Under the pieces are notes generated by a model, which saw nothing but the letters and a program-made list of their open reading frames with translations, was not told the origin of the DNA and did not search any database. The position numbers and the translations under genes are program-made. From Spirochaetales bacterium (GTDB lineage: Bacteria > Spirochaetota > Spirochaetia > DSM-2461): a stretch of DNA of 64,000 nucleotides. This document shows, in pieces, positions 1 through 64,000 of the stretch; within the stretch, counting starts at the first letter, position 1, and every line of letters begins with the position of its first letter. Location: contig JAQQAP010000008.1 of NCBI GenBank assembly GCA_028533045.1, positions 124,001 to 188,000 of the forward strand. Reading direction: 5' to 3'.

Positions 1-206
1 ATAATCAGGGCGACGGCAAGCGCTATCGTTCATTGGGCTGTATGCCCTGTACCCACCCGGTTGAGTCGGATGCCCGCAATGTTCGGGAAATCATTGAAGA
101 ACTCAAGACCGGTAAGTTTTCCAACATCGCCGAGCGGTCCGGTCGGGCCCAGGACAAGGAAGACGGGGGCGGACTGGAAACTCTGAGACGGGACGGGTAC
201 ATGTAG
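1..206 (+). CDS. cysD: Sulfate adenylyltransferase subunit 2, C-terminal end (partial)
   Basis: Only the last 67 codons are present; the reading frame begins at base 3 and ends with TAG at 204-206. The translation has the C-terminal CysD signature: an RYRSLGC stretch, a THPVES segment, an EII helix, a SERSGR-like basic patch and a terminal RRDGYM. CysD is the PP-loop ATP pyrophosphatase half of ATP sulfurylase. With CysN it turns sulfate and ATP into APS in the cytoplasm. The next gene, cysN, starts at the base after this stop codon, so the two subunits are translationally coupled. The 5' part lies outside the window. Confidence 0.9.
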   Translation, partial: NQGDGKRYRSLGCMPCTHPVESDARNVREIIEELKTGKFSNIAERSGRAQDKEDGGGLETLRRDGYM

Positions 207-2027
207 ATGAATAGTGAAATGAAAGAACAGATGAACATCGTTATTACCGGTCACGTAGACCACGGTAAGAGTACGGTTATCGGTCGAATGCTGGCCGACA
301 CGGGAAGCCTGCCCGAGGGAAAACTGGAATCGGTTAAGAAAAACTGTGAACGAAACTCCAAGCCCTTTGAATATGCCTTTCTTCTGGACGCTCTGAAAGA
401 TGAGCAGGCCCAGGGTATCACCATTGATGCGGCCCGTGTCTTCTTTAACACCGAACAGCGGGACTACATTATCCTCGATGCACCGGGACACATCGAATTC
501 CTCAAGAACATGGTTACCGGAGCCGCCCGTGCGGAAGCGGCCTTTTTAGTAATTGATGCGGACGAAGGGATTCAGGAGAACTCCAAGCGACACGGCTATC
601 TCCTCTCCATGCTGGGAATCCGACAGCTCTGTGTTCTCGTAAACAAGATGGACCTGGTGGACTACTCCCAGCGAACCTTCCGCCAGATTGAAAGAAAATA
701 CAGCCGGTTCCTCAAGAACCTGGATATGACCGATGTATCCTTCATCCCCGTAAGCGGGCGGGAAGGGGACAATATTGCCAGCCTTAGCAAGAACATGCCC
801 TGGTGGACCTCAAATACGGTGCTTTCCCTTCTGGACAGCTTCAAGAAAGAGGAAAAACCCACCGACATGCCCTTTCGAATGGCCGTGCAGGACGTGTACA
901 AGTTTACCAACGAAGGGGACAGCCGACGAATCATTGCCGGTACGATTGACTCCGGTGAGCTCCACAAGGATGACGAACTGATTTTCTATCCCTCCGGAAA
1001 GAAGAGCAAGGTCGATTCGATCGAGGTCTTTAACGGTGAGCCCCCGGAGGTCGTAGGTCCCGGACAGGCCACCGGTTTTACCATGACCGAACAGATTTAC
1101 GCCAAGCGGGGAAATCTGGTTGCCAAGGTGGGCGAGAAACAGCCTCAGGTAGGGAATGTTTTCCGCGTCAGCCTGTTCTGGTTGGGCAAAAAGCCTCTGG
1201 AAAAAGGCAAAGACTACATCCTCAAAGTAGGAACCGACCGGGTTAAGATGCAGCTTTTCGATACGATTCGCGTTATTGATGCGTCTAACCTGAATGCGGA
1301 CAACATGAAGAAAATGGTAGGCCGCCACGATGTGGCCGAGTGTGTTTTTACCACCAAAAGAGCCATTGCCTTTGACTTGGTAGAAGACCTGCCCAGCGCC
1401 AGCCGTTTCGTAATCGTTGACGACTATGAAATCGCCGGGGGCGGTATTATTCGCGAAGTGGTTAAGGACAGTATGGCCAGCCATCGCAAGGACGCGATGC
1501 ACTTAAACTTTAGCTGGGAAACGGGAAATGTTTCCGCTGCGGAAAGGGTGAAAGCCTTGGGGCACAAGTCCCAGCTTGTTTTGGTGAGTGGCGAAGAGGC
1601 TGTTGGAAAGAGCGAAATGTCCAAAGCCCTGGAAAGACGACTTTTTGACCGGGGCTGCAACGTGGTTTACCTGGGAATGACCAGCTTCCAGGAAGACGGA
1701 GAAGAGGCCGACTATGGCGATAGCCGCCGAGGACGTCGAATGGCCGCTCACGAGCGGGAAGAGATGATTCATCGCCTGGCCCTATTCGCCAAGATGTCCA
1801 TGGAAGGGGGAGCCATTTTGGTTGTATCCTGTTCCGAATTGACCTCGGAAGAGCGGGAAGTGATTGCCATGGCTATCGAGCCCCATTCCATGAAGACGGT
1901 ATGGCTTGGCAAGGATTTGACCACGGATCTTAAACCGGACTATCAGATTATGAATGTCTCCGAAGCGGTAACAGAAGCGGAAAAGATTGAAGCCCTTCTG
2001 GTAGACGAAGAGATTATCCTTAAATAA
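207..2027 (+). CDS. cysN: Sulfate adenylyltransferase subunit 1 (GTPase) with degenerate APS-kinase-like C-terminus
   Basis: 606 residues. An EF-Tu-like GTPase domain comes first: G1 loop GHVDHGKS near residues 15-22, DAPGH switch, NKMD base-recognition motif. Two beta-barrel domains follow, and residues from about 431 resemble a CysC (APS kinase) extension. CysN couples GTP hydrolysis to APS formation by CysD. In the CysC-like part the Walker A loop (GEEAVGKS, about 462-469) is kept. The DGDN substrate motif and the DRxENIRR motif expected of active APS kinases are not recognisable, so this domain may be non-catalytic. ATG 207 directly follows the cysD stop; an in-frame ATG at 231 is an alternative start. 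Only 21 bases separate it from the cysteate-synthase-like gene, implying one operon. Confidence 0.9.
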
Positions 2028-2048
2028 GAAGAGAGAAAAGGAGCGACT

Positions 2049-3329
2049 ATGGCTTTTTCAAAAACGGAATACAAGGTTAAATGTCTTTCCTGCGGGGGAG
2101 AATTAAGCGACGAGGGCTACCCCCTGGGATGTCCCCATTGCGATAAGCCCGGTTTTATCCAGGCCGATTATGGTAAAAAGCAGATCGAATTCGGCTCGGA
2201 AGAGATGGGATTGTACCGTTTTGCCGATTGGCTGCCGGTTAAACACACTCTGGAAGGATCGGGCGCGCCCATTACTTACAAGAGTGAAGCCCTGGCAAAA
2301 GAACTGGGACTGACCGACTTGTGGATCACCTTTAACGGTTGGTGGCCCGAGAAGGGCGCCCGGATGAAAACCGGCGCTTTTAAAGAGTGTGAAGCCTACG
2401 CTGTTTGCGGACGGATGGGAGATGACTGGAAGGATACACTGGTTGTAGCTTCCGCCGGTAATACGGCCCGAGCCTTTGCCCGGGTTTGTTCGGATAACAA
2501 CATTCCCCTGGTGCTTTGTGTTCCCGAGGACAATATTGACGCCCTCTGGTTCGATAAGCCTCTGAACGACTGCGTAAAGCTCTATTGTACCGAAAGCGGC
2601 AGCGACTACTTTGATGCCATTGCCCTGAGCGGTAAGGTATGTGCCCTTGACGGATTTGCTCCCGAGGGGGGTGCCAAGAATATCGCCCGTAGAGACGGTA
2701 TGGCTACCACCGTACTGAGCTGTGCCGAGGCGATGCAGGCCATTCCCGAGTACTACTTCCAGGCTGTGGGAAGCGGGACCGGCGCGATTGCCGCCTGGGA
2801 AGCTATGAACAGACTGATTGAAGACGGACGATTCGGCTCCAACAAGATGAAGCTTCTCGTTTCCCAGAATACCCCTTTCCTTCCCATCTACGATTCGTGG
2901 AAGCGGGGCGGACGGGACTTTATTGAACTGGACGGCGATACGGCCCGTGAACAGGCCGAAGCGGTTGTAGGTAAGGTACTTACTAACCGGAAGCCTCCCT
3001 ATAGTCTCACTGGCGGTCTTTATGACGCTCTGGTAGATACGGAGGGTGATGTTATTGCCGTAAGCAACGAAGAAGCTTCCCAGGCGGGAGCTCTCTTTAA
3101 GGAGCTGGAAGGAAACGATGTTTCTCCTGCAGCTTCTGTGGCGGTTGCCTCACTGATTCAGGCTGTTGAAGCCGGTACGGTTCCCAAGGACGGTCGGATT
3201 ATGCTGAATATTACCGGAGGCGGTATGGAGCGTTTTATGAGCGAACACGAAATGTTCTTCCTCCAGCCGACTCACGTCTTTTCCAAGGAACCGAGCCAGG
3301 AAGAGGTTGCTGAGGTTTTGAAAGCCTAA
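2049..3329 (+). CDS. Cysteate synthase-like PLP enzyme (threonine synthase family)
   Basis: 426 residues, fold-type II PLP enzyme. A zinc-ribbon-like N-terminus (Cys12, Cys15, Cys28, Cys31) precedes the PALP domain. The predicted PLP lysine is Lys112 in GAFKEC, the Asn loop is SAGNTA (about 135-140), and the phosphate-binding loop is VGSGTG (about 240-245). The N-terminal CxxC...CxxC and overall form match the archaeal cysteate synthases, paralogues of threonine synthase that make cysteate from phosphoserine and sulfite. Threonine synthase is the main alternative, but no thrA/thrB or homoserine genes are nearby. The sulfate-activation genes upstream and the acyltransferase downstream fit a sulfite-using enzyme. 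SD-like gagagaaaaggag precedes ATG 2049. Confidence 0.72.
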   Translation: MAFSKTEYKVKCLSCGGELSDEGYPLGCPHCDKPGFIQADYGKKQIEFGSEEMGLYRFADWLPVKHTLEGSGAPITYKSEALAKELGLTDLWITFNGWWPEKGARMKTGAFKECEAYAVCGRMGDDWKDTLVVASAGNTARAFARVCSDNNIPLVLCVPEDNIDALWFDKPLNDCVKLYCTESGSDYFDAIALSGKVCALDGFAPEGGAKNIARRDGMATTVLSCAEAMQAIPEYYFQAVGSGTGAIAAWEAMNRLIEDGRFGSNKMKLLVSQNTPFLPIYDSWKRGGRDFIELDGDTAREQAEAVVGKVLTNRKPPYSLTGGLYDALVDTEGDVIAVSNEEASQAGALFKELEGNDVSPAASVAVASLIQAVEAGTVPKDGRIMLNITGGGMERFMSEHEMFFLQPTHVFSKEPSQEEVAEVLKA

Positions 3330-3386
3330 AGCCTAAAGCCGAGAGCGGACAGCGGACGGATGATAGCCTAAAGCGGACAGCGGACG
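3321..3386 (+). repeat. Short direct repeats at the end of the cysteate synthase gene
   Basis: The unit aaagcct is repeated in tandem across the stop codon of the preceding gene. The block agcctaaagc...gcggacagcggacg then occurs twice: the 14-base core gcggacagcggacg lies at about 3344-3357 and 3372-3385. Function unknown. It may be an interspersed intergenic repeat or the result of slippage. Confidence 0.6.
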
Positions 3387-3459
3387 TTTTTTTCGGGGTG
3401 TTTCATTTGGACGCTGTGACACGGGATTGGCTGCGGGCTTCTCTCGCAAAGGCGTATGG

Positions 3460-3578
3460 GGTAGGGGATTGTAGCGGTTATGGGCCCTGAGGGCCGGCAG
3501 AGCGTGAGCGGCGCCGGATAAGACCGAAGGACTAGCCCATTCGAGCGGAAAGCCCGGTGGGGTGGAGCCCCAACCCCC
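3460..3578 (+). repeat. GC-rich structured intergenic element (candidate interspersed repeat)
   Basis: This spacer is clearly richer in G and C than the flanking genes and holds several small inverted repeats: GGCCC-tga-GGGCC at 3483-3495, a cggc...gccgg arrangement around 3494-3518 and GGGG-tggag-CCCC at 3559-3571. Two related segments, gtagcgg..gggcc and gagcgg..gcccgg, flank the middle. It separates the cysteate synthase gene from the acyltransferase gene. No open frame with a ribosome binding site is seen in it. Whether it is repeated elsewhere in the genome cannot be judged from this window. Confidence 0.45.
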
Positions 3579-3613
3579 AATATGATTATGTTTATTTTTT
3601 AGGAGATTTTGAT

Positions 3614-4915
3614 ATGGCGGATATTTTTGATAAGTGTAAAGGCGACGGCGGGTACTTTGGTGCTTTCCGTCACATGGGTGAAAACGAACTTACTCGACCT
3701 ATTATGGAGCCTCTGGCCGGTAAGCGAATGATGCATAACGGCGAAGAGCACATCATGTGGTCTGTAAATAACTATATTGGTCTGGCTAACAACGATGAGA
3801 TTCGTAAGGCTGCGGCTGATGCGGTTGAAGAATTTTCTACCTGTAACCCCATGGGTTCCCGTATGATGAGTGGTAACACTCCCTACCACCTGGCTCTGGA
3901 AAAGAGACTGGCCGAATTTTCCCAGAAGGAAGCGGCTTTCCTTTTTAACTTTGGGTACATGGCTGTTCTGGGTATTGTTTCCTCTTTGGCCGGTATGGGC
4001 GATACGGTTGTTGTTGATAAGCTGGCTCACGCCAGTATTCTCGATGCAGCCGGTATGGCTAAGGCGGCCGGTGCGACTCTTCGTTACTTCAAGCACAATG
4101 ACGCCAAGGACCTGGATAAGGTTCTGGAAAGTGTTAACAAGACTAACCCCGACGGTGGTGTTCTGGTTCTGACCGAAGGTGTTTACGGTATGACCGGGGA
4201 CCTGGCGGACCTGAGAGGTATCTGCGAGGTGAAGGATAAGTGGGGTGCTCGTCTATTTATTGATGACGCTCACGGTCTGGGTGTTATGGGCGAAAAGGGC
4301 CGCGGTGCGGCGGACTACTTTGGCGTTCAGGACAAGATTGATATTTACTTTGGTACCTTTGCCAAGGCTTTTGCTTCTATTGGCGGTTTCTGTGCCTGTG
4401 ACAAGGACGTTCGTGACTGGATCATGTTTAACGCCCGTACTCAGGTTTTTGCCAAGTCCCTTCCCATGGTATACGTACAGTCTCTCGATAAGACTCTGGA
4501 CCTGGTTATGGAAAGAGAAGACCTGCGAGACAAGATGTGGGAAAACTCCAAGAAGCTTCAGGACGGTCTGAGAAACGAAGGTTTTGCTATTGGACCGGGA
4601 GACTCTCCCATCTGTTCCGTTTTCTGTCCCGTTGGAACCGAAGCAGCCGATAAGGTTGGTGGTGTTGGGGCTTCCATGGTAGCTTACCTCCGTGAACGAA
4701 AGATTTTCGTTACCGCCGTTGTTTACCCTGTAATTCCCCCCGGACTCTGTATGTTCCGAATGATTCCCACGGCGGCTCACACCGATGCGGAAGTTAACGA
4801 AACCATTGAGGCTTTTAAGTCTATGAGCAAGGATCTTAACCTGACTCTGCCCTGCACGGCCGATGACCAGGCGAAGATTGATAAGTTGTTCAGATGTAAT
4901 CCTACCAAGGCTTAA
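3614..4915 (+). CDS. Alpha-oxoamine synthase family acyltransferase, probable cysteate fatty acyltransferase (capnine synthase type)
   Basis: 433 residues, fold-type I PLP enzyme of the AONS/KBL/serine palmitoyltransferase family. These enzymes condense an amino acid with an acyl thioester, releasing CO2. Visible hallmarks are His139 in the cofactor-stacking region, the DDAHGLG motif at about 217-223 and the PLP lysine Lys251 in the TFAKAF context. The start at ATG 3614 is chosen because aggaga lies seven bases upstream; a longer frame from 3557 has no such site. Biotin genes are absent. Beside a cysteate-synthase-like gene and cysDN, the most economical substrate is cysteate, giving 3-ketocapnine, the base of sulfonolipids. 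Serine palmitoyltransferase or AONS activity is not excluded. Codons are strongly biased toward GTT/GGT/CTG, suggesting high expression. Confidence 0.68.
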   Translation: MADIFDKCKGDGGYFGAFRHMGENELTRPIMEPLAGKRMMHNGEEHIMWSVNNYIGLANNDEIRKAAADAVEEFSTCNPMGSRMMSGNTPYHLALEKRLAEFSQKEAAFLFNFGYMAVLGIVSSLAGMGDTVVVDKLAHASILDAAGMAKAAGATLRYFKHNDAKDLDKVLESVNKTNPDGGVLVLTEGVYGMTGDLADLRGICEVKDKWGARLFIDDAHGLGVMGEKGRGAADYFGVQDKIDIYFGTFAKAFASIGGFCACDKDVRDWIMFNARTQVFAKSLPMVYVQSLDKTLDLVMEREDLRDKMWENSKKLQDGLRNEGFAIGPGDSPICSVFCPVGTEAADKVGGVGASMVAYLRERKIFVTAVVYPVIPPGLCMFRMIPTAAHTDAEVNETIEAFKSMSKDLNLTLPCTADDQAKIDKLFRCNPTKA

Positions 4916-4953
4916 TCTGAGGGTGCCTTTGGCTCCTACTCTTCGTTAAATAG

Positions 4954-4989
4954 AAACCCGCGGGGCGCTTTAGCTCTGCGGGTTTTTTT
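4954..4989 (+). terminator. Rho-independent terminator after the acyltransferase gene
   Basis: The stem AAACCCGC pairs with GCGGGTTT across a loop of about 16 bases and is followed by a run of seven T. It lies 38 bases after the acyltransferase stop codon and closes the sulfur/sulfonolipid operon. Confidence 0.85.
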
Positions 4990-5024
4990 ATGGAATTTTC
5001 TCCGGTTTTCTGTCATAATGGCCC

Positions 5025-6116
5025 ATGCCGGAGGATCCTGCTCTCTTGAGTATTTTTAATTATATCACGCCCATCACTAATATCTCCTTTGTTTTGTCTA
5101 TCGTCTTTTTCTTTTTCGCTCTGGGGCAGTTAATGAAGAAGGGGAGCGAGCGGTCCCATTTTTTTCTTTTCGTGGTTTTTCTTTCCATGGCTATCCAATG
5201 TATATCTTTGTGGTTGTATTTCCGGGACAGTCCCTTTTTTGAGAAGTATCTGTATTATTCGGATAGCGCTTTTCTTTATCTCGTGGGTCCTTTCGTGTAT
5301 CTCTTTTTTCTGGATATTACGGCTCATATTGATATTTCATCTAAAAAGATAGGTTTGCACAGCCTCCCTTTTGCCATGTCCCTTGTGTTCTTTGGCATAT
5401 TTAACTCACTTGTTCCTACATTAGACGAGAAAAAGAGCAGTTCCCCTGCAGAGCTTGTGATTTATTTATCCTATCTTTCCCTGGCTTATTACATGGCGAG
5501 GATTCTCCGGATGCTCAGGGCTTATTATGCAGATGAGAAACAGAGCCGGGAGGTCAAGTGGCTCTCGCATATAGCTCTCTGCGCCATAGTTCTTTCTTTT
5601 TGTCTCCTGCTAACGCCCCTATGGAAGGGATTTCAGTATATCAGCCATGCGGCGTCTCTTGGGGTTTCCCTTTCTTTGATTGTTTTTCTTATTCGTTATC
5701 CCGATTTTTTCAACCGGGCCCAAGAGGAATCGGAGGAGATTAAGTATCTTAATTCCCGTTTGGGGAACATAGATAAGAAGAAGATTGTGGCCCGGCTGGA
5801 TGAGCTCATGCGGCAGGAGAAGGTTTACCGGAACGGCCGCTTGAGCCTTAAGGAGTTGAGTACCCTTCTGTCTATCTCTCCTTCCCAGCTCTCGGAACTG
5901 CTGAACAGCCACTATGATGCCAGTTTCAATAATTTTGTGAACTCCTACCGGGTAGAAGAGCTTAAGTCGATATTCCAAACGAAGGCCGATGTAAATATCC
6001 TTCAGGCAGCTATCGATTGCGGATTCAACTCTAAAAGCACCTTCAATACGGTCTTTCGCAAGCAAACCGGTCTTACTCCTACACAATTTCGACAAAAAAC
6101 ACGTTCAGAATCATGA
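5025..6116 (+). CDS. Membrane-bound AraC-family transcriptional regulator
   Basis: 363 residues. The first ~235 are very hydrophobic with about seven predicted transmembrane helices. The C-terminal ~100 residues form a double helix-turn-helix of the AraC/XylS type (LSLKELSTLLSISPSQLSELLN, then AAIDCGFNSKSTFNTVFRKQTGLTPTQFR). Such proteins are thought to sense a signal in or across the inner membrane and bind DNA directly. The ligand is unknown. ATG 5025 has no Shine-Dalgarno sequence but lies just after a CATAAT, so it may be read from a leaderless message. An in-frame TTG at 5046 preceded by ggagga (5030-5035) is an equally plausible start. The lipoprotein genes downstream are possible targets. 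Confidence 0.85.
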   Translation: MPEDPALLSIFNYITPITNISFVLSIVFFFFALGQLMKKGSERSHFFLFVVFLSMAIQCISLWLYFRDSPFFEKYLYYSDSAFLYLVGPFVYLFFLDITAHIDISSKKIGLHSLPFAMSLVFFGIFNSLVPTLDEKKSSSPAELVIYLSYLSLAYYMARILRMLRAYYADEKQSREVKWLSHIALCAIVLSFCLLLTPLWKGFQYISHAASLGVSLSLIVFLIRYPDFFNRAQEESEEIKYLNSRLGNIDKKKIVARLDELMRQEKVYRNGRLSLKELSTLLSISPSQLSELLNSHYDASFNNFVNSYRVEELKSIFQTKADVNILQAAIDCGFNSKSTFNTVFRKQTGLTPTQFRQKTRSES

Positions 6117-6183
6117 TTTCGGACGCCTTGCTTACCTAAACGAGCTAAAATAGTCACCAAAATAATAAAAAGAGGTGACAATA

Positions 6184-7746
6184 ATGCTGTTTAGGAAATT
6201 CCTTGTTCTGTTTACGTGCATTGCTGCGTTAATGGCCTGTGATACGGGAAGCGGAGCGAGTGAAGAGATAATCATATACTTAACAGTGGATGAGGATGAT
6301 GAAACAGTAAGTACCGAATTTTCCTGTGATGCCGGGGAGGATCAGAGCATAACCAGCCTGTGGGAGACGGTAACTCTGGGCGGTTCCGTAAAATATGCTT
6401 CCGGCGATTCGATTGACTATATCTGGATGGCTTCTCCTAATAATCCTTCCACGGTCACTCTGTCCGATTATTATATGGAAACGGTCTCTTTTGATGTAGG
6501 GTTCGATCTGGATGAAGGGGATTATACCTTTGTTCTTATGGCCAATGATGGAAATGAAACCGTGAGTGATACGGTTGTCATCACTTTGGATTATATGGAT
6601 AAGCTTTTAGCCTCCGATGGGGCGGCATCCGATAATTTTGGCTATTCCGTAAGCCTTTCCTCCGATGGCAGTACAGCGCTGGTAGGGGCCGTAGGGGATG
6701 ATGATAATGGCAGTGAATCCGGCTCAGCCTATGTTTTTACTCTTGATGGGGGGAGCTGGAGTCAATCGGAAAAGCTAACAGCCTCCGATGGGGCGGAATA
6801 CGATTTATTTGGACGTTCTGTGTGCCTTTCCTCCGATGGCAGTACGGCGCTGATAGGGGCTTCTTACGATGACGATGACGATATGGGCAGTGATTCCGGC
6901 TCAGCCTATGTTTTTACTCTTGATGGGGGGAGTTGGAGTGAAACAAAGCTTTTAGCCTCCGATGGGGCGGCATACGATTCTTTTGGATGTTCTGTCAGCC
7001 TTTCCTCCGATGGCAGTACGGCACTGGTAGGGGCTACTCCCGATGACGATACGGGCAGTTATTACGGCTCAGCCTATGTTTTTACTCTTGATGGGGGGAG
7101 CTGGAGTCAATCGGAAAAGCTAACAGCCTCCGATGGGGCGGAAGACGATTATTTTGGATGTTCTGTCAGTCTTTCCTCCGATGGCAGTACGGCGCTGATT
7201 GGAGCCGGTGGGGATGATGATAATGGCATTGATTCCGGCTCAGCCTATGTTTTTACTCTTGATGGGGGGAGTTGGAGTGAAACAAAGCTTATAGCCTCCG
7301 ATGGGGCGGAATACGATTTATTTGGACGTTCTGTGTGCCTTTCCTCCGATGGCAGTACAGCGCTGATAGGGGCCTATTGGGATGATGACAATGGCAGTGC
7401 TTCCGGTTCGGCCTATGTATTTACTTTTGATGGAGTCGTTTGGAGTCAATCGGAAAAGCTAATAGCTTCCGATGGGGCGGCATACGATCTCTTTGGCTAT
7501 TCAGTCAGCCTTTCCTCCGACGGCAGTACGGCTCTGATAGGGAGCGTTGGGGTTGATTACTCCGGTGTCTTCAGTTTCGGTACGGACGGTTGGAGCCAAA
7601 CAGGGACGTTGACAGCCGTTGACGGGGCGGAAGGCGATATGTTTGGCTATTCCGTCAGCCTTTCCTCCGACGGCAGCACGGCATTGGTAGGGGCCTACTT
7701 GGATGGTGATAATGGATCGGCCTATACCTTTAACCTGAGTTATTAA
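6184..7746 (+). CDS. FG-GAP repeat lipoprotein, predicted seven-bladed beta-propeller
   Basis: 520 residues. A lipoprotein signal peptide ends in the lipobox LMAC, so a lipidated, exported protein is predicted. An acidic, immunoglobulin-like region (about residues 20-135) is followed by seven FG-GAP-type units of about 57 residues. Each unit carries ASDGA...FG.SV.LSSDGSTAL(V/I)GA and ends GSAYVFT. Aspartate-rich loops such as DDDNGS look like calcium sites. Seven units would close one propeller. ATG 6184 is preferred over the in-frame GTG at 6175 because agaggtga forms the ribosome binding site just upstream. The next lipoprotein gene has the same leader, aaaagaggtga. The ligand is unknown. 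Confidence 0.85.
   Translation: MLFRKFLVLFTCIAALMACDTGSGASEEIIIYLTVDEDDETVSTEFSCDAGEDQSITSLWETVTLGGSVKYASGDSIDYIWMASPNNPSTVTLSDYYMETVSFDVGFDLDEGDYTFVLMANDGNETVSDTVVITLDYMDKLLASDGAASDNFGYSVSLSSDGSTALVGAVGDDDNGSESGSAYVFTLDGGSWSQSEKLTASDGAEYDLFGRSVCLSSDGSTALIGASYDDDDDMGSDSGSAYVFTLDGGSWSETKLLASDGAAYDSFGCSVSLSSDGSTALVGATPDDDTGSYYGSAYVFTLDGGSWSQSEKLTASDGAEDDYFGCSVSLSSDGSTALIGAGGDDDNGIDSGSAYVFTLDGGSWSETKLIASDGAEYDLFGRSVCLSSDGSTALIGAYWDDDNGSASGSAYVFTFDGVVWSQSEKLIASDGAAYDLFGYSVSLSSDGSTALIGSVGVDYSGVFSFGTDGWSQTGTLTAVDGAEGDMFGYSVSLSSDGSTALVGAYLDGDNGSAYTFNLSY
6601..7737 (+). repeat. Seven tandem in-frame repeats of about 170 bp encoding FG-GAP blades
   Basis: Units begin near 6601, 6772, 6946, 7117, 7285, 7456 and 7605. 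DNA similarity is high, not just protein similarity. Blades 2 and 5 are identical over roughly 60 bases, and the linker after blades 2 and 4 is the same gttggagtgaaacaaagctt. Blade linkers alternate between a QSEKL type and an ETKL type, which points to duplication of a two-blade unit. The last blade is the most diverged. Confidence 0.85.
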
Positions 7747-7772
7747 ATTTACAAACAAAAAGAGGTGATCAA

Positions 7773-9707
7773 ATGTTATTAAAGAAAATCCTAATCTCCC
7801 TTATCTTTCCCTTGCTCCTGTTCAGCTGTAACATGGGCGATTCCGCCGAGGAATCAACAACTACCGTAAATGACGACGGGTCGCTGACCATCGTTCTCTC
7901 CCTTTCTTCGATCGATACGGACAGCGTAACCTACTCCGTCGACGGGCTGGCTTCGTGCGAGCTCACCGGCTCCACCGACGGAAGCAGCTACGAAGAGCTG
8001 GCCTCGTGGACGGTGGACGATGTGTTTGATTTCATGGCCTTCACCCTGGATCCGGGAACTTGGTCCTTCCTTTTTACCGCCTACGACGCAGAGGGAACGG
8101 CCCTTATGGAAATCGCCTTGGCCGATCAAACCATCAGCGCCAGCGGTTACCTGAGCTTTGACCTGCCCCAACTGGAAACGGGAACGGGCAGCCTGGAATA
8201 CACCCTCTCCTGGCCCTCTTCCGAGGGAATTGTTTCTGCGGAAGTCTCCCTGGACGGAGCTGATGGGGAGTCCCTGACTATTCTGAGCGGCACCGACTAT
8301 GATTCGGTTTGCTATACGAAAGAGGATGCCGACGCGGGCGACAGAGCCTTGAGTTTTTCCCTGAGTTTTGACGGGGAAACGGGCTACTATTCCGATGAAA
8401 TTCTGGTTTTGGACAGTCTGAAGGGAAGTACATCGGTCACTTTAACCGACTATGACGGGTACAGTGCTCCCGCCGCCCCTTCCGATGTAGCCGCAGCCTC
8501 TGTGGAAAACCTGACCGATGAGGATACGGGGACCGTTGGCCTCTCCTGGACGGACAACTCCTCCCTCGAATCGAGCTATGAGATCCAGTACTCCGAAGAC
8601 GGCGTCACCTGGAGCGATCTGGACAGTGCCGATGAAGACAGCACCGCCTACGCTGCCTCTTCCGACCGGGGAAGCAGCCCCACCTATCGGGTTCGGGCGG
8701 TGAATAGCACAGGCAATTCCGATTGGGTCAGTTCGGGGACTGTCGACGTGCCCTACCTGGTAAGCTTTGAAGAGACTTCGGGCATAATTCTGGACAATCA
8801 GGAAGTCCTTTCGGGAGGCTTGGTGACGGAACCGGATTTTTCGGACTATTGCACCGTTTCCCAATGGTATTCCGATAGTGATCTTAGCGTGGAATGGGAC
8901 CTTGACTCCGATGCGGTTACGGAGAGTATGACCCTATACGGGGAGGGAACATGGGAACCCTACGGCGACTTTTCCTATACCATAAGCGGGGGGGAGGTTA
9001 CCATAACGAACTACTCCGGCAGCGACACGGACGTGGAGATTCCCGATGAGATATTTGGCTATCCCGTAAGGGTTCTCGAAAGTGGTGATTATTCTTCTAT
9101 TTTCGAAAACAGTGATACCCTTGTTTCTGTTGCCCTGCCGGAGGGGCTGACCGAGATCGGAGATCATGCTTTTTCTAGCTGTTCGAGCCTTGATTCGCTT
9201 ACCCTGCCGGAGGGGCTGACGGAGATAGGAACTTCTGCTTTTCAAGGCTGTAAGAGCCTGGCTTCCATTGATTTTCCCGAGAGTTTGACGACTTTAGGTT
9301 ATGCTTCATTCTGCAATTGCTCCAGTTTGGAATCGGTCGTTCTGCCCGATAATCTCACGTCCTTTGCTGATAATGTATTTCATGAATGTTTCAGCCTTAC
9401 TTCGGTCAGCTTGCCCGATGGCATTACCGAATTGGGGAGTTGCGTGTTCATGAATTGCACCAGCCTTACCACGTTTACCCTGCCGGACACCCTTAGCTCC
9501 ATAGGAAACGCTTGTTTTTTGAACTGCACCAGTCTCAGCACCGTTATTTGCGAAGCCGCTGCCCCTCCCACCTTGGGTGGCGATTACGTATTCGATGGCA
9601 ACGCCGACGGCCGTATCATCTACGTGCCCGCCGACTCGGTGGACAGTTACCAGGCTGCCGATTACTGGTCTGAGTACGCCGATGATATTGAGGCTATTGT
9701 AGAGTAG
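7773..9707 (+). CDS. BspA-like leucine-rich repeat lipoprotein
   Basis: 644 residues. The signal peptide ends in the lipobox LFSC. The middle region holds beta-sandwich sequence, including a fibronectin type III-like part at roughly residues 230-325 (SWTDNSSLESSYEIQYS...YRVRAVN). The C-terminal third carries at least six LRR_5/BspA-type repeats of about 23 residues (SLTLPEGLTEIGTSAFQGC pattern), as found in spirochaete and Bacteroidota surface adhesins. A surface binding role is inferred from the family only. The SD is agaggtga with ATG at 7773, 26 bases after the FG-GAP gene, so the two are probably co-transcribed. Confidence 0.88.
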   Translation: MLLKKILISLIFPLLLFSCNMGDSAEESTTTVNDDGSLTIVLSLSSIDTDSVTYSVDGLASCELTGSTDGSSYEELASWTVDDVFDFMAFTLDPGTWSFLFTAYDAEGTALMEIALADQTISASGYLSFDLPQLETGTGSLEYTLSWPSSEGIVSAEVSLDGADGESLTILSGTDYDSVCYTKEDADAGDRALSFSLSFDGETGYYSDEILVLDSLKGSTSVTLTDYDGYSAPAAPSDVAAASVENLTDEDTGTVGLSWTDNSSLESSYEIQYSEDGVTWSDLDSADEDSTAYAASSDRGSSPTYRVRAVNSTGNSDWVSSGTVDVPYLVSFEETSGIILDNQEVLSGGLVTEPDFSDYCTVSQWYSDSDLSVEWDLDSDAVTESMTLYGEGTWEPYGDFSYTISGGEVTITNYSGSDTDVEIPDEIFGYPVRVLESGDYSSIFENSDTLVSVALPEGLTEIGDHAFSSCSSLDSLTLPEGLTEIGTSAFQGCKSLASIDFPESLTTLGYASFCNCSSLESVVLPDNLTSFADNVFHECFSLTSVSLPDGITELGSCVFMNCTSLTTFTLPDTLSSIGNACFLNCTSLSTVICEAAAPPTLGGDYVFDGNADGRIIYVPADSVDSYQAADYWSEYADDIEAIVE

Positions 9708-9712
9708 TTTCG

Positions 9713-10042
9713 ATGCTCCATAGCCCCTCTGGACTGATTTACACCATTAAGGGTAACGGGACCCTCTCTATTATCGGTTATAGAGGGGGCTCTCCCCGGC
9801 TTGTCATTCCCGATGAAATTGACGGGTATCCGGTCGTTTCCATCGGGGATTACGCCTTCTCCGAGTGCTCCGGGCTCCGGACTCTTGTTCTGCCCGGGAG
9901 CCTCAGGGATATTGGGGATCACGCATTTGAAAATTGCACGGGACTCATGACAATTACCTTCCCGGAGGAGTTGGATGTTTCCCGGCTTTGGCCAGTTTTC
10001 CGAAGCGCTACATCTCCTTCAGCAAGTTCGAAGAGGTCTTGA
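9713..10042 (+). pseudogene. Truncated BspA-like LRR gene remnant
   Basis: This 109-codon frame starts five bases after the preceding LRR gene, in a different frame. It encodes YTIKGNGTLSI...VIPDEIDGYPVVSIGDYAFSEC-type sequence, clearly homologous to the segment of the upstream protein that leads into its LRRs. It has no signal peptide and no convincing ribosome binding site. After about two LRR units the similarity stops and the frame runs 35 bases into the convergent patatin gene. It looks like a leftover of a duplicated LRR gene cut off at its 3' side. A short functional protein cannot be excluded. Confidence 0.65.
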
Positions 10043-12254
10043 GGCTTAAGTGCAAAAGAAGCCGCCCGTCCTCATTGTAGGCCAGGGCGGTTTCCACTTC
10101 GCCCAGGTTGGTTCGGGCCATAGCCCCCAGGCTGCAACCCCAGTAATTGTGTCCTTCCTTATATTCTTCGTTTACCGCGTTATTCCAGGAGCCGGCGCCA
10201 TTGAAACTTGCCTGCACGTATATTTCATCGCCCAGAGCCAGGGGGAGTGAGGCTATTTGCCGACGCAGGGCGAATCCGGTTAAAGCGACGTTTTCCGCCC
10301 GGATCTCTTGAGGGAAGTAGCCGTAGAGGGGGAGCGAATTTCCCAGGCTGGGATACTCCATCAGGTCCATTTCCCCTATTATCAAACTGTGACTTTCCAC
10401 CCAGAATCGTCCGACCCATTTCTCCTGTTTACCGGGAGAGAGATAAAAGTCCAGAGCAGTTTTACTTTGCCCTATGGGAGCTTCCTGATTGTTCGATGAT
10501 ATTTCAAGATAGGTTTCCCCTTTGACTCCATTTTGTGGGGCGATAAGGCGATCCAAGGTGTCCGCTGCGAGCATAACCCGGGCCCCTCCCTGTATCCAGC
10601 TCTGGTTATCATAAAAGCGGGAGCCGTAGCGATAACTGGTGTAGTTGTAGTCGGTAAAGGCTCCCAGGGCAATTTCGAACCGACTGAAAAGGGAATGTTT
10701 GAGGGCTATGTTTGCCCCCGTTTCGTTGAAGCCGTAGAGGGATTCTACCGAATCGGAGTTATAGAAATACCGGGGATACTGGAAATAGTAGGCCTGGGTG
10801 CTTATTTGGGTATTTCCGCTGCCGGGAAAGTAGTCGTACAGGAGTTGGAAGTCGGAGAAGGCGGAAAGGCTAAAGTCGAAGGTGAGCCGGTGGTTCTGCG
10901 TTTTTCCGGCACTGTGAGTAAAGGCGCCGTTGAAGTAGAGCGATGAGAGGGATGAGTCACCGGTTGTCAGCTCTATTCCTGCGCTGGCGCTCACGATTTT
11001 TTCCGGATCCCGTATGGACGGGGCGTCGATGCTCAGGATGTATTCCCCTTTTTCCGTTTCCGTAAGATGGTACCAGACATGGGTAAAATTGCCCCGATCG
11101 TAGTAGGGGTAGAGGGTTTCCCGGATTTGGGACGCCCTTTTGAGTGTGGATAATTCCTCAGTGAGGCCTTCTTCCAGCATGATTTGGCAAAGGGAATCGC
11201 CGGAGGTGTTGGCATGGATCTCTCCAATGACAAATTCCGGGTCCCTATCCTCTCTTGTCTGGGGAGGTTGTTTATCTCCCTGGAGGGCCGCCAGTTCACG
11301 GATCTCCCTTCTCATCGCTTGCGCTGCGGAATAGCCTCTTTCCAGGAGTTCAGGCCCGTCTTCAAAGTCGGCCATGGTAAAGCCGCTTACATCGGGATCG
11401 ATTATCAGGTCGGAGAGGGCAATGTTTTCCTCGGTTTTCTGGTTCCTTCGGATATGGTCGGCCTGAATTCCCAGATCGGTGAGGGAGCTGATCTCCTCCT
11501 CACTGGTCTTGAGGGTAACCAGAGGGACGGTTATTATGATGTCCGCTCCCATGTCACGGGCCACATTGGCGGGGAGGTTGTCCGACCATCCTCCGTCTAT
11601 AAGGTGCCTTCCCTGGTACTCGACCGGAGAAAAGGCCCCCGGTACGGCCATGGAGGCCCGAATGGTTGTTTTTAGATCACCCTGATCAAAAACTACCCGT
11701 TCCCCCGTAATAAGGTCTGTGGCTACGGCGCGAAATCGGCGGGGCAGTTCGTCAAAGTCCAATTCTTCCGGATAGGCCTGGAAGAGTCGGTCCAGCAGCT
11801 CCACCACGTGTTGGGCGTGGGAAATCCCCAGGTCGCTTATGCGCAGTTTTTCCAGAATGGGAAGGGACAGGTAGTAGCGGGACTGCCTCTCTTTTTGTTC
11901 GTAACTCATGAAACGTCTTTCCGGATTATCGTAGAAGATCTCCTTCCAGTTCGTATCAACCACGAGAGATTCCAGTTCATCCGCTGTATAGCCTACGCTG
12001 TAGAGGCCTCCCACTATGCTTCCGATGCTGGTTCCTACGATTATATCAGGCTGAATCCCCTCTTCTTCAAGAACCTTGATGACTCCCACATGGGCGAATC
12101 CCAGGGCGCCTCCCCCGGCCAGTACCAGGGCGATAACCGGGTCTTTTTCCGGTGAAGTGGTTGGGGCTATCCCTTCTTGTGCGGCCAGTTGGCCTGCAAA
12201 AAAGAGAAGACAAAGGGTTGTGAGAACTTTTAAATACCTATTTACCTGGAACAT
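10008..12254 (-). CDS. Patatin-like phospholipase with POTRA and outer-membrane barrel (PlpD type, type Vd secretion)
   Basis: 748 residues. Signal peptide (1-25), patatin domain, POTRA-like domain (about 330-405) and a long C-terminal region rich in alternating beta strands, resembling the Omp85-family barrel. Catalytic features are visible: oxyanion loop GGGALG (47-52), GTSIG with Ser76 and DGG with Asp220, the Ser-Asp dyad of patatins. The length matches PlpD-type proteins (about 730 residues), whose barrel exports or displays their own lipase domain. The last residues (LLKEM) lack the usual terminal aromatic. A TTTACA-17-TACACT promoter ends just before the ATG, and no SD is seen. Confidence 0.9.
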   Translation of the reverse strand: MFQVNRYLKVLTTLCLLFFAGQLAAQEGIAPTTSPEKDPVIALVLAGGGALGFAHVGVIKVLEEEGIQPDIIVGTSIGSIVGGLYSVGYTADELESLVVDTNWKEIFYDNPERRFMSYEQKERQSRYYLSLPILEKLRISDLGISHAQHVVELLDRLFQAYPEELDFDELPRRFRAVATDLITGERVVFDQGDLKTTIRASMAVPGAFSPVEYQGRHLIDGGWSDNLPANVARDMGADIIITVPLVTLKTSEEEISSLTDLGIQADHIRRNQKTEENIALSDLIIDPDVSGFTMADFEDGPELLERGYSAAQAMRREIRELAALQGDKQPPQTREDRDPEFVIGEIHANTSGDSLCQIMLEEGLTEELSTLKRASQIRETLYPYYDRGNFTHVWYHLTETEKGEYILSIDAPSIRDPEKIVSASAGIELTTGDSSLSSLYFNGAFTHSAGKTQNHRLTFDFSLSAFSDFQLLYDYFPGSGNTQISTQAYYFQYPRYFYNSDSVESLYGFNETGANIALKHSLFSRFEIALGAFTDYNYTSYRYGSRFYDNQSWIQGGARVMLAADTLDRLIAPQNGVKGETYLEISSNNQEAPIGQSKTALDFYLSPGKQEKWVGRFWVESHSLIIGEMDLMEYPSLGNSLPLYGYFPQEIRAENVALTGFALRRQIASLPLALGDEIYVQASFNGAGSWNNAVNEEYKEGHNYWGCSLGAMARTNLGEVETALAYNEDGRLLLHLSLKTSSNLLKEM

Positions 12255-12262
12255 ATGCAGAA

Positions 12263-12291
12263 AGTGTAGTGCTTTCTTTTTCTGCTGTAAA
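12263..12291 (-). promoter_or_regulatory. Sigma70-type promoter of the patatin gene, ending at the start codon
   Basis: Read on the minus strand: TTTACA (12291-12286), 17 bases, TACACT (12268-12263). The expected transcription start is near 12256, two bases before ATG 12254, so the message would be nearly leaderless. No purine-rich SD precedes the ATG. Confidence 0.5.
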
Positions 12292-12408
12292 CTGTTTCTC
12301 CCGTTTTATTGGTGAATAAATCTCTGTCGGCCCTTTGTCACTTGAATGTCAGGTCCCTGTCCTGTCATTATGGAGGTAAGAGATTTATCTTCTGATGAGG
12401 AGGCGGAT

Positions 12409-12879
12409 ATGCTAATCGTAAGAAAATTAAGGCTGCAGCGGGGCTGGTCCCAGGCGGAATTGGCCGAGTTCAGCGGATTAAGTGTCCGGACCATCCAGCG
12501 TATCGAAAAGGGTGAGAAGCCGGGCTTGGAAAGTCTCAAATCCCTGGCCGCCGTATTCGACCTCGAAGTAGGCGATTTTCAGGAGGAAAATGTTATGATG
12601 GGAAATTACGGAGTTTCATCGGAAGAAAAACGGGCTATGAAGTATGTGGAAAAGCTTAAGGGCTTCTACCGGCATCTTTTTATTTACATTCTGGTTGTGG
12701 CGGGGCAGTTCGCCATAAATTTTGCCACCAATCCCGATTATATCTGGGCTAAGTGGACCGCCCTGGGCTGGGGAATCGGTGTTATGATCCACGGCCTTAA
12801 TGCTTTTGAAGTCTTTAAAGTCTTTGGTCCCGACTGGGAGAAAAGGCAGGTGGAGAAACGTTTGGGAAGGAAATTGTAA
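12409..12879 (+). CDS. XRE-family HTH regulator with 2TM domain
   Basis: 156 residues. The N-terminal ~60 form a Cro/C1-type helix-turn-helix (LRLQRGWSQAELAEFSGLS, then TIQRIEKGEKP). After a linker come about 80 residues of 2TM-domain type with two hydrophobic helices (HLFIYILVVAGQFAINF and WTALGWGIGVMIHGL). Membrane tethering of a DNA-binding protein is inferred. The start is set at ATG 12409 because gaggagg lies five bases upstream; the frame could extend back to 12346 but without a better site. It is divergent from the patatin gene, and the target genes are unknown. Confidence 0.85.
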   Translation: MLIVRKLRLQRGWSQAELAEFSGLSVRTIQRIEKGEKPGLESLKSLAAVFDLEVGDFQEENVMMGNYGVSSEEKRAMKYVEKLKGFYRHLFIYILVVAGQFAINFATNPDYIWAKWTALGWGIGVMIHGLNAFEVFKVFGPDWEKRQVEKRLGRKL

Positions 12880-12886
12880 ACAATCC

Positions 12887-12915
12887 TTTACCTGGTGATT
12901 CCCATGGACTATAAT
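12887..12915 (+). promoter_or_regulatory. Sigma70-type promoter of the antiporter gene
   Basis: TTTACC (12887-12892), 17-base spacer, perfect TATAAT (12910-12915). The predicted start (about 12922) is two bases before ATG 12924 and no SD is present. Near-leaderless translation is therefore likely. Confidence 0.7.
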
Positions 12916-12923
12916 AGTGGTAG

Positions 12924-14165
12924 ATGCACGGTTTTGCTAGCGAATTTCACCATCTATGGGAATACCTTCACCACCACCCCCTCTTTGCCGCCGGGATTAT
13001 CCTGATTGCCGGGTACTATCTGGGGCGGCTGGCGGGCTTTGTTAAACTGCCTGAGATTACCGGATACATCATTGCCGGGCTCATCATCGGTAAATCCTTT
13101 TTAAATGTTGTGCCCCATGAGGCGGAAGAGTCGCTGGGTGTATTTACCCAAATCGCACTGGGGCTGATTGCTTTGACAATCGGAGGGGAGTTTTCCCTTT
13201 CCAAGTTAAAGCGTTTGGGGAAGGACGTGGCGGTTATTACGCTGGTGCAGCTTTTGGCCACCTTTGGAGCGGTCTCTTTGGGGCTTTTTCTCCTTAGGCT
13301 GCCCTTGCCGGTGGCTCTTCTTGCCGGGGCGATTGCTTCTGCTACGGCTCCGGCTGCCACGGTTCACATCGTTCAGACCCTTAAGGCTCACGGTACTTTT
13401 GTAGATATTCTTTACGGTGTGGTGGCCCTGGATGATGCGGGTTGTGTGATTCTTTTTAGCATAATCTTTTCCTTTGCCGGTTCTATGCTGGGTATTGCCG
13501 GAGAAGGGCATGGAGCCCTTGGGGCGATTTTTCACATCCTTTTGGAGATTGGCATTGGGGCTGTAGCGGGATACATGATTCACCGTGCCACCTGTCAGAG
13601 AAAAAGCAATAACGAGATCCTTATTATCACTCTGGGGTTCTTTTTTACCTATACGGTCTTTGTTATGGGTTTGGGGATGTCTCCTCTTTTAACGAATATG
13701 GCCGCAGGAACCGTATTGATTAATTTCTCTCCCCGTAACCATCGAATATTCAAGGCTCTTCAGCCGCTTACCCCGCCCCTGTATGCCCTTTTCTTTGTTC
13801 TGGCCGGGATGGAGCTGGAGCCGAGTCAGTTTTTGAATCCCACTATTCTTTTGCTAGGTACGGCCTATATTCTGTTTAGGGCCGCCGGAAAGTATGGCGG
13901 GGTATACGGGGGATGCGCCCTGGTTAAAACGGAAAAGAGGATAAAAACCTATCTGGGGTTTTGTATGCTTCCCCAGGCGGGAGTGGCTATTGGGCTCATG
14001 GACATTGTTTCCGGAATCCATCTGGGAGACGGAGCCGCCCCGGAAGTGTCCGCTGCTCTGGCTGCCTTGAACAGCGTTATTCTTATGTCCGTTTTCGTAA
14101 ATGAAATCATGGGGCCGCCCCTGTCCAAATTCGCTCTTATCCGGGGCAATAACATGGAGGAATAG
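12924..14165 (+). CDS. CPA2-family monovalent cation:proton antiporter
   Basis: 413 residues, almost entirely transmembrane (about 12 helices). It has the Na/H-exchanger fold features of the KefB/NapA group, including PEITGYIIAGLIIGKS near the N-terminus and a FGAVSLGLFLLRL...ATAPAATVHIVQ stretch in the core. No Rossmann (RCK/TrkA-N) domain is attached at the C-terminus, unlike KefB/KefC. It would exchange Na+ or K+ for H+ at the inner membrane; the exact ion cannot be read. The stop codon abuts the start of the EIIA/PII-like gene, so the two are translationally coupled, and the second protein is a likely cytosolic regulator. Confidence 0.88.
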   Translation: MHGFASEFHHLWEYLHHHPLFAAGIILIAGYYLGRLAGFVKLPEITGYIIAGLIIGKSFLNVVPHEAEESLGVFTQIALGLIALTIGGEFSLSKLKRLGKDVAVITLVQLLATFGAVSLGLFLLRLPLPVALLAGAIASATAPAATVHIVQTLKAHGTFVDILYGVVALDDAGCVILFSIIFSFAGSMLGIAGEGHGALGAIFHILLEIGIGAVAGYMIHRATCQRKSNNEILIITLGFFFTYTVFVMGLGMSPLLTNMAAGTVLINFSPRNHRIFKALQPLTPPLYALFFVLAGMELEPSQFLNPTILLLGTAYILFRAAGKYGGVYGGCALVKTEKRIKTYLGFCMLPQAGVAIGLMDIVSGIHLGDGAAPEVSAALAALNSVILMSVFVNEIMGPPLSKFALIRGNNMEE

Positions 14166-14993
14166 ATGGAACTGGATAAAATGTTTCACCCCGATTGCTG
14201 TAAGGCAAATATCGAGACCTCAAATAAAACGGAAACCCTTGAGTTTCTGGCCGACCTGGCCCTTAAACACCCTGCCGCCGCCCATGTGGATAACTTTGAG
14301 CTTTTGAGAAAGCTTATGGAGCGGGAGGAGAAGGGCTCAACCGGAATAGGAAGCCAGCTGGCCATTCCCCACGGGGAAATCCCCGGATTGGAGAGTTTTG
14401 TCGTTGTTATGGCTACCCATGCCAAAGGGGTGGATTACGACTCCATTGACGGCAAGAAGGCACGGCTCTTTTTCATGATCCTTGCCCCTCCCGGGGAAGC
14501 TGCAGAACATCTGAAAATTTTGGCTACCATTAGCCGGACCCTCTCTCTGCCGGGGGTAAAACCGGAAATATTGGCTGCTCCCACAGAAACGGCTCTCTTT
14601 GAAGGTTTCATGGCCCATCTCCACCCCGATCAATCGGCAAAGCCAAAAGCCAAGGAGGAGATGCAGCTTCTGACTCTGGTGCTCTTTGATCTGGACTTGA
14701 TTTACGATGTATTGGAGATGTTTCTCCAGGAGGGAATCGAGGGAGCCAATGTGACCGAATCCTACGGAATGGGGGAGTATATTTCCAATGTGCCTCTTTT
14801 TGCCGGGTTTCTGGGCTTCATGAATGACAGAACCAATAGGAGCAAGACCATTCAGGTTCTAATTCCCAAGTCCAAGGTCGACGCGGTTGTGGAAGGGATT
14901 GAATCTCTCACGGGGGATTTGGATAAGAAGCAGGGGGCCGCTCTCTTTGTCACACCTGTCCTACTATGGAAGGGCTCTATGAAGATGATGTGA
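14166..14993 (+). CDS. EIIA (fructose/nitrogen PTS type) fused to a PII-like domain
   Basis: 275 residues. Residues about 1-150 are a PTS EIIA type-2 domain with the phospho-acceptor His69 in the AIPHGE motif. Residues about 165-275 have the secondary structure and landmarks of the PII superfamily: LLTLVLFDLDLIYDVLEMFLQEGIEG-like beta-alpha start, NVTESYGMG, a VDAVVEGIESL helix and a LFVTPV strand. No EIIB or EIIC genes are nearby. It follows the antiporter without a gap (SD ggagg inside the antiporter end), so a job in gating the antiporter by phosphorylation state and/or a nucleotide ligand is inferred. The PII part is my call from pattern, not from a search. Confidence 0.75.
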   Translation: MELDKMFHPDCCKANIETSNKTETLEFLADLALKHPAAAHVDNFELLRKLMEREEKGSTGIGSQLAIPHGEIPGLESFVVVMATHAKGVDYDSIDGKKARLFFMILAPPGEAAEHLKILATISRTLSLPGVKPEILAAPTETALFEGFMAHLHPDQSAKPKAKEEMQLLTLVLFDLDLIYDVLEMFLQEGIEGANVTESYGMGEYISNVPLFAGFLGFMNDRTNRSKTIQVLIPKSKVDAVVEGIESLTGDLDKKQGAALFVTPVLLWKGSMKMM

Positions 14994-15004
14994 AGATTCT
15001 TCAC
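14990..15004. repeat. Perfect palindrome GTGAAGATTCTTCAC
   Basis: A 15-base palindrome (7-base arms, central T) overlaps the stop codon of the EIIA-PII gene. A second half-site, aatcttcac, lies at 15027-15035, inside the spacer of the promoter of the GLUG lipoprotein gene. It could be an operator. There is no T-run, so it is not a terminator. Confidence 0.45.
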
Positions 15005-15020
15005 GTAAAACACGAAAACC

Positions 15021-15048
15021 TTGAATAATCTTCACAATGTGATATAAT
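15021..15048 (+). promoter_or_regulatory. Sigma70-type promoter of the GLUG lipoprotein gene
   Basis: TTGAAT (15021-15026), 16-base spacer, perfect TATAAT (15043-15048). The gene starts at 15090, giving a leader of about 35 bases with aagga as ribosome binding site. Confidence 0.7.
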
Positions 15049-15089
15049 CCTGATAGCTGACTATTCAGTCTTTAAGGATTATTTACTAA

Positions 15090-16175
15090 ATGTCAATGCG
15101 TAAATTACCGGCGGGAATCTTGTCCCTTGCCCTGTTTTTTTCTATTTCATCATGTGATATGGCCTCCGAATCGACTTCCGATAGTTCTGAATCGGGAACG
15201 GAATCTTCTCCCTATACTATTTCTTCTGCGGAAGAGCTGGATGCTGTTCGCGGCGGCGTGGAAGGTTATGAAGATTGGGGTTTGGATGATTATTACACTC
15301 TTACCAATGATATTGATTTAAGCTCTTACGATTGGGAGCCTATCGGCAGTGCCTCCTTTCCCTTCAGCGGCGGTTTTGACGGAGCCGGTTACTCCATTAG
15401 TAATTTGACCGTCGATATATCCACTAGTTCGGCAGGGCTTTTTGCGTCTATTTCAGGCACTGTGGAAGATTTATTTATTGAAGGGGCAAATGTATCGGGC
15501 CGGCAGAATGTTGGTATTTTATCGGGATGGTCCTATGGCGAAATAAGCGATTGTGCTGTTTCGGGAACGGTCATATCCACCTACGGGGGGAATGTGGGCG
15601 GTCTGGTCGGCTCCAACTATGGAACCCTTAGCGACTCCTATGCCGAGGCGGACATTACGTCACAGGCCGATTCCGGTGAAGGGTATGGCTCCGGCTCGGG
15701 AGAAAATGTCGGGGGGCTGGTCGGATATAATTCCGGAGCACTTAACGAGTGTTATGCCACGGGAAAAGTAACTGCCTATGATGATTATGCCGGAGGGTTT
15801 GTCGGTTACCATGATGAGGGTTCCCTTTTCGATAGCTATGCCACGGGGGAAGTGAGCAGCTCAGAAGACCACGTCGGTGGTTTTGCCGGATACAATGACG
15901 AGGGAAGTTTGAGCAGCTGCTACTCTTTGGGGGCAGTGGGTTCAACGAATAGCTCCGCTGTCTATGTCCATGGTTTTGCGGGCGACTCTGCCAGTTCCGA
16001 TGGCTTTGAGAGCTGTTACTATAATGAAGCACTGGCAGGATTCGACGACGATTATGCAGAAGATGTGGACCTGGATGTGATGTCCAGCTTTGAAGGGTTC
16101 GACTTTGATTCCACCTGGTCCATTAGCAGTTCTGTAAATGGCGGTACCCCCTATCTTCTCAATTTGGTGCCCTGA
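15090..16175 (+). CDS. GLUG-motif surface lipoprotein
   Basis: 361 residues. The signal peptide ends in a lipobox-like SISSC and is followed by a Ser/Glu-rich linker. A domain of the DIDLSSYDWEPIG type precedes about five GLUG repeats (GGLVGxNxGxLxDSYAxGxVxS pattern, roughly residues 140-310). GLUG proteins are exported or surface proteins, some bearing peptidase or adhesin domains; none of those is visible here. ATG 15090 is chosen because aagga lies 11 bases upstream (ATG 15096 is an alternative). It has its own promoter. Binding partner unknown. Confidence 0.85.
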   Translation: MSMRKLPAGILSLALFFSISSCDMASESTSDSSESGTESSPYTISSAEELDAVRGGVEGYEDWGLDDYYTLTNDIDLSSYDWEPIGSASFPFSGGFDGAGYSISNLTVDISTSSAGLFASISGTVEDLFIEGANVSGRQNVGILSGWSYGEISDCAVSGTVISTYGGNVGGLVGSNYGTLSDSYAEADITSQADSGEGYGSGSGENVGGLVGYNSGALNECYATGKVTAYDDYAGGFVGYHDEGSLFDSYATGEVSSSEDHVGGFAGYNDEGSLSSCYSLGAVGSTNSSAVYVHGFAGDSASSDGFESCYYNEALAGFDDDYAEDVDLDVMSSFEGFDFDSTWSISSSVNGGTPYLLNLVP

Positions 16176-16388
16176 GGCTGCCGGTTCTTTAATTATTGCG
16201 TTTTTAACAACTTTTCTAATTTACGAAAGTGGAGAAGTTACATAAATGTAAAATGCATAAATCTATATTATCTAATTAAATAATTAATATTATCAATTTT
16301 ACATTATCTATTGCCGAAAAAAATAGTAAGACACATAAACTCAACAAAATGAAATGTTCTCGGGAAAAGAGAAAAGTCAGGAGAGTAC

Positions 16389-18485
16389 ATGAACGAAAAC
16401 AGTGGCCTTACGTTCTTCGGTAAAATGAAAATTTCAACGAAAATCATATTGAGCAGTATTTTCTTTTTGGTTCCCATGGGAATCATGCTCATTATCAGCT
16501 TGAACAGCATTCAGTATGACATTCGCTTTTCCACCTTGGAAGTCCACGGAAATGAGTATCAGGCTCCCCTGGAATCGCTTCTTCAATATACCCAGGATTA
16601 TTGGTATTACGACAGGGAGGAGGCTAACAACAAAGCTGTCCTCAGTTCCATCCATGATGTGGTTATGGAGTCCTTTGACAAGCTTCAAGGAGTGCAGGAT
16701 TCCATAGGGGAAGATCTTCAGTTTACCGATGAAGGACTAAAGCTCAGGAGCCGGGAGCACCTGGTGCCCTCCTTGATGAAGAGCCGCTGGGAAGATATAC
16801 GAAAGAATGACAGCGAGGAGGAGTACCTCGCTTTGGTCGCCGATATAAGGGAGATGATTACCCATTCCGGGGATACGTCCAATCTTATTCTCGATCCCGA
16901 TTTGGATAGCTATTACCTCATGGACCTTTCTCTTCTTGTCCTTCCCCAGACTCAGGATAGGTTAGGGGAAATCCTTCTGTACGGGGCGCGAGTGCTGGAC
17001 AATCGGGAAAAGGAGGATTCTCCCGGGGTACTTTCTCAGGAGGAGAAGCTTAACTTCTACGTTTACGCCAAGCTGTTGGAGGAATCCGATTATGAACGAA
17101 TCAAGGGTTCCACAAAAACGGCGATTAATGAGGACCCCAACTTTTACGGGATTTACGAACCCTTGCAGAAGGATATTCCCTCTTCCTACAAGAGCTACGA
17201 AATCCCTACTCTCAAGCTTATCGATATGCTTTACGAGTTGGGTACGGAAGATTATGTGAGTATAAGCAGGCAGGAATTCATTTCCGCCGCTATGGAAGCG
17301 AGAAGCCAGAGTTTTTCCTATTGGTACGATGTGGTGGATACGATGGACGGGCTTTTGGAAATCAGAATCGGTTCCTATAGACAGCAGTTCATGAAGTATC
17401 TTGTTTCCGCCATAATTACCCTTGTTTGTGCCTGGGTGATCTTCATCGTCATCAGAAAGAACATACTTACATCCATATCTTCCTTGTTGGCCGCCTTTGA
17501 CAAGGCTACGGGGAATGACCTGAGTACGAGAATCGACATTACCTCCTCCGATGAGATAGGCGAGTGTTCCAACGGTTTTAACGATCTTCTTAAAAAGTTT
17601 TCCGACCTGATGACTAAGCTTCAGAGTATGACCTCCGTACTTACCGAATCGGTACAGAATCTGAATGTTACCTCCCAGGAGGTCTTTGCCACGTCCAATG
17701 ATCAGGCGGCTGCAGTTAAGGAAATCGTCACCACCATGGAAGATTCGGACAGTTTAAGTAAGAGCATTGCCACAAGTATTTCCGATATTTCCCAGCTTGC
17801 CACCGGTACGACCGAAGCGGTAAGAAACGGTTTTGAGATTATCAAAACGACCCTGGATAAGATGAATGAGATAAAGGAGTCCAACGGGGAGACCATTGCG
17901 GGAATCAAGTTCCTGTCGGAAAAGATCGAAAGCATCTGGGAGATTGTTAACCTGATTAACGGTATTGCGGACCAAACGAAAATCATCGCCTTTAATGCGG
18001 AGCTTGAAGCCTCCTCAGCCGGGGAAGCGGGCAAAAGCTTCCAGTTGGTAGCCACGGAGATCCGCCGTCTGGCAGACGGTACGGTTTCCTCCACTTCGGA
18101 AATCAAAAACCGGATCAACGAGATTCAGCACTCCTCGGACACTTTGATTGTTTCTTCTGAAGAGGGAACAAAGAAGATTTCCGAAGGTAACGAGCTGACT
18201 GGGCAGATGAACAGGGTTTTCGAAGGGATTCTCAGTTCCACCGAAAAGACAGCCCAGTCCACCGACCAGATTTCGGTCTCCATAAATCAGCAAGTTTCAT
18301 CGTTTGAACAGATTCTTATTACTCTCAAACAGATTTCCGAAGGTATCGATAACTTCGTTGTGGCTACCAAGGCCAGTGCCACCAGTGCGGAGACCCTGAA
18401 GGATATGGCGGAAGATCTGGATAACAGGATTGAGATGTTCCATGTCCAGAAAGATGATGACGAGCCGATGCTTCTCGAGGATTAA
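16389..18485 (+). CDS. Methyl-accepting chemotaxis protein with periplasmic sensor and non-canonical tip
   Basis: 698 residues. TM1 is near residues 17-38, a periplasmic all-helical sensor spans about 40-335, TM2 about 337-357, then HAMP and a cytoplasmic signalling domain. The hairpin tip reads ADQTKIIAFNAELEASSAGE where the usual form is [20 protein letters not shown]. The central Asn and Glu are kept, but the residues equivalent to Tsr F373, N376 and R388 are Asp, Lys and Ser. The same variant occurs in the Amt-MCP gene just downstream and in the MCP of the convergent che operon. SD caggaga precedes ATG 16389. It forms a two-gene operon with the Amt-MCP gene, with a 24-base gap. Confidence 0.9.
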   Translation: MNENSGLTFFGKMKISTKIILSSIFFLVPMGIMLIISLNSIQYDIRFSTLEVHGNEYQAPLESLLQYTQDYWYYDREEANNKAVLSSIHDVVMESFDKLQGVQDSIGEDLQFTDEGLKLRSREHLVPSLMKSRWEDIRKNDSEEEYLALVADIREMITHSGDTSNLILDPDLDSYYLMDLSLLVLPQTQDRLGEILLYGARVLDNREKEDSPGVLSQEEKLNFYVYAKLLEESDYERIKGSTKTAINEDPNFYGIYEPLQKDIPSSYKSYEIPTLKLIDMLYELGTEDYVSISRQEFISAAMEARSQSFSYWYDVVDTMDGLLEIRIGSYRQQFMKYLVSAIITLVCAWVIFIVIRKNILTSISSLLAAFDKATGNDLSTRIDITSSDEIGECSNGFNDLLKKFSDLMTKLQSMTSVLTESVQNLNVTSQEVFATSNDQAAAVKEIVTTMEDSDSLSKSIATSISDISQLATGTTEAVRNGFEIIKTTLDKMNEIKESNGETIAGIKFLSEKIESIWEIVNLINGIADQTKIIAFNAELEASSAGEAGKSFQLVATEIRRLADGTVSSTSEIKNRINEIQHSSDTLIVSSEEGTKKISEGNELTGQMNRVFEGILSSTEKTAQSTDQISVSINQQVSSFEQILITLKQISEGIDNFVVATKASATSAETLKDMAEDLDNRIEMFHVQKDDDEPMLLED

Positions 18486-18509
18486 GCGCTTAAAAGGGAG
18501 AGTAAACCA

Positions 18510-20759
18510 ATGAGACAATTGCTATCGAGGCTTAAATGGATTATTCTCCTGGCCGGTTTGACCGTAAGTCTTTCCGCCCAGGATAACTATGTGACAAGCG
18601 GAGACTTTGCCGCGATGAGGAGCTCCATTGACTATCTTTGGATTGTTGTGGCCGCATCGCTGGTTTTTCTTATGCAGGCCGGATTCATGGCGGTGGAAGC
18701 GGGACTTTCCCGGGCGAAGAACTCCATAAATGTGGCTATTAAAAATGTGGCCGACTTTATTATTGCCGCCGCCGGTTTTTGGATTGTCGGCTTTGGCTTG
18801 ATGTTCGGCGACAGTTTGGGGGGATTGTTCGGAACCACCGGCTTCTTTGTGGAAATGGACGATACCTGGACGGCGGTCTTTTTCCTGTTCCAAGTAGTCT
18901 TTGTGGGGACTTCTGCGACAATTGACTCCGGTTCCGTGGCGGAACGGACCAAGTTCGCCTCCTACCTGATTATGAGTTTGATTACATCCGTTCTCATATA
19001 TCCCGTTTTCGGGCACTGGGCCTGGGGGAGCTTCTGGCAGGGGACCTCTTTCGGCTGGCTGGAAGGGAAGGGGTTCATCGATTTTGCCGGTTCCACCGTG
19101 GTTCACTCGGTGGGGGCCTGGGTCGGCCTTGCCGGAGCGATTATCATCGGTCCCCGAATCGGGAAGTTCGATAAGGACGGGAAGGCCAAAAAAATCCCCG
19201 GTCATAATCTTCCTTTGGCGTTTCTTGGGGTGTTCATTCTGTTTTTTGGCTGGTTCGGTTTTAACGGGGGAAGTACCCTGGCTGCCAACGATCAGGTCCC
19301 GGGTATTATTGTTAATACGGTTATGGCCGCCAGCTTCGGCGGGCTCTCTGCGGGTATCCTCAGTTGGGTTCTTTCTCCCAACCGCCTTCCCGAGCCGGAG
19401 ATGATCGGAAACGGGATTTTAGGCGGCCTGGTCGCCATTACAGCGGGATGCGCCAGCTTTGGGATTCAGGCATCCGTCGTAGTCGGTATTGCCGCCGGTT
19501 TTCTGATTTACTTTGGCATCTGGTTCCTGGAGAATGTCCTTAAAATTGACGATGTGGTAAGCGCCATCCCGGTTCACGGGTTCTGCGGGGCCTGGGGTAC
19601 TTTTGCGGTAGGGCTTTTTATCAAGCAGGAGTATCTTGATGCGGCCCATATGACCCGCCTGGATCAAATCGGCATTCAGAGCTTGGGAGTTATCTCCGCT
19701 TTTATCTGGTCCTTCGGCCTGGCTTTTCTCTGTTTGAAAATGATTAACGGCGTCCTGGGGCTCCGGGTGAGCCGGGAACACGAAGAGATGGGGCTGAATG
19801 TGGCCGAGCACGGTTCCAGTTCCTCCCTTCTTGAGCTGATTAAAACCACCCGAGAGGTAATAGAAAAAAAAGAGTACGGCAAGGAGATCTCGATTAGCAA
19901 TATCGAACACGGGACCGAAGCGGGAGTCCTTGCCGAAAGCTTTAACGAAATGATGAAGGGGCTGCGGGATGACTTTAATGCTAAAGAGGAGCATCTGAAC
20001 GCCCAGAAAGCCCATATTGAGAAGGCCCGGGCCCAGGAAACCATGCTCCGTTTGAATGTGGACGAGGGGATAAGGAATATCCTCCAGGTTATGGCCAAGG
20101 CCAACGAGCTTTCCCGCAGTGTGGAGAGCGAATCCATGTCGGTGGCCAAATTCGCCCATGAGACGAAGGATAATGTTGCCGTATCGGTCCAGAGTATCCA
20201 GGAAGTCCTGAACAACATGGAAGAGATTCGGACGACCAACACCCGTACCATAGACAGCATGAAGGAGTTGAATAATCAGATCGCCAACATCTGGGAAATA
20301 GTGAAAATCATCTCCAAAGTGGCCGATCAAACCAAGATTCTCGCGTTCAATGCAGAGTTGGAAGCGAATGCCGCCGGTGACGCGGGGAAGAACTTTACCA
20401 TCGTGGCGAAGGAGATCCGGCGTCTGGCGGACAGCACCCTCGGTTCCTCCAAAGATATACGAATCAAGATTACCCAGATTCAGAAATCCTCCGAAGCGCT
20501 CATCGGCTCTGCCAACAATACCTTTGGGGTCATTGAGCAGGGAAATACCCTCTCTTCGGAGATGAATAACCGCATTCTAAAGATTGAGGGAACCTCTACT
20601 GCTTCGGCTTCTTCCGCCGATGTGATTGCCGATTTTATCAATCAGCAGGTGGAGAGCTACAATACGATCTACCGCACTCTTAAGGACATCAGTTCCCAGA
20701 TTGATCAAAGTGAGATAGGGGATGTCGATTATGATGATCCCGCTCTTCTTGAAGTCTGA
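18510..20759 (+). CDS. Ammonium transporter-chemoreceptor fusion (Amt-HAMP-MCP)
   Basis: 749 residues. A signal peptide (about 1-23) is followed by a full Amt/Mep/Rh domain of about 11 helices (residues about 35-425). The pore twin histidines are present, His199 in DFAGSTVVH and His356 in IPVHGFCGAWG, with Asp191. A HAMP-like segment (about 465-490), a coiled coil and an MCP signalling domain follow. The tip is ADQTKILAFNAELEANAAGDAGKNF, the same variant as its operon partner. Amt fused to a histidine kinase is known; fusion to an MCP would make an ammonium chemoreceptor. Whether it also transports is open. It is convergent, with a 2-base gap, to the che/cyclase operon. SD aaaagggagag. Confidence 0.92.
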   Translation: MRQLLSRLKWIILLAGLTVSLSAQDNYVTSGDFAAMRSSIDYLWIVVAASLVFLMQAGFMAVEAGLSRAKNSINVAIKNVADFIIAAAGFWIVGFGLMFGDSLGGLFGTTGFFVEMDDTWTAVFFLFQVVFVGTSATIDSGSVAERTKFASYLIMSLITSVLIYPVFGHWAWGSFWQGTSFGWLEGKGFIDFAGSTVVHSVGAWVGLAGAIIIGPRIGKFDKDGKAKKIPGHNLPLAFLGVFILFFGWFGFNGGSTLAANDQVPGIIVNTVMAASFGGLSAGILSWVLSPNRLPEPEMIGNGILGGLVAITAGCASFGIQASVVVGIAAGFLIYFGIWFLENVLKIDDVVSAIPVHGFCGAWGTFAVGLFIKQEYLDAAHMTRLDQIGIQSLGVISAFIWSFGLAFLCLKMINGVLGLRVSREHEEMGLNVAEHGSSSSLLELIKTTREVIEKKEYGKEISISNIEHGTEAGVLAESFNEMMKGLRDDFNAKEEHLNAQKAHIEKARAQETMLRLNVDEGIRNILQVMAKANELSRSVESESMSVAKFAHETKDNVAVSVQSIQEVLNNMEEIRTTNTRTIDSMKELNNQIANIWEIVKIISKVADQTKILAFNAELEANAAGDAGKNFTIVAKEIRRLADSTLGSSKDIRIKITQIQKSSEALIGSANNTFGVIEQGNTLSSEMNNRILKIEGTSTASASSADVIADFINQQVESYNTIYRTLKDISSQIDQSEIGDVDYDDPALLEV

Positions 20760-20761
20760 TC

Positions 20762-22513
20762 TTACTTGAAATCCAGGGTGACAGCCCCGTCCCAGGAACC
20801 TTCCGGAGCTTTTTCCCGGAAGGTTTCGCAGCGCTCGATAAATTGTTTGGTGGGAAAGTCATCGGCAATGAGTTTCAGGGCATGGTTCAGATATTTCAGA
20901 GCAATTCTCCAGTTCCCGATGATATACATGCGAATCCCTTTCTCATAGGAATCCCGCCAGTCTTCGGAAAATCTTTCCCCCTCAATTTCCAGGGAGTAGA
21001 TTCGGGTGGATTCGCTCTTTCCTTTTACCCTGGCAATGTCCACAAGCCGGGAATAGTGCTCCCGATCCAGCTGGTTTCTCACTTCCTCGGAGATGAGAAT
21101 GGGAACCCGGTAATGCTTTGTTAAGCTTTCGAGGCGGGCGGCCAGGTTTACCGTATCTCCAATGGCGGTGTAGTCAAATTTCTCCGAACAGCCTATGTTC
21201 CCGATGATGGCTTTTCCCCTGTTTAATCCCACCCCAATGGAGAATCCTCCCTCGGGAAGTTTTAAATAGGAGGTATCCGTGTTGGGATATTCCTCTATCA
21301 TCATTTTGGCTGCCCGGGCCGCTCGGGCCGCATTGTCCGGATAGCTGACTGGGGCCCCGAATATGGCATAGATCGCATCGCCGATAAATTTGTCGATGGC
21401 CCCTCCCTGCCACTGGATAATCTCTACCATATTGCTAAAGTGGGAATTGAGAAAATTGACCACGTTGTCCGGTGAGTTCTCTTTCATTATTTGTTCGAAA
21501 TTTCGAATGTGGCAGAAGAGGACGACAATGGTTCTGTTCTCTCCTGTCATGAGATCCTCGTCGGAATCTTTTATAATCAGATCGTCTATAATCTCCGGAG
21601 GGAGGAATTTGGTGAAGGCGCTATAGATGGTTTCCGTTTCGCCTTTCTTTTTCTGAAAGCGGTTGTAGAGAGCTATCATCCTTACGATATGGGCGGTGAG
21701 TTTTAGTCGGCTTTGGGAGGTGATCTTGGCCCCTTTTCTTCCCTCTTTACCGGATATTACGACTCCCCTTTGGCGTACTTCGGGAATCTTCAGACCATCA
21801 TAATAGGAGAGGGTTTTTTCAAAGTCCTTGTTTTCCTCTTTGTTTAGGGCCAGGTTACGGCATTGGGTAAAGAGTTTCTTCTCTTCGCCCTGATCCATTG
21901 GCTTGGCGTAAAAATGTTCTTCCGGTCCCAGGGGTGTTTCAAAGCGAATATAGGCGAAGTCCGAGTGAAGTACGGACATGGTTTGCTGTAAAAGTGTTTG
22001 GTAAAAATGTTTTTGGCTGCTAACGTCCACCGCTCCCAACTCACGGGCGCAGTAAGCTTCATGGATATTGATGAGCAGGGAGGCCTTGGAGCCCGCTTTC
22101 ATCTGATTTTGCGAGGAGGGCCAATCGGGGTTTTCCGATGTCTTTAGAAAACGGTTAGTTTTATGTGTCCTGCTTTGGTGCAGGATTTTCGCCAGGGCGA
22201 TTTTGGTCTCCTGCCGGGAGATATCTTCCCTCCCCAGACTCATTTTAACGGGGAACAGAGGGGCTTGTTCGTGGTCACCCATAAATACCAGGGGAACTTC
22301 TCTTAATTCGGGGAGGGAGCTAAGGAAGAAAATCAGAGAGGCGATGTCCGGGCAGAGGCTGTCTCCGAGCAAAATCAGGGAAGGGGATTTTTCATAGAGT
22401 TCCTTAAAGAAATCTTCCTGAGTGGAGGCCCACAGGGGATTGAACTGTTTAAGTTCATTAATTGTCAAAGCGGCCATTAATTGTGATGATTCCCCGTATA
22501 GTATGTCTCCCAT
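20762..22513 (-). CDS. Class III nucleotide cyclase subunit, C2-like: first metal Asp replaced by His
   Basis: 583 residues. A receiver-like N-terminus (about 1-110, phospho-acceptor not convincing) precedes a middle region that may be GAF-like (about 145-290) and a class III cyclase homology domain (about 320-490). In the domain the first metal-binding position is His335 (LFCHIRNF instead of LFSDIRSF). The second metal Asp379 and the adenine-selecting Lys375 and Asp453 are present. The transition-state pair is intact: Asn456 and Arg460 in VNLAAR. It therefore resembles the C2 half of a paired cyclase. A short tail of about 70 residues looks TPR-like. It is the last gene of the che operon, and its ATG directly follows the stop of the partner cyclase. 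Confidence 0.85.
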   Translation of the reverse strand: MGDILYGESSQLMAALTINELKQFNPLWASTQEDFFKELYEKSPSLILLGDSLCPDIASLIFFLSSLPELREVPLVFMGDHEQAPLFPVKMSLGREDISRQETKIALAKILHQSRTHKTNRFLKTSENPDWPSSQNQMKAGSKASLLINIHEAYCARELGAVDVSSQKHFYQTLLQQTMSVLHSDFAYIRFETPLGPEEHFYAKPMDQGEEKKLFTQCRNLALNKEENKDFEKTLSYYDGLKIPEVRQRGVVISGKEGRKGAKITSQSRLKLTAHIVRMIALYNRFQKKKGETETIYSAFTKFLPPEIIDDLIIKDSDEDLMTGENRTIVVLFCHIRNFEQIMKENSPDNVVNFLNSHFSNMVEIIQWQGGAIDKFIGDAIYAIFGAPVSYPDNAARAARAAKMMIEEYPNTDTSYLKLPEGGFSIGVGLNRGKAIIGNIGCSEKFDYTAIGDTVNLAARLESLTKHYRVPILISEEVRNQLDREHYSRLVDIARVKGKSESTRIYSLEIEGERFSEDWRDSYEKGIRMYIIGNWRIALKYLNHALKLIADDFPTKQFIERCETFREKAPEGSWDGAVTLDFK

Positions 22514-24088
22514 TCAGCTTTCCTTTGGAGTATAGAGCCCTTCCGGCCACTCTTCGTCCTTTCCCTTTTCCAGTACGGTGATGAGGGGGACTCTCTTTGA
22601 GACAGCCCGGGCCACATCGGCGGTAAAGAGAATGTTTTTTTTATAATGCTTGGTGATTCCTTCCAGCTCTTCTGCAATCCCTATTACGTCGCCAATGGCG
22701 GTAAAGGCTCTTTTTGCGTTAGAGCCTATGTTCCCGATAATGGCATCCCCCCGGTGTACGCCGATTCCTATGCGGTAGTGCTCTTCCGAGAGAATCAGGT
22801 TGCTGCAATCCACGTCGGCTACACAGTCTATCATCTCCCTGGCGGCCTGTACGGCACAGAGAACCGGATCCTCCTCTCCTTCGGACAAGCCAAAGATGGC
22901 CACGATGGCGTCACCTATGAATTTATCTATGGTTCCCCCGTACTTTTTGATTTTGTCTACCATGGCCTCAAAGTGGCGGTTGAGGAACTCCACCACATCC
23001 TTGGGGCTGTTGTTCTCCGTTATGGTGGTGAATGAACGGATATCGGAAAAGAGCAGGGTTATCTCCTTCTTTTCTACCTTCCGGGCGCTTTGCTCCCGCT
23101 CCTGTTCTATGAGGTCGGGAATGATATGGGGCGGGACGAATTTGGAGAAGATATTGAAAATCTTCTCCTGCCTTATGGAGTTAAGCGTACTGTTGAGAGA
23201 GTAGTTAAGGGGATACTCCATTTGTCTGGCGTAGCTCCGAATTTCATCCAGGAGGGCTCCTTTGAAGTAGTTGTTATTCAAATGTCCCATATGGAGGCTT
23301 CCCACGGGACTGCCGTCGGAGTCGTTTAGGGGGAGGTAGTAGTAGGAGCTGATTTTTTGGCTTCTCCCGTTTATCCGATTAAAGGACTCTTCGTCGCCAA
23401 AAAGGGTTTCCCGGGGATTTTCCATATCCGCTCCCTGGAAGAGCCGGTAGAAATCGTTAAGGCAGAAGCCCAGAAAGTCCTCATAGTCTTCCCTGACTAT
23501 CCCTTCGGAAGGATAGATATAGGAGTCTACACTGTGGTTGTGGTGGAGGAGAATCACGGCCAGGTGGGTTTGAGTGATTTCCTTTAGTTTTCCCAACAGG
23601 AGGCGGATTGTTTTGGAAAGGACCTCCGTTTCGTAGGGAATGGCCCCTATGTTGCTGCCCACTGTTAATTTCTCCAGAGCGATTAAGAGCCTGTGATTCG
23701 TTTCCTGTTCGGAAAGATCTATGGTCAGGGGGGTGATGATTTTCCGTTTTTCCTCTTTCTTTTCGGTCCCCCTTTCTCCGGCAGAGCGGAAAAAGAGCTC
23801 GCTTGCGGGGTAAACCTCGTCTCCTCCCAGGGCCATGAACAGGTTCTGGAGTTGGGGCGACTCTTTTTTAAGGAGTCCGTAGACCGGCAGTTGGCGGGAA
23901 TTGAAGTACTCCCGGATTCCGCTTAGAACGGCGATCCAGTCGCTCTCTTCCAAATCGAGCAAAAAAGCCCGGGGGATTTGAGACTCCCTTTCAAAGCTGA
24001 GCCGTTCCCGGGAGGGGAGGGGGAGAATCTTATGCTTTTCCCTCCACTTCGTTTCCAGAGTAAGGGAGGGGGACACCATGACAAACAT
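22514..24088 (-). CDS. Class III nucleotide cyclase subunit, C1-like: metal Asp pair kept, transition-state Asn/Arg lost
   Basis: 524 residues. A receiver-like stretch (about 40-102) and a possible GAF-like region (about 130-300) precede the cyclase domain (about 335-500). Both metal-binding aspartates are present (Asp349 in LFSDIRSF, Asp393 in FIGDAI), as are Lys389 and Asp467. The Asn and Arg of the usual VNLAARLE motif are Gly470 and Glu474 (VIGIAEELE). Alone it should be catalytically poor. Its defects complement those of the next gene, so an obligate heterodimer with one full active site is inferred. ATG 24088 lies three bases after the cheA stop and TGA is followed at once by the ATG of the partner, so tight co-expression is expected. 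Confidence 0.86.
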   Translation of the reverse strand: MFVMVSPSLTLETKWREKHKILPLPSRERLSFERESQIPRAFLLDLEESDWIAVLSGIREYFNSRQLPVYGLLKKESPQLQNLFMALGGDEVYPASELFFRSAGERGTEKKEEKRKIITPLTIDLSEQETNHRLLIALEKLTVGSNIGAIPYETEVLSKTIRLLLGKLKEITQTHLAVILLHHNHSVDSYIYPSEGIVREDYEDFLGFCLNDFYRLFQGADMENPRETLFGDEESFNRINGRSQKISSYYYLPLNDSDGSPVGSLHMGHLNNNYFKGALLDEIRSYARQMEYPLNYSLNSTLNSIRQEKIFNIFSKFVPPHIIPDLIEQEREQSARKVEKKEITLLFSDIRSFTTITENNSPKDVVEFLNRHFEAMVDKIKKYGGTIDKFIGDAIVAIFGLSEGEEDPVLCAVQAAREMIDCVADVDCSNLILSEEHYRIGIGVHRGDAIIGNIGSNAKRAFTAIGDVIGIAEELEGITKHYKKNILFTADVARAVSKRVPLITVLEKGKDEEWPEGLYTPKES

Positions 24089-24091
24089 AAC

Positions 24092-26266
24092 TTATCCTAT
24101 GAGATCCCGGACCTTGTCCAGAAGATTTCCCCGGTCAAAGTCTTTCTTGGATACCAGATCATTCCCCCCGATAGAGCGAACTTTCTCCATCAGTTCATCC
24201 TTGTTCTCCGAACTGACCACGATAATGGGGGTGTTCCTGTACTTTGTCTGGCGCCGGACATTTTCTATGAGGGTCAGTCCGTCCATGCGGGGCATTCGCA
24301 CATCGGTAAGAATGAGGTGGAAGTACTGCTCCTTAAGCTTTTCCAGGGCATCGATGCCGTCCACGGCTGTAGAAACGTTAAACTCTCCCATTTCCAGAAT
24401 GGATTTTTCAATTTCCCGGGTGGAAAGGGAGTCGTCCACTACAAGGATCTGTTTGTAATGCTTATCTTCCGGAGTGAACCGTTCTTTGAATTCGATATTC
24501 CTGATTCCTTTGAAGCGGTTTATTAACTCCGGGATGAACAGGATGTTGATAATCTCGAAGTTTTCATCAAAGACGATTCCCTGGAGAACTTTGAGTTTGG
24601 AAAGTTTTCCCGGGAGGGGTTTGAAGATCATGGAGGAAAATTGAATTACCGTGTCCACCGATATGCCTATGATATCCCCCATGGATTCCACCACTACTAT
24701 GGAGAGTTTATCCGACTGGGGCGCCGCTTCCTCATCGAGTAAGGCGGAAAGAGGGTAGACCGGAATAATCATATCTCGCAGGCGTATGACGTTCCGATTG
24801 TACATCATCATTACCTCATCCCTTTTGATGATGAGAATCTCCTTTACAAAGGCGGCGGGAATAAGGAATTTTTTCTCCTGAACCGATACGAAGAAGCCGT
24901 CCACCGTGGCCAGGGAGAGGGGGAGGGACAGTTCAAAATCGGTTCCCTTGCCCGGTTCGCTCTTAACGGTGATTTTTCCCTTGGTTTTTTCCACATTGGT
25001 GCGGACAATATCCAGGCCCACCCCTCGTCCGGAGAGGCTTGTCACCTTTTGCGTTGTGGTAAAGCCCGACTGGAAGAGATAGCTTGAGAGGGCTCCCCGG
25101 TCCATCTTTTGGATCTCCTCCTCCATCTCCGGGTAGAGGGAGATCGCTTTCTGGCGTATGGCGTCGTAATCCAGTCCCTTGCCGTCATCGGAAATCTGTA
25201 TGTTCACTCTCCCGCTCTCGGCGATACATCTTACGGTGAGGTTGCCCCGGGGGGGCTTGCCGGCGCTTTTTCTTACTTCCGGCGTTTCGAGTCCGTGGTC
25301 TATGGCGTTTCTGATCAGGTGGATGACCGGGTCGTTTATATGTTCCAGAATGGCCTTATCCAGCAGAATGTTGGAGCCGATTATCTTGAATTCCACTTCC
25401 TTTCCTATGAGCAGGGAGATCTCTTCCACCATTTTCTTTAAGGGATCCATGACAATGTTAAGGGGAAGCATTTGGAGACTGAGGATATCTTCCTGAAGCT
25501 CAAAGCTCATATGTTCCAGCTGGACCATCTCGTCTATGTAGGTCTTCCGTATGTCCTGAGTCAGCTTGAGATCTTTGCTCAGGTTTTTAATTACCCCTTC
25601 CGTTTCGGCCTTTCCCGGGAGATTTCTCAGCCTTCTTAAACTGTCGCGCAGGCCCTCTTCAAGAAGGGCGAGATTTTCGTTTTCCCGTTTAAACTGGAAC
25701 TGCTGGATAATGACCCCATTCAGCTTTTTGACTATATCATCGATTTTGCTGACTTTGATTCGGATGGTCTCATAATCTCCCAAGCCTCCCGTATCATCGC
25801 TCTCCTCCTCGGAAAAAGAGCCCGATGTCCGGTCCGCTGGGGATTTGAAGTCATCCTCCAGGTCTTCAATAGAGTAATTCTGCCCCGATTCGGCCTTGCG
25901 GAAGAGTTCCCTGAGCTTTTTGATCTGAATGTCGTCCGTCCCGGAGACTTTTACTTTCTTGAGTCCTTCCTCCATATATCCCACGGCGGAAAGAACAAGT
26001 TGAAAAAGGCTGTTGCCCAAGGGAACCTTCTTTTCCCGGACGCCCTTAAAGAGGTTTTCCAATTCATGGCTGATGGATTCGATCTTTTTGTAATCCATCA
26101 TTCGGGCGGCTCCCTTAAGGGTGTGGAGAAGCCGTAATAACTCGGCCAGGTTTTCCCTATCCTCCGGGGTTTTTCTCAGGGCAATGATGATGTCGCTCAG
26201 GGCGGTGAGGTTCTCTCTGGATTCGCTGACGTAATTGTCAATAAAAGACTTTTTATCGATGGCCAT
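24092..26266 (-). CDS. cheA: Chemotaxis histidine kinase CheA with C-terminal receiver domain
   Basis: 724 residues. HPt domain with phospho-acceptor His48 in LLHTLKGAA, an acidic linker, dimerisation helices, HATPase_c (N box HLIRNAIDHG, G1 DDGKGLD, G2 GRGVGLDIV), a CheW-like domain and a C-terminal REC with acceptor Asp655 in LILTDVRMP. The fused receiver is typical of alternative (non-flagellar) chemosensory systems and can act as a phosphate sink or output. No separate CheY is encoded in this operon. It overlaps cheR by 14 bases and is followed after three bases by the first cyclase gene. Confidence 0.95.
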   Translation of the reverse strand: MAIDKKSFIDNYVSESRENLTALSDIIIALRKTPEDRENLAELLRLLHTLKGAARMMDYKKIESISHELENLFKGVREKKVPLGNSLFQLVLSAVGYMEEGLKKVKVSGTDDIQIKKLRELFRKAESGQNYSIEDLEDDFKSPADRTSGSFSEEESDDTGGLGDYETIRIKVSKIDDIVKKLNGVIIQQFQFKRENENLALLEEGLRDSLRRLRNLPGKAETEGVIKNLSKDLKLTQDIRKTYIDEMVQLEHMSFELQEDILSLQMLPLNIVMDPLKKMVEEISLLIGKEVEFKIIGSNILLDKAILEHINDPVIHLIRNAIDHGLETPEVRKSAGKPPRGNLTVRCIAESGRVNIQISDDGKGLDYDAIRQKAISLYPEMEEEIQKMDRGALSSYLFQSGFTTTQKVTSLSGRGVGLDIVRTNVEKTKGKITVKSEPGKGTDFELSLPLSLATVDGFFVSVQEKKFLIPAAFVKEILIIKRDEVMMMYNRNVIRLRDMIIPVYPLSALLDEEAAPQSDKLSIVVVESMGDIIGISVDTVIQFSSMIFKPLPGKLSKLKVLQGIVFDENFEIINILFIPELINRFKGIRNIEFKERFTPEDKHYKQILVVDDSLSTREIEKSILEMGEFNVSTAVDGIDALEKLKEQYFHLILTDVRMPRMDGLTLIENVRRQTKYRNTPIIVVSSENKDELMEKVRSIGGNDLVSKKDFDRGNLLDKVRDLIG

Positions 26267-27704
26267 TGATCGTTCCTTTTTCTAATTTTGCTAGTCCGTT
26301 TTTACAGATTTCCAGAAAATAGCGGGCATTGAAGCCTTCCAACAGGAATTGATAATCAATCCTGTTCTGCTCTATATAGTCATTAATTTGATCTATGAGG
26401 ATTTTAAGTTCCGATTCCTTCCGGGCCCTGCTGCTCTCCAGGGAGAAGAGGGAAAAGTATCGGGCGGGCCAAAAGCGGGGGTTCTCTTTGAGGCTGGAGG
26501 CAAGGTATTCCGAGGCCTTTTTCCCATCCCCCATTTGAAGGGCGATAAAACCACCCAAATAGTTGTACAGACTGGAAGGGAAAAGTTCTGCGGGGAGATC
26601 GTCAAAGGAGCTGTTTGCCCGGGAAAGCTCTCCCGATTCAATCAAATAAAGAAGGGCCACGAGTTTTTCCGCCAGTTGGTGTGTTTGGTTTTCCTTTTGG
26701 AGGGAACAGCTGTTGTTGAGAATGTCGGTAATGAGGAGGCAGAGTTCCTCTTCCTTGGGAGGAGTGAAAGGAGGTTCTTTCTTTTGGTCTGTGGTGACTT
26801 CCTGCCGGTGAGGCAATCGGTTGGGAGGCTGGGGGGCGTCCTGTGTTCTGAGGGTATTTTCTTCCAGGGTGCTCTGCAGTTTTTGGCGGCTTAGGGTCCT
26901 GGGGTCTCTTTTTCTCAAAAAGTAGTAGCCCTCCCTTTCTTCTACCTGAAGTTGGGGGTGGGAAATCAGGGCTACTTCCGGGGCGGCGGTAATGAGCAAG
27001 CCCCCCACCCGAAGATGTCTGGTGAATTTATCTATGATTTTGTGCTTGTTGCGGCTTTCCATGTAAATGAGGGTGTTCTTGAGAAAGATCAGATCCATGG
27101 GAGGCAGGAATTCAAAGCTGTCTTCAAAGAGATTGGTTCTATGTATATTAATTTTCTCTATGATTCTTTGATCTATGCACAGCCGACCTTCCCTGTCCTG
27201 TCCCTTTTTAATTCTGTCCAGTAAGTAGTGGTGCTCCTGACCGTCCTTGCGAAGGGCCTTGCCGGCGTAAACCCCTTTTTTGAAGTGGTCCAGAACCTGT
27301 TGGTTAATATCCAGAGCATGGACGGTAAAGAGTGCTTCCGGCAGGGAATTCATGAGGAGGGCGTAGAGGGAGAGGGCCTCTTCCCCGGTGGAGCATCCGG
27401 CGCTGAGCACATTGATGCTTTTTCCTTCCCTTATATAGGAGGGGATTATATGCTTTTCCAGGAAACGAAAAGATTTTTCCTCCCTAAAGAAGTAGGTTTC
27501 ATTGATGGTGATAAAGTCGATGAGGGCCTGGAACTCTTCCTTGTCTTCTCCGAGGAAGGAGAGGTACTCCCCGGGCTTCCACTGTTTTTGAGTTATCCTG
27601 CGATTGATGAAGCTTTCCATATTCAGCTCGTTTATGGGGATTGTGCCAATACCCGTTTTCTCTTCAATCAGTGAGGTAATACTCTGTTCCAGGGGGTAGC
27701 TCAT
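26253..27704 (-). CDS. cheR: Chemotaxis protein methyltransferase CheR with helical repeat tail
   Basis: 483 residues. The N-terminal CheR helical domain and the SAM-binding domain (LSAGCSTGEEALSL, then HALDINQQVL) fill about 1-275. A linker and a C-terminal region with TPR-like helices (PAELFPSSLYNYLGGFIALQMGDGKKASEYLASSL) follow. It methylates glutamates of receptors, using S-adenosylmethionine. The start is set at ATG 27704, which overlaps the cheB TGA (ATGA); a TTG nine bases upstream is less likely. The TPR tail could dock it to a particular receptor or array. Confidence 0.93.
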   Translation of the reverse strand: MSYPLEQSITSLIEEKTGIGTIPINELNMESFINRRITQKQWKPGEYLSFLGEDKEEFQALIDFITINETYFFREEKSFRFLEKHIIPSYIREGKSINVLSAGCSTGEEALSLYALLMNSLPEALFTVHALDINQQVLDHFKKGVYAGKALRKDGQEHHYLLDRIKKGQDREGRLCIDQRIIEKINIHRTNLFEDSFEFLPPMDLIFLKNTLIYMESRNKHKIIDKFTRHLRVGGLLITAAPEVALISHPQLQVEEREGYYFLRKRDPRTLSRQKLQSTLEENTLRTQDAPQPPNRLPHRQEVTTDQKKEPPFTPPKEEELCLLITDILNNSCSLQKENQTHQLAEKLVALLYLIESGELSRANSSFDDLPAELFPSSLYNYLGGFIALQMGDGKKASEYLASSLKENPRFWPARYFSLFSLESSRARKESELKILIDQINDYIEQNRIDYQFLLEGFNARYFLEICKNGLAKLEKGTINGHR

Positions 27705-28735
27705 AGGCGGCAAAGTTCCTTGATGGTCGAGGCCATTTTGTCCAGGGGAAGAATGCGGGAGGCTCCGTTCCTCTCGGCCGCCGCTTTGGGCATTCCGTAG
27801 ATGAGTGAACTTTCTTCATCCTGTACGAGTGTTGTTCCCCCGGCGGTGACAATTTCTACGCAGCCCTCGGCCCCGTCCTGTCCCATACCGGTAAGGAGGA
27901 CGGCCAAACCCTCTTTGCCGTATTTTTTGGCCACGGAGGTAAACATTTTATCCACCGAGGGTTTCTGGTTGTTGTAGCGGGGGGAGTCGTCACAGTAGAT
28001 TCGGGCTCCCTGGCAGAGGAGATGGCGGGTTGCCGGGGCGACCAGGGCTGTTCCCGCTTGAAGGGTATCCGTTTCTTTTGCCAGACGGACCGTAAGTTCC
28101 GTTCCCGAATTAAGCCAACTGGCATAACCGGCGTCAAAGCCTTCTTCTATATGCTGGGAAATGATGATGGGCAGGGGAAAGTCTCCCGGGAGGCCGGAGA
28201 GTAGGGTTCGGACGGCCGCTGGGCCTCCCGTTGAGGCACCTATGGCCAACACAGAGAAGGTACTGGTCCTCTTTTCTATTCTTTCCGGTTTGGTCTCTGC
28301 TGATTTTGCCATTTCGCCCCGGGGTTTTCGTCCTTTCTGAATCCGGAATTTTCCGTATTTAGATATATTCTCAAGAACGCTTTTAAAATTCTCTATAAAG
28401 CCGGGGGCATTCATTTTATCTACGCTGGGCTTGGGAATTAACTCCAGAGCCCCGTTGTTCAGAGCTTTATATCCCACTTCTGAGATGTCTTCGCTGGTGA
28501 GAATGACAATGGGAACCGGGGCGATTTCCATGATTCTGCCCGTGGCTTCTATCCCGTCCATGACGGGCATGTTCACATCCATGAGAATGAGGTCCGGTTC
28601 AAGCTCTTTTGCCATCTCTATGGCCTTCTGTCCGTTCCCCGCTTCACCGGCCACCTGGAACCCCTCAACGGAAGAGATGATTTCTTTTAAAATGGAACGA
28701 ATCAGGTATGAATCGTCAACAAGTAGTATTTTCAT
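27701..28735 (-). CDS. cheB: Chemotaxis response regulator protein-glutamate methylesterase
   Basis: 344 residues. REC domain with acceptor Asp53 (LILMDVNMPVMDG), a linker, then the methylesterase domain with the nucleophile Ser168 in GASTGGP, the histidine in ISQHIEEGF and the aspartate in GMGQDGAEG. It removes methyl groups from receptors when phosphorylated by CheA and so provides adaptation. Start ATG 28735 overlaps the stop of the CheW-like gene by four bases. Confidence 0.95.
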   Translation of the reverse strand: MKILLVDDSYLIRSILKEIISSVEGFQVAGEAGNGQKAIEMAKELEPDLILMDVNMPVMDGIEATGRIMEIAPVPIVILTSEDISEVGYKALNNGALELIPKPSVDKMNAPGFIENFKSVLENISKYGKFRIQKGRKPRGEMAKSAETKPERIEKRTSTFSVLAIGASTGGPAAVRTLLSGLPGDFPLPIIISQHIEEGFDAGYASWLNSGTELTVRLAKETDTLQAGTALVAPATRHLLCQGARIYCDDSPRYNNQKPSVDKMFTSVAKKYGKEGLAVLLTGMGQDGAEGCVEIVTAGGTTLVQDEESSLIYGMPKAAAERNGASRILPLDKMASTIKELCRL

Positions 28736-29262
28736 AGGCTTTTTCCTCTAAGAATATTGATCAGGCATTTTTGGAGATGAATGAAAAACTGAATTTTCCC
28801 CTCCTCCACGAAGCGGGAACCAAGCAGGGCGTGGTCCTGAAGCAGGCTGTCCACCCCGGGGGGATTCAGATTCATCTCTTCCAGAGGAAGCTGTTGGATC
28901 TCCGCCTGACTGGATATGATGATGCCGATAACTTCCTGGCTGAATCGCTTGTTTTGTCCCAGGACTTTCCGGAGAATTTTTTCGTATGGGGGAAAGGTAT
29001 CTTCCAGTCTGATTATAAGGCATACCTGGGATTCGCTGTCTTCCCGGGTTTCATACTTATCCATCAAGAAGCGGTTCAGGTCGCAAAGAAGCATCTTTTC
29101 CTCATTGTAGTCGGTATATTGACAGAAATAGGGGTTGCGTGATCTGAGGGAGGTGACTTCCTCGATAGATGCGCTGGCGGAGAATTGCTTTCGGCTAATA
29201 AGAAAATCCTTGTCCCGGTAATTCAGCACAAGGAAATCTCCCGCTTCTCCCTCAATAGGCAT
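28732..29262 (-). CDS. Divergent CheW-like or unknown chemosensory protein
   Basis: 176 residues without signal peptide or membrane helix. The first half (DFLVLNYRDKDFLISRKQF...SIEEVTSLRSRNPYFCQYTDY...LLCDLNRFLMD) has the strand pattern of the start of a CheW domain. The rest (QVCLIIRLE...KVLGQNKRFSQEVIGIIISSQAEIQQLPLEEM) also fits, but without a clear family signature. It sits between cheW and cheB, overlapping both (11 and 4 bases), with a strong SD (ggaggagg). A second adaptor tuned to this array is the simplest guess; I do not recognise it with confidence. Confidence 0.6.
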   Translation of the reverse strand: MPIEGEAGDFLVLNYRDKDFLISRKQFSASASIEEVTSLRSRNPYFCQYTDYNEEKMLLCDLNRFLMDKYETREDSESQVCLIIRLEDTFPPYEKILRKVLGQNKRFSQEVIGIIISSQAEIQQLPLEEMNLNPPGVDSLLQDHALLGSRFVEEGKIQFFIHLQKCLINILRGKSL

Positions 29263-29779
29263 CGATATCCTCCTCCATCCGGGTAATGACCGAAGCCAGA
29301 TTCAGTACGAATATCTCTTCGTCGTGGGGACTGATCGAACCAAGGAAGAAGTCGTCATCCTTTATGGTGGATGTTATTTTGTGTAGTTTGCTTTCTCCCA
29401 GGTTTACAATCTCCAACACGTCGGAGATGAGAAGAGCCAACTGGTCGTTTTCTTTTTTGAGAACGAGAAAAGTGGAGGATTCGAGCTTTTTGTTCTCCAG
29501 CATGGCCGTAATATCCAGGACCGTATAAGGTTCCCCGTGGCGATTGATAAAGCCCCTAAGGTAGGGCGGCGTAAAGGGGACGTAAAAGATGGGCGTGTTG
29601 CCGATTATCTCCTTAACCTCATCGGCGAAAAGGGCGTATTTTTTATCATCTATACTGATTATCATGTATTTGATGAATTTTTCGATTCGTACGCCCTCTC
29701 CCTGCTCCGGGTTTTTGCGTGACTCCTTGATCCGCTGGAGGAGGGGATCGTCATGGGTCTTTTTTAGGCTTTCAGGCAT
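29252..29779 (-). CDS. cheW: Chemotaxis adaptor CheW
   Basis: 175 residues. An N-terminal extension of about 30 polar residues is followed by a typical CheW domain: KYMIISIDDKKYALFADEVKEII, a YLRGFINRHGEPYTVLDI core motif and ALLISDVLEIVNL. It links receptors to CheA in the array. SD aaagga precedes ATG 29779, four bases after the MCP stop. It is one of two adaptor-like genes in the operon. Confidence 0.9.
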   Translation of the reverse strand: MPESLKKTHDDPLLQRIKESRKNPEQGEGVRIEKFIKYMIISIDDKKYALFADEVKEIIGNTPIFYVPFTPPYLRGFINRHGEPYTVLDITAMLENKKLESSTFLVLKKENDQLALLISDVLEIVNLGESKLHKITSTIKDDDFFLGSISPHDEEIFVLNLASVITRMEEDIDAY

Positions 29780-29783
29780 CTTT

Positions 29784-30968
29784 CTATCCTTTCAATTCAA
29801 TTTCTTGGGGTTCTAATTCCAAAGGACTGAACTCGCTGGCGGAGTTCAGAGCCTCATAGGAAACTTTTACTTGGTCCGTAAGCCGGGAGAGTTCTTCCAT
29901 ATCCATTGTCGCTTGTCTGAGTTTTTCCAGAACTTCCCCGGAGGAGGTCACTTGCTCCTGAAAAATATGGCTTATCTCTTCGGTGGATGAGGCGGCTATC
30001 TCGGTGGAGTGCAATACTTCTTCAAATATCTTTTCCAGCTCTTTAGACAGTTTATTTCCTTCGCTTATGAGCTCCGTGCCGTTTTCCGAAGAGATGATCA
30101 GGTTATCCGACGAGTGCTGGATTTCCGTAATCTTCCCTCTTATTTCGTTGGTGGATGAGATGGTGCTGTCCGCCAGCCGTCTGATCTCGGCGGCTACTAT
30201 CTGAAAGTTTTTTCCCGCGTCTCCTGCGGCTGCTGCTTCAAGTTCGGCATTAAAAGCGATGATCTTCGTTTGGTCCGTAATCTGATTGATCATCTTGATG
30301 ATCTCCCAGATCTTCTCGATTCTTTCACTCAGAAAGAGGATCCCCTTGAGAGTATCCCTGTTAGAACTTTCTATTTCATCCATCTTTCTCAGGCTCTTTC
30401 CTACCAGTTCAAACCCACTCAGAAAAGCCTCTTTGAGAGAGAGGGTGATGCGGTAAATTTCTTCAAAATCGTGTGAAATATTTTGAAACAGTTCTCCCCT
30501 GTCTTCCATACCGGACAGCATATCCCGGAGTTGTTCCTTTTGGGTGCGGGCCATTTCGGGGAGCCGGTCGGTGGATACCCCGTAATTCACGCTGGACTCA
30601 ATCAGCTCCTGGCAGTACTGATCCATTTTTTGGGTGGCCCCTTTCTCTTTTTGGTAGAGATTTATTACAATGGTGAAGAGCTTCTTTAGCTCTCCATAGG
30701 GTTCGAAAGAGGGCGATTCTTCTTTCCTGAGAGATTCCAGCATTTTCCCGAACTGTCGGAGTTTTCCCCTTGTTTGTAACAAAAGCAAGACAGATGTCAT
30801 AAGGGAAATTCCCAAAAGGGTCAGGTAGGATGTACTGTGTTCTGTGAGCAGGCCCGGTTCGAGGAAGGGAAAAGCGATAAAAGGTAAGAGGACGAGAGAG
30901 CCCAGGAGGATCAGCCCCCTGGAAAGGCCGATTTTTTTTGTTTTCCCGTTTTTTGGTGCAGAGCTCAT
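29784..30968 (-). CDS. Methyl-accepting chemotaxis protein without a periplasmic domain, non-canonical tip
   Basis: 394 residues. Two adjacent N-terminal transmembrane helices (about 16-36 and 47-64) leave almost no periplasmic loop, so sensing must be membrane-internal, cytoplasmic or indirect. The signalling hairpin has the variant tip TDQTKIIAFNAELEAAAAGDAGKNF seen in the receptors at 16389 and 18510. Encoded inside the che operon, it is probably the core receptor of the array. SD-like aagggg lies upstream of ATG 30968, nine bases after the PilZ gene. Confidence 0.9.
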   Translation of the reverse strand: MSSAPKNGKTKKIGLSRGLILLGSLVLLPFIAFPFLEPGLLTEHSTSYLTLLGISLMTSVLLLLQTRGKLRQFGKMLESLRKEESPSFEPYGELKKLFTIVINLYQKEKGATQKMDQYCQELIESSVNYGVSTDRLPEMARTQKEQLRDMLSGMEDRGELFQNISHDFEEIYRITLSLKEAFLSGFELVGKSLRKMDEIESSNRDTLKGILFLSERIEKIWEIIKMINQITDQTKIIAFNAELEAAAAGDAGKNFQIVAAEIRRLADSTISSTNEIRGKITEIQHSSDNLIISSENGTELISEGNKLSKELEKIFEEVLHSTEIAASSTEEISHIFQEQVTSSGEVLEKLRQATMDMEELSRLTDQVKVSYEALNSASEFSPLELEPQEIELKG

Positions 30969-30977
30969 GGGGACCCC

Positions 30978-31352
30978 TTAGAAAAAATCGGGGAAAAAGA
31001 GCCCGTGGCGGACCTTCTTCATGCCGTCGCTAAAGCCAATGTTGTCTATCAAAAGGCTTATGTCTTTTTCCAGATCACGGTTGCTGTTAAGGATCTCCAT
31101 CCCGTGATAGTAAAGGCCGGTGGATTTGTCCCTTTTGGACCAGCGATTTTCTACGGTAAGGATCAGGTTTTTCTCGAGACGGGGGAGCCGGGAAGACTGA
31201 ATTCGTATTCTTCCCTTATACTCCCTGTTCAGTCTTTTCTCGGAAAGCATGAGGATACCGTTCAGGGAGATATCTGCCAATTTTCCGATTTCCTGTTTCC
31301 CATTGTCTATGCTAAGATAGTAGATTAAAGTTCTTCGTGACTTCTTCCGCAC
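30978..31352 (-). CDS. PilZ domain protein, first gene of the che/cyclase operon
   Basis: About 124 residues. The c-di-GMP-binding signature is visible: an RKKSRR stretch at the start (RxxxR) and DISLNG (D/NxSxxG), followed by the beta-barrel strands and a short helix. The GTG at 31352 is preferred because gagg lies six bases upstream; an in-frame TTG at 31373 gives seven more residues and keeps one more Arg of the motif region. PilZ proteins bind c-di-GMP and change a partner's activity. Its place at the head of the operon suggests that the array, and perhaps cAMP output, is tuned by c-di-GMP. Confidence 0.8.
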   Translation of the reverse strand: MRKKSRRTLIYYLSIDNGKQEIGKLADISLNGILMLSEKRLNREYKGRIRIQSSRLPRLEKNLILTVENRWSKRDKSTGLYYHGMEILNSNRDLEKDISLLIDNIGFSDGMKKVRHGLFFPDFF

Positions 31353-31618
31353 CGGGCACCTCGGTTTTGTCAATTTGATGTTCTTTAATTAATATCGGCA
31401 TTTTTACAATGGGATTTATGGATTTACTAAAAAAACCTACCTACTCGTAGTAAAATGGCTATTTGCCAGGTTGTACCTGTCCTTCCGCCTCTCCAGGCGC
31501 AGAATACCCCTCAAGGGGTATCCATATCCCCCCTGTTGGGAATGGTGATACCCCCTTCCTTCTCACTATTCTATTTCTCAGAAAATGACCAAATCGGTTG
31601 GATTTGAAGGAGTGGATA
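31353..31618. other. Divergent intergenic region between the che operon and the LuxR-type locus
   Basis: About 265 bases, AT-rich near the che side. Apart from the palindrome at 31505-31520 and a C-rich tract (cccccc at about 31528 and 31550) I see no gene. No full consensus promoter was recognised. The che operon and the downstream genes must both be served from here. Confidence 0.5.
31505..31520. promoter_or_regulatory. NarL-like 7-2-7 inverted repeat TACCCCT-CA-AGGGGTA
   Basis: Two perfect heptamers matching the NarL/LuxR-family consensus TACYNMT face each other with a two-base gap. A further TACCCCC lies at 31549-31555. The site is in the divergent spacer between the PilZ/che operon (leftward) and the gene for a membrane LuxR-type regulator (rightward, start 31902). 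Binding by that regulator is inferred only. Confidence 0.5.
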
Positions 31619-31810
31619 ATGGAAAGGGATAGCCAATTATTTTTTTGTGAAGGAGCAGCGGGAAAAGGGAACTTCGGAGGAGAAGAAACGGGAGCGCAGT
31701 CGACGGGGGATATGATACAGAAAAAGAAGAGATGCCCCCAGGCTGAAGTAGAAGCAATTCATCTAAGCTATTTTATGTATATGCTTAAATATGATTTCAA
31801 AGAGATTTAG
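31619..31810 (+). CDS. Possible small protein of unknown function (63 residues)
   Basis: ATG 31619 is preceded at good spacing by gaaggag, a strong ribosome binding site. The product starts MERDSQLFFCEGAAGKGNF, has a basic middle (QKKKRCP) and a C-terminal part rich in aromatic residues (LSYFMYMLKYDF). No known domain is recognised. The frame ends 91 bases before the LuxR-type gene, so it may be a small partner or a leader peptide of that gene. It could also be a chance frame. Confidence 0.35.
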   Translation: MERDSQLFFCEGAAGKGNFGGEETGAQSTGDMIQKKKRCPQAEVEAIHLSYFMYMLKYDFKEI

Positions 31811-31901
31811 GTATAGATCTCTCAAGTCTCTTGGTTTGAGAAATAACTTGATTAGAATCCTCTATAACCGTATTCTTTTCCAGGGTTACAAGGAGGCGAT
31901 T

Positions 31902-33380
31902 ATGAAGAAACGATTATATACTGTTCTAGCGCTTTTGATCTATTCAGCCTTGGCTTTTGCCGAGGATAGTGACGTTGTTTTAAGCATTGAAGGCGATTGG
32001 TGTTATCAGTTTGAGCAGGTTCAGGTTAATCTTGACCTTCCTGCGGTTTGGAGAAATTCTCTTGCGGCAGTTGAGCTTCACTCTGTGGCGGGGGATATTC
32101 TGATTGATGATGTGCGGGAAAAATTCGGTTCCCGTATCAATGATGAAACCGGTGAGCGCGAGTCTTTCTATAATAAGATTTTTCGGATCTTTCCCCGGGA
32201 CGGAGTTCCTTTGAAACTGCGGGCAAAAGTTACATTAAATGACGGAAGGAGCTTTTTCAGCAATACCGTTGACCATGAGGTCTTGAGCCTTCCCGACGGG
32301 GAGACCTTTCCTTACATAAAGATTCATTCCCTTACGGAATCATGGATCGCCGGGCAGCCGGTTCATGTTCTTGTGGAAGTATTCAGTAAGGATCGGGTAA
32401 GTGAAGTGGCCCTGCCGTTTCCAGAACGGGAAAATGTAAGTTTTACTCCTGTGAAACCTCTAGAAGAAAAGTTGTTATTACTTAGCCCTGGGAATGAGAT
32501 CTACATAAAGAGTTATCCTCTTCGCATTCTATTTGAGGAGCCCGGAGAGTACGGCGCACTGTTCAAAGACATGGAGCTTCTTTATTCCAATAGGGATGAA
32601 CCTGTCCGTTATAACGAAGTCACTCCTGTCATTCAAGAACCTGTCCGGGTGTATTCTTCCGATTCGGTAGAAGGGGAGGCTTTTTGGTTGGATATTAGCT
32701 CCAGGGTGGAACCGGAAATCTGGGAGCAGGGAAAAGAGGTGCGATTGTTTGTCTCTCTCAGTACGAACGGCGCTATTACCGATTTGGACTCCCTTTTGCC
32801 TTATGCCGACTTGCCCTCTTTTCTTGAAGAGGAGAGCCATCCGTCCTGGTATAAGTGGGAAGGGGATGGAATAAGGGAAAATCGAGTCTATCACTATTCC
32901 GGGGTGGTTCCCCGAAAGACGGGTGTGAATTTAAGATCCCTGGAACTGCCCGGAGAAATTTATGGGGGAAAGGAGTCGGTTAACTTTGACTTCGGGTATC
33001 AAAAGGGTAATAAAAATCCCCTTGTTTTTGCTGCCATTCATATTCTTGTATTGGTGGGTGGAGTTTTATTGCTGGTATTCTTTTCTTTTTTTGTGAAGGG
33101 TAAAAAGAAAAGAAGAGACTATGGTGATGCGCCCCCGGAGCAGGAAATACATCATTTCTCCGATGAATTCGGACTCACCAACAGAGAGCGGGACGTTCTT
33201 AAGGTTTTGGTTGAGGGAAAATCGACGAAAGAGATTGCCGATGAACTTTTTATTTCACCGGAAACGGCTAAAAAGCATATTAAGAATATTATGAGTAAAA
33301 CTGAGACTCACTCCCGATTGGAAATATTTGTTTTATTGGATGGATTCATCAAAAAAATATCCTTAAAAACTAAACAGTAG
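31902..33380 (+). CDS. Membrane-anchored LuxR-family regulator with periplasmic domain
   Basis: 492 residues. A signal peptide (about 1-20) precedes a large beta-rich extracytoplasmic part (about 20-370, unknown family, with an internal pattern like bacterial Ig-type or BatD-like sheets). One transmembrane helix (about 374-398), a basic stop-transfer sequence KGKKKRR and a C-terminal GerE/LuxR helix-turn-helix (about 423-485: LTNRERDVLKVLVEGKST, EIADELFISPETAKKHI) follow. It would carry an envelope signal directly to DNA. ATG 31902 is chosen for the aaggagg SD and the signal peptide; the frame is open further upstream. Confidence 0.85.
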   Translation: MKKRLYTVLALLIYSALAFAEDSDVVLSIEGDWCYQFEQVQVNLDLPAVWRNSLAAVELHSVAGDILIDDVREKFGSRINDETGERESFYNKIFRIFPRDGVPLKLRAKVTLNDGRSFFSNTVDHEVLSLPDGETFPYIKIHSLTESWIAGQPVHVLVEVFSKDRVSEVALPFPERENVSFTPVKPLEEKLLLLSPGNEIYIKSYPLRILFEEPGEYGALFKDMELLYSNRDEPVRYNEVTPVIQEPVRVYSSDSVEGEAFWLDISSRVEPEIWEQGKEVRLFVSLSTNGAITDLDSLLPYADLPSFLEEESHPSWYKWEGDGIRENRVYHYSGVVPRKTGVNLRSLELPGEIYGGKESVNFDFGYQKGNKNPLVFAAIHILVLVGGVLLLVFFSFFVKGKKKRRDYGDAPPEQEIHHFSDEFGLTNRERDVLKVLVEGKSTKEIADELFISPETAKKHIKNIMSKTETHSRLEIFVLLDGFIKKISLKTKQ

Positions 33381-33491
33381 GTAAATTTTTAGTTAGATGG
33401 CTTTTTTAAAAGCTAGTTTTGGTTGACTTTTATAGTTAGAACTCATTAACATGTTGCAAGTTTAATATTCATTAAAAAATAAGGAGCATGT

Positions 33492-35540
33492 ATGGGTTTG
33501 TCGCCGGTTATAAAAGTTGATAATGAAAAATGTACCAACTGCCATCAATGTATTAGTGTTTGTCCCGTTAAGTTTTGTATGGATGGGAGTGGCGATGTTA
33601 TTATTCTGAATCATGAGCTCTGTATTGCCTGCGGTAACTGTATTGATGCCTGCTCCCATGGGGCCCGTCTGAGAATGGATGATTTTGAATCTTTTCTGGA
33701 AGATTCCCGTCTAAAGCCTATGGTTGCCATTGTTGCACCTGCTGTTGTCGCTACATTTGGTGATGATATGTTAAGGGTAAACGGTTTGCTTCGCTCCCTG
33801 GGGGTGGAAGCCATGTTCGATGTAAGTTTTGGTGCGGAATTAACGATTCAAAGTTATCTTGAGCATATTAAGGAGAACCAACCGGAGTTGGTTATTTCTC
33901 AGCCCTGTCCGGCTATCGTTAATTATATTGAGTTATATAAACCTGAACTCCTTTCCTATTTGGCTCCTGCCGATAGCCCTATGTTGCATACGATGAAGAT
34001 GATTAAGGAATTTTATCCCTCCTTTTCCAATCATAAGATAGTCGTTTTATCTCCCTGTTTGGCAAAAAAAAGAGAGTTGGAAGTGACTGGTTTGGGAGAT
34101 TACAATATTACTCTGGAAGGAGTGGAGAGTTACCTGGAGAGAATCGGAAAGTCCATAAAAGACTATGATGAGGTAGCTTTTTTCAGCCCTGATCCAGAAA
34201 GGGCTGTTCTTTTTTCCTCCCCCGGAGGCTTGTTGGCGACATTGGAAAGAGAAAACCCCATAGCTGCTCAAAAAACAAGAAAAATCGAAGGGCCCGATCT
34301 GGTCTACCCCTATTTGGAAAGTCTACCTCAGTCTTTGAAAGATGGAGTGAATCCGCTTATTGTGGATTGTTTAAACTGCGAGAAAGGTTGCAACGGCGGA
34401 ACGGGTACCAGAAATCGTAATCTCTCTATGGATCATTTGGAGCATGCGATTGAGCAGCGAGCGGTAACCCAAATAAAGAGGAATAAGAGAAAGATCAATA
34501 AGGCTATAAAAAAATACTGGGATAAAGATTTATACTCTCGGCACTATATTGATCGATCGGCGTCTGTGAAAATACTTACACCCAATGAAGAAGAGATTAA
34601 ACAAATTTACCGTGATATGCATAAGTATAGCGACAATGATATTAAAAATTGTGCTTCCTGTGGCTACAATAAATGCGAGGATATGGCAAAGGCCATATAC
34701 AACGGACTGAACCGTGTTGAGAACTGTCACTATTATCAGTCCGATATAGTCGCGATTGCTCGGGACAAATCAATTAGTCTGAGTAATCGTATTAATGATA
34801 AGATTAATGAATCTTCTTCCGAAATGCTCAAAATAAGCGAGATGGTAGAGACCCTTATGGCCAGGACGCAGAATCAAAGTGCGAATATAGAGGAGAGTTC
34901 CGCTGCTGTTAAGCAGATGATGAGTTCCATTTCCGCCGTTCACGATAATTTACTTGAACGAAAAGGTGTTGTCTCTGATTTGAAGGAAACCGCAGAGAGT
35001 AAAATATCCGGCTTAAGAGATATGGTAAACTCCATAAGGGAAGTCGTTAATGGGGTAGATAAAGTTCAGGAATTTAACAATACCGTTGATAATATTGCTC
35101 AAAACACAAACCTGCTTGCCATGAATGCCTCTATTGAGGCAGCCCATGCAGGAGAACATGGCAGAGGTTTTTCTGTCGTAGCGGGAGAAATCCGAAAGTT
35201 GGCTGAAGAAACCGGTGAAAATGCTCATAATATTGCCGACGACCTTAAAAAAATAACGACAGATATTAAAAATTCTATGAGAGTTTCCGAAGAAAGCAGT
35301 TCGGATATGGAGAAGATAATAGGCGACTTCTTTCGAATTAGTGACAGTCTTGCTCATATTTCCGCCAGTATGTCGGAGATGAGTGCCGGGACAGAGCAAA
35401 TTCAGACCTCTATGACAAGCATGGTGGAAGGGAGCCACGGGGTTGCCGAATTTTGTGAAGTTATGGGCGAGATGGTGAGGAATTTAGAGCGTATTTTTAA
35501 TGAGCTAACCGAGATGAGTCAACATCGGGAGATTGTTTGA
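33492..35540 (+). CDS. [FeFe]-hydrogenase-like sensor fused to a chemoreceptor signalling domain
   Basis: 682 residues, no membrane segment. Two [4Fe-4S] ferredoxin motifs (Cys14/17/20/24 and 44/47/50/54) are followed by an H-cluster domain. All four likely cluster cysteines are present: Cys139 in SQPCP, Cys189 in SPCLAKKRE, Cys296 and Cys300 in NCEKGC. The proton-transfer Cys before Cys139 is Pro, and the methionines of the usual motifs 2 and 3 appear as Ser and Leu, as expected for sensory rather than catalytic enzymes. An ACS-type Fe-S motif (Cys387/390/395/412) and an MCP signalling domain (about 440-682) with a near-canonical tip follow. A cytosolic H2 or redox receptor is inferred. SD aaggag. 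Confidence 0.9.
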
Positions 35541-35577
35541 TAAGGCTTTTTTTGTGAATGTGCCGCTTTCGGACAAA

Positions 35578-35606
35578 TTGATTATTCTTGACTGATTCGT
35601 TATTCT
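35578..35606 (+). promoter_or_regulatory. Candidate promoter directly before the RNase D gene
   Basis: TTGATT (35578-35583), 17 bases, TATTCT (35601-35606). The predicted start is at about 35613, next to ATG 35614, and no SD is present. The -10 is only a moderate match. Confidence 0.35.
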
Positions 35607-35613
35607 GGATACT

Positions 35614-36456
35614 ATGACCGAATACAGAGAAATCAAAACTACCGCCGAGCTGGCGGCCTACCGAAAGTCCCTTACAGAAAAGGGTGTTAAGAAAATCGCC
35701 ATGGACTTTGAGGCTGAATTCAACCTCCATGTTTACGGGGAACATCTCTGTCTGATTCAGGTCTATGACGGTGCCGATTTTCTCCTGATTGATCCTTTGA
35801 AGATTGATCGCAATGAGCTTAAAGCCTTTTTGGAGATGAAGTCTCCGGTAAAGCTCTTCTTTGGGGCTGATTCGGACCGAATGCTAGTCTATAAGCAGTT
35901 TGGAATTAAGATTGCCTCCCTCTTTGACATTCAACATCTGGTGGAAGTTCTTGAATTGGAGAAAAAAGGGCTCGATTCCGTCCTGGCTTCCCAGCTGAAT
36001 GTGGAAGTGGTCAAAAAAAAGAAGTTCCAGCGATATAACTGGCTCCGCCGCCCCCTCGATGAGGAGGCCAAGGAGTATGCTCTGGGTGATGTGGAACACC
36101 TCTTCCGTCTGAGCGAAGTGCTTATGGAGCAGATTGTTTCCCGGGGACTTGTGGAGGATATGGGCTTTCGCATTGCCGCCGGTCACCTGGATTTGGACCG
36201 AAAAACCGTACCCGGGATTTTTAAAACCCCGGCTTATAAGAAAATGTCCGGAGCCCAGAAGGAAAAATACCGCCGACTAGTGGAAATCCGGGAGGAATTT
36301 GCTAAAAAGCTGAATGTCCCTCCCAATACGATACTTACCAAACAGGACCTGGCCGATATCACCTACGACACGGCGGCTGTTAAACGGGTGCAGTTTAACC
36401 GCAAAGTCCGGGACGGAGAGAAGCGCCGGATTATTGAGGCCGTTATAAAGTCATAA
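35614..36456 (+). CDS. rnd: Ribonuclease D-type 3'-5' exonuclease with HRDC domain
   Basis: 280 residues. DEDD-family exonuclease domain in the first ~190: DFEAEF (motif I), a GADSDRM segment (motif II) and YALGDVEHL (motif III, with the Tyr of the DEDDy group). A C-terminal HRDC-like helical region (about 205-280: YRRLVEIREEFAKKLNVPPNTIL) follows. RNase D trims 3' ends of tRNA precursors and other RNAs. It is slightly shorter than E. coli RNase D, with one HRDC domain. It is convergent and overlaps the next gene by 14 bases. There is no clear SD before ATG 35614. Confidence 0.88.
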   Translation: MTEYREIKTTAELAAYRKSLTEKGVKKIAMDFEAEFNLHVYGEHLCLIQVYDGADFLLIDPLKIDRNELKAFLEMKSPVKLFFGADSDRMLVYKQFGIKIASLFDIQHLVEVLELEKKGLDSVLASQLNVEVVKKKKFQRYNWLRRPLDEEAKEYALGDVEHLFRLSEVLMEQIVSRGLVEDMGFRIAAGHLDLDRKTVPGIFKTPAYKKMSGAQKEKYRRLVEIREEFAKKLNVPPNTILTKQDLADITYDTAAVKRVQFNRKVRDGEKRRIIEAVIKS

Positions 36457-37078
36457 CATAGCGTCCGGTCCCGGTGCCGGCAAAGCCCAATCTTAACAGG
36501 TATTTCTGATGGGCCCTGTTGTCCGACTCGGTACTGATCGATTCGATATTTTCCAGGCCCGCCCTCTTAAGAGTCTCACGAATGGTGGAATAGAAATAGT
36601 GGCCGCACTTTAGGTCCCGGAAGTCGGGAGTAGCGTAGTCCAGGACAATGTGCCAATTAGTTTTAGTCGATTGGCGGCAGACGACCAGGGATACGGTATG
36701 GCCGTTGCGAAGGATGGGGAAAAACCGGCAGCTCTCGTCTTCAAGGAGGGCTTCCGGGTCCAGCTGGGGATAAAAGCTAAGGATATCGTCCCGGTTGCTG
36801 TTGAGAAAGTGGGATATAAAGGTTTTCTCCTCCGGTCCGGGAGTAAGGATTTCCAGCCGCTCTATAACTTTTCTCATTCTGTTTAAATAGTAGAGATTGG
36901 TAAGTGTGGTAAAGGTATTAAGGGCCATAACCGGTAGGGACCAGATGTAATAGCCGTAGATGATAAAGCATACCGAGCCTATCAGATTAATTACCCTCAA
37001 GCGCAAAACGCTTTTTTGAGTCAGGGCCAGGGCGACTATAACCGATGCAACTAAACCGAAAATCTCTATTCTATCCAT
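36443..37078 (-). CDS. YgjV-like membrane domain fused to a GNAT-like domain
   Basis: 211 residues. The first ~75 contain three hydrophobic helices (IFGLVASVIVALALTQ, VINLIGSVCFIIYGYYIWSL, LNTFTTLTNLYYL) of the YgjV/PQ-loop-like type. The remainder reads like a GNAT acetyltransferase: FLNSNRDDI...HIVLDYATPDFRDLKCGHYFYSTIRETLKRAGLENIESISTESDNRAHQKYLLRLGF. A soluble acyltransferase domain tethered to the membrane is inferred; the substrate is unknown. SD aggagg lies seven bases before ATG 37078. Confidence 0.7.
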   Translation of the reverse strand: MDRIEIFGLVASVIVALALTQKSVLRLRVINLIGSVCFIIYGYYIWSLPVMALNTFTTLTNLYYLNRMRKVIERLEILTPGPEEKTFISHFLNSNRDDILSFYPQLDPEALLEDESCRFFPILRNGHTVSLVVCRQSTKTNWHIVLDYATPDFRDLKCGHYFYSTIRETLKRAGLENIESISTESDNRAHQKYLLRLGFAGTGTGRYVMTL

Positions 37079-37087
37079 TGAATCCTC

Positions 37088-38359
37088 CTAAAGGTTTTTA
37101 AGAAAGGCCTCAAGCCTGTCACATCCTTCTATTAGACTGGGAAAAAGCTTTTTCTCCCATTCTTCGTTCATCCCGTCCCGTCCGGGCCAGTTTTCTCTGA
37201 CAAATTTACCGTCAAAATCCACGCTGGCCGTACGAACTCCCAAATTGGTGGCGGGGAAGTAGAAGTCCGAACCGGGAAGCAGGGCAACTCCCACATCGAG
37301 GAGGAGTTTTTCCACTAAAGCCTTTCCGGTTAAAATCCCGTGGGCCTTAAGCTTTTCCCGGTAGTTGTCAAAGTCGGGGAAGAGATAGAAGGCTCCCTCC
37401 GGTTTGGGACAGTTCAGGCCCATGGCGGTAAAGCGGTCCCAAAGATACTCCGAGGCATAACGGTAGATGTCTCTGTTGGTGTTGAGCTCTTCCCGGAGTT
37501 CGTCAAAGCGGGAATAGCCGTTGAGAGCGGCGTACTGTACGGGGCAGGACACACAGCTGAAGGTTTCGGATATGATGGCGCTAAGGGAGTCCTTGATGAT
37601 CTGGAGGGTAGGGGGGATAATCATGGCGCCCAGTCGGTAGCCTCCTCCGGCAAAAAGTTTGGAAAGGCCGGTGGAAACGATGGTCCCCTCAGGGTAGAAG
37701 CGGGCGATGCTGACGTGGGGGCGGCCTGTGAAGTCTATACCCGCATAGATTTCATCGGAAATAACTATCACATTGTAGGCCCGGCATATTTCGGCTATCT
37801 CTTTGAGTTCTTCTTCTGTATAAACGCTTCCCGTGGGGTTATTCGGATTATTGAGAATCAGAAGCTTCTGTTCCTGGCCCATCTCAAAGCAGGCTCGGTC
37901 CAGTTCGTCCGCCTGGAGACGGTAGGAGTTTTCCCGTTTTGTTTGGATGGGGATGAGTGTCTTGCCGCGCATAGCCGCTTGGGGGCCGTAGCTCACCCAG
38001 CTGGGGGCAGGGACAAGGAGAATGCCTTCCACCAGGTAGCTTAGTTGAAAAATCAGCTCTTTACTTCCCGGTCCAATGAAGACATCTTCCGCTGTGTATT
38101 CCAGTTGGTGTTCCTTTTTAAGGTAGGCACAAAGAGCTTCCCTCAGTTCCAGAAGGCCCTGTGTGGGGAGATATTCGTTATGTGAGGCGTGGTCAATCAG
38201 TCCCTCTTGAAGCAGCTTGGGTACGGGAAACGCCGCTTCTCCAAAGCCAAAATGATTGACCTTGCGTCCTTCGCTCCGAAGTTTCTTGACGGTGGTGTTG
38301 ATATGCAGTGTGGCCGACTCTTTGAGGTTGAGGACCAGGGGGTTAATGGATGGAATCAT
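37088..38359 (-). CDS. Class I/II aminotransferase (aspartate aminotransferase fold)
   Basis: 423 residues, fold-type I PLP enzyme. Visible motifs are NNPNNPTGSVY, SDEIYAGI and the PLP lysine in TGLSKLFAGGGYRLGAM, plus a C-terminal arginine in VRTASVDF for the substrate carboxylate. The start is set at ATG 38359 (aaggaga upstream); an upstream extension to 38434 lacks a binding site. Substrate specificity cannot be read. It shares a nine-base gap with the YgjV-GNAT gene, so both are likely co-transcribed. It lies just outside the aryl polyene operon and runs opposite to it. Confidence 0.85.
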   Translation of the reverse strand: MIPSINPLVLNLKESATLHINTTVKKLRSEGRKVNHFGFGEAAFPVPKLLQEGLIDHASHNEYLPTQGLLELREALCAYLKKEHQLEYTAEDVFIGPGSKELIFQLSYLVEGILLVPAPSWVSYGPQAAMRGKTLIPIQTKRENSYRLQADELDRACFEMGQEQKLLILNNPNNPTGSVYTEEELKEIAEICRAYNVIVISDEIYAGIDFTGRPHVSIARFYPEGTIVSTGLSKLFAGGGYRLGAMIIPPTLQIIKDSLSAIISETFSCVSCPVQYAALNGYSRFDELREELNTNRDIYRYASEYLWDRFTAMGLNCPKPEGAFYLFPDFDNYREKLKAHGILTGKALVEKLLLDVGVALLPGSDFYFPATNLGVRTASVDFDGKFVRENWPGRDGMNEEWEKKLFPSLIEGCDRLEAFLKNL

Positions 38360-38436
38360 GACTATCTCCTTAGGCTGATTATAGGCCCGGGAAGGGGCTT
38401 TTACAAGGAGGGCCTCTTCACAAATCGGTCTCATTC

Positions 38437-38466
38437 TTGACCGAATCCGCTTTGTCGGTCTAATAT
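38437..38466 (+). promoter_or_regulatory. Sigma70-type promoter of the small lipoprotein gene
   Basis: TTGACC (38437-38442), 18-base spacer, TAATAT (38461-38466). The gene starts at 38498 with cggaga as SD. Confidence 0.6.
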
Positions 38467-38497
38467 GTAAAAACCAATATAGAATACGGAGATAATT

Positions 38498-38896
38498 ATG
38501 ATTAAAAGAATATTATTGATTCTTCCTTTGACTTTGTTTTTCTTTTCCTGTGTGACCACATCCATGCCTTTTGAATATACCGTGGAGGGATATTCTCTTG
38601 GGACTGATATAGATAAGGATATACTGGAGAAAAGCATTAAGATTGCCTTGATGAAGTATAACTGGATCCCCTATGAAGAGGTTCCCGGAAGCATTAAGTC
38701 CCAGTTTTCCAAGTCGGAGGGACTGATTACTTGTGATATTCAGGTCCTTTATAATGACGGTGGGTATTCCATAAACTATCTGGGAAGTAAAAATCTTGAT
38801 GAGAACCTCAAACGCATGACTATTCACAAGAATTATAATCGCTGGATTGCCAATCTGAATAAAGTTATTTACGAGAATTACTTGCTGGCCGAGTAA
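38498..38896 (+). CDS. Small lipoprotein of unknown function
   Basis: 132 residues. Lipoprotein signal peptide with lipobox FFSC, then a compact alpha/beta domain (EYTVEGYSLGTDIDKDILEKSIKIALMKYNWIPYEEVPGSIKS...ITCDIQVLYNDGGYSINYLG) that resembles small periplasmic lipoproteins of unknown function. It is located 99 bases before the aryl polyene operon and in the same direction, but both have their own promoters, so a role in that pathway is only possible. Confidence 0.75.
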   Translation: MIKRILLILPLTLFFFSCVTTSMPFEYTVEGYSLGTDIDKDILEKSIKIALMKYNWIPYEEVPGSIKSQFSKSEGLITCDIQVLYNDGGYSINYLGSKNLDENLKRMTIHKNYNRWIANLNKVIYENYLLAE

Positions 38897-38935
38897 GCGA
38901 TTTGTGTCTTTTTATGGGACTCGCAGGCGGGTCCC

Positions 38936-38965
38936 TGTACACATTTTCTTCACTTTGTGTATAAT
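38936..38965 (+). promoter_or_regulatory. Promoter of the aryl polyene operon
   Basis: TGTACA (38936-38941), 18-base spacer, perfect TATAAT (38960-38965), about 30 bases before ATG 38996. This is the only convincing promoter I see for the 16-kb operon. Confidence 0.55.
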
Positions 38966-38995
38966 GGGGTATTCTCAAAATAACAGGGAGATCCC

Positions 38996-40108
38996 ATGAA
39001 CCATAAAAATCCCGATTGGCAGGAAGAACAGTACAGCAAAGATAAAATCCGTGCTGTTGATGCCAAATATGAAGCCCAAAAAATCGCCTTTGCCCCTCTT
39101 GTCTTTCAAGCCGCCCTTTCTCTTAGGGAATTCGGCATATTAACGTCCCTTCTGGAAGCGGGAGATACCGGTTTAACCGCCGCTGCCCTCCTGGAAAAGC
39201 ATGATGTTTCTGAATACGCTCTTAATGTCCTGTTGGAAATGGGACTTAGCATGGATATTGTTAAGTGGGAAAGGGACAGCTCCCCCCGGGTATATTCTCT
39301 GGGGAAGGTGGGATTTTTCCTTGAAACAGACGGTATGACCCGGGCCAATATGGATTTCTCCCAGGATGTCTGTTACAACGGGGCTTTTCATATGCACGAG
39401 GCCTTGGTAAAAGGAAAACCGGAAGGACTTAAGGTCTTTGGCGGATGGGATACCATTTATGAAGGTCTCTCTTCCCTGCCGGCGGACGTTCAGAAGAGCT
39501 GGTTTGCCTTTGACCACTACTACTCGGACGGGGCCTTTCCCAAGGCCTTGGAATTCGTTTTTAAAGAAGAACCTAAAAACCTTATGGATATTGGGGGGAA
39601 TACGGCTAAATGGGCCTTTGCCTGCGCCGGATTTAACCCTCGGGTAAATGTTACCATTGTGGACTTGCCCGGACAGGCCGATATGGCCCGGAAGAGAATC
39701 GAAAAAGCCGGTCTTTCCGAACGAATCTCTCTTTTCGAAGGAAATGTCTTAAAGGAAGAAACAACCCTTCCCACCCATTGCGATGCGGTCTGGATGAGTC
39801 AGTTCCTCGACTGTTTCTCTTTGGAGGAAATCACCTCTATTCTTACAAAAGTCCATGCCGCCGTGGATGAAGAGGCCCAAATCTTTGTTATGGAACCCCT
39901 CTGGGATCGTCAGAAATATCCCGCCGCCTCCTACTCCCTTCACGCCACATCTCTCTATTTTACCGCCATGGCCAATGGTAATAGTAAAATGTACGGCTAC
40001 GACGAGTTGGTTCGGGCTGTGGAAGCGGGAGGATTTATCCTCTCCGATGAAATCCATGAGCTGGGGCCGAACGACTACTCCATTCTTAAATTCAAGAAGA
40101 AGGCTTAA
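38996..40108 (+). CDS. SAM-dependent O-methyltransferase, first gene of the aryl polyene operon
   Basis: 370 residues. An N-terminal winged-helix dimerisation domain precedes a class I methyltransferase domain with the SAM loop LMDIGGNTAKWAFA, an acidic VTIVDLPGQ after strand 2 and a DAVWMSQFLDCFSLEE core, the arrangement of plant-type/hydroxyneurosporene O-methyltransferases. In aryl polyene clusters a methyltransferase decorates the aryl head group; an O-methyl ether is the likely product here. SD caggga precedes ATG 38996; three bases separate it from the next gene. Confidence 0.85.
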   Translation: MNHKNPDWQEEQYSKDKIRAVDAKYEAQKIAFAPLVFQAALSLREFGILTSLLEAGDTGLTAAALLEKHDVSEYALNVLLEMGLSMDIVKWERDSSPRVYSLGKVGFFLETDGMTRANMDFSQDVCYNGAFHMHEALVKGKPEGLKVFGGWDTIYEGLSSLPADVQKSWFAFDHYYSDGAFPKALEFVFKEEPKNLMDIGGNTAKWAFACAGFNPRVNVTIVDLPGQADMARKRIEKAGLSERISLFEGNVLKEETTLPTHCDAVWMSQFLDCFSLEEITSILTKVHAAVDEEAQIFVMEPLWDRQKYPAASYSLHATSLYFTAMANGNSKMYGYDELVRAVEAGGFILSDEIHELGPNDYSILKFKKKA

Positions 40109-40111
40109 TCT

Positions 40112-40843
40112 GTGAAGTTGCATTTAGAGGATCATTGCGCCTGGGCTCCTTCTTTGGAGACAGAGGAACAGTGGGAGCAGTGGGCCTCCGGTTCTTGTGA
40201 GATCGAATGCTCTACTGTGGTTCCCCCGTTGGAGCACATGTCAAAAATAAGCAAGCGCCGTTTGAGTCAATTGACCAAGATGGTTTTGCAGACCGGTCAT
40301 GACCTCATTGTGAAAAATCGTCCCGACCACGTAATCTTTTGCAGTAATTATGGAGAGATCCGCCAGCAGTACAAGATTACCCGGGGGCTTCTTGATAGCG
40401 GCGAGATCCGGCCGGCCAATTTTAGCCACTCCGTTTTCAATACGCCTTTGAGTCTTTTAACCATTGAGGAGAAGGTAAGGGAGTCGGTAAATGTTCTTCT
40501 GGCCGGGGATCGGTGTCTTTCCATGGGGCTTCAGGCCGCTCTGGCCCATGGAGCTTGCCACCCCAAGGACAGGCAACTTCTGATTTTTGCCGATGAACTT
40601 CTGCCCGAAGACTACAGCGGCCTTCTGGGGAAAACGCCCCCGCCTTACGCTTTTGCTCTGATGTTGGGGCCGGAGGGAACCGGTAAGGCCGTCCTGGATA
40701 TGAAGGAAGGAGCGCTTGAAAGAGGAGATCGCTCTACCCATCCCCTGGATTTTTACAGTTGGTTGATCAAGAATGAAGAGGAGCGATTCACCGTTGAAGC
40801 AAAAGGGTCTATCCCTTACGTTCTTAATCGGAGCTCTCTGTGA
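40112..40843 (+). CDS. Ketosynthase-like chain-length-factor protein (Ketoacyl-synt_2 family)
   Basis: 243 residues. It matches the N-terminal beta-ketoacyl synthase-like family (PF13723 type): HLEDHCAWAP start, MSKISKRRLSQLTKM, VIFCSNYGEI..., NFSHSVFNTPLSLLTI, and MGLQAALAHGA. The catalytic Cys position is not a nucleophile (FSHSVFNT). In characterised aryl polyene systems the equivalent protein pairs with an active ketosynthase as a chain-length factor. Start GTG 40112 follows aagaagg. Confidence 0.82.
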   Translation: MKLHLEDHCAWAPSLETEEQWEQWASGSCEIECSTVVPPLEHMSKISKRRLSQLTKMVLQTGHDLIVKNRPDHVIFCSNYGEIRQQYKITRGLLDSGEIRPANFSHSVFNTPLSLLTIEEKVRESVNVLLAGDRCLSMGLQAALAHGACHPKDRQLLIFADELLPEDYSGLLGKTPPPYAFALMLGPEGTGKAVLDMKEGALERGDRSTHPLDFYSWLIKNEEERFTVEAKGSIPYVLNRSSL

Positions 40844-41619
40844 TGAAAAGGGGCTACCACGTCATATTCAAGCTTGTGAGTTTCTTCTTTTTTGGGCTGG
40901 GGGGCGCCGTTTTTTCTCTTGTTTTTTTGCCCCTTTTCCTGCTTTTTGTGCATCCCGCAGCGGCCAGAAAAAGAGCGCTCAGGAGATGGGCTAGCAAATC
41001 GTTTCATCTTTTTACCGGTTTTATGTCCCTTGTGGGAGTTGTTAAGCTGGATGATTCGGAGACGGAGGACCTGCACAGGGATGTACCTTCTCTTATCTGT
41101 GCCAATCACCCCTCTTTGTTGGATGTGGTTTTTCTTATCAGCCTGATTCCCAACGCCGATTGCATCGTCAAAGCGGGACACTGGAAAAATCCTTTTTTGC
41201 GAATTATTCTTTCGTCCATGTATATTCCCAATTCCCTTAATGTGGAGGATACGGTGGAGGCCTGCCGAAAGTCTCTGGATGAGGGAAACCATATCATTCT
41301 TTTTCCCGAGGGAACCCGAACGCCTCCCGGAGAAGAGTTGCCCCGCTTTCACCGCAGCGCAGCCCAAATCGCCCTCCGAACCGGCCATGACATTGTGGCG
41401 GTGAAGATTGGATGCAGCGAACATTCCGGCTTGGGTAAGGGGGATAAGATCTGGGACTCCCCGCCGGGAGGAGTTATTCGTTATTCCCTGCATGGGCAAG
41501 GAATACTGCCTTTTGAAAGCTATAAAGATATGTCCGTTCCTGTGGGGGCTCGTCAATTGACCAAAGACCTCAAATCGGCTATCTTTCATAACCATAATAA
41601 AACCGAGGACTGTTTATGA
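40843..41619 (+). CDS. PlsC-type acyltransferase
   Basis: 258 residues. One or two N-terminal hydrophobic helices and the lysophosphatidate acyltransferase motifs: HPSLLD (NHx4D block, catalytic His-Asp) and FPEGTRT. It transfers acyl groups at the cytoplasmic face of the inner membrane. In aryl polyene operons such enzymes probably help attach the polyene or a fatty acyl group to the lipid anchor. ATG 40843 overlaps the previous stop (TGATG). Confidence 0.85.
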   Translation: MKRGYHVIFKLVSFFFFGLGGAVFSLVFLPLFLLFVHPAAARKRALRRWASKSFHLFTGFMSLVGVVKLDDSETEDLHRDVPSLICANHPSLLDVVFLISLIPNADCIVKAGHWKNPFLRIILSSMYIPNSLNVEDTVEACRKSLDEGNHIILFPEGTRTPPGEELPRFHRSAAQIALRTGHDIVAVKIGCSEHSGLGKGDKIWDSPPGGVIRYSLHGQGILPFESYKDMSVPVGARQLTKDLKSAIFHNHNKTEDCL

Positions 41620-41873
41620 AAAGTTTAGAATTGCAGCTCAAAGAGCTGGTTATCGAATCTCTTGATTTGGAAGATATGACCGTTGACGATATTCCCGCAG
41701 ACGCCGCCCTTTTTGGAGATGATCTGGGGCTCGATTCCATAGATGCTCTGGAGCTGGGAATTGCGATTAAGAAGAAGTTCAATATTACCCTTTCCGCCGA
41801 AGATGAGGAGAACAGGAAGCATTTCTACTCCATCAATACGCTAAAAGATTTTGTTACAGCGAATAGGGCTTAA
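41616..41873 (+). CDS. Acyl carrier protein 1 of the aryl polyene cluster
   Basis: 85 residues, acidic, four-helix ACP. Phosphopantetheine attachment serine in GLDSIDALEL. ATG overlaps the stop of the acyltransferase (ATGA). It carries the growing polyene or the aryl starter. No phosphopantetheinyl transferase is encoded in the operon, so a cellular one must serve it. Confidence 0.93.
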   Translation: MKSLELQLKELVIESLDLEDMTVDDIPADAALFGDDLGLDSIDALELGIAIKKKFNITLSAEDEENRKHFYSINTLKDFVTANRA

Positions 41874-41887
41874 GGAAGGGCAGGAAA

Positions 41888-42142
41888 ATGAAAAGAGAAG
41901 AAATATTTAACAAGGTCGCGGAGATCTTGAATGAAACCTTTGAAATCCCCCTTGAAGAAATTAAGGGCGATTCCCTGATTCAGGATGATTTGGATCTGGA
42001 CAGCATTGATGCGGTAGACCTGATTGTTAAACTTCAGAAGTACACCAGCAAAAACATCGATCCCGCCGAATTCAAGCTGGTTAAGACCGTTGACGATGTG
42101 GTCACAGCCATTGAAAAGCTTTTTGTAGAGGAAAAGCTGTAA
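41888..42142 (+). CDS. Acyl carrier protein 2 of the aryl polyene cluster
   Basis: 84 residues with the attachment serine in DLDSIDAVDL. Sequence differs enough from the first ACP (for example LIQDDLDLDS and NIDPAEFKLVKTVDDVV) to suggest separate partners, such as starter loading against elongation. SD aaggaagggcagga. Confidence 0.93.
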   Translation: MKREEIFNKVAEILNETFEIPLEEIKGDSLIQDDLDLDSIDAVDLIVKLQKYTSKNIDPAEFKLVKTVDDVVTAIEKLFVEEKL

Positions 42143-42147
42143 AAATA

Positions 42148-42747
42148 ATGAAGAAGCTGCTCTGGCTGCTTTCTCTGATCATCGGGCTGGCCTATCCCTT
42201 TCTGGTGTTTTTTATCATGAGGAAGTATGGCGCCGATGCCCGTATGCTTGTCCTGTTCCTTCTCCTTGTGGGAGCGGTCTACTTTCTCTCTCATAGTGGA
42301 GACAGGAAATCGGGAGGCATGAAGGCGGTACAGTTTTGGGGTACCCTTCTTGTTTTGAGCAGTCTGGCCCTTCTTACCTTTCTTACAAAGAACGCCGGTT
42401 TTGTAAAAATCTATCCGATTTCCATTAACCTCATGTTTCTTGTAAGTTTTGGCTCCACCCTGTTTTTTGGGCCAAACATGATTTTCCGATTTGCCCGTCT
42501 ACAGGATAGGGCGATCGACAAGAACCCCCATTTAGAGAAGATCATAAGCTATTGCAGGCGGGTTACCCAGGTATGGTGCCTCTTCTTTATTGTGAACGGC
42601 TTGATATCCGGCGCGACCGCTCTATGGGGAAGTGATATGCAGTGGACCCTGTACAATGGGTTTATCTCTTACGTTCTCATGGGACTGCTTTTTGCGGTGG
42701 AATTTATTATAAGAAAACTACAGGAAAGAAAATGGGAACGATCCTAG
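42148..42747 (+). CDS. COG4648-type membrane protein of aryl polyene clusters
   Basis: 199 residues, about six hydrophobic helices (LLWLLSLIIGLAYPFLVFF, MLVLFLLLVGAVYFLS, ...). It belongs to a membrane protein family regularly found in aryl polyene operons; its biochemical role is not established. The C-terminal end overlaps the next gene by 16 bases. Confidence 0.78.
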   Translation: MKKLLWLLSLIIGLAYPFLVFFIMRKYGADARMLVLFLLLVGAVYFLSHSGDRKSGGMKAVQFWGTLLVLSSLALLTFLTKNAGFVKIYPISINLMFLVSFGSTLFFGPNMIFRFARLQDRAIDKNPHLEKIISYCRRVTQVWCLFFIVNGLISGATALWGSDMQWTLYNGFISYVLMGLLFAVEFIIRKLQERKWERS

Positions 42748-44405
42748 ACTTTGACAAGCTTGAAACTCTTTGGCATGAAGCCTCCCATCCTGTTGTGTCC
42801 GGAGAAAACCCTCTTTTTTGGGCTGACTTTAGCCTGAAGGTCCGGAAAATCTCCGGGGCTCTTAAAAAGCGGGAAGAGAAGGAGTGGCTCCTCTTTACGG
42901 AGAACTCCGAAGGATTTCTCATTGGTCTTTATGCTCTTTTGGCCGCCTCTAAAGAGGTTCATATCCCCGGTATTATACCGGAGAATTCCCCTCTCCCCCT
43001 TCTTACTGACTTAAGTGATCGAGGCCTTTCCCTCTCCGATTTGGAGCGTGAAGGTTCGGAGGATGAAGTCAGTCTTGACCATTCAGCTTCCAAGATTGTT
43101 TTTTATACATCCGGTTCTACGGGAACTCCCAAAAGAGTCTACAAAAGCCTAAGGCAGATTGTTAACGAACTCATTGTCCTTAAGGGAAACTGGGGCGAGG
43201 AGATGGCCCGTTCTACCGTTTATGCCACGGTGAGTCATCAGCATTTCTACGGCATGCTTTTTGCCGTTTCCCTGCCCCTTGTGTCCGGAGCCACCCAGGC
43301 GGGAGTTAAAGTACAGTATCCCGAGAGTCTGGCCGCGTTGCCTGCGGGGAAGAAGACACTCATTAGCAGTCCCGCCTTTTTGAAGCGCCTCGACGACCTG
43401 ACCAATGCCGATTTTGACGACTCCTTTAATTTTTTCTCCTCCGGCGGCTTTCTTCCTCCTTCGGCGGCGGAAAAAGCCCGGGCCCTTTTTGGCCGTGATG
43501 TAACGGAAATTTACGGCAGTACCGAAACCGGGGGAATTGCCTCTCGCCTCTCGCCTGGTGAGAAAGAGTGGGCGCCCCTGGATACGGTCAGCCTTGATCT
43601 TACCGAGACCCTCTGCCGCATTCGTTCTTCCTATCTGGAAAGTGAAGATTGGGAAAACTTGGGGGATTTGCTTGAATGGGGTGAGGAGGGGCGTTTTGTC
43701 CTTAAAGGTCGTGCCGACTCCATTGTGAAGGTGGAGGAGAAGCGGATTTCCCTTCATGAGATGGAGAAAGCCCTGTTGGAGCATCCCTGGGTGGATGACT
43801 GTTCGGTCCTGTATTTTCAGGGAAAACGGCAGTTCCTTGGGGCGGCTGTGGCTCTAAGTGATAAGTCCCGGGGTGAATGGGAGGGCTTGAAAAAGCTGGA
43901 GATTAACCGGGAGTTACGCCGCTTTCTTTCTCCCCGATTTCATTCGACCCTGCTTCCTAAAAAATGGCGTTACCCGGAGAAACTACCCCGTAACTCCATG
44001 GCAAAGCTTCAGAAGGAGAAGGTTTTGGCCCTATTTGATGATAAGAACGATTTTTGTGATGAGCCGGAAGTCCTTTCCCGTGAGCGGGAGGGAAACTCTT
44101 GGACCTACCGGCTGTGCTTTCCCCAAAATTACCGCTACTTTGAAGGGCACTTCCCGGAGCTCAAAATTCTTCCCGCCCTGGCCCAGATTAACTGGATTCT
44201 CCTTGAGCTGGAGAGGGAAATCGGGAAGGAGGCTGTTATGGTATCCATGCCTCGTATTAAATTTAAGAATCCCGTTTTTCCAGAGAGGGAGATGGTGGTT
44301 CAGTTTAGCTATAAGGAAGACAGGGGAACCCTCTCTTTCTCCTATACCGACGGAGAGAGTGGTATTGCCTGCTCCTCGGGAAAAATTAATTTGGGAGGGG
44401 AGTAG
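42732..44405 (+). CDS. AMP-dependent acyl/aryl ligase fused to a FabZ-like dehydratase
   Basis: 557 residues. AMP-binding domain (about 1-440): YTSGSTGTPKR nucleotide loop, EIYGSTETGG, and GRADSIVKVEEKRI near the hinge. A hot-dog dehydratase-like domain (about 450-557) follows with YFEGHFPELKILPALAQINW, where the His is the FabZ catalytic position. The ligase would activate the aryl acid, probably 4-hydroxycinnamate or cinnamate, for loading on an ACP; the tail would dehydrate 3-hydroxyacyl-ACP. Both activities occur in aryl polyene pathways, often fused like this. The start at ATG 42732 has aggaaag upstream; the frame extends further back without support. Confidence 0.87.
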   Translation: MGTILDFDKLETLWHEASHPVVSGENPLFWADFSLKVRKISGALKKREEKEWLLFTENSEGFLIGLYALLAASKEVHIPGIIPENSPLPLLTDLSDRGLSLSDLEREGSEDEVSLDHSASKIVFYTSGSTGTPKRVYKSLRQIVNELIVLKGNWGEEMARSTVYATVSHQHFYGMLFAVSLPLVSGATQAGVKVQYPESLAALPAGKKTLISSPAFLKRLDDLTNADFDDSFNFFSSGGFLPPSAAEKARALFGRDVTEIYGSTETGGIASRLSPGEKEWAPLDTVSLDLTETLCRIRSSYLESEDWENLGDLLEWGEEGRFVLKGRADSIVKVEEKRISLHEMEKALLEHPWVDDCSVLYFQGKRQFLGAAVALSDKSRGEWEGLKKLEINRELRRFLSPRFHSTLLPKKWRYPEKLPRNSMAKLQKEKVLALFDDKNDFCDEPEVLSREREGNSWTYRLCFPQNYRYFEGHFPELKILPALAQINWILLELEREIGKEAVMVSMPRIKFKNPVFPEREMVVQFSYKEDRGTLSFSYTDGESGIACSSGKINLGGE

Positions 44406-45164
44406 ATGACCCCGAATAAGAATGAATTCAACCCCTGCGCCCTTGTTCCCGTGTATAATCACGGTTCTACTGTAAGGGATGTTGTTCTCTCTTTAGACAA
44501 GTACGATTTGCCCGTTATTCTTGTGGATGACGGCAGTGATGAAGACACGGCGCAGGCTCTTAGAGAGGTGGATGGGGAATTCTCTACCTGCCACCTTTTT
44601 ACCCATGAGGTAAACCAGGGTAAGGGCGGGGCTGTCATAACCGGTCTGGTGGAAGCGGAAAAGTTGGGTTATACCCATGCCCTTCAGGTCGATGCGGACG
44701 GCCAGCACGATGTAAGTGCTGTGGAGATTTTTCTTAAAGAGTCCCAAGCCCATAGGGAAGCTCTTGTTGCGGGTTATCCCGTTTATGACGAATCGGTTCC
44801 TACCGCCCGGAAATTGGGGCGTAAACTCACCACGGGGATGGTCTATATAGAGACTCTTTCCCGGGATATTGTGGACGCCATGTGCGGCTTTCGTATGTAT
44901 CCCGTTGAGAGCTGCTGCCGCCTGATTGAGGCGACTCGAGTGGGTAAACGGATGGACTTTGACACCCAGTTTCTTGTGAAGCTTCATTGGCGGGGGGTAA
45001 AAATGATCTTCCATCCCGTTAGAGTTATCTATCCGGAGGGGGGGATTTCCCACTTTCGCATGTTCCGCGACAATGTGATGATTAGCAAGATGCACACTTT
45101 TCTGGTTATCGGGATGATTTTTCGCTCTCCCCGGCTCATTGCCAGAAAGTTTAAGAGGTCCTAA
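44406..45164 (+). CDS. Family 2 glycosyltransferase
   Basis: 252 residues, GT-A fold. CALVPVYNHGSTVRDVV, ILVDDGSDEDT and the LQVDADGQHD block with the DxD-type metal site. It transfers a sugar from a nucleotide or polyprenyl donor; in aryl polyene operons it probably glycosylates the lipid anchor or head. The ATG directly follows the previous stop codon. Confidence 0.87.
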   Translation: MTPNKNEFNPCALVPVYNHGSTVRDVVLSLDKYDLPVILVDDGSDEDTAQALREVDGEFSTCHLFTHEVNQGKGGAVITGLVEAEKLGYTHALQVDADGQHDVSAVEIFLKESQAHREALVAGYPVYDESVPTARKLGRKLTTGMVYIETLSRDIVDAMCGFRMYPVESCCRLIEATRVGKRMDFDTQFLVKLHWRGVKMIFHPVRVIYPEGGISHFRMFRDNVMISKMHTFLVIGMIFRSPRLIARKFKRS

Positions 45165-46141
45165 TGGCGCACTGGTCGGAAGAGAAAGAAAAGGCCCGCT
45201 CCCTGTGGCCTATGAAAATCCTGTTTTACTCCTACAAATACTTTGGAAAGGCCTTCTTTCGTCTTCTCCTTCATCCGGTGGTGCTCTTTTTCTTTATTTT
45301 TGCCCCTCCCACCCGGAAAATCAGCCGGGCCTATCTGGAGAGAGTTCACAAAAAAAACGGAGAAGAGGGCAAAGTCCGTCTTTCCGAGATTTACTGGCAT
45401 ATTTTTAGTTTTTCCTACGCCCTTTTGGAGAAACAGTCCGCCTGGGCCGGAGATATGAGCGCCCGGGAACTCCTTGAGGTCACTCCCGATATCGATGTAC
45501 TGAAGGATCAGCTCCGAGAGAAGAAGGGGGCTGTTATCATCGGTTCGCACCTGGGGAATATCGAGATGCTTCGGGCTTTCGCCAGCCTGGAAGAGGGGAG
45601 TCACATTCCCGAATTCGGTATTCATTCTGTGGTGGATTTCGCAGGAACCGCCCAGTTTAACCGGCTTTTGAAAGAGATAAATCCCCAGTCCATGGTTCAG
45701 TTGGTAAATGCCAGCGATATAGGGGCCGATACGATCATTCGCCTCCAGGAAGGAATTGAACGGGGTGACCTGGTTATCATTGCCGGGGATAGAACGGCGA
45801 AAAATAACCGGGGAAAGAGTACCCGGGTGGATTTTCTGGGGGAGAAGGCCTCCTTTCCCACGGGGGCTTTTATTCTGGCCAGTCTGTTGGAAGGGCCGGT
45901 CTACTACATGTTCGCTCTGCGGACTAATGACAGGGATTTGAAAAGTCCCTATGAGTTTCACGTATACAAATCGGCTCACGAACTGGGGAAATCCCGTCGG
46001 GAGCGGAAACAAAATATAGAAAAGGTAACGAAAGAGTATGTTTCGCACCTGGAATCGCTCTGTTTAAAACATCCCTATCAGTGGTACAACTTTTTTAACT
46101 TTTGGGAAGCAGTCGATTCGGAGAAGGGAGAGGATAAGTAA
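45164..46141 (+). CDS. LpxL-type acyltransferase (LPLAT superfamily)
   Basis: 325 residues. Hydrophobic N-terminal anchor, HLGNIE (Hx4E catalytic motif of the lipid A late acyltransferases), GDRTAKNNRGKST and FLGEKASFPTGAF. It acylates a lipid at the inner membrane; the aryl polyene anchor is the likely acceptor in this operon. It is the second acyltransferase of the cluster and from a different subfamily than the PlsC-type one. Start overlaps the previous TAA by one base. Confidence 0.85.
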   Translation: MAHWSEEKEKARSLWPMKILFYSYKYFGKAFFRLLLHPVVLFFFIFAPPTRKISRAYLERVHKKNGEEGKVRLSEIYWHIFSFSYALLEKQSAWAGDMSARELLEVTPDIDVLKDQLREKKGAVIIGSHLGNIEMLRAFASLEEGSHIPEFGIHSVVDFAGTAQFNRLLKEINPQSMVQLVNASDIGADTIIRLQEGIERGDLVIIAGDRTAKNNRGKSTRVDFLGEKASFPTGAFILASLLEGPVYYMFALRTNDRDLKSPYEFHVYKSAHELGKSRRERKQNIEKVTKEYVSHLESLCLKHPYQWYNFFNFWEAVDSEKGEDK

Positions 46142-47679
46142 TGAAAGACATAGTATTTGACGGTAGCAGAAGAACCATAGAAGATATTTGCCATATTGCC
46201 GAAGGGCAGGCCCGGGTTTCTCTGGAGGGTGGAGACGCCTATAAGGAGAAGATCGAGAAGGGAGCCGAATTCCTGGATCACGTCCTGGAAGAGAAGGGCG
46301 AAGTTTACGGGGTAACCACCGGTTACGGCGACTCCTGTACCAAGAAGGTGCCCAAGGAGAACTACTATCTCCTGCCCCTCCATTTGACCCGCTTTCACGG
46401 CTGCGGTATGGGCGATCTCTTTGACGATCCTACCACCCGCGCCATTCTGGCCACCCGTCTCCAGTCCCTGAGTCTGGGTTTTTCCGGTGTCAGCTACAAG
46501 CTTCTCTCCGGTCTCACCGGTTTGATCCAGAATGATATCCTTCCCCGTATCCCCCAGGAGGGTTCGGTAGGAGCCAGCGGCGATTTAACCCCCCTCTCCT
46601 ACGTGGGCGCCGCTCTTGTGGGCGAACGGGATGTTCTTTACAAGGGGGACGTACGACCGGCGGCGGAAGTTCTTGCCGAGTGCGGCATGGAGAAGCATCG
46701 CTTCCGCCCCAAGGAAGGCCTTGCCATCATGAACGGAACCGCCGCCATGACCGCCGTGGCCTGTCTGGCCTATAAACGGGCCGAATATCTGGCGGAGATG
46801 GCTACCAAGCTGACCTCTCTGGCCAGTTTGGCCCTGAAGGGGAACTCCTACCACTTTGACGACAAGCTTTTTGCGGTCAAACCCCATGAGGGACAGGCCA
46901 TGACGGCCAAACGAATCTATACCGATTTAAGCGGCCACTCCGAAACGGACATCATGCCCGAGAAGCTTCAGGACCCCTACTCCATCCGCTGCGCTCCCCA
47001 TGTAATCGGGGTGTTCTACGATGCGGCCCCCATGCTTCGTCAGCTTATCGAGAATGAACTGAACAGCGCCAACGACAATCCCATTATCGATCCGGACAGC
47101 CGCTCCATCCTCCACGGAGGCCACTTCTACGGCGGTCACATCGCCTTTGCCATGGACTCCCTCAAGAACATCATTGCCAACCTGGCGGACTTGATGGACA
47201 GGCAGCTCGCCGTATTGGTGGACGAGAAGTTCAACCGCGGCCTGGCTCCCAACCTTTCCGGCAGTACCGGGGACTACTCCTACAACCATGGCTTCAAGGC
47301 CGTTCAGATCGGGGCCAGCGCCTGGACCGCCGAGGCTCTCAAGCACACCATGCCGGCCAGCGTCTTTTCCCGCTCCACCGAGTGCCACAATCAGGACAAG
47401 GTAAGCATGGGAACCATCGCGGCTCGGGACTGTATTCGCGTGCTCGAACTGAGCGAGCAGGTGGCCAGCGCCTGTCTTCTAGCCTTCGTTCAGGCCATTG
47501 ACCTGCGGGTTAAGTCAGGAGAAATCGAGGCTGATCGATTGAAGCCCCTGCAGAATCTTTTGGATCAGGTTCACGGGGATTTTGAATTCCTCGAAGAGGA
47601 CAGACCCTTAGAGAAGGATCTGAGAGACACGATGGCCAAGATCCGCAGCCGTTACTGGAGACTGGACTACCATGGCTAA
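46141..47679 (+). CDS. Aromatic amino acid ammonia-lyase (HAL/PAL/TAL family)
   Basis: 512 residues, the usual length. The MIO-forming triad Ala145-Ser146-Gly147 is in VGASGDLTPLSY. Other family blocks are YGVTTGYGDS, AIMNGTAAMTA, DPYSIRCAPHVIG and NSANDNPII. It would remove ammonia from Tyr or Phe to give the 4-hydroxycinnamate or cinnamate starter of the polyene. The two selectivity positions are Phe85-His86 (TRFHGCG), not the Ser-His of histidine lyases, Phe-Leu of typical PAL or His-Leu of typical TAL. Histidine degradation is unlikely because no other hut gene is near. Start ATG 46141 overlaps the previous stop by one base. Confidence 0.92.
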   Translation: MKDIVFDGSRRTIEDICHIAEGQARVSLEGGDAYKEKIEKGAEFLDHVLEEKGEVYGVTTGYGDSCTKKVPKENYYLLPLHLTRFHGCGMGDLFDDPTTRAILATRLQSLSLGFSGVSYKLLSGLTGLIQNDILPRIPQEGSVGASGDLTPLSYVGAALVGERDVLYKGDVRPAAEVLAECGMEKHRFRPKEGLAIMNGTAAMTAVACLAYKRAEYLAEMATKLTSLASLALKGNSYHFDDKLFAVKPHEGQAMTAKRIYTDLSGHSETDIMPEKLQDPYSIRCAPHVIGVFYDAAPMLRQLIENELNSANDNPIIDPDSRSILHGGHFYGGHIAFAMDSLKNIIANLADLMDRQLAVLVDEKFNRGLAPNLSGSTGDYSYNHGFKAVQIGASAWTAEALKHTMPASVFSRSTECHNQDKVSMGTIAARDCIRVLELSEQVASACLLAFVQAIDLRVKSGEIEADRLKPLQNLLDQVHGDFEFLEEDRPLEKDLRDTMAKIRSRYWRLDYHG

Positions 47680-48094
47680 GAAAATCTCCGTAGAGATTCC
47701 CCTTAAAGCGGAATTTTACGATGTGGACTCCATGAACATCGTTTGGCACGGGAACTACATCAAATACTATGAGCAGGCCCGTTGCGCCCTCCTGGACAAA
47801 ATCGGTTACAACTACATCGATATGAGAGAGAGCGGCTTCGCCTGGCCGGTGGTTACGGTAGATTCTAAGTATATCCGCCCCCTCATGTTCAATCAGACTT
47901 TCCGCATTAAAGCCACCCTGGAGGAGTACGAGAACCGCATCCGCATCTCCTATCTCATCCGCGACGAGGAGGGACGGAAGCTCAACAAGGGGAGCAGCAC
48001 CCAAATGGCCGTGGATATGGCCACGGGAAACAGCCTTTTTGTGTCGCCCCCCGTCTTTTTGGAGAAGGTGGAAGCCTTGCTAAAGGAGGACTGA
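47672..48094 (+). CDS. Acyl-CoA/ACP thioesterase, 4-hydroxybenzoyl-CoA thioesterase family
   Basis: 140 residues, single hot-dog domain of YbgC type: FYDVDSMNIVWHGNYIKYYEQAR, with the Asp and His positions expected in this family. In aryl polyene clusters the thioesterase may release or edit acyl chains. It overlaps the ammonia-lyase gene by eight bases. Confidence 0.87.
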   Translation: MAKKISVEIPLKAEFYDVDSMNIVWHGNYIKYYEQARCALLDKIGYNYIDMRESGFAWPVVTVDSKYIRPLMFNQTFRIKATLEEYENRIRISYLIRDEEGRKLNKGSSTQMAVDMATGNSLFVSPPVFLEKVEALLKED

Positions 48095-48095
48095 T

Positions 48096-48734
48096 TTGTC
48101 CAGACTGATTTTCGCTTTGTTTATCCTGACTTTCGCCTCGCTTTTGGGGGCTCAGGATATCATGGAATCTCCCGTCACAGAGGAGACTCGCCCCCGGGTA
48201 AACGGCATTTTCTCCGAATTGGCCTCCCATGAACTCATGCGAGCCGACTATACCCAGGCCAAGTATATTGCCGCGCTGGACAGGGAACTGCCCGGTTCGG
48301 GGGTGTTTCTCTTCCACGGGGAGAGGGGAATGGCCTGGATGGTGGAAAAACCCTTTCCCATGGAGCTGGTTATTAACGACAGGGAGCTTATCCAGCGCTC
48401 CCGGAGCGGGCAGAGCCAGACTCTCTCCTTCGAGGAAAACCCCAGTTTTCACGGCTTCTCCCAAACGGTGCAGGCCATCTTTCGGGGAGATTACGACGAA
48501 GTAGACCGGCAGTATGAGATCTTCTTTGATTCCGAAGGGGAGGGCTGGGAAATGGCCCTTGTCCCCCGGGACAGCAGCGTAAAGGCCCTTATCGCTTCCT
48601 TTGTTCTGAAAGGAGAGACGGACCTGGAGGAGTTTGTTATTAACGAGTCCACCGGTGACCGCATCACCTATCAATTTTTTAATATTAGCTATCCGGAGCA
48701 GTTCTCCGACGGGGAGAACCGTGTTCTTCCCTAA
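48096..48734 (+). CDS. LolA-like outer membrane lipoprotein carrier protein
   Basis: 212 residues. Cleavable signal peptide (FALFILTFASLLGAQ), then a LolA-type domain: HELMRADYTQAKYIAALDRELPGSGVFLFHGERGMAWMVEKPFPMELV. Aryl polyene operons regularly carry one, thought to ferry the lipidated polyene through the periplasm. The start is TTG 48096, well supported by aaggagga five bases upstream. Confidence 0.85.
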   Translation: MSRLIFALFILTFASLLGAQDIMESPVTEETRPRVNGIFSELASHELMRADYTQAKYIAALDRELPGSGVFLFHGERGMAWMVEKPFPMELVINDRELIQRSRSGQSQTLSFEENPSFHGFSQTVQAIFRGDYDEVDRQYEIFFDSEGEGWEMALVPRDSSVKALIASFVLKGETDLEEFVINESTGDRITYQFFNISYPEQFSDGENRVLP

Positions 48735-51057
48735 AAAAGCCCGTACAAGCCTCCTTCTCTGGGGCCTTATTCATCTGATACCTCTTGTCCTGCTCCTCTC
48801 TTTGGGGGGGCTAAAGGTTTCCACCGATCTCTACCGTATTCTGCCCCAGACCAACAGCCGAAAAGAGCTGGGCCTGGTGGAAGAGCGACTAAGCCAGGGA
48901 ATGAATCGTAATCTGACCGTTCTCATTGGGGCGGCCGACCTGGAGAGAGCCCAAGAGGAAGCTCTGGAACTGGAGGAGTACCTACAGGGGCTCGGCGGCA
49001 TCGAAGAGGTTCGTCTACGCTACGACAGCAACAGCCTGGCCGCTTTTCAGGACTATCTTCACAAGGGGCGCTACCGTTTCCTTTCTCCCGAAGTAGAGGC
49101 TGAATTAAGCCGGGGTGAGGCGGATTTCGTGGCGGAAAGGGCCTTTTTTCATTTAAGCAGCCCCTTTTCCCTGGGAGCTTTGAACTATCTGGAAGAGGAC
49201 CCCTTTCTTATGGGTTTCGATCATCTGCAAAGCATGGGGACCGGCTCTCTTTTTGCCTCCAGTGCCCTTGTGCTAAAGGATTCCTTTCTCTACCGGGAGT
49301 ACGAAGGAAAGCATTGGATTCTTTTAAGCGCCAAAACGGCCGAAGCAGGATCGGCGGTGAATCTGGAAAATAATCCCGTGGCAGAGCTTCTGGCCTACGG
49401 GGCGGCCCATTCGGCTGAACCGGAGGAGTTGGAACTGGTCTTTTCCGGTGTTCCCTTTCACTCCTACCTCTCCGCCCGTCAGTCCAAGCGTGAGATATCC
49501 CTATTAAGCACCCTTTCCACCGTTTTTATCGTGCTTATGATTCTGCTGGTTTTTAGATCGGCCCAACCCCTGGGGGCTACGTTCTTCTCTATTGTATTGG
49601 GAATCGGAAGCGGTCTAACCGTGGTGGCCCTTGTTTTTCATGAGATTCATATCTTTACCATTGTCTTTGGAACCAGCCTTATTGGTATTACGGTGGATTA
49701 TTCCTTTCATTACTTTACCCACTGGGCAAAGAGTTCCCTGGCCGGGCCGGATGTGCGGCGCCATGTGCTTCCGGGCATTGTGGTTGGCCTGATTACCACC
49801 ATCATAAGCTACGGGGCCTTCTTTTTCTGCCCCTTCCCCCTGATGCGCCAAATGGCCCTCTTCTCCATGGCCGGACTGACCAGCTGTTTCCTCTCCGTTT
49901 CGCTGGTGTACCCCTTTTTGCCCGGAGCCGGGGAAAGAACGGGCCGCCACGCAGGCCGGGCGGCGGAAACGGTCCTGAACCTTTTCAAGAAATCCGCCAC
50001 CCTTAAAAGGCCCGTCCGTCTCGCCGCCGCCCTCATCGTTCTTAGTTTCCTCGCCGCCGGATTGTCCCGCCTGGAAATCAACAACACCCTCGCCGATTAC
50101 TACCAAATGGGCCCGCAAATGGCGCGTTGGGAAGGATTGAGCCGTTCCATTATGGACCACCGTTCTTCTGGCCTCTACCTAAGCCTCTCCGGGGAAGATT
50201 TGCAGGATTGTCTTGAAGCCGCCGAGGACCTTAGGTCAGCCTTGGATAACCTGGTGGAGCAGGACGAGCTTGGTTCCTACATGGGGCTGAATCAGCTTCT
50301 CCCTTCTTTGAAAACCCAGTCGGAGGCGCAAGAACTTGTCCGGCGTACATTGGCTCCCGTTGGGGCCGAACAGTTCGCCTTCCTGGGCTACGGGGAAGAA
50401 GAGTTCCGGTGGTGGCTTGAGGCCTTTGACAAGAGCGACCCGCTCTTCCCGGACGATTTGGACGCCCTTCCCGTCGATTCCCTGCTGGGAAGTCTTGATA
50501 TGGGCGTGATTGAGGGGCGTTACTACCTGAATATCCTGCTCTTTGACGTGAAAAATCCCGGCGCTCTGAAGCAATTGGCCGACGGCCGGGAGAATTGCCA
50601 CTTTATGGACAAGGTGGGCGATATAAACCGTACCCTCCAAAGTTTGAGCCGCCTCTCTCTTATGATAATCGGCCTCTCCTACGGGCTGATTTTCCTGCTC
50701 CTTCTTGTGCGATACCCTCTCAAACGGGTGCTGACCACGGTTCTTGTTCCCCTGGGAGCCAGCCTGATTGCTTTGAGCGCCATGGTTCTCTTGGGACGTT
50801 CTGTCAATCTTTTCGTCATAGTCGGCCTTATCCTGATTCCCGGAATGGGAAGCGATTATATTATTCTTCTTCATGAACGCAAATCGGAGGACCCCATGGT
50901 TTTCCTCTCCATACTCATGAGCATGCTAACCTCTCTCTTTGCCTTTGCCCTGCTGGGAATGACCAGTTTGGCCGGAGGGTTCGGGCTAACCGTGGCCATA
51001 GGACTTTTGAGCACTTTTCTGCTCACCCTCCTTTATGTTAAGCCCGATTCGTATTAA
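48721..51057 (+). CDS. MMPL/RND-family exporter of the aryl polyene cluster
   Basis: 778 residues. One N-terminal helix, a periplasmic loop, five helices, a second periplasmic loop and a second helix set: the duplicated RND plan of MMPL-type lipid exporters. Sequences such as GTSLIGITVDYSFHYFTHW and GLILIPGMGSDYIILLHER hold the conserved charged residues of the proton path. It probably moves the lipid-linked aryl polyene to the LolA-like carrier. Start GTG 48721 is chosen for ggggag upstream and overlaps the LolA gene by 14 bases; the frame is open further upstream without a site. Confidence 0.87.
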   Translation: MFFPKKARTSLLLWGLIHLIPLVLLLSLGGLKVSTDLYRILPQTNSRKELGLVEERLSQGMNRNLTVLIGAADLERAQEEALELEEYLQGLGGIEEVRLRYDSNSLAAFQDYLHKGRYRFLSPEVEAELSRGEADFVAERAFFHLSSPFSLGALNYLEEDPFLMGFDHLQSMGTGSLFASSALVLKDSFLYREYEGKHWILLSAKTAEAGSAVNLENNPVAELLAYGAAHSAEPEELELVFSGVPFHSYLSARQSKREISLLSTLSTVFIVLMILLVFRSAQPLGATFFSIVLGIGSGLTVVALVFHEIHIFTIVFGTSLIGITVDYSFHYFTHWAKSSLAGPDVRRHVLPGIVVGLITTIISYGAFFFCPFPLMRQMALFSMAGLTSCFLSVSLVYPFLPGAGERTGRHAGRAAETVLNLFKKSATLKRPVRLAAALIVLSFLAAGLSRLEINNTLADYYQMGPQMARWEGLSRSIMDHRSSGLYLSLSGEDLQDCLEAAEDLRSALDNLVEQDELGSYMGLNQLLPSLKTQSEAQELVRRTLAPVGAEQFAFLGYGEEEFRWWLEAFDKSDPLFPDDLDALPVDSLLGSLDMGVIEGRYYLNILLFDVKNPGALKQLADGRENCHFMDKVGDINRTLQSLSRLSLMIIGLSYGLIFLLLLVRYPLKRVLTTVLVPLGASLIALSAMVLLGRSVNLFVIVGLILIPGMGSDYIILLHERKSEDPMVFLSILMSMLTSLFAFALLGMTSLAGGFGLTVAIGLLSTFLLTLLYVKPDSY

Positions 51058-51069
51058 AATAGAGGGTCC

Positions 51070-51639
51070 ATGAAACGATATATTGCTCTGTTTTTTGTCA
51101 TTCTTCTCTCTTTTTCCTGTAAAACGAAGGAAACCCTCGACAGGGACCTCTCCTGGTTTATTACCGATGAGATTCAGATAGAACTCCTTCCTCCCGCCCT
51201 CTCCGGCGAAGTCCGGTCCATTCAGCAATATGTCCAGGGTCGATACGGGAAGGAAGAGTACTCCATGATGGCCGTAGTCATTCTGGAGGAGGAGTCGATA
51301 TTCATACAGGGACTTACCCCCCTGGGCAGCTCACTATTTGAGATAAGCTACGGGGCGGATCGGGTCGATTTTAAGGGGAACAGCCTTTTCCCCAAGGATA
51401 CGGCCCTCTACGTTTTGGCCGATTATCAGCTCTGCTACTATCCGGCGGAGGTTCTTGAGAAGCATTTGTCCCCTCATGACCTACACTTTGAAGAGACCTT
51501 TGACGGAGCCGATTGGAAAAGAACGATTTCCCTTGAGGGGGAGACTCTTATTACCATTGAGCGGAAGGGTTCACAAATAATCTTTCATAATTTACTGCGT
51601 GATTATAGTTATAACATTGAGGAGGCCGATTTTTCATGA
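51070..51639 (+). CDS. DUF3261-type lipoprotein of the aryl polyene cluster
   Basis: 189 residues. Lipoprotein signal peptide with lipobox SFSC. The body resembles the small lipoproteins (DUF3261 type) that accompany the exporter in aryl polyene operons, possibly acting as the outer membrane acceptor, as LolB does. The family assignment comes from position, size and strand pattern; I see no catalytic motif. It overlaps the ketosynthase gene by four bases. Confidence 0.72.
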   Translation: MKRYIALFFVILLSFSCKTKETLDRDLSWFITDEIQIELLPPALSGEVRSIQQYVQGRYGKEEYSMMAVVILEEESIFIQGLTPLGSSLFEISYGADRVDFKGNSLFPKDTALYVLADYQLCYYPAEVLEKHLSPHDLHFEETFDGADWKRTISLEGETLITIERKGSQIIFHNLLRDYSYNIEEADFS

Positions 51640-52820
51640 CCCCCGTATATATTGAAGATTTGGGAATCGTGATTCCCCAGGCTAAAGGGAAGGAGGCCTG
51701 TCTTGAGGCTTTTCTTTCCGGCGATGACAGCGCTTTCCGCCGTGACAATACGGGCGACATGGAATGTCCCACCTCCCGTTGTCCCGTAGAAATGAAAGAA
51801 CAGGTAAAGACCTGCGGTTGGAATAATGAAGTGTTAAGCATCCTCAAGAGTTGCTGCGAAGAGATTCGGCCCGCTGTGGATCGCCTGAAGGAGTCCCTGG
51901 CAGCCCATCGCATTGGCGTTATTGTGGGAACTTCCGGTTATGGTTCGGACGAATCTCAGGCGGCTCTGGGCGCCAAAGACGAGAGCGGTTCCTTCCCCGG
52001 CGGTTACGAATTGAAGTATCAGCAGGCCCATCTCCCCGCCGACTATGTGCAGGACTACTTTTCCCTGAGCGGCTATTGCGGGGCTTTGGCTACGGCCTGT
52101 GCCTCCGGAGCGAGTGCCGTGGCGGAAGGGGTAAAGCTGATTCGGGCCGGGCTGGCCGACGCGGTTATCGTGGGCGGTTGTGACAATGTGTCCGACCTTG
52201 TCCTCAAGGGCTTTATTTCCCTGGAAGCGGTGGATGGAAACCGAACTAAACCCTTTAGCCAAAACAGGCGGGGGATAAATATTGGGGAAGGGGCGGCCCT
52301 CTTACTCCTGACCAAAGAGTCTCACCTGGAAACTCCTATTCGAGTAGCCGGTGTGGGAAACTGTTCCGACGGCCATCATATTACCGCTCCCGATCCCACG
52401 GGGGAAGGAGCCGCCCGGGCCATGAGGGAAGCTTTAAGTCAGGCTGATTTAGATACCGTGGACTATATTAATCTCCACGGGACCGGGACGCCTTTGAATG
52501 ACAGTATGGAAGGGAAGGCCACCGCCGGTGTTTTTGAAAGCTGTCCTCCCTGTTCCAGCACAAAGGCCCTGACCGGTCATACCTTGGGAGCGTCCGGTGC
52601 CATTGAGTTGGGTCTTTGCTGGATGCTTCTTTCCGAACTTAACAAAGAGAACCGTCTTCCTCCCCACAAATGGGACGGCGAAGCGGACCGTGACATACCT
52701 CCCATGAACTTCTGTCCCGCCGACTACGGGGTAGAGGAATTAAACAGCACCATGAGCAACTCCTACGCCTTTGGCGGCTGGGATTTGAGTATAGTTTTGG
52801 CAAAGGAGGGGCGTCTGTGA
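51636..52820 (+). CDS. Beta-ketoacyl-ACP synthase (FabF-like), first ketosynthase
   Basis: 394 residues, thiolase fold. Catalytic Cys in TACASGA, His in NLHGTGTPLND and His in ALTGHTLGASG form the Cys-His-His triad. It elongates the polyene chain with malonyl-ACP. Its likely partner is the ketosynthase-like protein at 40112. The sequence is more diverged from FabF than the second ketosynthase at 54026. ATGA overlap with the lipoprotein gene. Confidence 0.9.
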   Translation: MTPVYIEDLGIVIPQAKGKEACLEAFLSGDDSAFRRDNTGDMECPTSRCPVEMKEQVKTCGWNNEVLSILKSCCEEIRPAVDRLKESLAAHRIGVIVGTSGYGSDESQAALGAKDESGSFPGGYELKYQQAHLPADYVQDYFSLSGYCGALATACASGASAVAEGVKLIRAGLADAVIVGGCDNVSDLVLKGFISLEAVDGNRTKPFSQNRRGINIGEGAALLLLTKESHLETPIRVAGVGNCSDGHHITAPDPTGEGAARAMREALSQADLDTVDYINLHGTGTPLNDSMEGKATAGVFESCPPCSSTKALTGHTLGASGAIELGLCWMLLSELNKENRLPPHKWDGEADRDIPPMNFCPADYGVEELNSTMSNSYAFGGWDLSIVLAKEGRL

Positions 52821-53293
52821 TAAACCTGCCCTTAACCAAGCCCGATCTGTTCGACTATTCGGTCCATAAGGGGCGAATGCTTCTGATCGACCAGATTGAC
52901 GGCTATGATTTTGAAGAAGTGGAGCTTAAGAGTTCCGTTGTAATAAGCGAAGAGAGCGAGTTTTTTCACAGGGATAAAATGCCCGTATGGGTCAGCTTTG
53001 AGTATATGGCACAGAGCATCGCCCTCCTATCCTCCCTGGTTCATTTGGACAAGGATGAGGAGCCCCAAATCGGTTTTATTATGAATGTACGGGAGTTTAA
53101 GGCTCCCCGTCCCTCTTATGCCCCGGGCGACCGGGTGGAAATCCGGGTCAAACAGACCTTCAAAGAGGGGGGCATTGCCGTTTTTGACGGGGAAACCTAT
53201 GTGGACGGTGAGTGCTACAGCCGGGGTGTGGTGACGGTTATCGAGAAAAGTCAGGAACTTTTGGATAACTGGCAGAGAGATTTTCAGGAATAG
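52817..53293 (+). CDS. Hot-dog 3-hydroxyacyl-ACP dehydratase of aryl polyene type
   Basis: 158 residues. FabA/FabZ-like hot-dog with MLLIDQIDGY near the start, FFHRDKMPVWVSFEYMAQSIALL (catalytic His and Glu positions) and a C-terminal EGGIAVFDGETYVDG strand pair. It removes water from the 3-hydroxyacyl intermediates. Together with the domain fused to the ligase, two dehydratases are encoded. Start GTG 52817, with aaggagg upstream, overlaps the ketosynthase stop (GTGA). Confidence 0.87.
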   Translation: MINLPLTKPDLFDYSVHKGRMLLIDQIDGYDFEEVELKSSVVISEESEFFHRDKMPVWVSFEYMAQSIALLSSLVHLDKDEEPQIGFIMNVREFKAPRPSYAPGDRVEIRVKQTFKEGGIAVFDGETYVDGECYSRGVVTVIEKSQELLDNWQRDFQE

Positions 53294-53303
53294 GGGAAGA
53301 GAA

Positions 53304-54029
53304 GTGTCTAGAAGAGTTTTAGTAACCGGAGCCAGTAAGGGGATCGGCCGGGCCATTGCCATTGAGGCGGCCAAGGGCGGATTTGATGTATCGGTCCATT
53401 ATAATCGGGATAAGGCCGGAGCGGAACAGACCGCTGCCGCCGTGGAAGAGCTGGGCCAGTCCGCTTCCATCCTGAGTTTTGATATTGCCGACCGGGAGCT
53501 TTGCAAAGAGGTCCTGGAAAAGGAAGTGGAAGAGTACGGTGTTTTTTACGGGGTGGTCTGTAATGCGGGCATTACCCGGGACAACGCTTTTCCTTCCATA
53601 ACTTCCGAGGATTGGGACAAGGTCCTCCACACCAACCTGGACGGGTTTTACAACGTGGTTCACCCTCTGGTTATGCCCATGGTTCGGGCACGGAAGCCCG
53701 GCCGGATTATTGCCCTCTCTTCCGTCTCCGGGATTATCGGGAATCGGGGACAGGTAAACTACAGTGCTTCCAAAGCGGGAATTATCGGTGCCACCAAGGC
53801 CCTGGCTGTGGAGCTGGGAAAAAGAAATATTACGGTAAACTGTATTGCCCCCGGTGTTATTGAGACGGAGATGGTAGAAGAGGTCCCCTGGGATCACATA
53901 AAGGCTTCCGTTCCCCTCAGACGAATGGGGAAGCCCGAAGAGGTGGGAGCCCTGGCGGCTTTCCTCTTGTCCGATTCGGCGGCCTATATTACTCGACAGG
54001 TTATATCTGTTAACGGAGGAATGGTATGA
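53304..54029 (+). CDS. 3-oxoacyl-ACP reductase (FabG-like SDR)
   Basis: 241 residues, Rossmann fold. TGASKGIG cofactor loop, NAGI, catalytic Ser-Tyr-Lys with YSASK, and a C-terminal SVNGGMV. It reduces the 3-keto group with NADPH in each polyene cycle. Start GTG 53304, gggaag upstream; the stop overlaps the next ATG. Confidence 0.93.
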   Translation: MSRRVLVTGASKGIGRAIAIEAAKGGFDVSVHYNRDKAGAEQTAAAVEELGQSASILSFDIADRELCKEVLEKEVEEYGVFYGVVCNAGITRDNAFPSITSEDWDKVLHTNLDGFYNVVHPLVMPMVRARKPGRIIALSSVSGIIGNRGQVNYSASKAGIIGATKALAVELGKRNITVNCIAPGVIETEMVEEVPWDHIKASVPLRRMGKPEEVGALAAFLLSDSAAYITRQVISVNGGMV

Positions 54030-55261
54030 GAGAGAGACGAGTTGTTATTACCGGCGGGTCGGTCATTACCCCCCTGGGAAGCGATTGGGAAAGTATAGAG
54101 AAAAAGCTGAGGGCCCGGGAAAACGGTGTCGTCACCATGGAGGATTGGCGCAAGTATGAGCGGCTTAACACTAAGTTGGCCGCCCCCGCCGTTTGGGAAC
54201 CGCCCAAGTACTCCCGCAAGAAGACCCGCGGTATGGGACGAGTGGCCCTTATGTCGGTCCATACGGCGGACCGAGCCCTGGAAATGGCCGGCCTACTGGA
54301 CCACCCCGATCTTACCAATGGTTCCACCGGTGTCTCTTACGGTTCCTCCACCGGTAACGTGGACGCCCTGCTCGATTTCTACTCCATGCTCAATGATCAT
54401 AGCGCTATGGGAATCACAGCCACCACCTACATCCGTTCCATGCCCCAGACCTGTGCCGTAAATATCGGGGTCTTCTTTGAGTTGAAGGGACGGCTCCTCA
54501 CCAGCAATACCGCCTGTACTTCCGGAAGTCTTTCCGTGGGCATGGGCTTTGAAGCGATTCGGGACGGGAAGCAGAAGATAATGGTCTGCGGCGGGGCGGA
54601 AGAGCTTAACCCCACCGAATCGGCCGTCTTCGATACCCTTTTCGCCACCAGCGTAAAGAATGATACCCCCAAACTCACCCCCAGTTCCTTTGACAAGGAC
54701 CGGGACGGACTCGTAGTAGGCGAAGGGGCAGGAACACTGGTTCTGGAAGAGCTGGACCATGCCCTGGAGCGGGGCGCCGAGATTTACGGCGAGATCATAG
54801 GCTTTGGTACCAATACCGACGGAGCCCACATTACCCAGCCCAACCGGGAAACCATGGAGATCGCCCTTAAGATGGCCATTGAAGACGCGGGCATCTCCCC
54901 GGAGGATATTGATTATATCAACGGTCACGGGACGGCGACAGAGCACGGCGATATAGCGGAAAGCCATGCTACATTTAACTGCTTTGGCGGGAAAAAAGTT
55001 CCCTACAGTACCCTAAAAAGCTACATGGGACACACCTTGGGAGCCTGCGGAGCCATAGAGACCTGGCTTTCTCTAAAGATGATTAACTCCGGCTGGATCG
55101 CCCCCAACCTGAACCTGGTGGAACGGGATGAGCGCTGCGCTGACCTGGACTATATTGTAGGCGAAGGGCGGGATCTCTCCCCCAAAACGATTATGTGTAA
55201 CAACTTCGCCTTTGGGGGAATTAATACGTCCTTGATTTTGAAGAAGTGGGAGAAGGCTTAG
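54026..55261 (+). CDS. Beta-ketoacyl-ACP synthase (FabF-like), second ketosynthase
   Basis: 411 residues. Cys in TACTSGS, His in NGHGTATEHGD and His in SYMGHTLGACG. It is close in form to FabB/FabF and to the last ketosynthase of aryl polyene operons, which may start chain growth on the aryl primer. It is the last gene of the operon and is convergent with the phosphatase gene, overlapping it by four bases. No terminator hairpin is visible. Confidence 0.92.
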   Translation: MRERRVVITGGSVITPLGSDWESIEKKLRARENGVVTMEDWRKYERLNTKLAAPAVWEPPKYSRKKTRGMGRVALMSVHTADRALEMAGLLDHPDLTNGSTGVSYGSSTGNVDALLDFYSMLNDHSAMGITATTYIRSMPQTCAVNIGVFFELKGRLLTSNTACTSGSLSVGMGFEAIRDGKQKIMVCGGAEELNPTESAVFDTLFATSVKNDTPKLTPSSFDKDRDGLVVGEGAGTLVLEELDHALERGAEIYGEIIGFGTNTDGAHITQPNRETMEIALKMAIEDAGISPEDIDYINGHGTATEHGDIAESHATFNCFGGKKVPYSTLKSYMGHTLGACGAIETWLSLKMINSGWIAPNLNLVERDERCADLDYIVGEGRDLSPKTIMCNNFAFGGINTSLILKKWEKA

Positions 55262-56046
55262 TCCACCCGAATCCCCAAGGGCAAATCGCCCACCCCGTTC
55301 ATCATGTAGTGGGGCCGGTAGGCAAACTGTTTCATGTTTTCCCTATCGGTCACGCCGGAGAGAACCAGGGCCGTATCGATGCCCGATTCGATTCCGGAAA
55401 TTATATCCGTATCCATTCGGTCTCCGATTATGGCCGATTCCTCCCGACGGGTGCCCAGCCGGATTAGTCCCTGGCGCATCATGATGGGATTCGGCTTACC
55501 CACAAAGTAGGCCTTGCTTCCGGTCGCCATTTCTATGGGGGAGATCAAAGCTCCCGTGGCGGGCATGATGCCCCCGTCGATGGGACCGGTCACATCCGGG
55601 TTGGTTCCTATAAGACGGGCCCCGCCGATAACCAGGTTTACCGCCCTTTCCAGGGTGCTCAGGTTGTAGGATTTTGATTCGCCCACAACAACATAGTCCG
55701 GATTGATATCGTTAATCGTGATACCCACCTCATAGAGGGCATTAATCAGCCCCGCTTCGCCAATCACATAGGCCGAGGCTCCCGGCTTCTGCTGTGCCAG
55801 GAAGGCGGCCGTAGCCAAAGCACTCGTATAGAAGTGATTCTCTTCCACTTCCAGTCCCAGGCGGGATAGTTTCTGTTGGAGTTCCCGGGGGGACCGTTCG
55901 CTGGAGTTGGTAAGGAAAAGGTAGTTCTTTTTCTCCTTATGAAACCAATCCACCAGTTCCTTGGCACCCGGAAGGAGCCGGTTCCCGTGATAAATCACAC
56001 CGTCCATATCGCATAAGAAGCCTTTCTTGGCTTGTAAGTTTTCCAT
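55258..56046 (-). CDS. NagD-like HAD-family sugar/nucleotide phosphatase
   Basis: 262 residues. HAD motif I CDMDGVIYHGN, motif II LTNSSERS, a C2-type cap and motif IV IIGDRMDTDIISG. NagD/4-nitrophenylphosphatase-type enzymes dephosphorylate nucleoside monophosphates or small sugar phosphates in the cytoplasm. Start ATG 56046 has aagggaga upstream. No functional link to the polyene operon is evident. Confidence 0.88.
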   Translation of the reverse strand: MENLQAKKGFLCDMDGVIYHGNRLLPGAKELVDWFHKEKKNYLFLTNSSERSPRELQQKLSRLGLEVEENHFYTSALATAAFLAQQKPGASAYVIGEAGLINALYEVGITINDINPDYVVVGESKSYNLSTLERAVNLVIGGARLIGTNPDVTGPIDGGIMPATGALISPIEMATGSKAYFVGKPNPIMMRQGLIRLGTRREESAIIGDRMDTDIISGIESGIDTALVLSGVTDRENMKQFAYRPHYMMNGVGDLPLGIRVD

Positions 56047-56184
56047 TTAGTCTCTCCCTTGTTTTGTAAAGGATATCATTCTTGTCTAGCCCCTGCAATG
56101 GGCTAAAAGTGAATAGTGTATTCCGGCTATTGGCCGGGTGTATTCATCCTTTTTTTGAATTTACCCTTGTATTTATATGTTATT

Positions 56185-56213
56185 TTGACTATTATAACAA
56201 AAATGTCAATAAA
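56185..56213 (+). promoter_or_regulatory. Candidate promoter of the nitronate monooxygenase-like gene
   Basis: TTGACT (56185-56190), 17 bases, AATAAA (56208-56213). The -35 also forms an inverted repeat with gtcaa at 56205-56209, so it might be a regulator site. The match at -10 is weak. Confidence 0.35.
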
Positions 56214-56246
56214 AATCGTCTAAATCATTATGTTAGGAGAAAATAT

Positions 56247-57698
56247 ATGAAATTGCCTGAAATTATCCAGGGTGGTATGGGTATTGGGGTTTCCGGCTGG
56301 GAACTGGCGAAGGAAGTGGCTCTGAACGGTCAGCTTGGTGTTGTATCCGGTACGGCGCTGGATGTCATGATGGCCCGAAAGCTTCAGGGCGGGGACCGGG
56401 GCGGCCATATTCGCAGGGCCCTGGACGCTTTTCCGGACCAGAAGATGGCCGGCCGTATCCTGGACAGGTATTTTGTTAATCGGGGAATCAAGGACCGCTT
56501 TCGTTTTAAGCAGGTTCCCCGTTTCTCCCTTAATCCTTCCGAGGAACTAGTGGAGTTAACGGTTATTGCCAATTTTGTTGAAGTCTACCTAGCTAAGGAA
56601 GGTCATGAGGGCCAAGTCGGGATAAATCTGCTCGAAAAAATCCAGATGCCCAACCTCTACAGTCTCTACGGAGCTATGCTGGCCGGGGTGGATTATGTCA
56701 TTATGGGCGCGGGAATCCCCCTGGAAATCCCGGGAATTATGGATAAGCTGACTCGTCATGAGAAGGTCAGGCTGACTTTGACCGTGGAAGAGGCTTCTCC
56801 GGAGGATGACTTTGCCATGACCTTTGATCCTGTCTCCTTCTTTAGGGAATTTAACGGGCCTCTGGAAGTTCTTCCCCGCCCGGCCTTTCTTCCCATTGTC
56901 TCTTCCAATGTTCTGGCCATGGTGATGATGCAGAAGGCCACGGGAAAGGTGGACGGCCTGATTGTGGAAGAGCACTGCGCAGGAGGACACAACGCTCCCC
57001 CCCGGGGTAAGATGAATCTATCCGATGAGGGAGAGCCGATTTATGGCCCCAAGGACGGGGTGAATCTGGATAAGCTCAAGGAGCTGAACGTCCCCTTTTG
57101 GCTGGCGGGAAACTACGGCGACGAAGAGCACTTTCAAAAGGCCCGGGAAGCGGGCGCTGCCGGTGTGCAGGTGGGTACGGCTTTTCAGTTCTGCCGGGAG
57201 TCGGGTTTGGCCGCCGAGTTTAAAGCGAAAATCATGGAGACCATAAAAAAGGGCGTGGCCCGGGTATTTACAGATCCCTTGGCTTCTCCCACGGGCTTTC
57301 CTTTTAAGGTTATCTCTTTTGGTGAGTCCCTTTCGGAAAAGCTGGATTTTCTGAGCCGCCCCCGCATCTGTGACCTGGGCTACCTCCGTCGTATCTATAA
57401 GAAAGCCGACGGAAGCCTGGGCTACCGCTGCCCCGCCGAACCTAAAGAGGCCTATGTGGCTAAGGGGGGGAAGGTGGAAGACACGGAAGGACGCAAGTGC
57501 CTGTGTAATGCGCTTCTTGCCAATATTTCCCTTCCCCGTATGCAGCTAACCGGTTATCTGGAAAAACCTCTGGTAACCGCAGGAACCTGTCTGGAAATGA
57601 TGAAATCCTTCATTGACAGGGGGATGTCTTCCTATTCGGCCAAAGATGTTATTACGGCTATTCTGGGAGCAAGGCCGGCTGTGGTGAAATCCCGATAA
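56247..57698 (+). CDS. Nitronate monooxygenase / 2-nitropropane dioxygenase family FMN protein
   Basis: 483 residues, longer than simple NMO proteins (about 320-360). FMN-binding TIM barrel with IIQGGMGIGVSGWELA at the start, EEHCAGGHNAP in the middle and GAAGVQVGTAFQFCRESG for the phosphate site. The last ~130 residues hold several cysteines (ICDLGYLRRIY, YRCP, KCLCNALLA) and are conserved in one branch of the family. Physiological substrates are mostly unknown; nitronates, or a FabK/PfaD-like enoyl reduction, are possible. ATG 56247 is chosen for taggaga; the open frame extends to 56082. Confidence 0.85.
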   Translation: MKLPEIIQGGMGIGVSGWELAKEVALNGQLGVVSGTALDVMMARKLQGGDRGGHIRRALDAFPDQKMAGRILDRYFVNRGIKDRFRFKQVPRFSLNPSEELVELTVIANFVEVYLAKEGHEGQVGINLLEKIQMPNLYSLYGAMLAGVDYVIMGAGIPLEIPGIMDKLTRHEKVRLTLTVEEASPEDDFAMTFDPVSFFREFNGPLEVLPRPAFLPIVSSNVLAMVMMQKATGKVDGLIVEEHCAGGHNAPPRGKMNLSDEGEPIYGPKDGVNLDKLKELNVPFWLAGNYGDEEHFQKAREAGAAGVQVGTAFQFCRESGLAAEFKAKIMETIKKGVARVFTDPLASPTGFPFKVISFGESLSEKLDFLSRPRICDLGYLRRIYKKADGSLGYRCPAEPKEAYVAKGGKVEDTEGRKCLCNALLANISLPRMQLTGYLEKPLVTAGTCLEMMKSFIDRGMSSYSAKDVITAILGARPAVVKSR

Positions 57699-57770
57699 GA
57701 GCCTGTGTAACTTGTGTGAATATATACATTTGGGGAGAAAGTTCTCTTTTGTAAATATGTAAAAACTTTG

Positions 57771-57799
57771 TTGACAGCTCCCTTTTGACTCCTTAGTAT
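57771..57799 (+). promoter_or_regulatory. Sigma70-type promoter of the second Amt-MCP gene
   Basis: Perfect TTGACA (57771-57776), 17-base spacer, TAGTAT (57794-57799). The gene starts at 57831 with gggagagg as SD. No nitrogen-type -24/-12 (sigma54) promoter was seen in this spacer. Confidence 0.65.
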
Positions 57800-57830
57800 T
57801 ATTTATATATAGGGGAAGAGGGGAGAGGTT

Positions 57831-60173
57831 ATGGGCAAAAAAAAGTGGGCCGTTCTGGTATTTCTATTCGGGGCGGCCTTTCTGTTTTCACAGGCTAGTT
57901 CTACCAGCGAGATTATCGCTGAGCAGGGTAGAAGAATCGATTTGATAAAAACCAATCTCGATTATGTCTGGGTTGTTCTCTCTGCCATGCTGGTCTTTTT
58001 TATGCAAGCCGGCTTTATGTCCCTTGAATCGGGAATGGCCCGTTCAAAAAACTCCATCAATGTGGCTATCAAAAACCTGACAGATTTCGTATTGGGAGTG
58101 GTAGGCTTCTGGTTTATCGGCTTTGGCCTGATGTTTGGTAAATCCTTTAACGGATTGGTGGGGACGAGCGATTTTCTCATAAATATCGAGAATCCCTGGA
58201 CGGCGGCCTTTTTTATCTTTCAGGCCGTGTTTGTCGGAACCTCGGCCACCATAGATTCGGGAGCCGTATGTGAAAGGGCTAAACTTAAGCAGTATGTCCT
58301 ACTCTCTTTTCTCATGTCCGTACTGATTTATCCCATATTCGGTCATTGGGCCTGGGGATCTTTTCTCCACGGTACCGACCCCTTGTCCGGTGGGGCCGGC
58401 TGGCTCGAAGCCCGGGGCTTTAAAGACTTTGCCGGTTCTTCCGTGGTCCATTCCGTGGGCGGTTGGATGTCTTTGGCGGGTATTATTGTCGTTGGTCCCC
58501 GGATTGGGAAATTTACGGTGGATTCGGTGACGGGGAAGAAGAAGGTCAATAAAATAGCACCGGGAGATATGCGTTTTGTCTTTCTGGGGACTTTTATTCT
58601 GTTCTTCGGCTGGTATGGCTTTAACTGCGGTTCCACTTTGGCTGCGACCGCCGATATTGCCACTATTGCGTTAAATACGACTCTGGCTGCCTGTTTCGGC
58701 TGCCTTGTTTCCTCCATTTTAAGCTGGATTTTTCATCCGGAGAAGAAGATTGAAGGGGAGATGATTGCCAACGGCGTTCTGGCGGGGCTAGTGGGGATCA
58801 CGGCGGGCTGTGCTTATGTAGGAACGGTAGGCTCCGCCATTATCGGCGCTATTGCGGGATTAGTTGTATTTCTGGGGACCCTGTTTCTGGAAAAAGTGCT
58901 CAAACTGGACGATGTGGTCGGGGCGATTCCGGTTCACGGTATGTGTGGGGCCTGGGGGACATTGGCGGTAGGGTTATTTATTCGTCCGGAGCTTCTGGAC
59001 GGTATGACCCGAATGGATCAGATTCAAATTCAGGCCCTTGGGGTTTTCGTCTGTTTTATTTGGTCCTTCGGTTTGGGATTTGTCCTGTATAAAATGACCG
59101 ACCTATTCTTTGGAGGGGTTCGAGTTACCCGGGAAGAGGAAATTATGGGGCTGAATATTGCCGAACACGGGGCCCGCTCGGCTATTCTCGAACTGGCCAA
59201 TACCATGGATGATCTGACCCGCTCCGGAAATTTTAGCGGGAATGAGAAGGTGCACGAAGAACAGGGCACCGAAATAGGTGACCTGGCCCGGCTTTTTAAC
59301 AAGATGATAGACAGGGTAAAAGAGGCCCTGGACGAGAGCCTGGCCCAAAAAGCTGCGGCGGAAGAGATGCTTAACGAAACGAACAGGCAAAAAGAGGAAC
59401 TGGAAAAGACCCACCGCCTCTTGGGGGAAGAGAAGGATAACGCCGCCCGGGCAAGAAAGGAGTATGTGGATCATACCCGGGTAAAACTCTCGGAAGTCAC
59501 CAAAGGCATTGCACTGATGAGGGACGCCATGGGGGAAACATCCCGTGTGACCGAGACGATGAAGACAAACTTTGGCGGCATGAATCGATCTCTTGAAGAG
59601 ATGCTCAGCTTCTTGGGGGATATTAGCTCCCGTTTGGATAGTATGAAAAACATTACCGCTTCTTCGGCCCAGTCTGTTTCGACGTCCCAAGTCTCCGTGG
59701 AGGATCTTCAAAATGTGACCCGGGAAGTAGGGGCCATGGTGGATTACATTAATGAAATTGCCGCCAAAACCCATGTTTTGTCCATTAATTCCCGTATCGA
59801 GGCTGCTCGGGCAGGGGAGAACGGCAAAGGGTTTATTGTTATTTCCGACGAAGTCCGGGAGCTTTCCGATGAAACAACCCGGGCAGCCGGGGAAATCAGC
59901 ATTATGTTGGGGGACATGGAGAATCGCGTGACCAATGTGGCCGCTTCCATGGGAGATATTACCCACATAATGGAAGATATTAATGGACTTAACCGGGAAT
60001 TGGTGGATTTGGTAGAATCCAATGCCCGGCAGTCGGTATCTTTAAATGAACAAACACGAAAAACCGCTGCCGCAGTAAGTGAGGTGGCCGGGGATATTTC
60101 CAACGCCATGGAAACAAGTGAGACCCTGGCTCAAACGGGAGCAGCCGTAGAAGAGGATTTAAGCAAGTTCTAA
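57831..60173 (+). CDS. Second ammonium transporter-chemoreceptor fusion (Amt-HAMP-coiled coil-MCP)
   Basis: 780 residues. Signal peptide (about 1-22), full Amt domain (about 40-440) with twin histidines His207 (DFAGSSVVH) and His369 (IPVHGMCGAWG), a HAMP-like stretch (about 475-505), a long coiled coil and an MCP domain. The tip is AAKTHVLSINSRIEAARAGENGKGF, the canonical type with Arg in the trimer-contact position, unlike the Amt-MCP at 18510. The two proteins share the same plan and much of the Amt sequence but would plug into different arrays. It is a single gene with its own promoter. Confidence 0.92.
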   Translation: MGKKKWAVLVFLFGAAFLFSQASSTSEIIAEQGRRIDLIKTNLDYVWVVLSAMLVFFMQAGFMSLESGMARSKNSINVAIKNLTDFVLGVVGFWFIGFGLMFGKSFNGLVGTSDFLINIENPWTAAFFIFQAVFVGTSATIDSGAVCERAKLKQYVLLSFLMSVLIYPIFGHWAWGSFLHGTDPLSGGAGWLEARGFKDFAGSSVVHSVGGWMSLAGIIVVGPRIGKFTVDSVTGKKKVNKIAPGDMRFVFLGTFILFFGWYGFNCGSTLAATADIATIALNTTLAACFGCLVSSILSWIFHPEKKIEGEMIANGVLAGLVGITAGCAYVGTVGSAIIGAIAGLVVFLGTLFLEKVLKLDDVVGAIPVHGMCGAWGTLAVGLFIRPELLDGMTRMDQIQIQALGVFVCFIWSFGLGFVLYKMTDLFFGGVRVTREEEIMGLNIAEHGARSAILELANTMDDLTRSGNFSGNEKVHEEQGTEIGDLARLFNKMIDRVKEALDESLAQKAAAEEMLNETNRQKEELEKTHRLLGEEKDNAARARKEYVDHTRVKLSEVTKGIALMRDAMGETSRVTETMKTNFGGMNRSLEEMLSFLGDISSRLDSMKNITASSAQSVSTSQVSVEDLQNVTREVGAMVDYINEIAAKTHVLSINSRIEAARAGENGKGFIVISDEVRELSDETTRAAGEISIMLGDMENRVTNVAASMGDITHIMEDINGLNRELVDLVESNARQSVSLNEQTRKTAAAVSEVAGDISNAMETSETLAQTGAAVEEDLSKF

Positions 60174-60236
60174 AAGACGTCTCTTGTCAACTCTTCTTTT
60201 TAATGGTTTTATAATCTGTAAAAGGAAGATGTTAGG

Positions 60237-60950
60237 ATGAAAGTCATAGGTTTGTTGGGCGGTATGGGCCCGGAATCAACAGTAAATTACTATAGCCATA
60301 TTATTAAACTTTACAGGGAAAGGACCGGGAAGGATGAGTACCCTTCTATTGTGATTAATAGCGTTTGTATGACTCGAATGCTTGGGATGGTCTCCCGGGG
60401 AGAGCTGGATGAACTGGTGGACTTTCTGGCCGCCGGGGTGGAGAAGCTGATCGCCGCAGGAGCGGAAATCTGTGCCATCTGTTCCAATACGCCCCATCTG
60501 GTTTTTGAAGCCCTGGAAAAAAGGGTGTCCCTTCCCCTTGTAAGTATTGTGGATGCCGCTGCGACGGAAGCTCAGAGAAGAGAGGCGAAGAGGGTTTTGC
60601 TGATTGGGACTTCTTTTACCATGAAAAATGACTTTTACTCAAAGAGCTTTGGAGCCAGGGGGATTTCTCTCTTTGTGCCTGAACCGCAGGAACAGGAGAT
60701 TATCCACAACACGATTTTCCCTGAGTTGGAAGAGGGGATTGTCATTCCCGAAAAGAAGGCGGTTCTTTTGAATATTTGCCGTAAGATAATGACGGAGAAT
60801 AAGCTGGACGGAGTTATTCTGGGATGCACCGAGCTTCCTCTTATGATTAAGCCCGGCGATTTTGACCGGGAGATCTACGATACGGTAGAGATACATATTG
60901 ATGCATTGCTAAAAGAGGCTATGGGGGGAACACAGGCTAATGAAAATTAG
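60237..60950 (+). CDS. Aspartate/glutamate racemase family protein
   Basis: 237 residues. GLLGGMGPESTVNYY at the start, first catalytic Cys in CAICSNTPH and second Cys in LGCTELPL, the pair used for cofactor-free racemisation. Aspartate racemase is the likeliest activity. SD aaggaag lies before ATG 60237, with a perfect TATAAT at 60210-60215. It overlaps the HxlR regulator gene by 11 bases. Confidence 0.88.
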   Translation: MKVIGLLGGMGPESTVNYYSHIIKLYRERTGKDEYPSIVINSVCMTRMLGMVSRGELDELVDFLAAGVEKLIAAGAEICAICSNTPHLVFEALEKRVSLPLVSIVDAAATEAQRREAKRVLLIGTSFTMKNDFYSKSFGARGISLFVPEPQEQEIIHNTIFPELEEGIVIPEKKAVLLNICRKIMTENKLDGVILGCTELPLMIKPGDFDREIYDTVEIHIDALLKEAMGGTQANEN

Positions 60951-61287
60951 AAAGGAGTACTCCTGCCCTCTGGAGATTGTCCATGATTTTACCCGGGGGA
61001 AATGGAAAATCATCATAATCTATCAACTTAACAAAGGCCCCAACTCCCTTTCGGGACTTCAGAAGATCATAGTCGGGATCAGTCAGAAAATGCTCATTGA
61101 AAGCCTTAATGAGCTTATTGAATTTGATATTGTTACCAAAAAAAAATCCCTCGGCTATCCTCTGCAGGTGGAATATAAGCTGACAGAGGACCGGGGGAAA
61201 AAGATGGTTGAGGCCATCTCCATTATGCAGCAGATTGGCCGGGAATATATGAAAGAGAATAAAATGGGGCGGTTTAAGGAGGATTAA
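60940..61287 (+). CDS. HxlR-family winged-helix regulator
   Basis: 115 residues. A CPLEIVHDFTRGKWKIIIIYQL start and an ISQKMLIESLNELIEFDIVTKK recognition helix-wing region. The single Cys near the N-terminus is typical of the redox- or aldehyde-sensing members. Encoded with the racemase and convergent to (overlapping by four bases) the MATE exporter gene, it may control one or both. Confidence 0.87.
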   Translation: MKIRKEYSCPLEIVHDFTRGKWKIIIIYQLNKGPNSLSGLQKIIVGISQKMLIESLNELIEFDIVTKKKSLGYPLQVEYKLTEDRGKKMVEAISIMQQIGREYMKENKMGRFKED

Positions 61288-62660
61288 ACGGCTCCCTTAA
61301 ACTCCTCCTCCGATGCAAGAAAGGGGGGTATTCTCATTTTGAAATAAACAATGGCGAAAATCAGCGTTACCACATTGGAAATGAACATGGTATACCAAAC
61401 GCCGTACTCCCGGAGGGAAGGCAGGAAATAGGAGAAGGCGATTACTCCCGGTATCCGAATCCCCCACAGGCGAATCATATTTACCGTGAAGGTGAACGAC
61501 GTTTTCTGAAAGCTGGTAAATACGGCCTGAAGGGTATGGAAGATAGCCCAGGCGATAACGGTCCATCCTACGAGGCTTACATAGTTCAGAACATGACCGT
61601 AGGTAACTTCGTCTCCGTTGGTCAGAAATTTTCCTATGGGATATTTGATTAACTGAATGATGACTCCCGCCAGAATCCCAAAGGCCGCCGAGTAGATAAT
61701 CCCGTATCTTATGGTCTTTTTCACACGGTCCATCGCTTTTCTCCCCCAGTTTTGCGCTATGAGAGGAATCAGACCTTCTCCGATCTCCTTGGAGGGGAAG
61801 AAGAGGAGGGAGTGTATTCTGTTACCAATGGCAAAGGCGGCCACAGCCTGATAGCCGTATCTGTTTATGAAGATATTCAGCAGCAGAAAACCAAAGTGGG
61901 TGCTGGCGTAGGTGGCGGAGAGGGGCAGCCCCACGGTAAAGAGCTTTTTCCAGATCTCCTTTCTTCTGACGATCCGGGATCTCCAGCGAAGGGAGTAATC
62001 ATGTTCGCTTGTATGGTAGGTAATGAGCATAATGATTACCTGGACGACTTTGGTACATACCGTAGCGTAGGCCAGCCCTTCGATTCCCATTTTTAAAACA
62101 TAAACGCTAATACCGTTAAAAATGGTGTTACCCATAACCCCTACCAGAGAGATGCGGGAGGTGATATACATTTTTCCCTGCGCCTTAAAGAGAGCCATGT
62201 AAAGCTGCATAATGAGGGAGAGGGGGTTGGAAATAAACCAGATTCTCGTGTAGATCAAAGTCGGTTCGTAAAGCTCGTCGGAAACCTTGATCAGCCTGAG
62301 GATAAAGGGGGTAAAGCTGTATCCTACGATGGTGAAAATAAGGGAAAGAAACAAGATAATAATTCTGAGCTCCGTGGCATAGTCGGACGCCTCTTCCCTC
62401 TTTTCCTGTCCCAGCAGCTTGGCAATAATGGTAATGCCTCCCCGGGAGATGCCAATGGCAATGGTTTGGATAATGATAAAGAGGGGCGTGACATAGGCGA
62501 TGGACGCCACCTGGAGGCTTCCCAGGCGTGAGGCGAAGATCATGTCTATAAAGCTGTAGGAAGTGGTAAGGATTCCGGCCAGCATTACCGGAATAGTCGA
62601 CTTGAAAATGAGAGGCAGAACGGGGTCGTTGTGTAAATCCAGTTTATTATTTCTTTTCAT
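61284..62660 (-). CDS. MATE-family multidrug/metabolite exporter
   Basis: 458 residues, about 12 transmembrane helices. Family features include IPVMLAGILTTSYSFIDMIFASRLG at the start, GISRGGITIIAKLLGQ and an internal duplication. It is an Na+- or H+-driven efflux pump; the substrate is unknown. The start is set at ATG 62660 because a good promoter has its -10 box seven bases before it. The frame remains open upstream to 62705, but those codons lie within the promoter. Confidence 0.87.
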   Translation of the reverse strand: MKRNNKLDLHNDPVLPLIFKSTIPVMLAGILTTSYSFIDMIFASRLGSLQVASIAYVTPLFIIIQTIAIGISRGGITIIAKLLGQEKREEASDYATELRIIILFLSLIFTIVGYSFTPFILRLIKVSDELYEPTLIYTRIWFISNPLSLIMQLYMALFKAQGKMYITSRISLVGVMGNTIFNGISVYVLKMGIEGLAYATVCTKVVQVIIMLITYHTSEHDYSLRWRSRIVRRKEIWKKLFTVGLPLSATYASTHFGFLLLNIFINRYGYQAVAAFAIGNRIHSLLFFPSKEIGEGLIPLIAQNWGRKAMDRVKKTIRYGIIYSAAFGILAGVIIQLIKYPIGKFLTNGDEVTYGHVLNYVSLVGWTVIAWAIFHTLQAVFTSFQKTSFTFTVNMIRLWGIRIPGVIAFSYFLPSLREYGVWYTMFISNVVTLIFAIVYFKMRIPPFLASEEEFKGAV

Positions 62661-62667
62661 ATTTTCG

Positions 62668-62696
62668 ATCATAGGCGGGGGATAATTTCCGGTCAA
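62668..62696 (-). promoter_or_regulatory. Sigma70-type promoter of the MATE gene, ending at the start codon
   Basis: On the minus strand: TTGACC (62696-62691), 17-base spacer, TATGAT (62673-62668). The expected transcription start coincides with ATG 62660, and no SD is present, so the message is probably leaderless. Confidence 0.65.
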
Positions 62697-62796
62697 TACA
62701 CACAAAAAAGTGGGTATGATGACAGAGTTGTAATGGTATATCTCTTGTCCTTTTCTCTCTATTTGTGGATATTAATAATATCCATGGAGGTGGACT

Positions 62797-64000
62797 ATGA
62801 CCAAATTCAGGTTTTTCGCAATGGTTCTGCTTTTTTCGGCGGGACTTTTTGCTCAGGATATTCCCGGCCTGACCCACAGAGAGCTGGACAACGGGCTGGA
62901 ACTTTTTATGGTAGAGAATCACAACGTACCCCTTACGACGGTGCAAATTACCTTCCGCTGCGGGGCGCTGACCCAATCCCCCGAGACGGCAGGGCTCTTC
63001 CATTTATACGAACATATGCTTTTTAAGGGCAATCGGGCGTTCCCGACTCAAACCGAATTTATGGCGGCCATGAAGTCCCTGGGCGTAGGGAACTGGAACG
63101 GCGGAACAAGCACCGAATATGTGACCTACTATTTTACCATTCCCTCTGCCAAAACGGAGGAGGGAATCGCTTTTTGGAGCGAGGCCGTACGCTATCCCCT
63201 TTTTGACGAGGCGGAACTGGAAATAGAGAAGGATGTGGTTATCAATGAGATTAAGGGCTACCACAATGACCCGCAGGATAACTTCCGCCAGGCTCTCGTA
63301 AAGCGTCTTTTCTATAAGTTCCCCTGGCGGCGGGATGTTTCCGGGCCGGTAGATGTGGTGCAGAACTGCACGGTGGAACAGCTAAAGGAAATGCAGGAAA
63401 CCTTCTATACCCCGGACAATGGGGCCCTGTTTGTGGCGGGCGATATTGATCCCGATGCGGTGGAAGCGGCGGTGGAACGACTGATGGGCGATTGGGAAGC
63501 CAATCCTCAGCCCTATGTCATAGAAGAATCCCACCCCCCCATGGAACAGAGCGAACGGCTGGTGTTTCAGGAGCCCTCTCTCTATCCGGGCTTCGCCAAA
63601 ATCGGACTGCTCATGCGCGGCCCCGATGTACTGGACGATCCGGAGGCTACCTACGCTGCGGATGTACTCCTTACCCTTCTTTCCGACCCGGAAAGCCGCT
63701 TTCGTCAGACCATTTTTGACAAAGTTCCCGGTCTCTACGCACCGGAGTACATCACGAAATCCTACTACACCCAAAAGGACGGAGGGCAGATCACCTTTGG
63801 CGCCTTTGCGGTGATCGACGAGGGGGCCGACCCTTATGAAATTGCCGAACTCTTTCAAAACGCCGTTTTTGAGGAAGTGAAGCTTATGGTAAATGAGCCG
63901 GACTATTTTGGGGCGGAAGAGTATGAGATTATGAAAAATATTCTTGAGGATCAGCAGCTTTTGGCCATGGAAGTGCCCTCTTCTCTCATCTCAAATCTCT
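62797..64000 (+). CDS. M16-family zinc metallopeptidase (partial, runs off the window)
   Basis: At least 401 residues. A signal peptide (FFAMVLLFSAGLFAQ) shows export to the periplasm. The inverted zinc motif HxxEH is HLYEH at residues 69-73, with a third ligand candidate Glu151 in NEIKGYHNDP. The N-terminal M16 domain and part of the following inactive-type domain are present. M16 peptidases degrade oligopeptides; periplasmic members occur in many Gram-negative bacteria. SD tggagg precedes ATG 62797. The 3' end lies beyond base 64000. Confidence 0.92.
   Translation, partial: MTKFRFFAMVLLFSAGLFAQDIPGLTHRELDNGLELFMVENHNVPLTTVQITFRCGALTQSPETAGLFHLYEHMLFKGNRAFPTQTEFMAAMKSLGVGNWNGGTSTEYVTYYFTIPSAKTEEGIAFWSEAVRYPLFDEAELEIEKDVVINEIKGYHNDPQDNFRQALVKRLFYKFPWRRDVSGPVDVVQNCTVEQLKEMQETFYTPDNGALFVAGDIDPDAVEAAVERLMGDWEANPQPYVIEESHPPMEQSERLVFQEPSLYPGFAKIGLLMRGPDVLDDPEATYAADVLLTLLSDPESRFRQTIFDKVPGLYAPEYITKSYYTQKDGGQITFGAFAVIDEGADPYEIAELFQNAVFEEVKLMVNEPDYFGAEEYEIMKNILEDQQLLAMEVPSSLISNL

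Follow-up and report, generated by a model that had tools for sequence, protein, structure and literature searches.

A complementary split of class III cyclase active-site residues between two adjacent spirochaete genes suggests an obligate heterodimer linked to a chemosensory cluster

In class III nucleotide cyclases of known structure, the two metal-binding aspartates of a site come from one chain of the dimer and the residues that contact the base, the ribose and the transition state, including the catalytic Asn and Arg, come from the other (PMC3591389; PMC4174876). The prokaryotic enzymes are typically homodimers (survey, PMC4886424), and heterodimers have been reviewed as a feature of higher eukaryotes (PMC8815786). 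A two-gene example is animal soluble guanylate cyclase (sGC), in which the alpha subunit carries metal aspartates D486 and D530, the beta subunit carries N548, R552 and K593, and homodimers are inactive (PMC3591389; PMC8196705); in the human enzyme this inactivity is due to the spread of key residues over both subunits (PMC3591389). Mammalian transmembrane adenylate cyclases distribute their residues on the same complementary plan between domains C1 and C2. The NeoR/RGC rhodopsin guanylyl cyclases of chytrid fungi are likewise obligate class III heterodimers from separate genes, but no residue of known catalytic importance is missing from RGC1 or RGC2 (PMC8815786), and their need for a heterodimer therefore lies elsewhere.

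We analyzed a pair of class III cyclase genes, cycA and cycB, in a 64,000-nucleotide stretch of the genome of a Spirochaetales bacterium (the window; contig JAQQAP010000008.1, positions 124,001 to 188,000). The first-pass annotation of this DNA had reported that the two genes have no spacer, and indeed the TGA of cycA is followed at the very next base by the ATG of cycB; the genes share a reading frame and form two open reading frames with a stop codon between them. To that account we can add that the genes are on the minus strand, with cycA upstream of cycB, and that the pair follows cheB–cheR–cheA (Table 1). Both products match the class III cyclase family PF00211 well above the Pfam cut-off of 21.9 bits, and the monomer models, which are of moderate confidence (mean pLDDT 71 for CycA and 72 for CycB; full-length pTM 0.40 and 0.50), have the class III fold. 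Pfam found no H-NOX haem domain in either protein, and neither Pfam nor the monomer models gave a membrane domain.

Table 1. Positions in the window of the cyclase pair, its active-site residues and the neighboring chemotaxis genes, with domain limits in residues and the loci of the 13 pairs
Feature	Position	Strand	Details
cycA	22514..24088	-	524 aa; open reading frame; putative metal-binding subunit; PF00211, 65.4 bits; model; orthologues
cycB	20762..22513	-	583 aa; open reading frame; putative base/ribose/transition-state subunit; PF00211, 79.9 bits; model; orthologues
CycA domains			N-terminal region without Pfam match; GAF-like ~155-275; linker helix 278-314; class III catalytic domain 339-492 (Pfam)
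CycB domains			receiver-like fold ~1-115; helical/GAF-like middle; catalytic domain 327-502 (Pfam); helical TPR-like tail 517-583
CycA Asp349	23042..23044	-	first metal aspartate; kept in 13/13 CycA
CycA Asp393	22910..22912	-	second metal aspartate; kept in 13/13 CycA
CycA Gly470	22679..22681	-	catalytic Asn position; Asn in 0/13 CycA
CycA Glu473	22670..22672	-	one residue ahead of catalytic Arg position; Glu in 13/13 CycA, Ala in 13/13 CycB, Ser in 51/54 singles
CycA Glu474	22667..22669	-	catalytic Arg position; Arg in 0/13 CycA, Glu in 10
CycB His335	21509..21511	-	first metal aspartate position; His in 13/13 CycB
CycB Lys375 to Asp379	21377..21391	-	adenine-selecting Lys and second metal aspartate; both kept
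CycB Asp447, Asn456, Arg460	21134..21175	-	adenine-selecting Asp, catalytic Asn and Arg; kept in 13/13
CycB Lys499	21017..21019	-	lysine of VKGK motif; kept in CycB
cheA	24092..26266	-	724 aa; Hpt-HATPase-CheW-receiver (hybrid); Pfam
cheR	26253..27713	-	methyltransferase; Pfam; synteny
cheB	27701..28735	-	methylesterase with receiver; Pfam; synteny
cheW	29252..29779	-	coupling protein; Pfam
Methyl-accepting receptor	29784..30968	-	MCPsignal; Pfam
Pair loci, family f1			G000, G002, G004, G009, G015, G010, G014
Pair loci, other families			G080 (f13), G280 (f45), G408 (f59), G415 (f63), G435 (f69), G452 (f74)

The case for a joint enzyme starts from the active-site residues. The set formed by two metal aspartates, Asn and Arg at the dimer interface is incomplete in either chain alone and complete only across CycA and CycB. 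On re-reading, all seven assignments in the first-pass annotation were correct (Asp349, Asp393, Gly470 and Glu474 of CycA; His335, Asn456 and Arg460 of CycB). In addition, CycB keeps Asp379, the Lys/Asp pair and the lysine of the VKGK motif, a motif lost from CycA. Lys375 and Asp447 are the pair found in ATP-type enzymes, and the Glu/Cys pair that marks GTP use in soluble guanylate cyclase is absent.

The search for orthologues covered 61 relatives, the family's 26 genomes, 395 genomes for the class and 393 for the phylum, and the GTDB contig collection; class and phylum were sampled, E-value limits were strict and the survey is non-exhaustive. The active-site positions of all cyclases were scored on one common profile. 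Adjacent cyclase pairs directly after cheA were found at 13 loci in seven spirochaete families, and in most of them the genes abut or are a few bases apart. Every CycA has both metal aspartates and has lost Asn and Arg, with Gly, Ala, Ser, Thr, Glu or Arg at the Asn position and Glu (ten proteins), Gly, Ala or Leu (one each) at the Arg position. Every CycB has His for the first metal aspartate and retains the second aspartate, the Lys, the base-contacting Asp, Asn and Arg. In contrast, all 54 distinct single che-linked cyclases are complete, none has the split pattern, and the first metal position is Asp in 54/54 and His in 0/54. The residue pattern is not due to chance, because it is present in 13/13 adjacent che-linked pairs and in 0/54 distinct singles. 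The first-pass annotation had predicted that the two substitution patterns would occur together in relatives, as they do in all 13 pairs across the seven families, and had named orphan genes or independent variation as evidence against a split enzyme; no orphan CycA or CycB was present among the genomes surveyed. A 14th CycB, that of G085, is at the end of its contig and falls outside this count. Within family f1, a CheA orthologue and the pair are present in exactly the same seven genomes.

This conservation also bears on whether the pattern is an artefact, either a sequencing or assembly error or the pseudogene decay of a duplicated cyclase. The window comes from a draft genome of 47 contigs with an estimated contamination of 7%, which lends the idea some initial weight, but the same residues recur in 13 genomes of seven families, the reading frames are intact and 46 of 196 columns are invariant among the 13 CycA catalytic domains. 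We consider decay or assembly error refuted by these observations and leave an artefact only a negligible chance.

When 13 CycA, 13 CycB and 54 single cyclases are compared, few positions are fixed differently between the subunits. One is the first metal position, Asp in CycA and His in CycB, and another is the residue ahead of the catalytic Arg, where CycA has the invariant Glu473, CycB an equally invariant Ala and the singles mostly Ser. A Val/Phe difference at CycB position 382 is nearly fixed. The emphasis originally placed on Glu474 at the Arg position is right for the window but does not carry over to all pairs, as Glu is found there in 10/13 CycA and the invariant glutamate is the adjacent Glu473. 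A rule that every CycA has exactly one Glu at its Asn or Arg position was also considered and fails in G452, which has Ser and Ala. By homology with known dimers, His335 of CycB and Glu473 of CycA would sit on opposite chains of one dead site, and the two may be the mark of its rebuilding.

We interpret CycA and CycB, with a probability of about 0.85, as together forming a single class III cyclase, an obligate heterodimer that would have one complete adenylate-type site and one dead site and would act as an output of the chemosensory cluster. In a head-to-tail catalytic dimer, CycA would supply Asp349 and Asp393 for metal binding, and CycB would supply Lys375 and Asp447 to select adenine, Asn456 to bind the ribose, Arg460 for the transition state and Lys499 to contact phosphate. 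The mixed dimer would thus hold exactly one complete site, in which the Lys/Asp pair marks ATP use, and should make cAMP, the likely product. The second site, where His335 and Asp379 of CycB would lie opposite Gly470, Glu473 and Glu474 of CycA, is predicted to be dead and is probably structural or regulatory. A homodimer of CycA would bind metal without having Asn and Arg, and one of CycB would have both of these but miss the first metal aspartate. We infer from this arrangement that CycA and CycB dimerize and that both subunits are needed; some activity of a CycB homodimer is conceivable, since Asp379 is kept.

Such residual activity could be the whole of the function if CycB were an active homodimer, holding its metal with His335 and Asp379 or using a single metal, and CycA were a dead regulator that binds CycB or ATP. 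CycB does retain all catalytic residues but one, the replacement is a residue that can bind metals and is fixed in 13/13 proteins, and several catalytic residues are gone from CycA. This explanation leaves unaccounted for, however, both the retention of the two metal aspartates in 13/13 CycA proteins, which diverge faster than CycB (mean p-distance 0.52 versus 0.43), and the Asp, never His, of all 54 single-gene relatives. The invariance of the CycA aspartates despite faster change speaks against decay of CycA or a purely regulatory role for it, and we regard an active CycB homodimer as unlikely. We give even less credence to the idea that both proteins are pseudo-cyclases whose dimer, by binding ATP or some other nucleotide, serves the chemosensory array as a sensor or scaffold and makes no cyclic nucleotide. 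Pseudo-enzymes often retain ligand-binding residues and the pair remains tied to CheA, but binding alone needs less than the full catalytic set that is invariant over the two chains in 13/13 pairs, including the transition-state Arg and both metal aspartates.

An obligate heterodimer is also consistent with the history of the genes. In a tree with the six trait columns masked, CycA forms one clade and CycB forms one clade among the singles (support 99/97 for each; 99-100% of bootstrap trees), as they also did in a previous tree built on 11 CycA and 12 CycB. Because each subunit forms a single clade, the set is explained by a single tandem duplication of a gene for a complete REC-GAF-cyclase; together with one complementary split and joint inheritance since then, it would account for all of the pairs. 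The internal relations of the two clades are largely parallel, and pairwise distances in CycA and CycB are correlated (r = 0.92 over 11 pairs, permutation p 0.0001), although any pair of linked genes should show such co-inheritance and mirrored distances, which are no proof of contact. The duplicated gene probably encoded a REC-GAF-cyclase with a TPR-like tail, the form still seen in single cyclases such as L077, L078 and L092. After duplication the copies would have lost opposite halves of the active site, CycA would also have shed the C-terminal tail, and the receivers would have decayed, in the window pair to below Pfam detection. Since all pairs share one duplication, the complementary loss counts as one event, and the strength of the evidence is in the invariance since.

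The single che-linked REC-GAF-cyclases of spirochaetes are the nearest relatives of the pair. L077, L078 and L092 lie directly after cheA and have the same domain order, and the singles share the TPR-like tail of CycB. They differ from the pair in having a complete site in one chain (54/54), and are therefore able to work as homodimers, and several have an intact receiver, unlike the window proteins. Two observations concern the distribution of these genes. L078 (JAABSP010000024.1) is a spirochaete-type cheB–cheR–cheA–cyclase cluster on a contig binned as Desulfobacteraceae, which reflects either horizontal transfer or mis-binning. The genome G280 has two che clusters (L211 and L212, on contigs C178 and C76), one with a single complete cyclase and one with a split pair, so that both forms can be compared within one cell.

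Among described heterodimers, the first-pass annotation had likened the pair to mammalian C1/C2. The complementary split on which that comparison was based holds in 13/13 pairs, but two separate genes make the pair closer to sGC alpha/beta than to the fused C1/C2 chain. Like sGC, the pair consists of two homologous genes and would have one active and one pseudo-symmetric site, as judged here from the genes; unlike sGC, it stems from a separate bacterial duplication, has an ATP-type Lys/Asp pair in CycB, receiver/GAF-type N-termini and a linkage to cheA, and is without a match to the H-NOX domain that sGC carries. Among the best 50 fold matches, the sGC matches of CycA are chain A entries and those of CycB are chain B entries, a division that is only suggestive. 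With C1/C2 the pair shares the ATP-type residues as well as the complementary plan, whereas C1/C2 is one polypeptide with 12 transmembrane helices and CycA and CycB are two soluble-looking proteins. By analogy, CycA/CycB would work like sGC and C1/C2 but is a member of neither group.

The position of the pair suggests what the enzyme may serve. On one strand the run reads MCP, cheW, a small gene, cheB, cheR, cheA, cycA and cycB, so that the pair is its end, and no separate cheY was seen in the run. The small gene, between cheW and cheB, encodes 176 aa without a Pfam match (28732-29262, minus strand). A cyclase directly after cheB–cheR–cheA is found both in the window and in its relatives. It is plausible, at somewhat better than even odds, that the enzyme is the output of the adjacent CheA/CheB/CheR/CheW/MCP system. 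A precedent is Pseudomonas aeruginosa, whose Pil-Chp chemosensory system is linked to the class III adenylate cyclase CyaB and cAMP (PMC3019171 and other papers); unlike the pair, CyaB is the product of one gene (structure of its catalytic domain, 3r5g), and here the cyclase genes sit within the che run. Against a route from CheA to the cyclase, the receivers of both window proteins look unphosphorylatable. Neither has a Pfam match to the receiver family PF00072 or an intact phosphorylatable receiver of the kind expected in a CheA-coupled response-regulator cyclase, and the CycB N-terminus, which has receiver-like alternating strands and helices in the model, is without the acidic pair and phospho-Asp that the single cyclase L077 has.

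On the opposite strand, two receptor genes converge on the run. One (18510-20759, plus strand), convergent with cycB and ending two bases away from it, encodes an MCP signaling domain joined to an ammonium transporter domain (PF00909, 378 bits) and is likely an ammonium chemoreceptor. Separately, a gene at 33492-35540 (plus strand) encodes a 682-aa fusion of Fe_hyd_lg_C (iron-only hydrogenase), 4Fe-4S and Fe-S cluster domains with an MCP signaling domain, possibly a hydrogen- or redox-sensing chemoreceptor. Elsewhere, the genome has nine places matching PF00211 and 15 matching the cyclic-nucleotide-binding family PF00027.

In the spirochaetes with the pair, a two-subunit cyclase resembling those of animals appears to have arisen independently. 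In the open-licence literature we found no report of a natural bacterial class III cyclase split over two genes; subscription journals may hold one. A fuller proposal, which we advance tentatively and at a little under even odds, is that this is an independent bacterial two-gene obligate-heterodimer adenylate cyclase with one live site and one rebuilt dead site, in which the newly fixed His335 of CycB and Glu473 of CycA (13/13 each) lock the heterodimer or bind a regulator, so that the chemosensory array controls cAMP through an asymmetric enzyme. The pair would represent the step from homodimer to heterodimer caught within a single bacterial lineage, where relatives still carry the complete single-gene enzyme of the ancestral type and G280 carries it beside the pair. 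Because both proteins appear soluble, they should make it possible to test how and why a symmetric enzyme with two sites becomes an asymmetric one with a single site and a spare pocket. For the organism, the finding suggests a spirochaete pathway that would run from a chemosensory cluster to a cyclase; 14 cyclic-nucleotide-binding domains of this genome score above the Pfam cut-off.

Follow-up and report, generated by a model that had tools for sequence, protein, structure and literature searches.

Related sensory hydrogenases

Group C2 of the [FeFe]-hydrogenases was named 'Chemotactic (putative)' in HydDB in 2016 and was defined there by sequence clustering (PMC5037454). Its H-domain is of the group C type and is linked to a methyl-accepting chemotaxis protein (MCP), and the proposed role is H2 sensing (PMC5037454). 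We found no experimental assay of any C2 class protein in the literature. Ballor et al. (2012) reportedly described [FeFe]-hydrogenase-like H2 sensors in treponemes, which are also spirochaetes. The gene considered here lies in a 64,000-nucleotide stretch of Spirochaetales DNA (the window; contig JAQQAP010000008.1, positions 124,001 to 188,000) that belongs to a 4.2-Mb draft genome in 47 contigs. Judged from its sequence, the encoded receptor appears to match C2 in every feature of the class description that was compared. It differs in that the MCP is fused to the H-domain in one chain.

Two characterized proteins allow a closer comparison. In Thermotoga maritima HydS, a presumed sensor from group C, accessory Fe-S sites likewise flank the H-domain on both sides, the H-cluster ligands are intact and all three residues C299, M353 and M497 (Clostridium pasteurianum CpI numbering) are replaced (PMC10055695). 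However, it has Ala, Gly and Ser at these positions where the receptor has Pro, Ser and Leu, it carries a PAS domain rather than an MCP, and its purified form turns over H2 (PMC10055695). Thermoanaerobacter mathranii HydS (group D) shares with the receptor Ser at M353, Leu at M497, the absence of C299 and the Cx2Cx4Cx16C motif, but it has no signaling domain in its chain (PMC8163306, PMC13104023).

Domain organization of the receptor

An earlier note on this DNA proposed that an H-cluster domain is fused to an MCP signaling domain in a soluble, cytosolic protein. Pfam searches confirm the fusion (Table 1). The MCPsignal match covers residues 496-655 (E = 6e-32), and PF02906 and PF00015 are both present in 41/41 full-length relatives that were aligned, so the fusion is not a chance event. 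A cytosolic location is likewise supported, because hydropathy analysis gives no transmembrane stretch. That first description can be extended by the two N-terminal [4Fe-4S] motifs, the C-terminal Fe-S motif, a paralogue elsewhere in the genome and a large number of homologues.

Table 1. Features of the receptor gene and nearby chemotaxis genes, in window coordinates
Feature	Coordinates	Strand	Details and basis
Receptor gene	33492..35540	+	682 aa, ATG start
AAGGAG, ribosome-binding-site-like	33481..33486	+	Direct reading; ends 5 bases before ATG
Two ferredoxin-type [4Fe-4S] motifs, Cys 14, 17, 20, 24 and 44, 47, 50, 54	33510..33671	+	Pfam Fer4, aa 7-60
H-cluster domain Fe_hyd_lg_C, aa 75-303	33714..34400	+	Pfam, E 9e-30
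L1 motif SQPCPAI: Pro138 = CpI C299, Cys139 = C300	33897..33917	+	PDB alignment and conservation
L2 motif SPCLAK: Ser187 = M353, Cys189 = C355, Lys192 = K358	34050..34067	+	Alignment to CpI, conservation
L3 motif: Leu294 = M497, ligands Cys296 and Cys300, extra conserved Cys293	34365..34406	+	Conservation
C-terminal [4Fe-4S] motif C387-x2-C390-x4-C395-x16-C412	34647..34730	+	Pfam FeS PF04060, aa 386-413
MCP signaling hairpin, helices aa 413-552 and 554-678	34728..35525	+	AlphaFold model, Pfam MCPsignal, Tsr alignment
Methylation-consensus site, first	34878..34907	+	Pattern match only
Methylation-consensus site, second	35382..35411	+	Pattern match only
cheB, cheW-like and MCP-domain protein genes	27701..30968	-	Pfam

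The AlphaFold2 model of the receptor has a mean pLDDT of 86, and its head matches solved [FeFe]-hydrogenases, with CbA5H as the best match (E = 3e-19). In the model, the first MCP helix begins directly past Cys412, the last Fe-S ligand, and pairs with the second helix; neither the model nor Pfam places a HAMP domain between them. The tip of the hairpin is conserved. The MCP part aligns with the signaling domain of MCP I (Tsr) over 229 residues with zero gaps, which suggests that this hairpin may belong to the 36-heptad class.

Active site

The alignment from the PDB search pairs the CpI segment TSCCPGW with SQPCPAI of the receptor and therefore puts Pro138 at the proton-relay position C299 and Cys139 at C300. 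All four H-cluster cysteines (C139, C189, C296 and C300) are intact, while the second sphere carries Ser187 in place of M353 and Leu294 in place of M497. Each of these readings had been anticipated in the earlier note, which described intact cluster cysteines, a proline in place of the proton-transfer cysteine and altered second-sphere residues. The proton relay is gone as well, with the E279-E282 segment deleted and S319 replaced by Ala158. Lys192 is the counterpart of CpI K358, a residue in contact with a cyanide of the [2Fe] part.

The four H-cluster cysteines, Ser187, Leu294 and all eight N-terminal ferredoxin-motif cysteines are invariant in 66 homologues, and Pro138 and the four C-terminal Fe-S cysteines are each kept in 65/66. 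Lys192 is nearly invariant in the family. Since the altered residues are nearly fixed across these homologues, they are a family hallmark and not a product of decay. Two extra cysteines, Cys29 (33576-33578) and Cys293 (34368-34370), are conserved in 64 and 65 of the 66 family members, respectively, and are absent from the other hydrogenases of the genome; Cys293 is located three residues ahead of ligand Cys296.

With its four H-cluster cysteines and Fe_hyd_lg_C fold, the receptor has the features of the [FeFe]-hydrogenase H-domain superfamily. The replacement of C299, M353 and M497, the loss of the proton path and the C-terminal Cx2Cx4Cx16C domain are features of sensory groups C and D, for both of which this motif has been reported (PMC8163306). 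The NCBIfam TIGR02512 score is 84.8 bits against a cut-off of 406, which, with Pro138 in place of the C299 of a TSCCP-type motif, leaves the protein outside catalytic group A. We rejected a catalytic hydrogenase because group A and B1 model scores fall far short of their cut-offs and the proton path has been lost. The anatomy and the sensory rather than catalytic role that the note proposed both agree with the evidence, but the proline on which this role partly leaned is found in other proteins too and does not prove a lack of catalysis: roughly 10% of the sensory [FeFe]-hydrogenases carry Pro at C299 (PMC10055695), and slow H2 turnover persists in characterized sensory enzymes that lack C299 (PMC10055695, PMC8163306).

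Relatives and modular heads

A genome scan recovered 71 loci related to the receptor, mostly from Spirochaetota. A pseudogene or chance fusion was rejected as an explanation of the gene, as the full architecture is conserved across relatives. In a tree of the heads, the receptor groups with L019 (64% identical); its paralogue L005 and further Spirochaetales are placed close by with good support. The reference rows from the remaining hydrogenase groups have long branches, and their placement is unsure.

Similar heads are joined to other outputs in several genomes. One is fused to a PAS/histidine kinase in a Bacteroidota locus (L071, 4950-8216), one to Hpt and ATPase domains in Treponema sp. (L069, 2727-5492) and one to PAS in Fibrobacter sp. 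of the Fibrobacterota (L072, 4911-6707). Such an exchange of outputs is as expected for a sensor. One Myxococcota head of the same type ends without an output domain.

Hydrogenases, maturases and chemotaxis partners in the host genome

Six Fe_hyd_lg_C genes are present in the host genome: two with group A-type motifs, two receptors and two others of sensory type. A group A6 bifurcating-type hydrogenase is accompanied by HydB- and HydC-like genes. The second receptor of the same kind (L005, contig C7, 1276-3354) is 50% identical to the first and is found less than 10 kb from the bifurcating-type hydrogenase genes. Of the two further sensory-type [FeFe]-hydrogenases (L003 and L004), one has a PAS domain and is followed by a SpoIIE phosphatase gene, and the other is short and lies beside a histidine-kinase-like ATPase gene.

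The maturases HydE, HydF and HydG, on whose presence in the genome the earlier note had made its proposal depend, were looked for and found, all above curated cut-offs on one contig (C20). CheA and CheW partners are both encoded, CheA by two genes. The three maturases, the two CheA genes, the other [FeFe]-hydrogenases and the second receptor copy together make a working H2 receptor feasible in this organism.

Proposed function

In its host genome, the protein is probably a soluble chemotaxis receptor that senses H2 with a slow, retuned [FeFe]-hydrogenase head. H2 would alter the state of the H-cluster in the slow head, and the change would pass along the Fe-S chain and through the contact of the head with the C-terminal Fe-S domain. 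The signal could then enter the long helix that starts past Cys412, alter the MCP hairpin, change how active CheW-bound CheA is and in this way affect swimming. We infer H-cluster insertion, H2 as the signal, the signal route and the sign of the swimming response. A simple transfer of electrons to the C-terminal cluster would be a less likely route, because under 1 atm H2 this cluster of T. mathranii HydS (TamHydS) was not reduced, yet the secondary structure of the protein changed (PMC13104023).

If the receptor reads H2 directly, it would explain how anaerobic spirochaetes position themselves in the syntrophic and gut communities that trade H2. It would also make the still putative C2 class accessible to experiment, and a soluble one-chain receptor is convenient for both spectroscopy and kinase assays.

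Linkage of receptors and maturases

The genomic context in other genomes supports a link between the receptor family and H-cluster assembly. The receptor gene sits between hydE and hydG-hydF in genome G261 and adjoins hydE, hydG and hydF in G319. The sensor-kinase homologue L071 is flanked by hydE and hydG, and hydE is near a further homologue, L073. Eight further genomes carry receptor and HydF on a single contig, where at least 99 kb separates them; close linkage is therefore occasional. Of 296 Spirochaetota genomes, a receptor-type head is encoded in 61 and HydF in 97 (E <= 1e-60). Both occur in 39 genomes, the receptor only in 22, HydF only in 58 and neither in 177, which is a co-occurrence above expectation (Fisher p = 3e-8, uncorrected for shared descent).

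Receptors in genomes without detectable maturases

HydF was not detected in 22 of the 61 receptor-bearing spirochaete genomes. In 18 of these 22, which are 94-99% complete, HydE and above-cut-off HydG went undetected as well (G088, G111, G163, G178, G182, G216, G222, G240, G246, G257, G277, G287, G293, G296, G298, G299, G309 and G312); G216 has one sub-cut-off HydG match. A separate HydF-specific domain model found none in the 18 genomes and found HydF in 6/6 positive controls. Two of these 18 assemblies consist of only two contigs each. This set of genomes is the most interesting by-product of the analysis. It lets one ask, in natural material, whether a sensory [FeFe]-hydrogenase can do without the complete H-cluster.

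These genomes count against reading the receptor as an H2 sensor, yet the family keeps its conserved residues there: in 20 receptors of maturase-less genomes, the H-cluster cysteines stay in 20/20 and Pro138 in 18/20 (one of the 20, L116, comes from a genome that is 90% complete and is not among the 18). They argue for the most probable of the alternatives, a redox or oxygen sensor that works on its [4Fe-4S] sites only. Its H-domain would hold a cubane without the [2Fe] part, and the signal would follow oxidation or loss of the Fe-S clusters. To hold a cubane, the four H-cluster cysteines suffice, and their conservation is therefore no proof of a [2Fe] part; the loss of the catalytic proton path also suits a sensor of this kind. 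However, the host genome has all three maturases, and sensor genes sit with maturase genes in the four genomes or contigs described above. In addition, all 20 receptors of maturase-less genomes keep Lys192. Moreover, group A hydrogenases whose motifs are canonical persist in seven of the 18 genomes, and a failure to detect maturases is thus not enough to establish that the cluster is absent; other genomes of the set retain a group-B-like enzyme. On balance we consider a sensor limited to [4Fe-4S] sites unlikely in the host.

For the spirochaetes without detectable HydE, HydF and HydG themselves, we tentatively entertain the possibility that H-cluster assembly follows a route that is unknown or has diverged strongly, or that the receptor family works there without the [2Fe] half. 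Some eukaryotes, among them Entamoeba and Giardia, carry [FeFe]-hydrogenase genes without known HydE, HydF and HydG. A literature search found no bacterial report of this situation, which is not proof of its absence.

Less likely signals and outputs

An H-cluster head could also sense CO or the general redox potential of the cell instead of H2. H-clusters bind CO, and in related sensory enzymes the way CO is handled differs with the altered second sphere (PMC8163306). However, the sensory enzymes that have been studied are more, not less, CO-tolerant (PMC8163306), and we regard this reading as improbable. Least probable of all is a regulator of a non-swimming output through the CheA/CheW pathway, which would agree with the two pathways that two CheA genes make possible and with the other outputs of similar heads, but not with an MCP domain in all of the full-length relatives or with a hairpin that aligns gaplessly to a taxis receptor.

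Neighborhood and composition of the gene

The cheB and cheW genes in the window are about 4-6 kb from the receptor gene. A functional link to these genes and the neighboring MCP gene was considered and has no support, as the flanks recur in 0/71 loci apart from a cheB-like match in L075. Catalytic hydrogenase genes beside the receptor were not seen as a general rule in the 71 loci. The receptor gene has a G+C content of 41.9% against 49.8% for the window, and its third positions are at 41.4% against about 57% in two nearby genes, which hints at recent acquisition.

Follow-up and report, generated by a model that had tools for sequence, protein, structure and literature searches.

A second Amt-HAMP-MCP fusion in a Spirochaetales genome is a predicted ammonium receptor with a candidate partner in an R-type CheA/CheW system

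Amt-MCP2 joins an ammonium-transporter-type membrane domain to a HAMP domain and an intact MCP signalling hairpin. It is proposed to be a transmembrane ammonium receptor that signals through the second, R-type CheA/CheW system of its genome (contig C41), a reading that is given an even chance. The gene lies in the window, the 64,000-nucleotide stretch analysed here (C8:124001-188000), which belongs to a 4.2 Mb draft genome in 47 contigs that is 97% complete with 7% contamination. Domain order, orthologues, conservation of the tip, residues of the ammonium site and the class of the tip relative to three CheA sets were computed directly. The ammonium ligand, the trimeric state, the direction of signalling and the CheA partner are inferred.

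The Amt-MCP2 frame is intact and open over its full length (Table 1), with an MCPsignal (PF00015) match at residues 607-774 (73 bits). The HAMP domain (PF00672) scores 23.4 bits, just below the Pfam cut-off of 25, and both its position and the AlphaFold helices 451-465 and 481-500 fit a HAMP domain. The AlphaFold model, for which the input was an alignment of 17 Amt-MCP proteins, has a mean pLDDT of 81.5 and contains the Amt helices, HAMP-like helices, a helix at 481-530, a low-confidence break at 528-536 and an antiparallel hairpin (536-660 and 662-779) that turns at residue 661. The tip text EAARAGENGKGF occupies residues 657-668, and Tsr residues N381, E385 and R388 correspond to N653, E657 and R660, as in a member of the MCP family. 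The strict methylation-site consensus is a weak test here, as it has no match in Amt-MCP2 and is also missed by the receptors of the CheR/CheB-containing cluster of the window. With its open frame, Pfam domains, predicted hairpin and tip, the second Amt-HAMP-MCP fusion described by the earlier note is real, and it does lie 37 kb from the first (20759 to 57831).

Table 1. Coordinates of Amt-MCP2, its parts and related genes (window positions unless a locus is named)
Feature	Position	Strand	Remarks
Amt-MCP2 gene	57831..60173	+	780 aa, ATG; N-terminal hydrophobic segment, Amt sensor, HAMP, coiled coil, MCP hairpin
Amt domain, aa 46-448	57966..59174	+	Pfam Ammonium_transp (PF00909), 376 bits
HAMP, aa 452-497	59184..59321	+	starts directly after the Amt C-terminal GLNIAEHG motif
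Additional coiled-coil helix between HAMP and hairpin, aa ~498-535	59322..59435	+	fast-evolving
MCP signalling hairpin, aa 536-780	59436..60170	+	arms of 125 and 118 residues
Kinase-contact tip INEIAAKTHVLSINSRIEAARAGENGKGFIVISDEVRELSDE, about aa 641-682	59751..59876	+	R at the Tsr-R388 position is aa 660
Sigma-70-like promoter TTGACA-17-TAGTAT	57771..57799	+	just upstream of Amt-MCP2; consensus match only
HAMP-MCP receptor	16389..18485	+	cyclase-cluster tip as in Amt-MCP1
Amt-MCP1	18510..20759	+	749 aa; cyclase-cluster tip DQTKILAFNAELEANAAGDAGKNF, A at the R388 position
Two class III adenylate/guanylate cyclase genes	20762..24088	-	
Third chemosensory cluster	24092..31373	-	CheA-REC, CheR, CheB, unnamed ORF, CheW, MCP (29784-30968), PilZ
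Window CheA	24092-26266		
Amt-GGDEF fusion	L164:9788-11752		third sensor-type Amt fusion

The Amt-MCP2 gene appears to stand alone in a neighbourhood that is not conserved, and no CheA or CheW gene adjoins it. A scan for NtrC/sigma-54-like sites returned about chance numbers of matches, none of them at this gene.

Ammonium is the probable ligand, judging from what is known of the family. Amt-MCP2 matches PF00909 over the whole domain and retains the pore residues of the Amt/Rh family (W144, S227, F103, F223, H171 and H326 in the numbering of the sensor kinase Ks-Amt5). Ks-Amt5 has a high-affinity ammonium site formed by Q24, E31, N47, D50, T51, T109 and T112 (PMC5764959). Q59, E66, N82, D85, T140 and S143 of Amt-MCP2 match six of these seven ligands, the last as a conservative replacement (S for T at 112), and the equivalent of T51 is F86. 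Among the bulky residues that close the Ks-Amt5 pore (PMC5764959), F27 is kept, and Y30 and F34 are replaced by L65 and M69. The site residues failed as a marker to separate sensor from transporter Amts, being shared by the plain Amts of these genomes. As they also occur in plain Amts of relatives, Amt-MCP2 could both conduct and sense ammonium.

The solved structures nearest to the Amt domain are Ks-Amt5 (Z 63.5) and Sd-Amt1 (Z 62.5-62.6), followed by AmtB (58.1) and then lower matches. The three top matches (6eu6, 8qj4 and 8qj3) and the fused MCP output place the domain among sensor-type Amts. In an Amt-MCP from a Rickettsiales MAG (L098:624-3080), both pore histidines are lost (S and N), and this protein may be a sensor without conduction.

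Orthologues of Amt-MCP2 form one clade (99%) and are found in other spirochaetes at 60-74% identity; the nearest relatives that carry the gene are spirochaete MAGs. The individual values are 60% for L044, 60% for L074, 61% for L095 and 74% for L073, the last over its 664 aligned residues. The same domain order recurs in these independent genomes, so the fusion is not an assembly error, as the earlier note had argued. The full-length frame is also open in L044, L074 and L095. Relative to three orthologues, identity is 77-78% in the Amt domain, 60-63% in HAMP and 60-62% in the 60 residues around the tip, and falls to 26-37% in the linker and coiled-coil arms. A conserved tip on diverged arms suggests that kinase contact has been maintained, and the overall pattern is consistent with a protein that uses its sensor as well as its kinase contact. 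Among the orthologues, L045 (G020:C66) lies in two overlapping frames and is either a pseudogene or an assembly error, and the tip of the G022 orthologue reads EAARAAE. From these two copies, kinase contact of this type may have been lost in some lineages. A DNA-pattern search for the VLSIN tip, discussed below, returned in other genomes mostly other kinds of MCP.

The genome holds about 60 MCP genes and three CheA sets, a count that could be off in a 47-contig draft with 7% contamination. The set on contig C37 is F2-like, with CheW-CheR-like, CheX-like and CheY-like genes. F2 is the major chemosensory class of Spirochaetia, and a CheW-CheR-like protein, present among the che genes of this genome, is characteristic of that class of bacteria (PMC7666581). 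The second set, on C41, comprises CheR, CheW, CheY, CheA and CheB; genes of the C37 and C41 sets were named from their sequences, and CheW domains were identified by Pfam. The third set lies in the window beside the two class III cyclase genes, and Amt-MCP1 and the HAMP-MCP receptor directly adjoin this cyclase set (20762-31373). An ORF between its CheB and CheW genes (28732-29262) has no Pfam match and is possibly a diverged CheW. Elsewhere in the window, an MCP fused to ferredoxin and [FeFe]-hydrogenase-like (Fe_hyd_lg_C) domains (33492-35540) has an H-type tip with a short C arm and is likely a redox or hydrogen sensor. A further unusual receptor, L173:2132-4045, joins a FIST-domain sensor to a short MCP domain.

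Alignment of the tips of 57 receptors of the genome separates them by the residue at the Tsr-R388 position, which is H in 40, R in 14 and A or S in three. H-type receptors are assigned to F2 on the basis of their number and of the published link between F2 and Spirochaetia (PMC7666581). The canonical R-type tip NMLALNAAIEAARAG is carried by nine receptors that group in a single clade (99%); four of them are encoded on the contig of the C41 CheA, compared with none of the 40 H-type receptors (p = 0.0006). The A/S receptors, Amt-MCP1 among them, also form one clade (100%); every one of the three is encoded in the window, next to the third CheA and the cyclases. Across 61 genomes, which are related and so do not represent independent events, the cyclase-type tip motif occurs in nine. 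Eight of these nine genomes, and none of the 52 others, encode a CheA closely homologous to that of the window (identity of at least 34%, a cut set after the list was seen; Fisher p 3e-9). Tip class and co-occurrence with CheA convincingly tie Amt-MCP1 to the cyclase cluster.

The tree places Amt-MCP2 within the R superclade (97% SH-aLRT) and apart from the nine clear R-type receptors, which have a clade of their own (99%), as do the Amt-MCP2 orthologues (99%). Amt-MCP2 shares with the nine the R at position 388 and the superclade, and is not a member of their clade. Its tip is an R-type subtype, KTHVLSINSRIEAARAGENGKGF, common in this genome only to three cytosolic receptors, L162, L168 and L171, which share the wording KTHVLSINSRIEAARAG. 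Each of these combines a LacI-like Peripla_BP_3 sensor with an MCP hairpin and has no recognised membrane part. The tip had been described in the earlier note as canonical; in this genome most receptors (40 of 57) have H, the canonical tip of the R group is NMLALNAAIEAARAGDAGKGF, and that of Amt-MCP2 is of the VLSIN subtype. The two Amt-MCPs do carry different signalling tips, as that note held, with A at the R388 position in Amt-MCP1 and R in Amt-MCP2.

The register of the arms was compared by aligning arm profiles outward from the tip with one indel allowed, which yields heptad classes that are relative to one another and not placed against published class models. R-type receptors differ from H-type receptors by +7 residues in both arms, and from cyclase-type receptors by a symmetrical +21, which amounts to roughly three additional heptads close to the tip in each arm of the cyclase type. 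No symmetrical indel separates the Amt-MCP2 orthologues from R-type receptors. Against the cyclase type, the ungapped fit of these orthologues is worse; a +21 indel lifts the N-arm score from 98 to 126, and for the C arm it is other heptad multiples that improve the fit. The comparison with the H-type is ambiguous. As far as the arm-profile method can tell, the two Amt-MCPs do not look like one heptad class, the outcome that the earlier note's idea of two arrays called for.

The second CheA set is the best candidate for the kinase of Amt-MCP2, with chances that are about evenly balanced. Among genomes with an Amt-MCP2 orthologue, G020 has the second CheA and lacks a close cyclase-type CheA. 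G022 was considered as a genome with an orthologue and without a standard CheA. Given the 32 H-type and 14 R-type tips that it carries and the 85% completeness of its assembly, its missing kinases are most likely an assembly gap, and it was therefore left out of the reasoning on kinases.

As Amt-MCP2 lies outside the nine-member R clade, it could use another partner. A possible, though doubtful, alternative is that Amt-MCP2 and the three cytosolic Peripla_BP-MCPs form a signalling group of their own, served by a kinase or coupling partner that has gone unrecognised, or by none of the three CheA sets. The tip VLSIN(A/S)RIEAARAG is found in these four and in no other receptor of the genome, none of the four shares a contig with the F2 or R-type CheA, and the two on C8 are the only ones with any CheA on their contig. 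Furthermore, some relatives carry a 617-residue CheA-like protein with a degraded CheW domain (L284:1231-3084 in G022; also in G006, G015, G018 and G020). However, monophyly of the VLSIN receptors is supported at just 34%, and each CheW gene found in the genome has a place in one of the three known sets, an orphan CheW going to F2 by the published pattern (PMC7666581).

It is unlikely that Amt-MCP2 instead joins the flagellar F2 array and steers swimming toward or away from ammonium. F2 is the leading chemosensory class of these bacteria (PMC7666581), the H-type receptors assigned to it are the majority, and the heptad comparison with the H-type is compatible with such a placement. Yet receptors of this 48H-like group have EAAHAG tips and usually C arms of about 170 residues, whereas Amt-MCP2 has R and a C arm of 118 residues. 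The earlier note had suggested two arrays, for example one for cAMP and one for motility. The first half is supported for Amt-MCP1, which is linked to a cAMP-type cluster, and the motility half is not supported for Amt-MCP2, whose tip is R with the VLSIN subtype.

The two Amt-MCPs share a 64-kb window and an identical domain plan, as would be expected if both served the cyclase-linked array and differed in affinity alone. This arrangement is very improbable given their differences in tip residues, tree position and heptad register: the cyclase-cluster (AFNAELEA) group has an AFNAE tip, A or S at R388 and about three extra heptads per arm, and Amt-MCP2 has none of these. G020 carries an Amt-MCP2 orthologue and lacks both the cyclase-type tip motif and the close CheA. 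'Close paralogues' is too strong a term for the pair, given that they share 41% identity and are not close neighbours in the Amt tree. Separate origins of the two fusions are likewise unsupported: a quick tree placed Amt-MCP1 with Amt-GGDEF at 97%, a careful tree gave the same grouping only 56/88, and an AU test did not reject a single Amt-MCP group (p 0.24). Least probable of all, and only barely credible, is that Amt-MCP2 is mainly an ammonium channel with a decaying, non-signalling MCP tail; its full pore motif, the absence of two of the three bulky pore-closing residues, the split G020 copy and the G022 tip agree with this, but across three orthologues tip conservation is roughly double that of the arms, and an uninterrupted full-length frame is present here and in L044, L074 and L095.

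Under the preferred reading, in which Amt-MCP2 is an ammonium receptor for the C41 system, a trimer of the sensor-fusion-type Amt domain would bind external ammonium. The resulting conformational change would pass from the Amt C-terminal segment through HAMP and the extended coiled coil to set the state of the MCP hairpin. The hairpin would control a CheA kinase, most likely that of the second, R-type CheA/CheW system; the flagellar F2 CheA and the cyclase-linked CheA, which would serve Amt-MCP1, are less likely partners. Amt proteins are trimers and MCPs work as dimers. The geometry by which the one would drive the other in Amt-MCP2 is unexplained and counts against the proposal.

Five Amt genes are present in the genome: two plain Amts and three sensor-type fusions, Amt-MCP1, Amt-MCP2 and Amt-GGDEF. 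Ammonium, a single nutrient, thereby appears to be reported to several separate pathways, namely a cAMP-type cluster, a c-di-GMP enzyme and an MCP. With Amt-GGDEF, one sensing module may report ammonium to three outputs in one cell. A broader and tentative reading, held to be the less probable case, is that these outputs (the cyclase-linked array, the second CheA array and c-di-GMP) are independent and that the Amt trimer drives trimers of dimers, for example with the six hairpins of a unit coming from two Amt trimers. To our knowledge, no described chemoreceptor array contains a channel-type sensor with such trimer symmetry, and only a small number of transporter-like sensors with fused signalling domains have been examined at the protein level. 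A trimeric ammonium channel that drives dimeric hairpins would make communication between trimer and array directly testable. Similarly, H, R and A/S tips beside three CheA sets in one genome offer a natural test of the role of Tsr-R388 in kinase choice.

The Amt-MCP plan is recurrent across many phyla. About 20 of the best 80 loci from one scan of genome contigs are Amt-MCP fusions, held by spirochaetes, Desulfobacterota, SAR324, Bacillaceae, Planctomycetes, Verrucomicrobia, Alphaproteobacteria and Bdellovibrionota. The remaining loci of the 80 include Amt-GGDEF, Amt-HK and further fusions, the GGDEF and HK labels being by motif only. Amt-HK and Amt-GGDEF fusions are already known; for the Amt-MCP fusion itself, a literature search that took in a minority of subscription journals found no publication.

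Among known systems, the Ks-Amt5 histidine kinase (PDB 6eu6, PMC5764959) has an Amt domain 43% identical to that of Amt-MCP2, close in fold (Z 63.5), with a C-terminal output fused to it and an ammonium site of which six of the seven ligands are matched (one S for T). It differs in its histidine kinase output, in having no HAMP and in its bulky Y30 and F34, in place of L65 and M69. The Amt domain of the Sd-Amt1 receptor of Shewanella denitrificans (8qj3, 8qj4 and 8qpf) is 44% identical (Z 62.5-62.6), and the PDB titles name it as a receptor with ON and OFF states; its chain of 644-661 residues implies a shorter C-terminal part than that of Amt-MCP2. Amt-MCPs of Desulfosarcina, SAR324, Metabacillus, Gracilibacillus and others have the same Amt-HAMP-MCP order at 35-45% overall identity, and differ in their tips and arm lengths. 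Amt-MCP1 follows the same plan at 41% identity, with A at R388, the cyclase-cluster tip and another heptad register. On the output side, the Amt-MCP2 hairpin aligns with that of Tsr-type receptors (36H class) over 157 residues, equal in length on both sides, with similar arm lengths and with retention of the tip-core residues N, E and R. It differs from them in having no match to the strict methylation consensus, a weak test here, and, as its sensor, a channel-like membrane domain instead of a periplasmic ligand domain.
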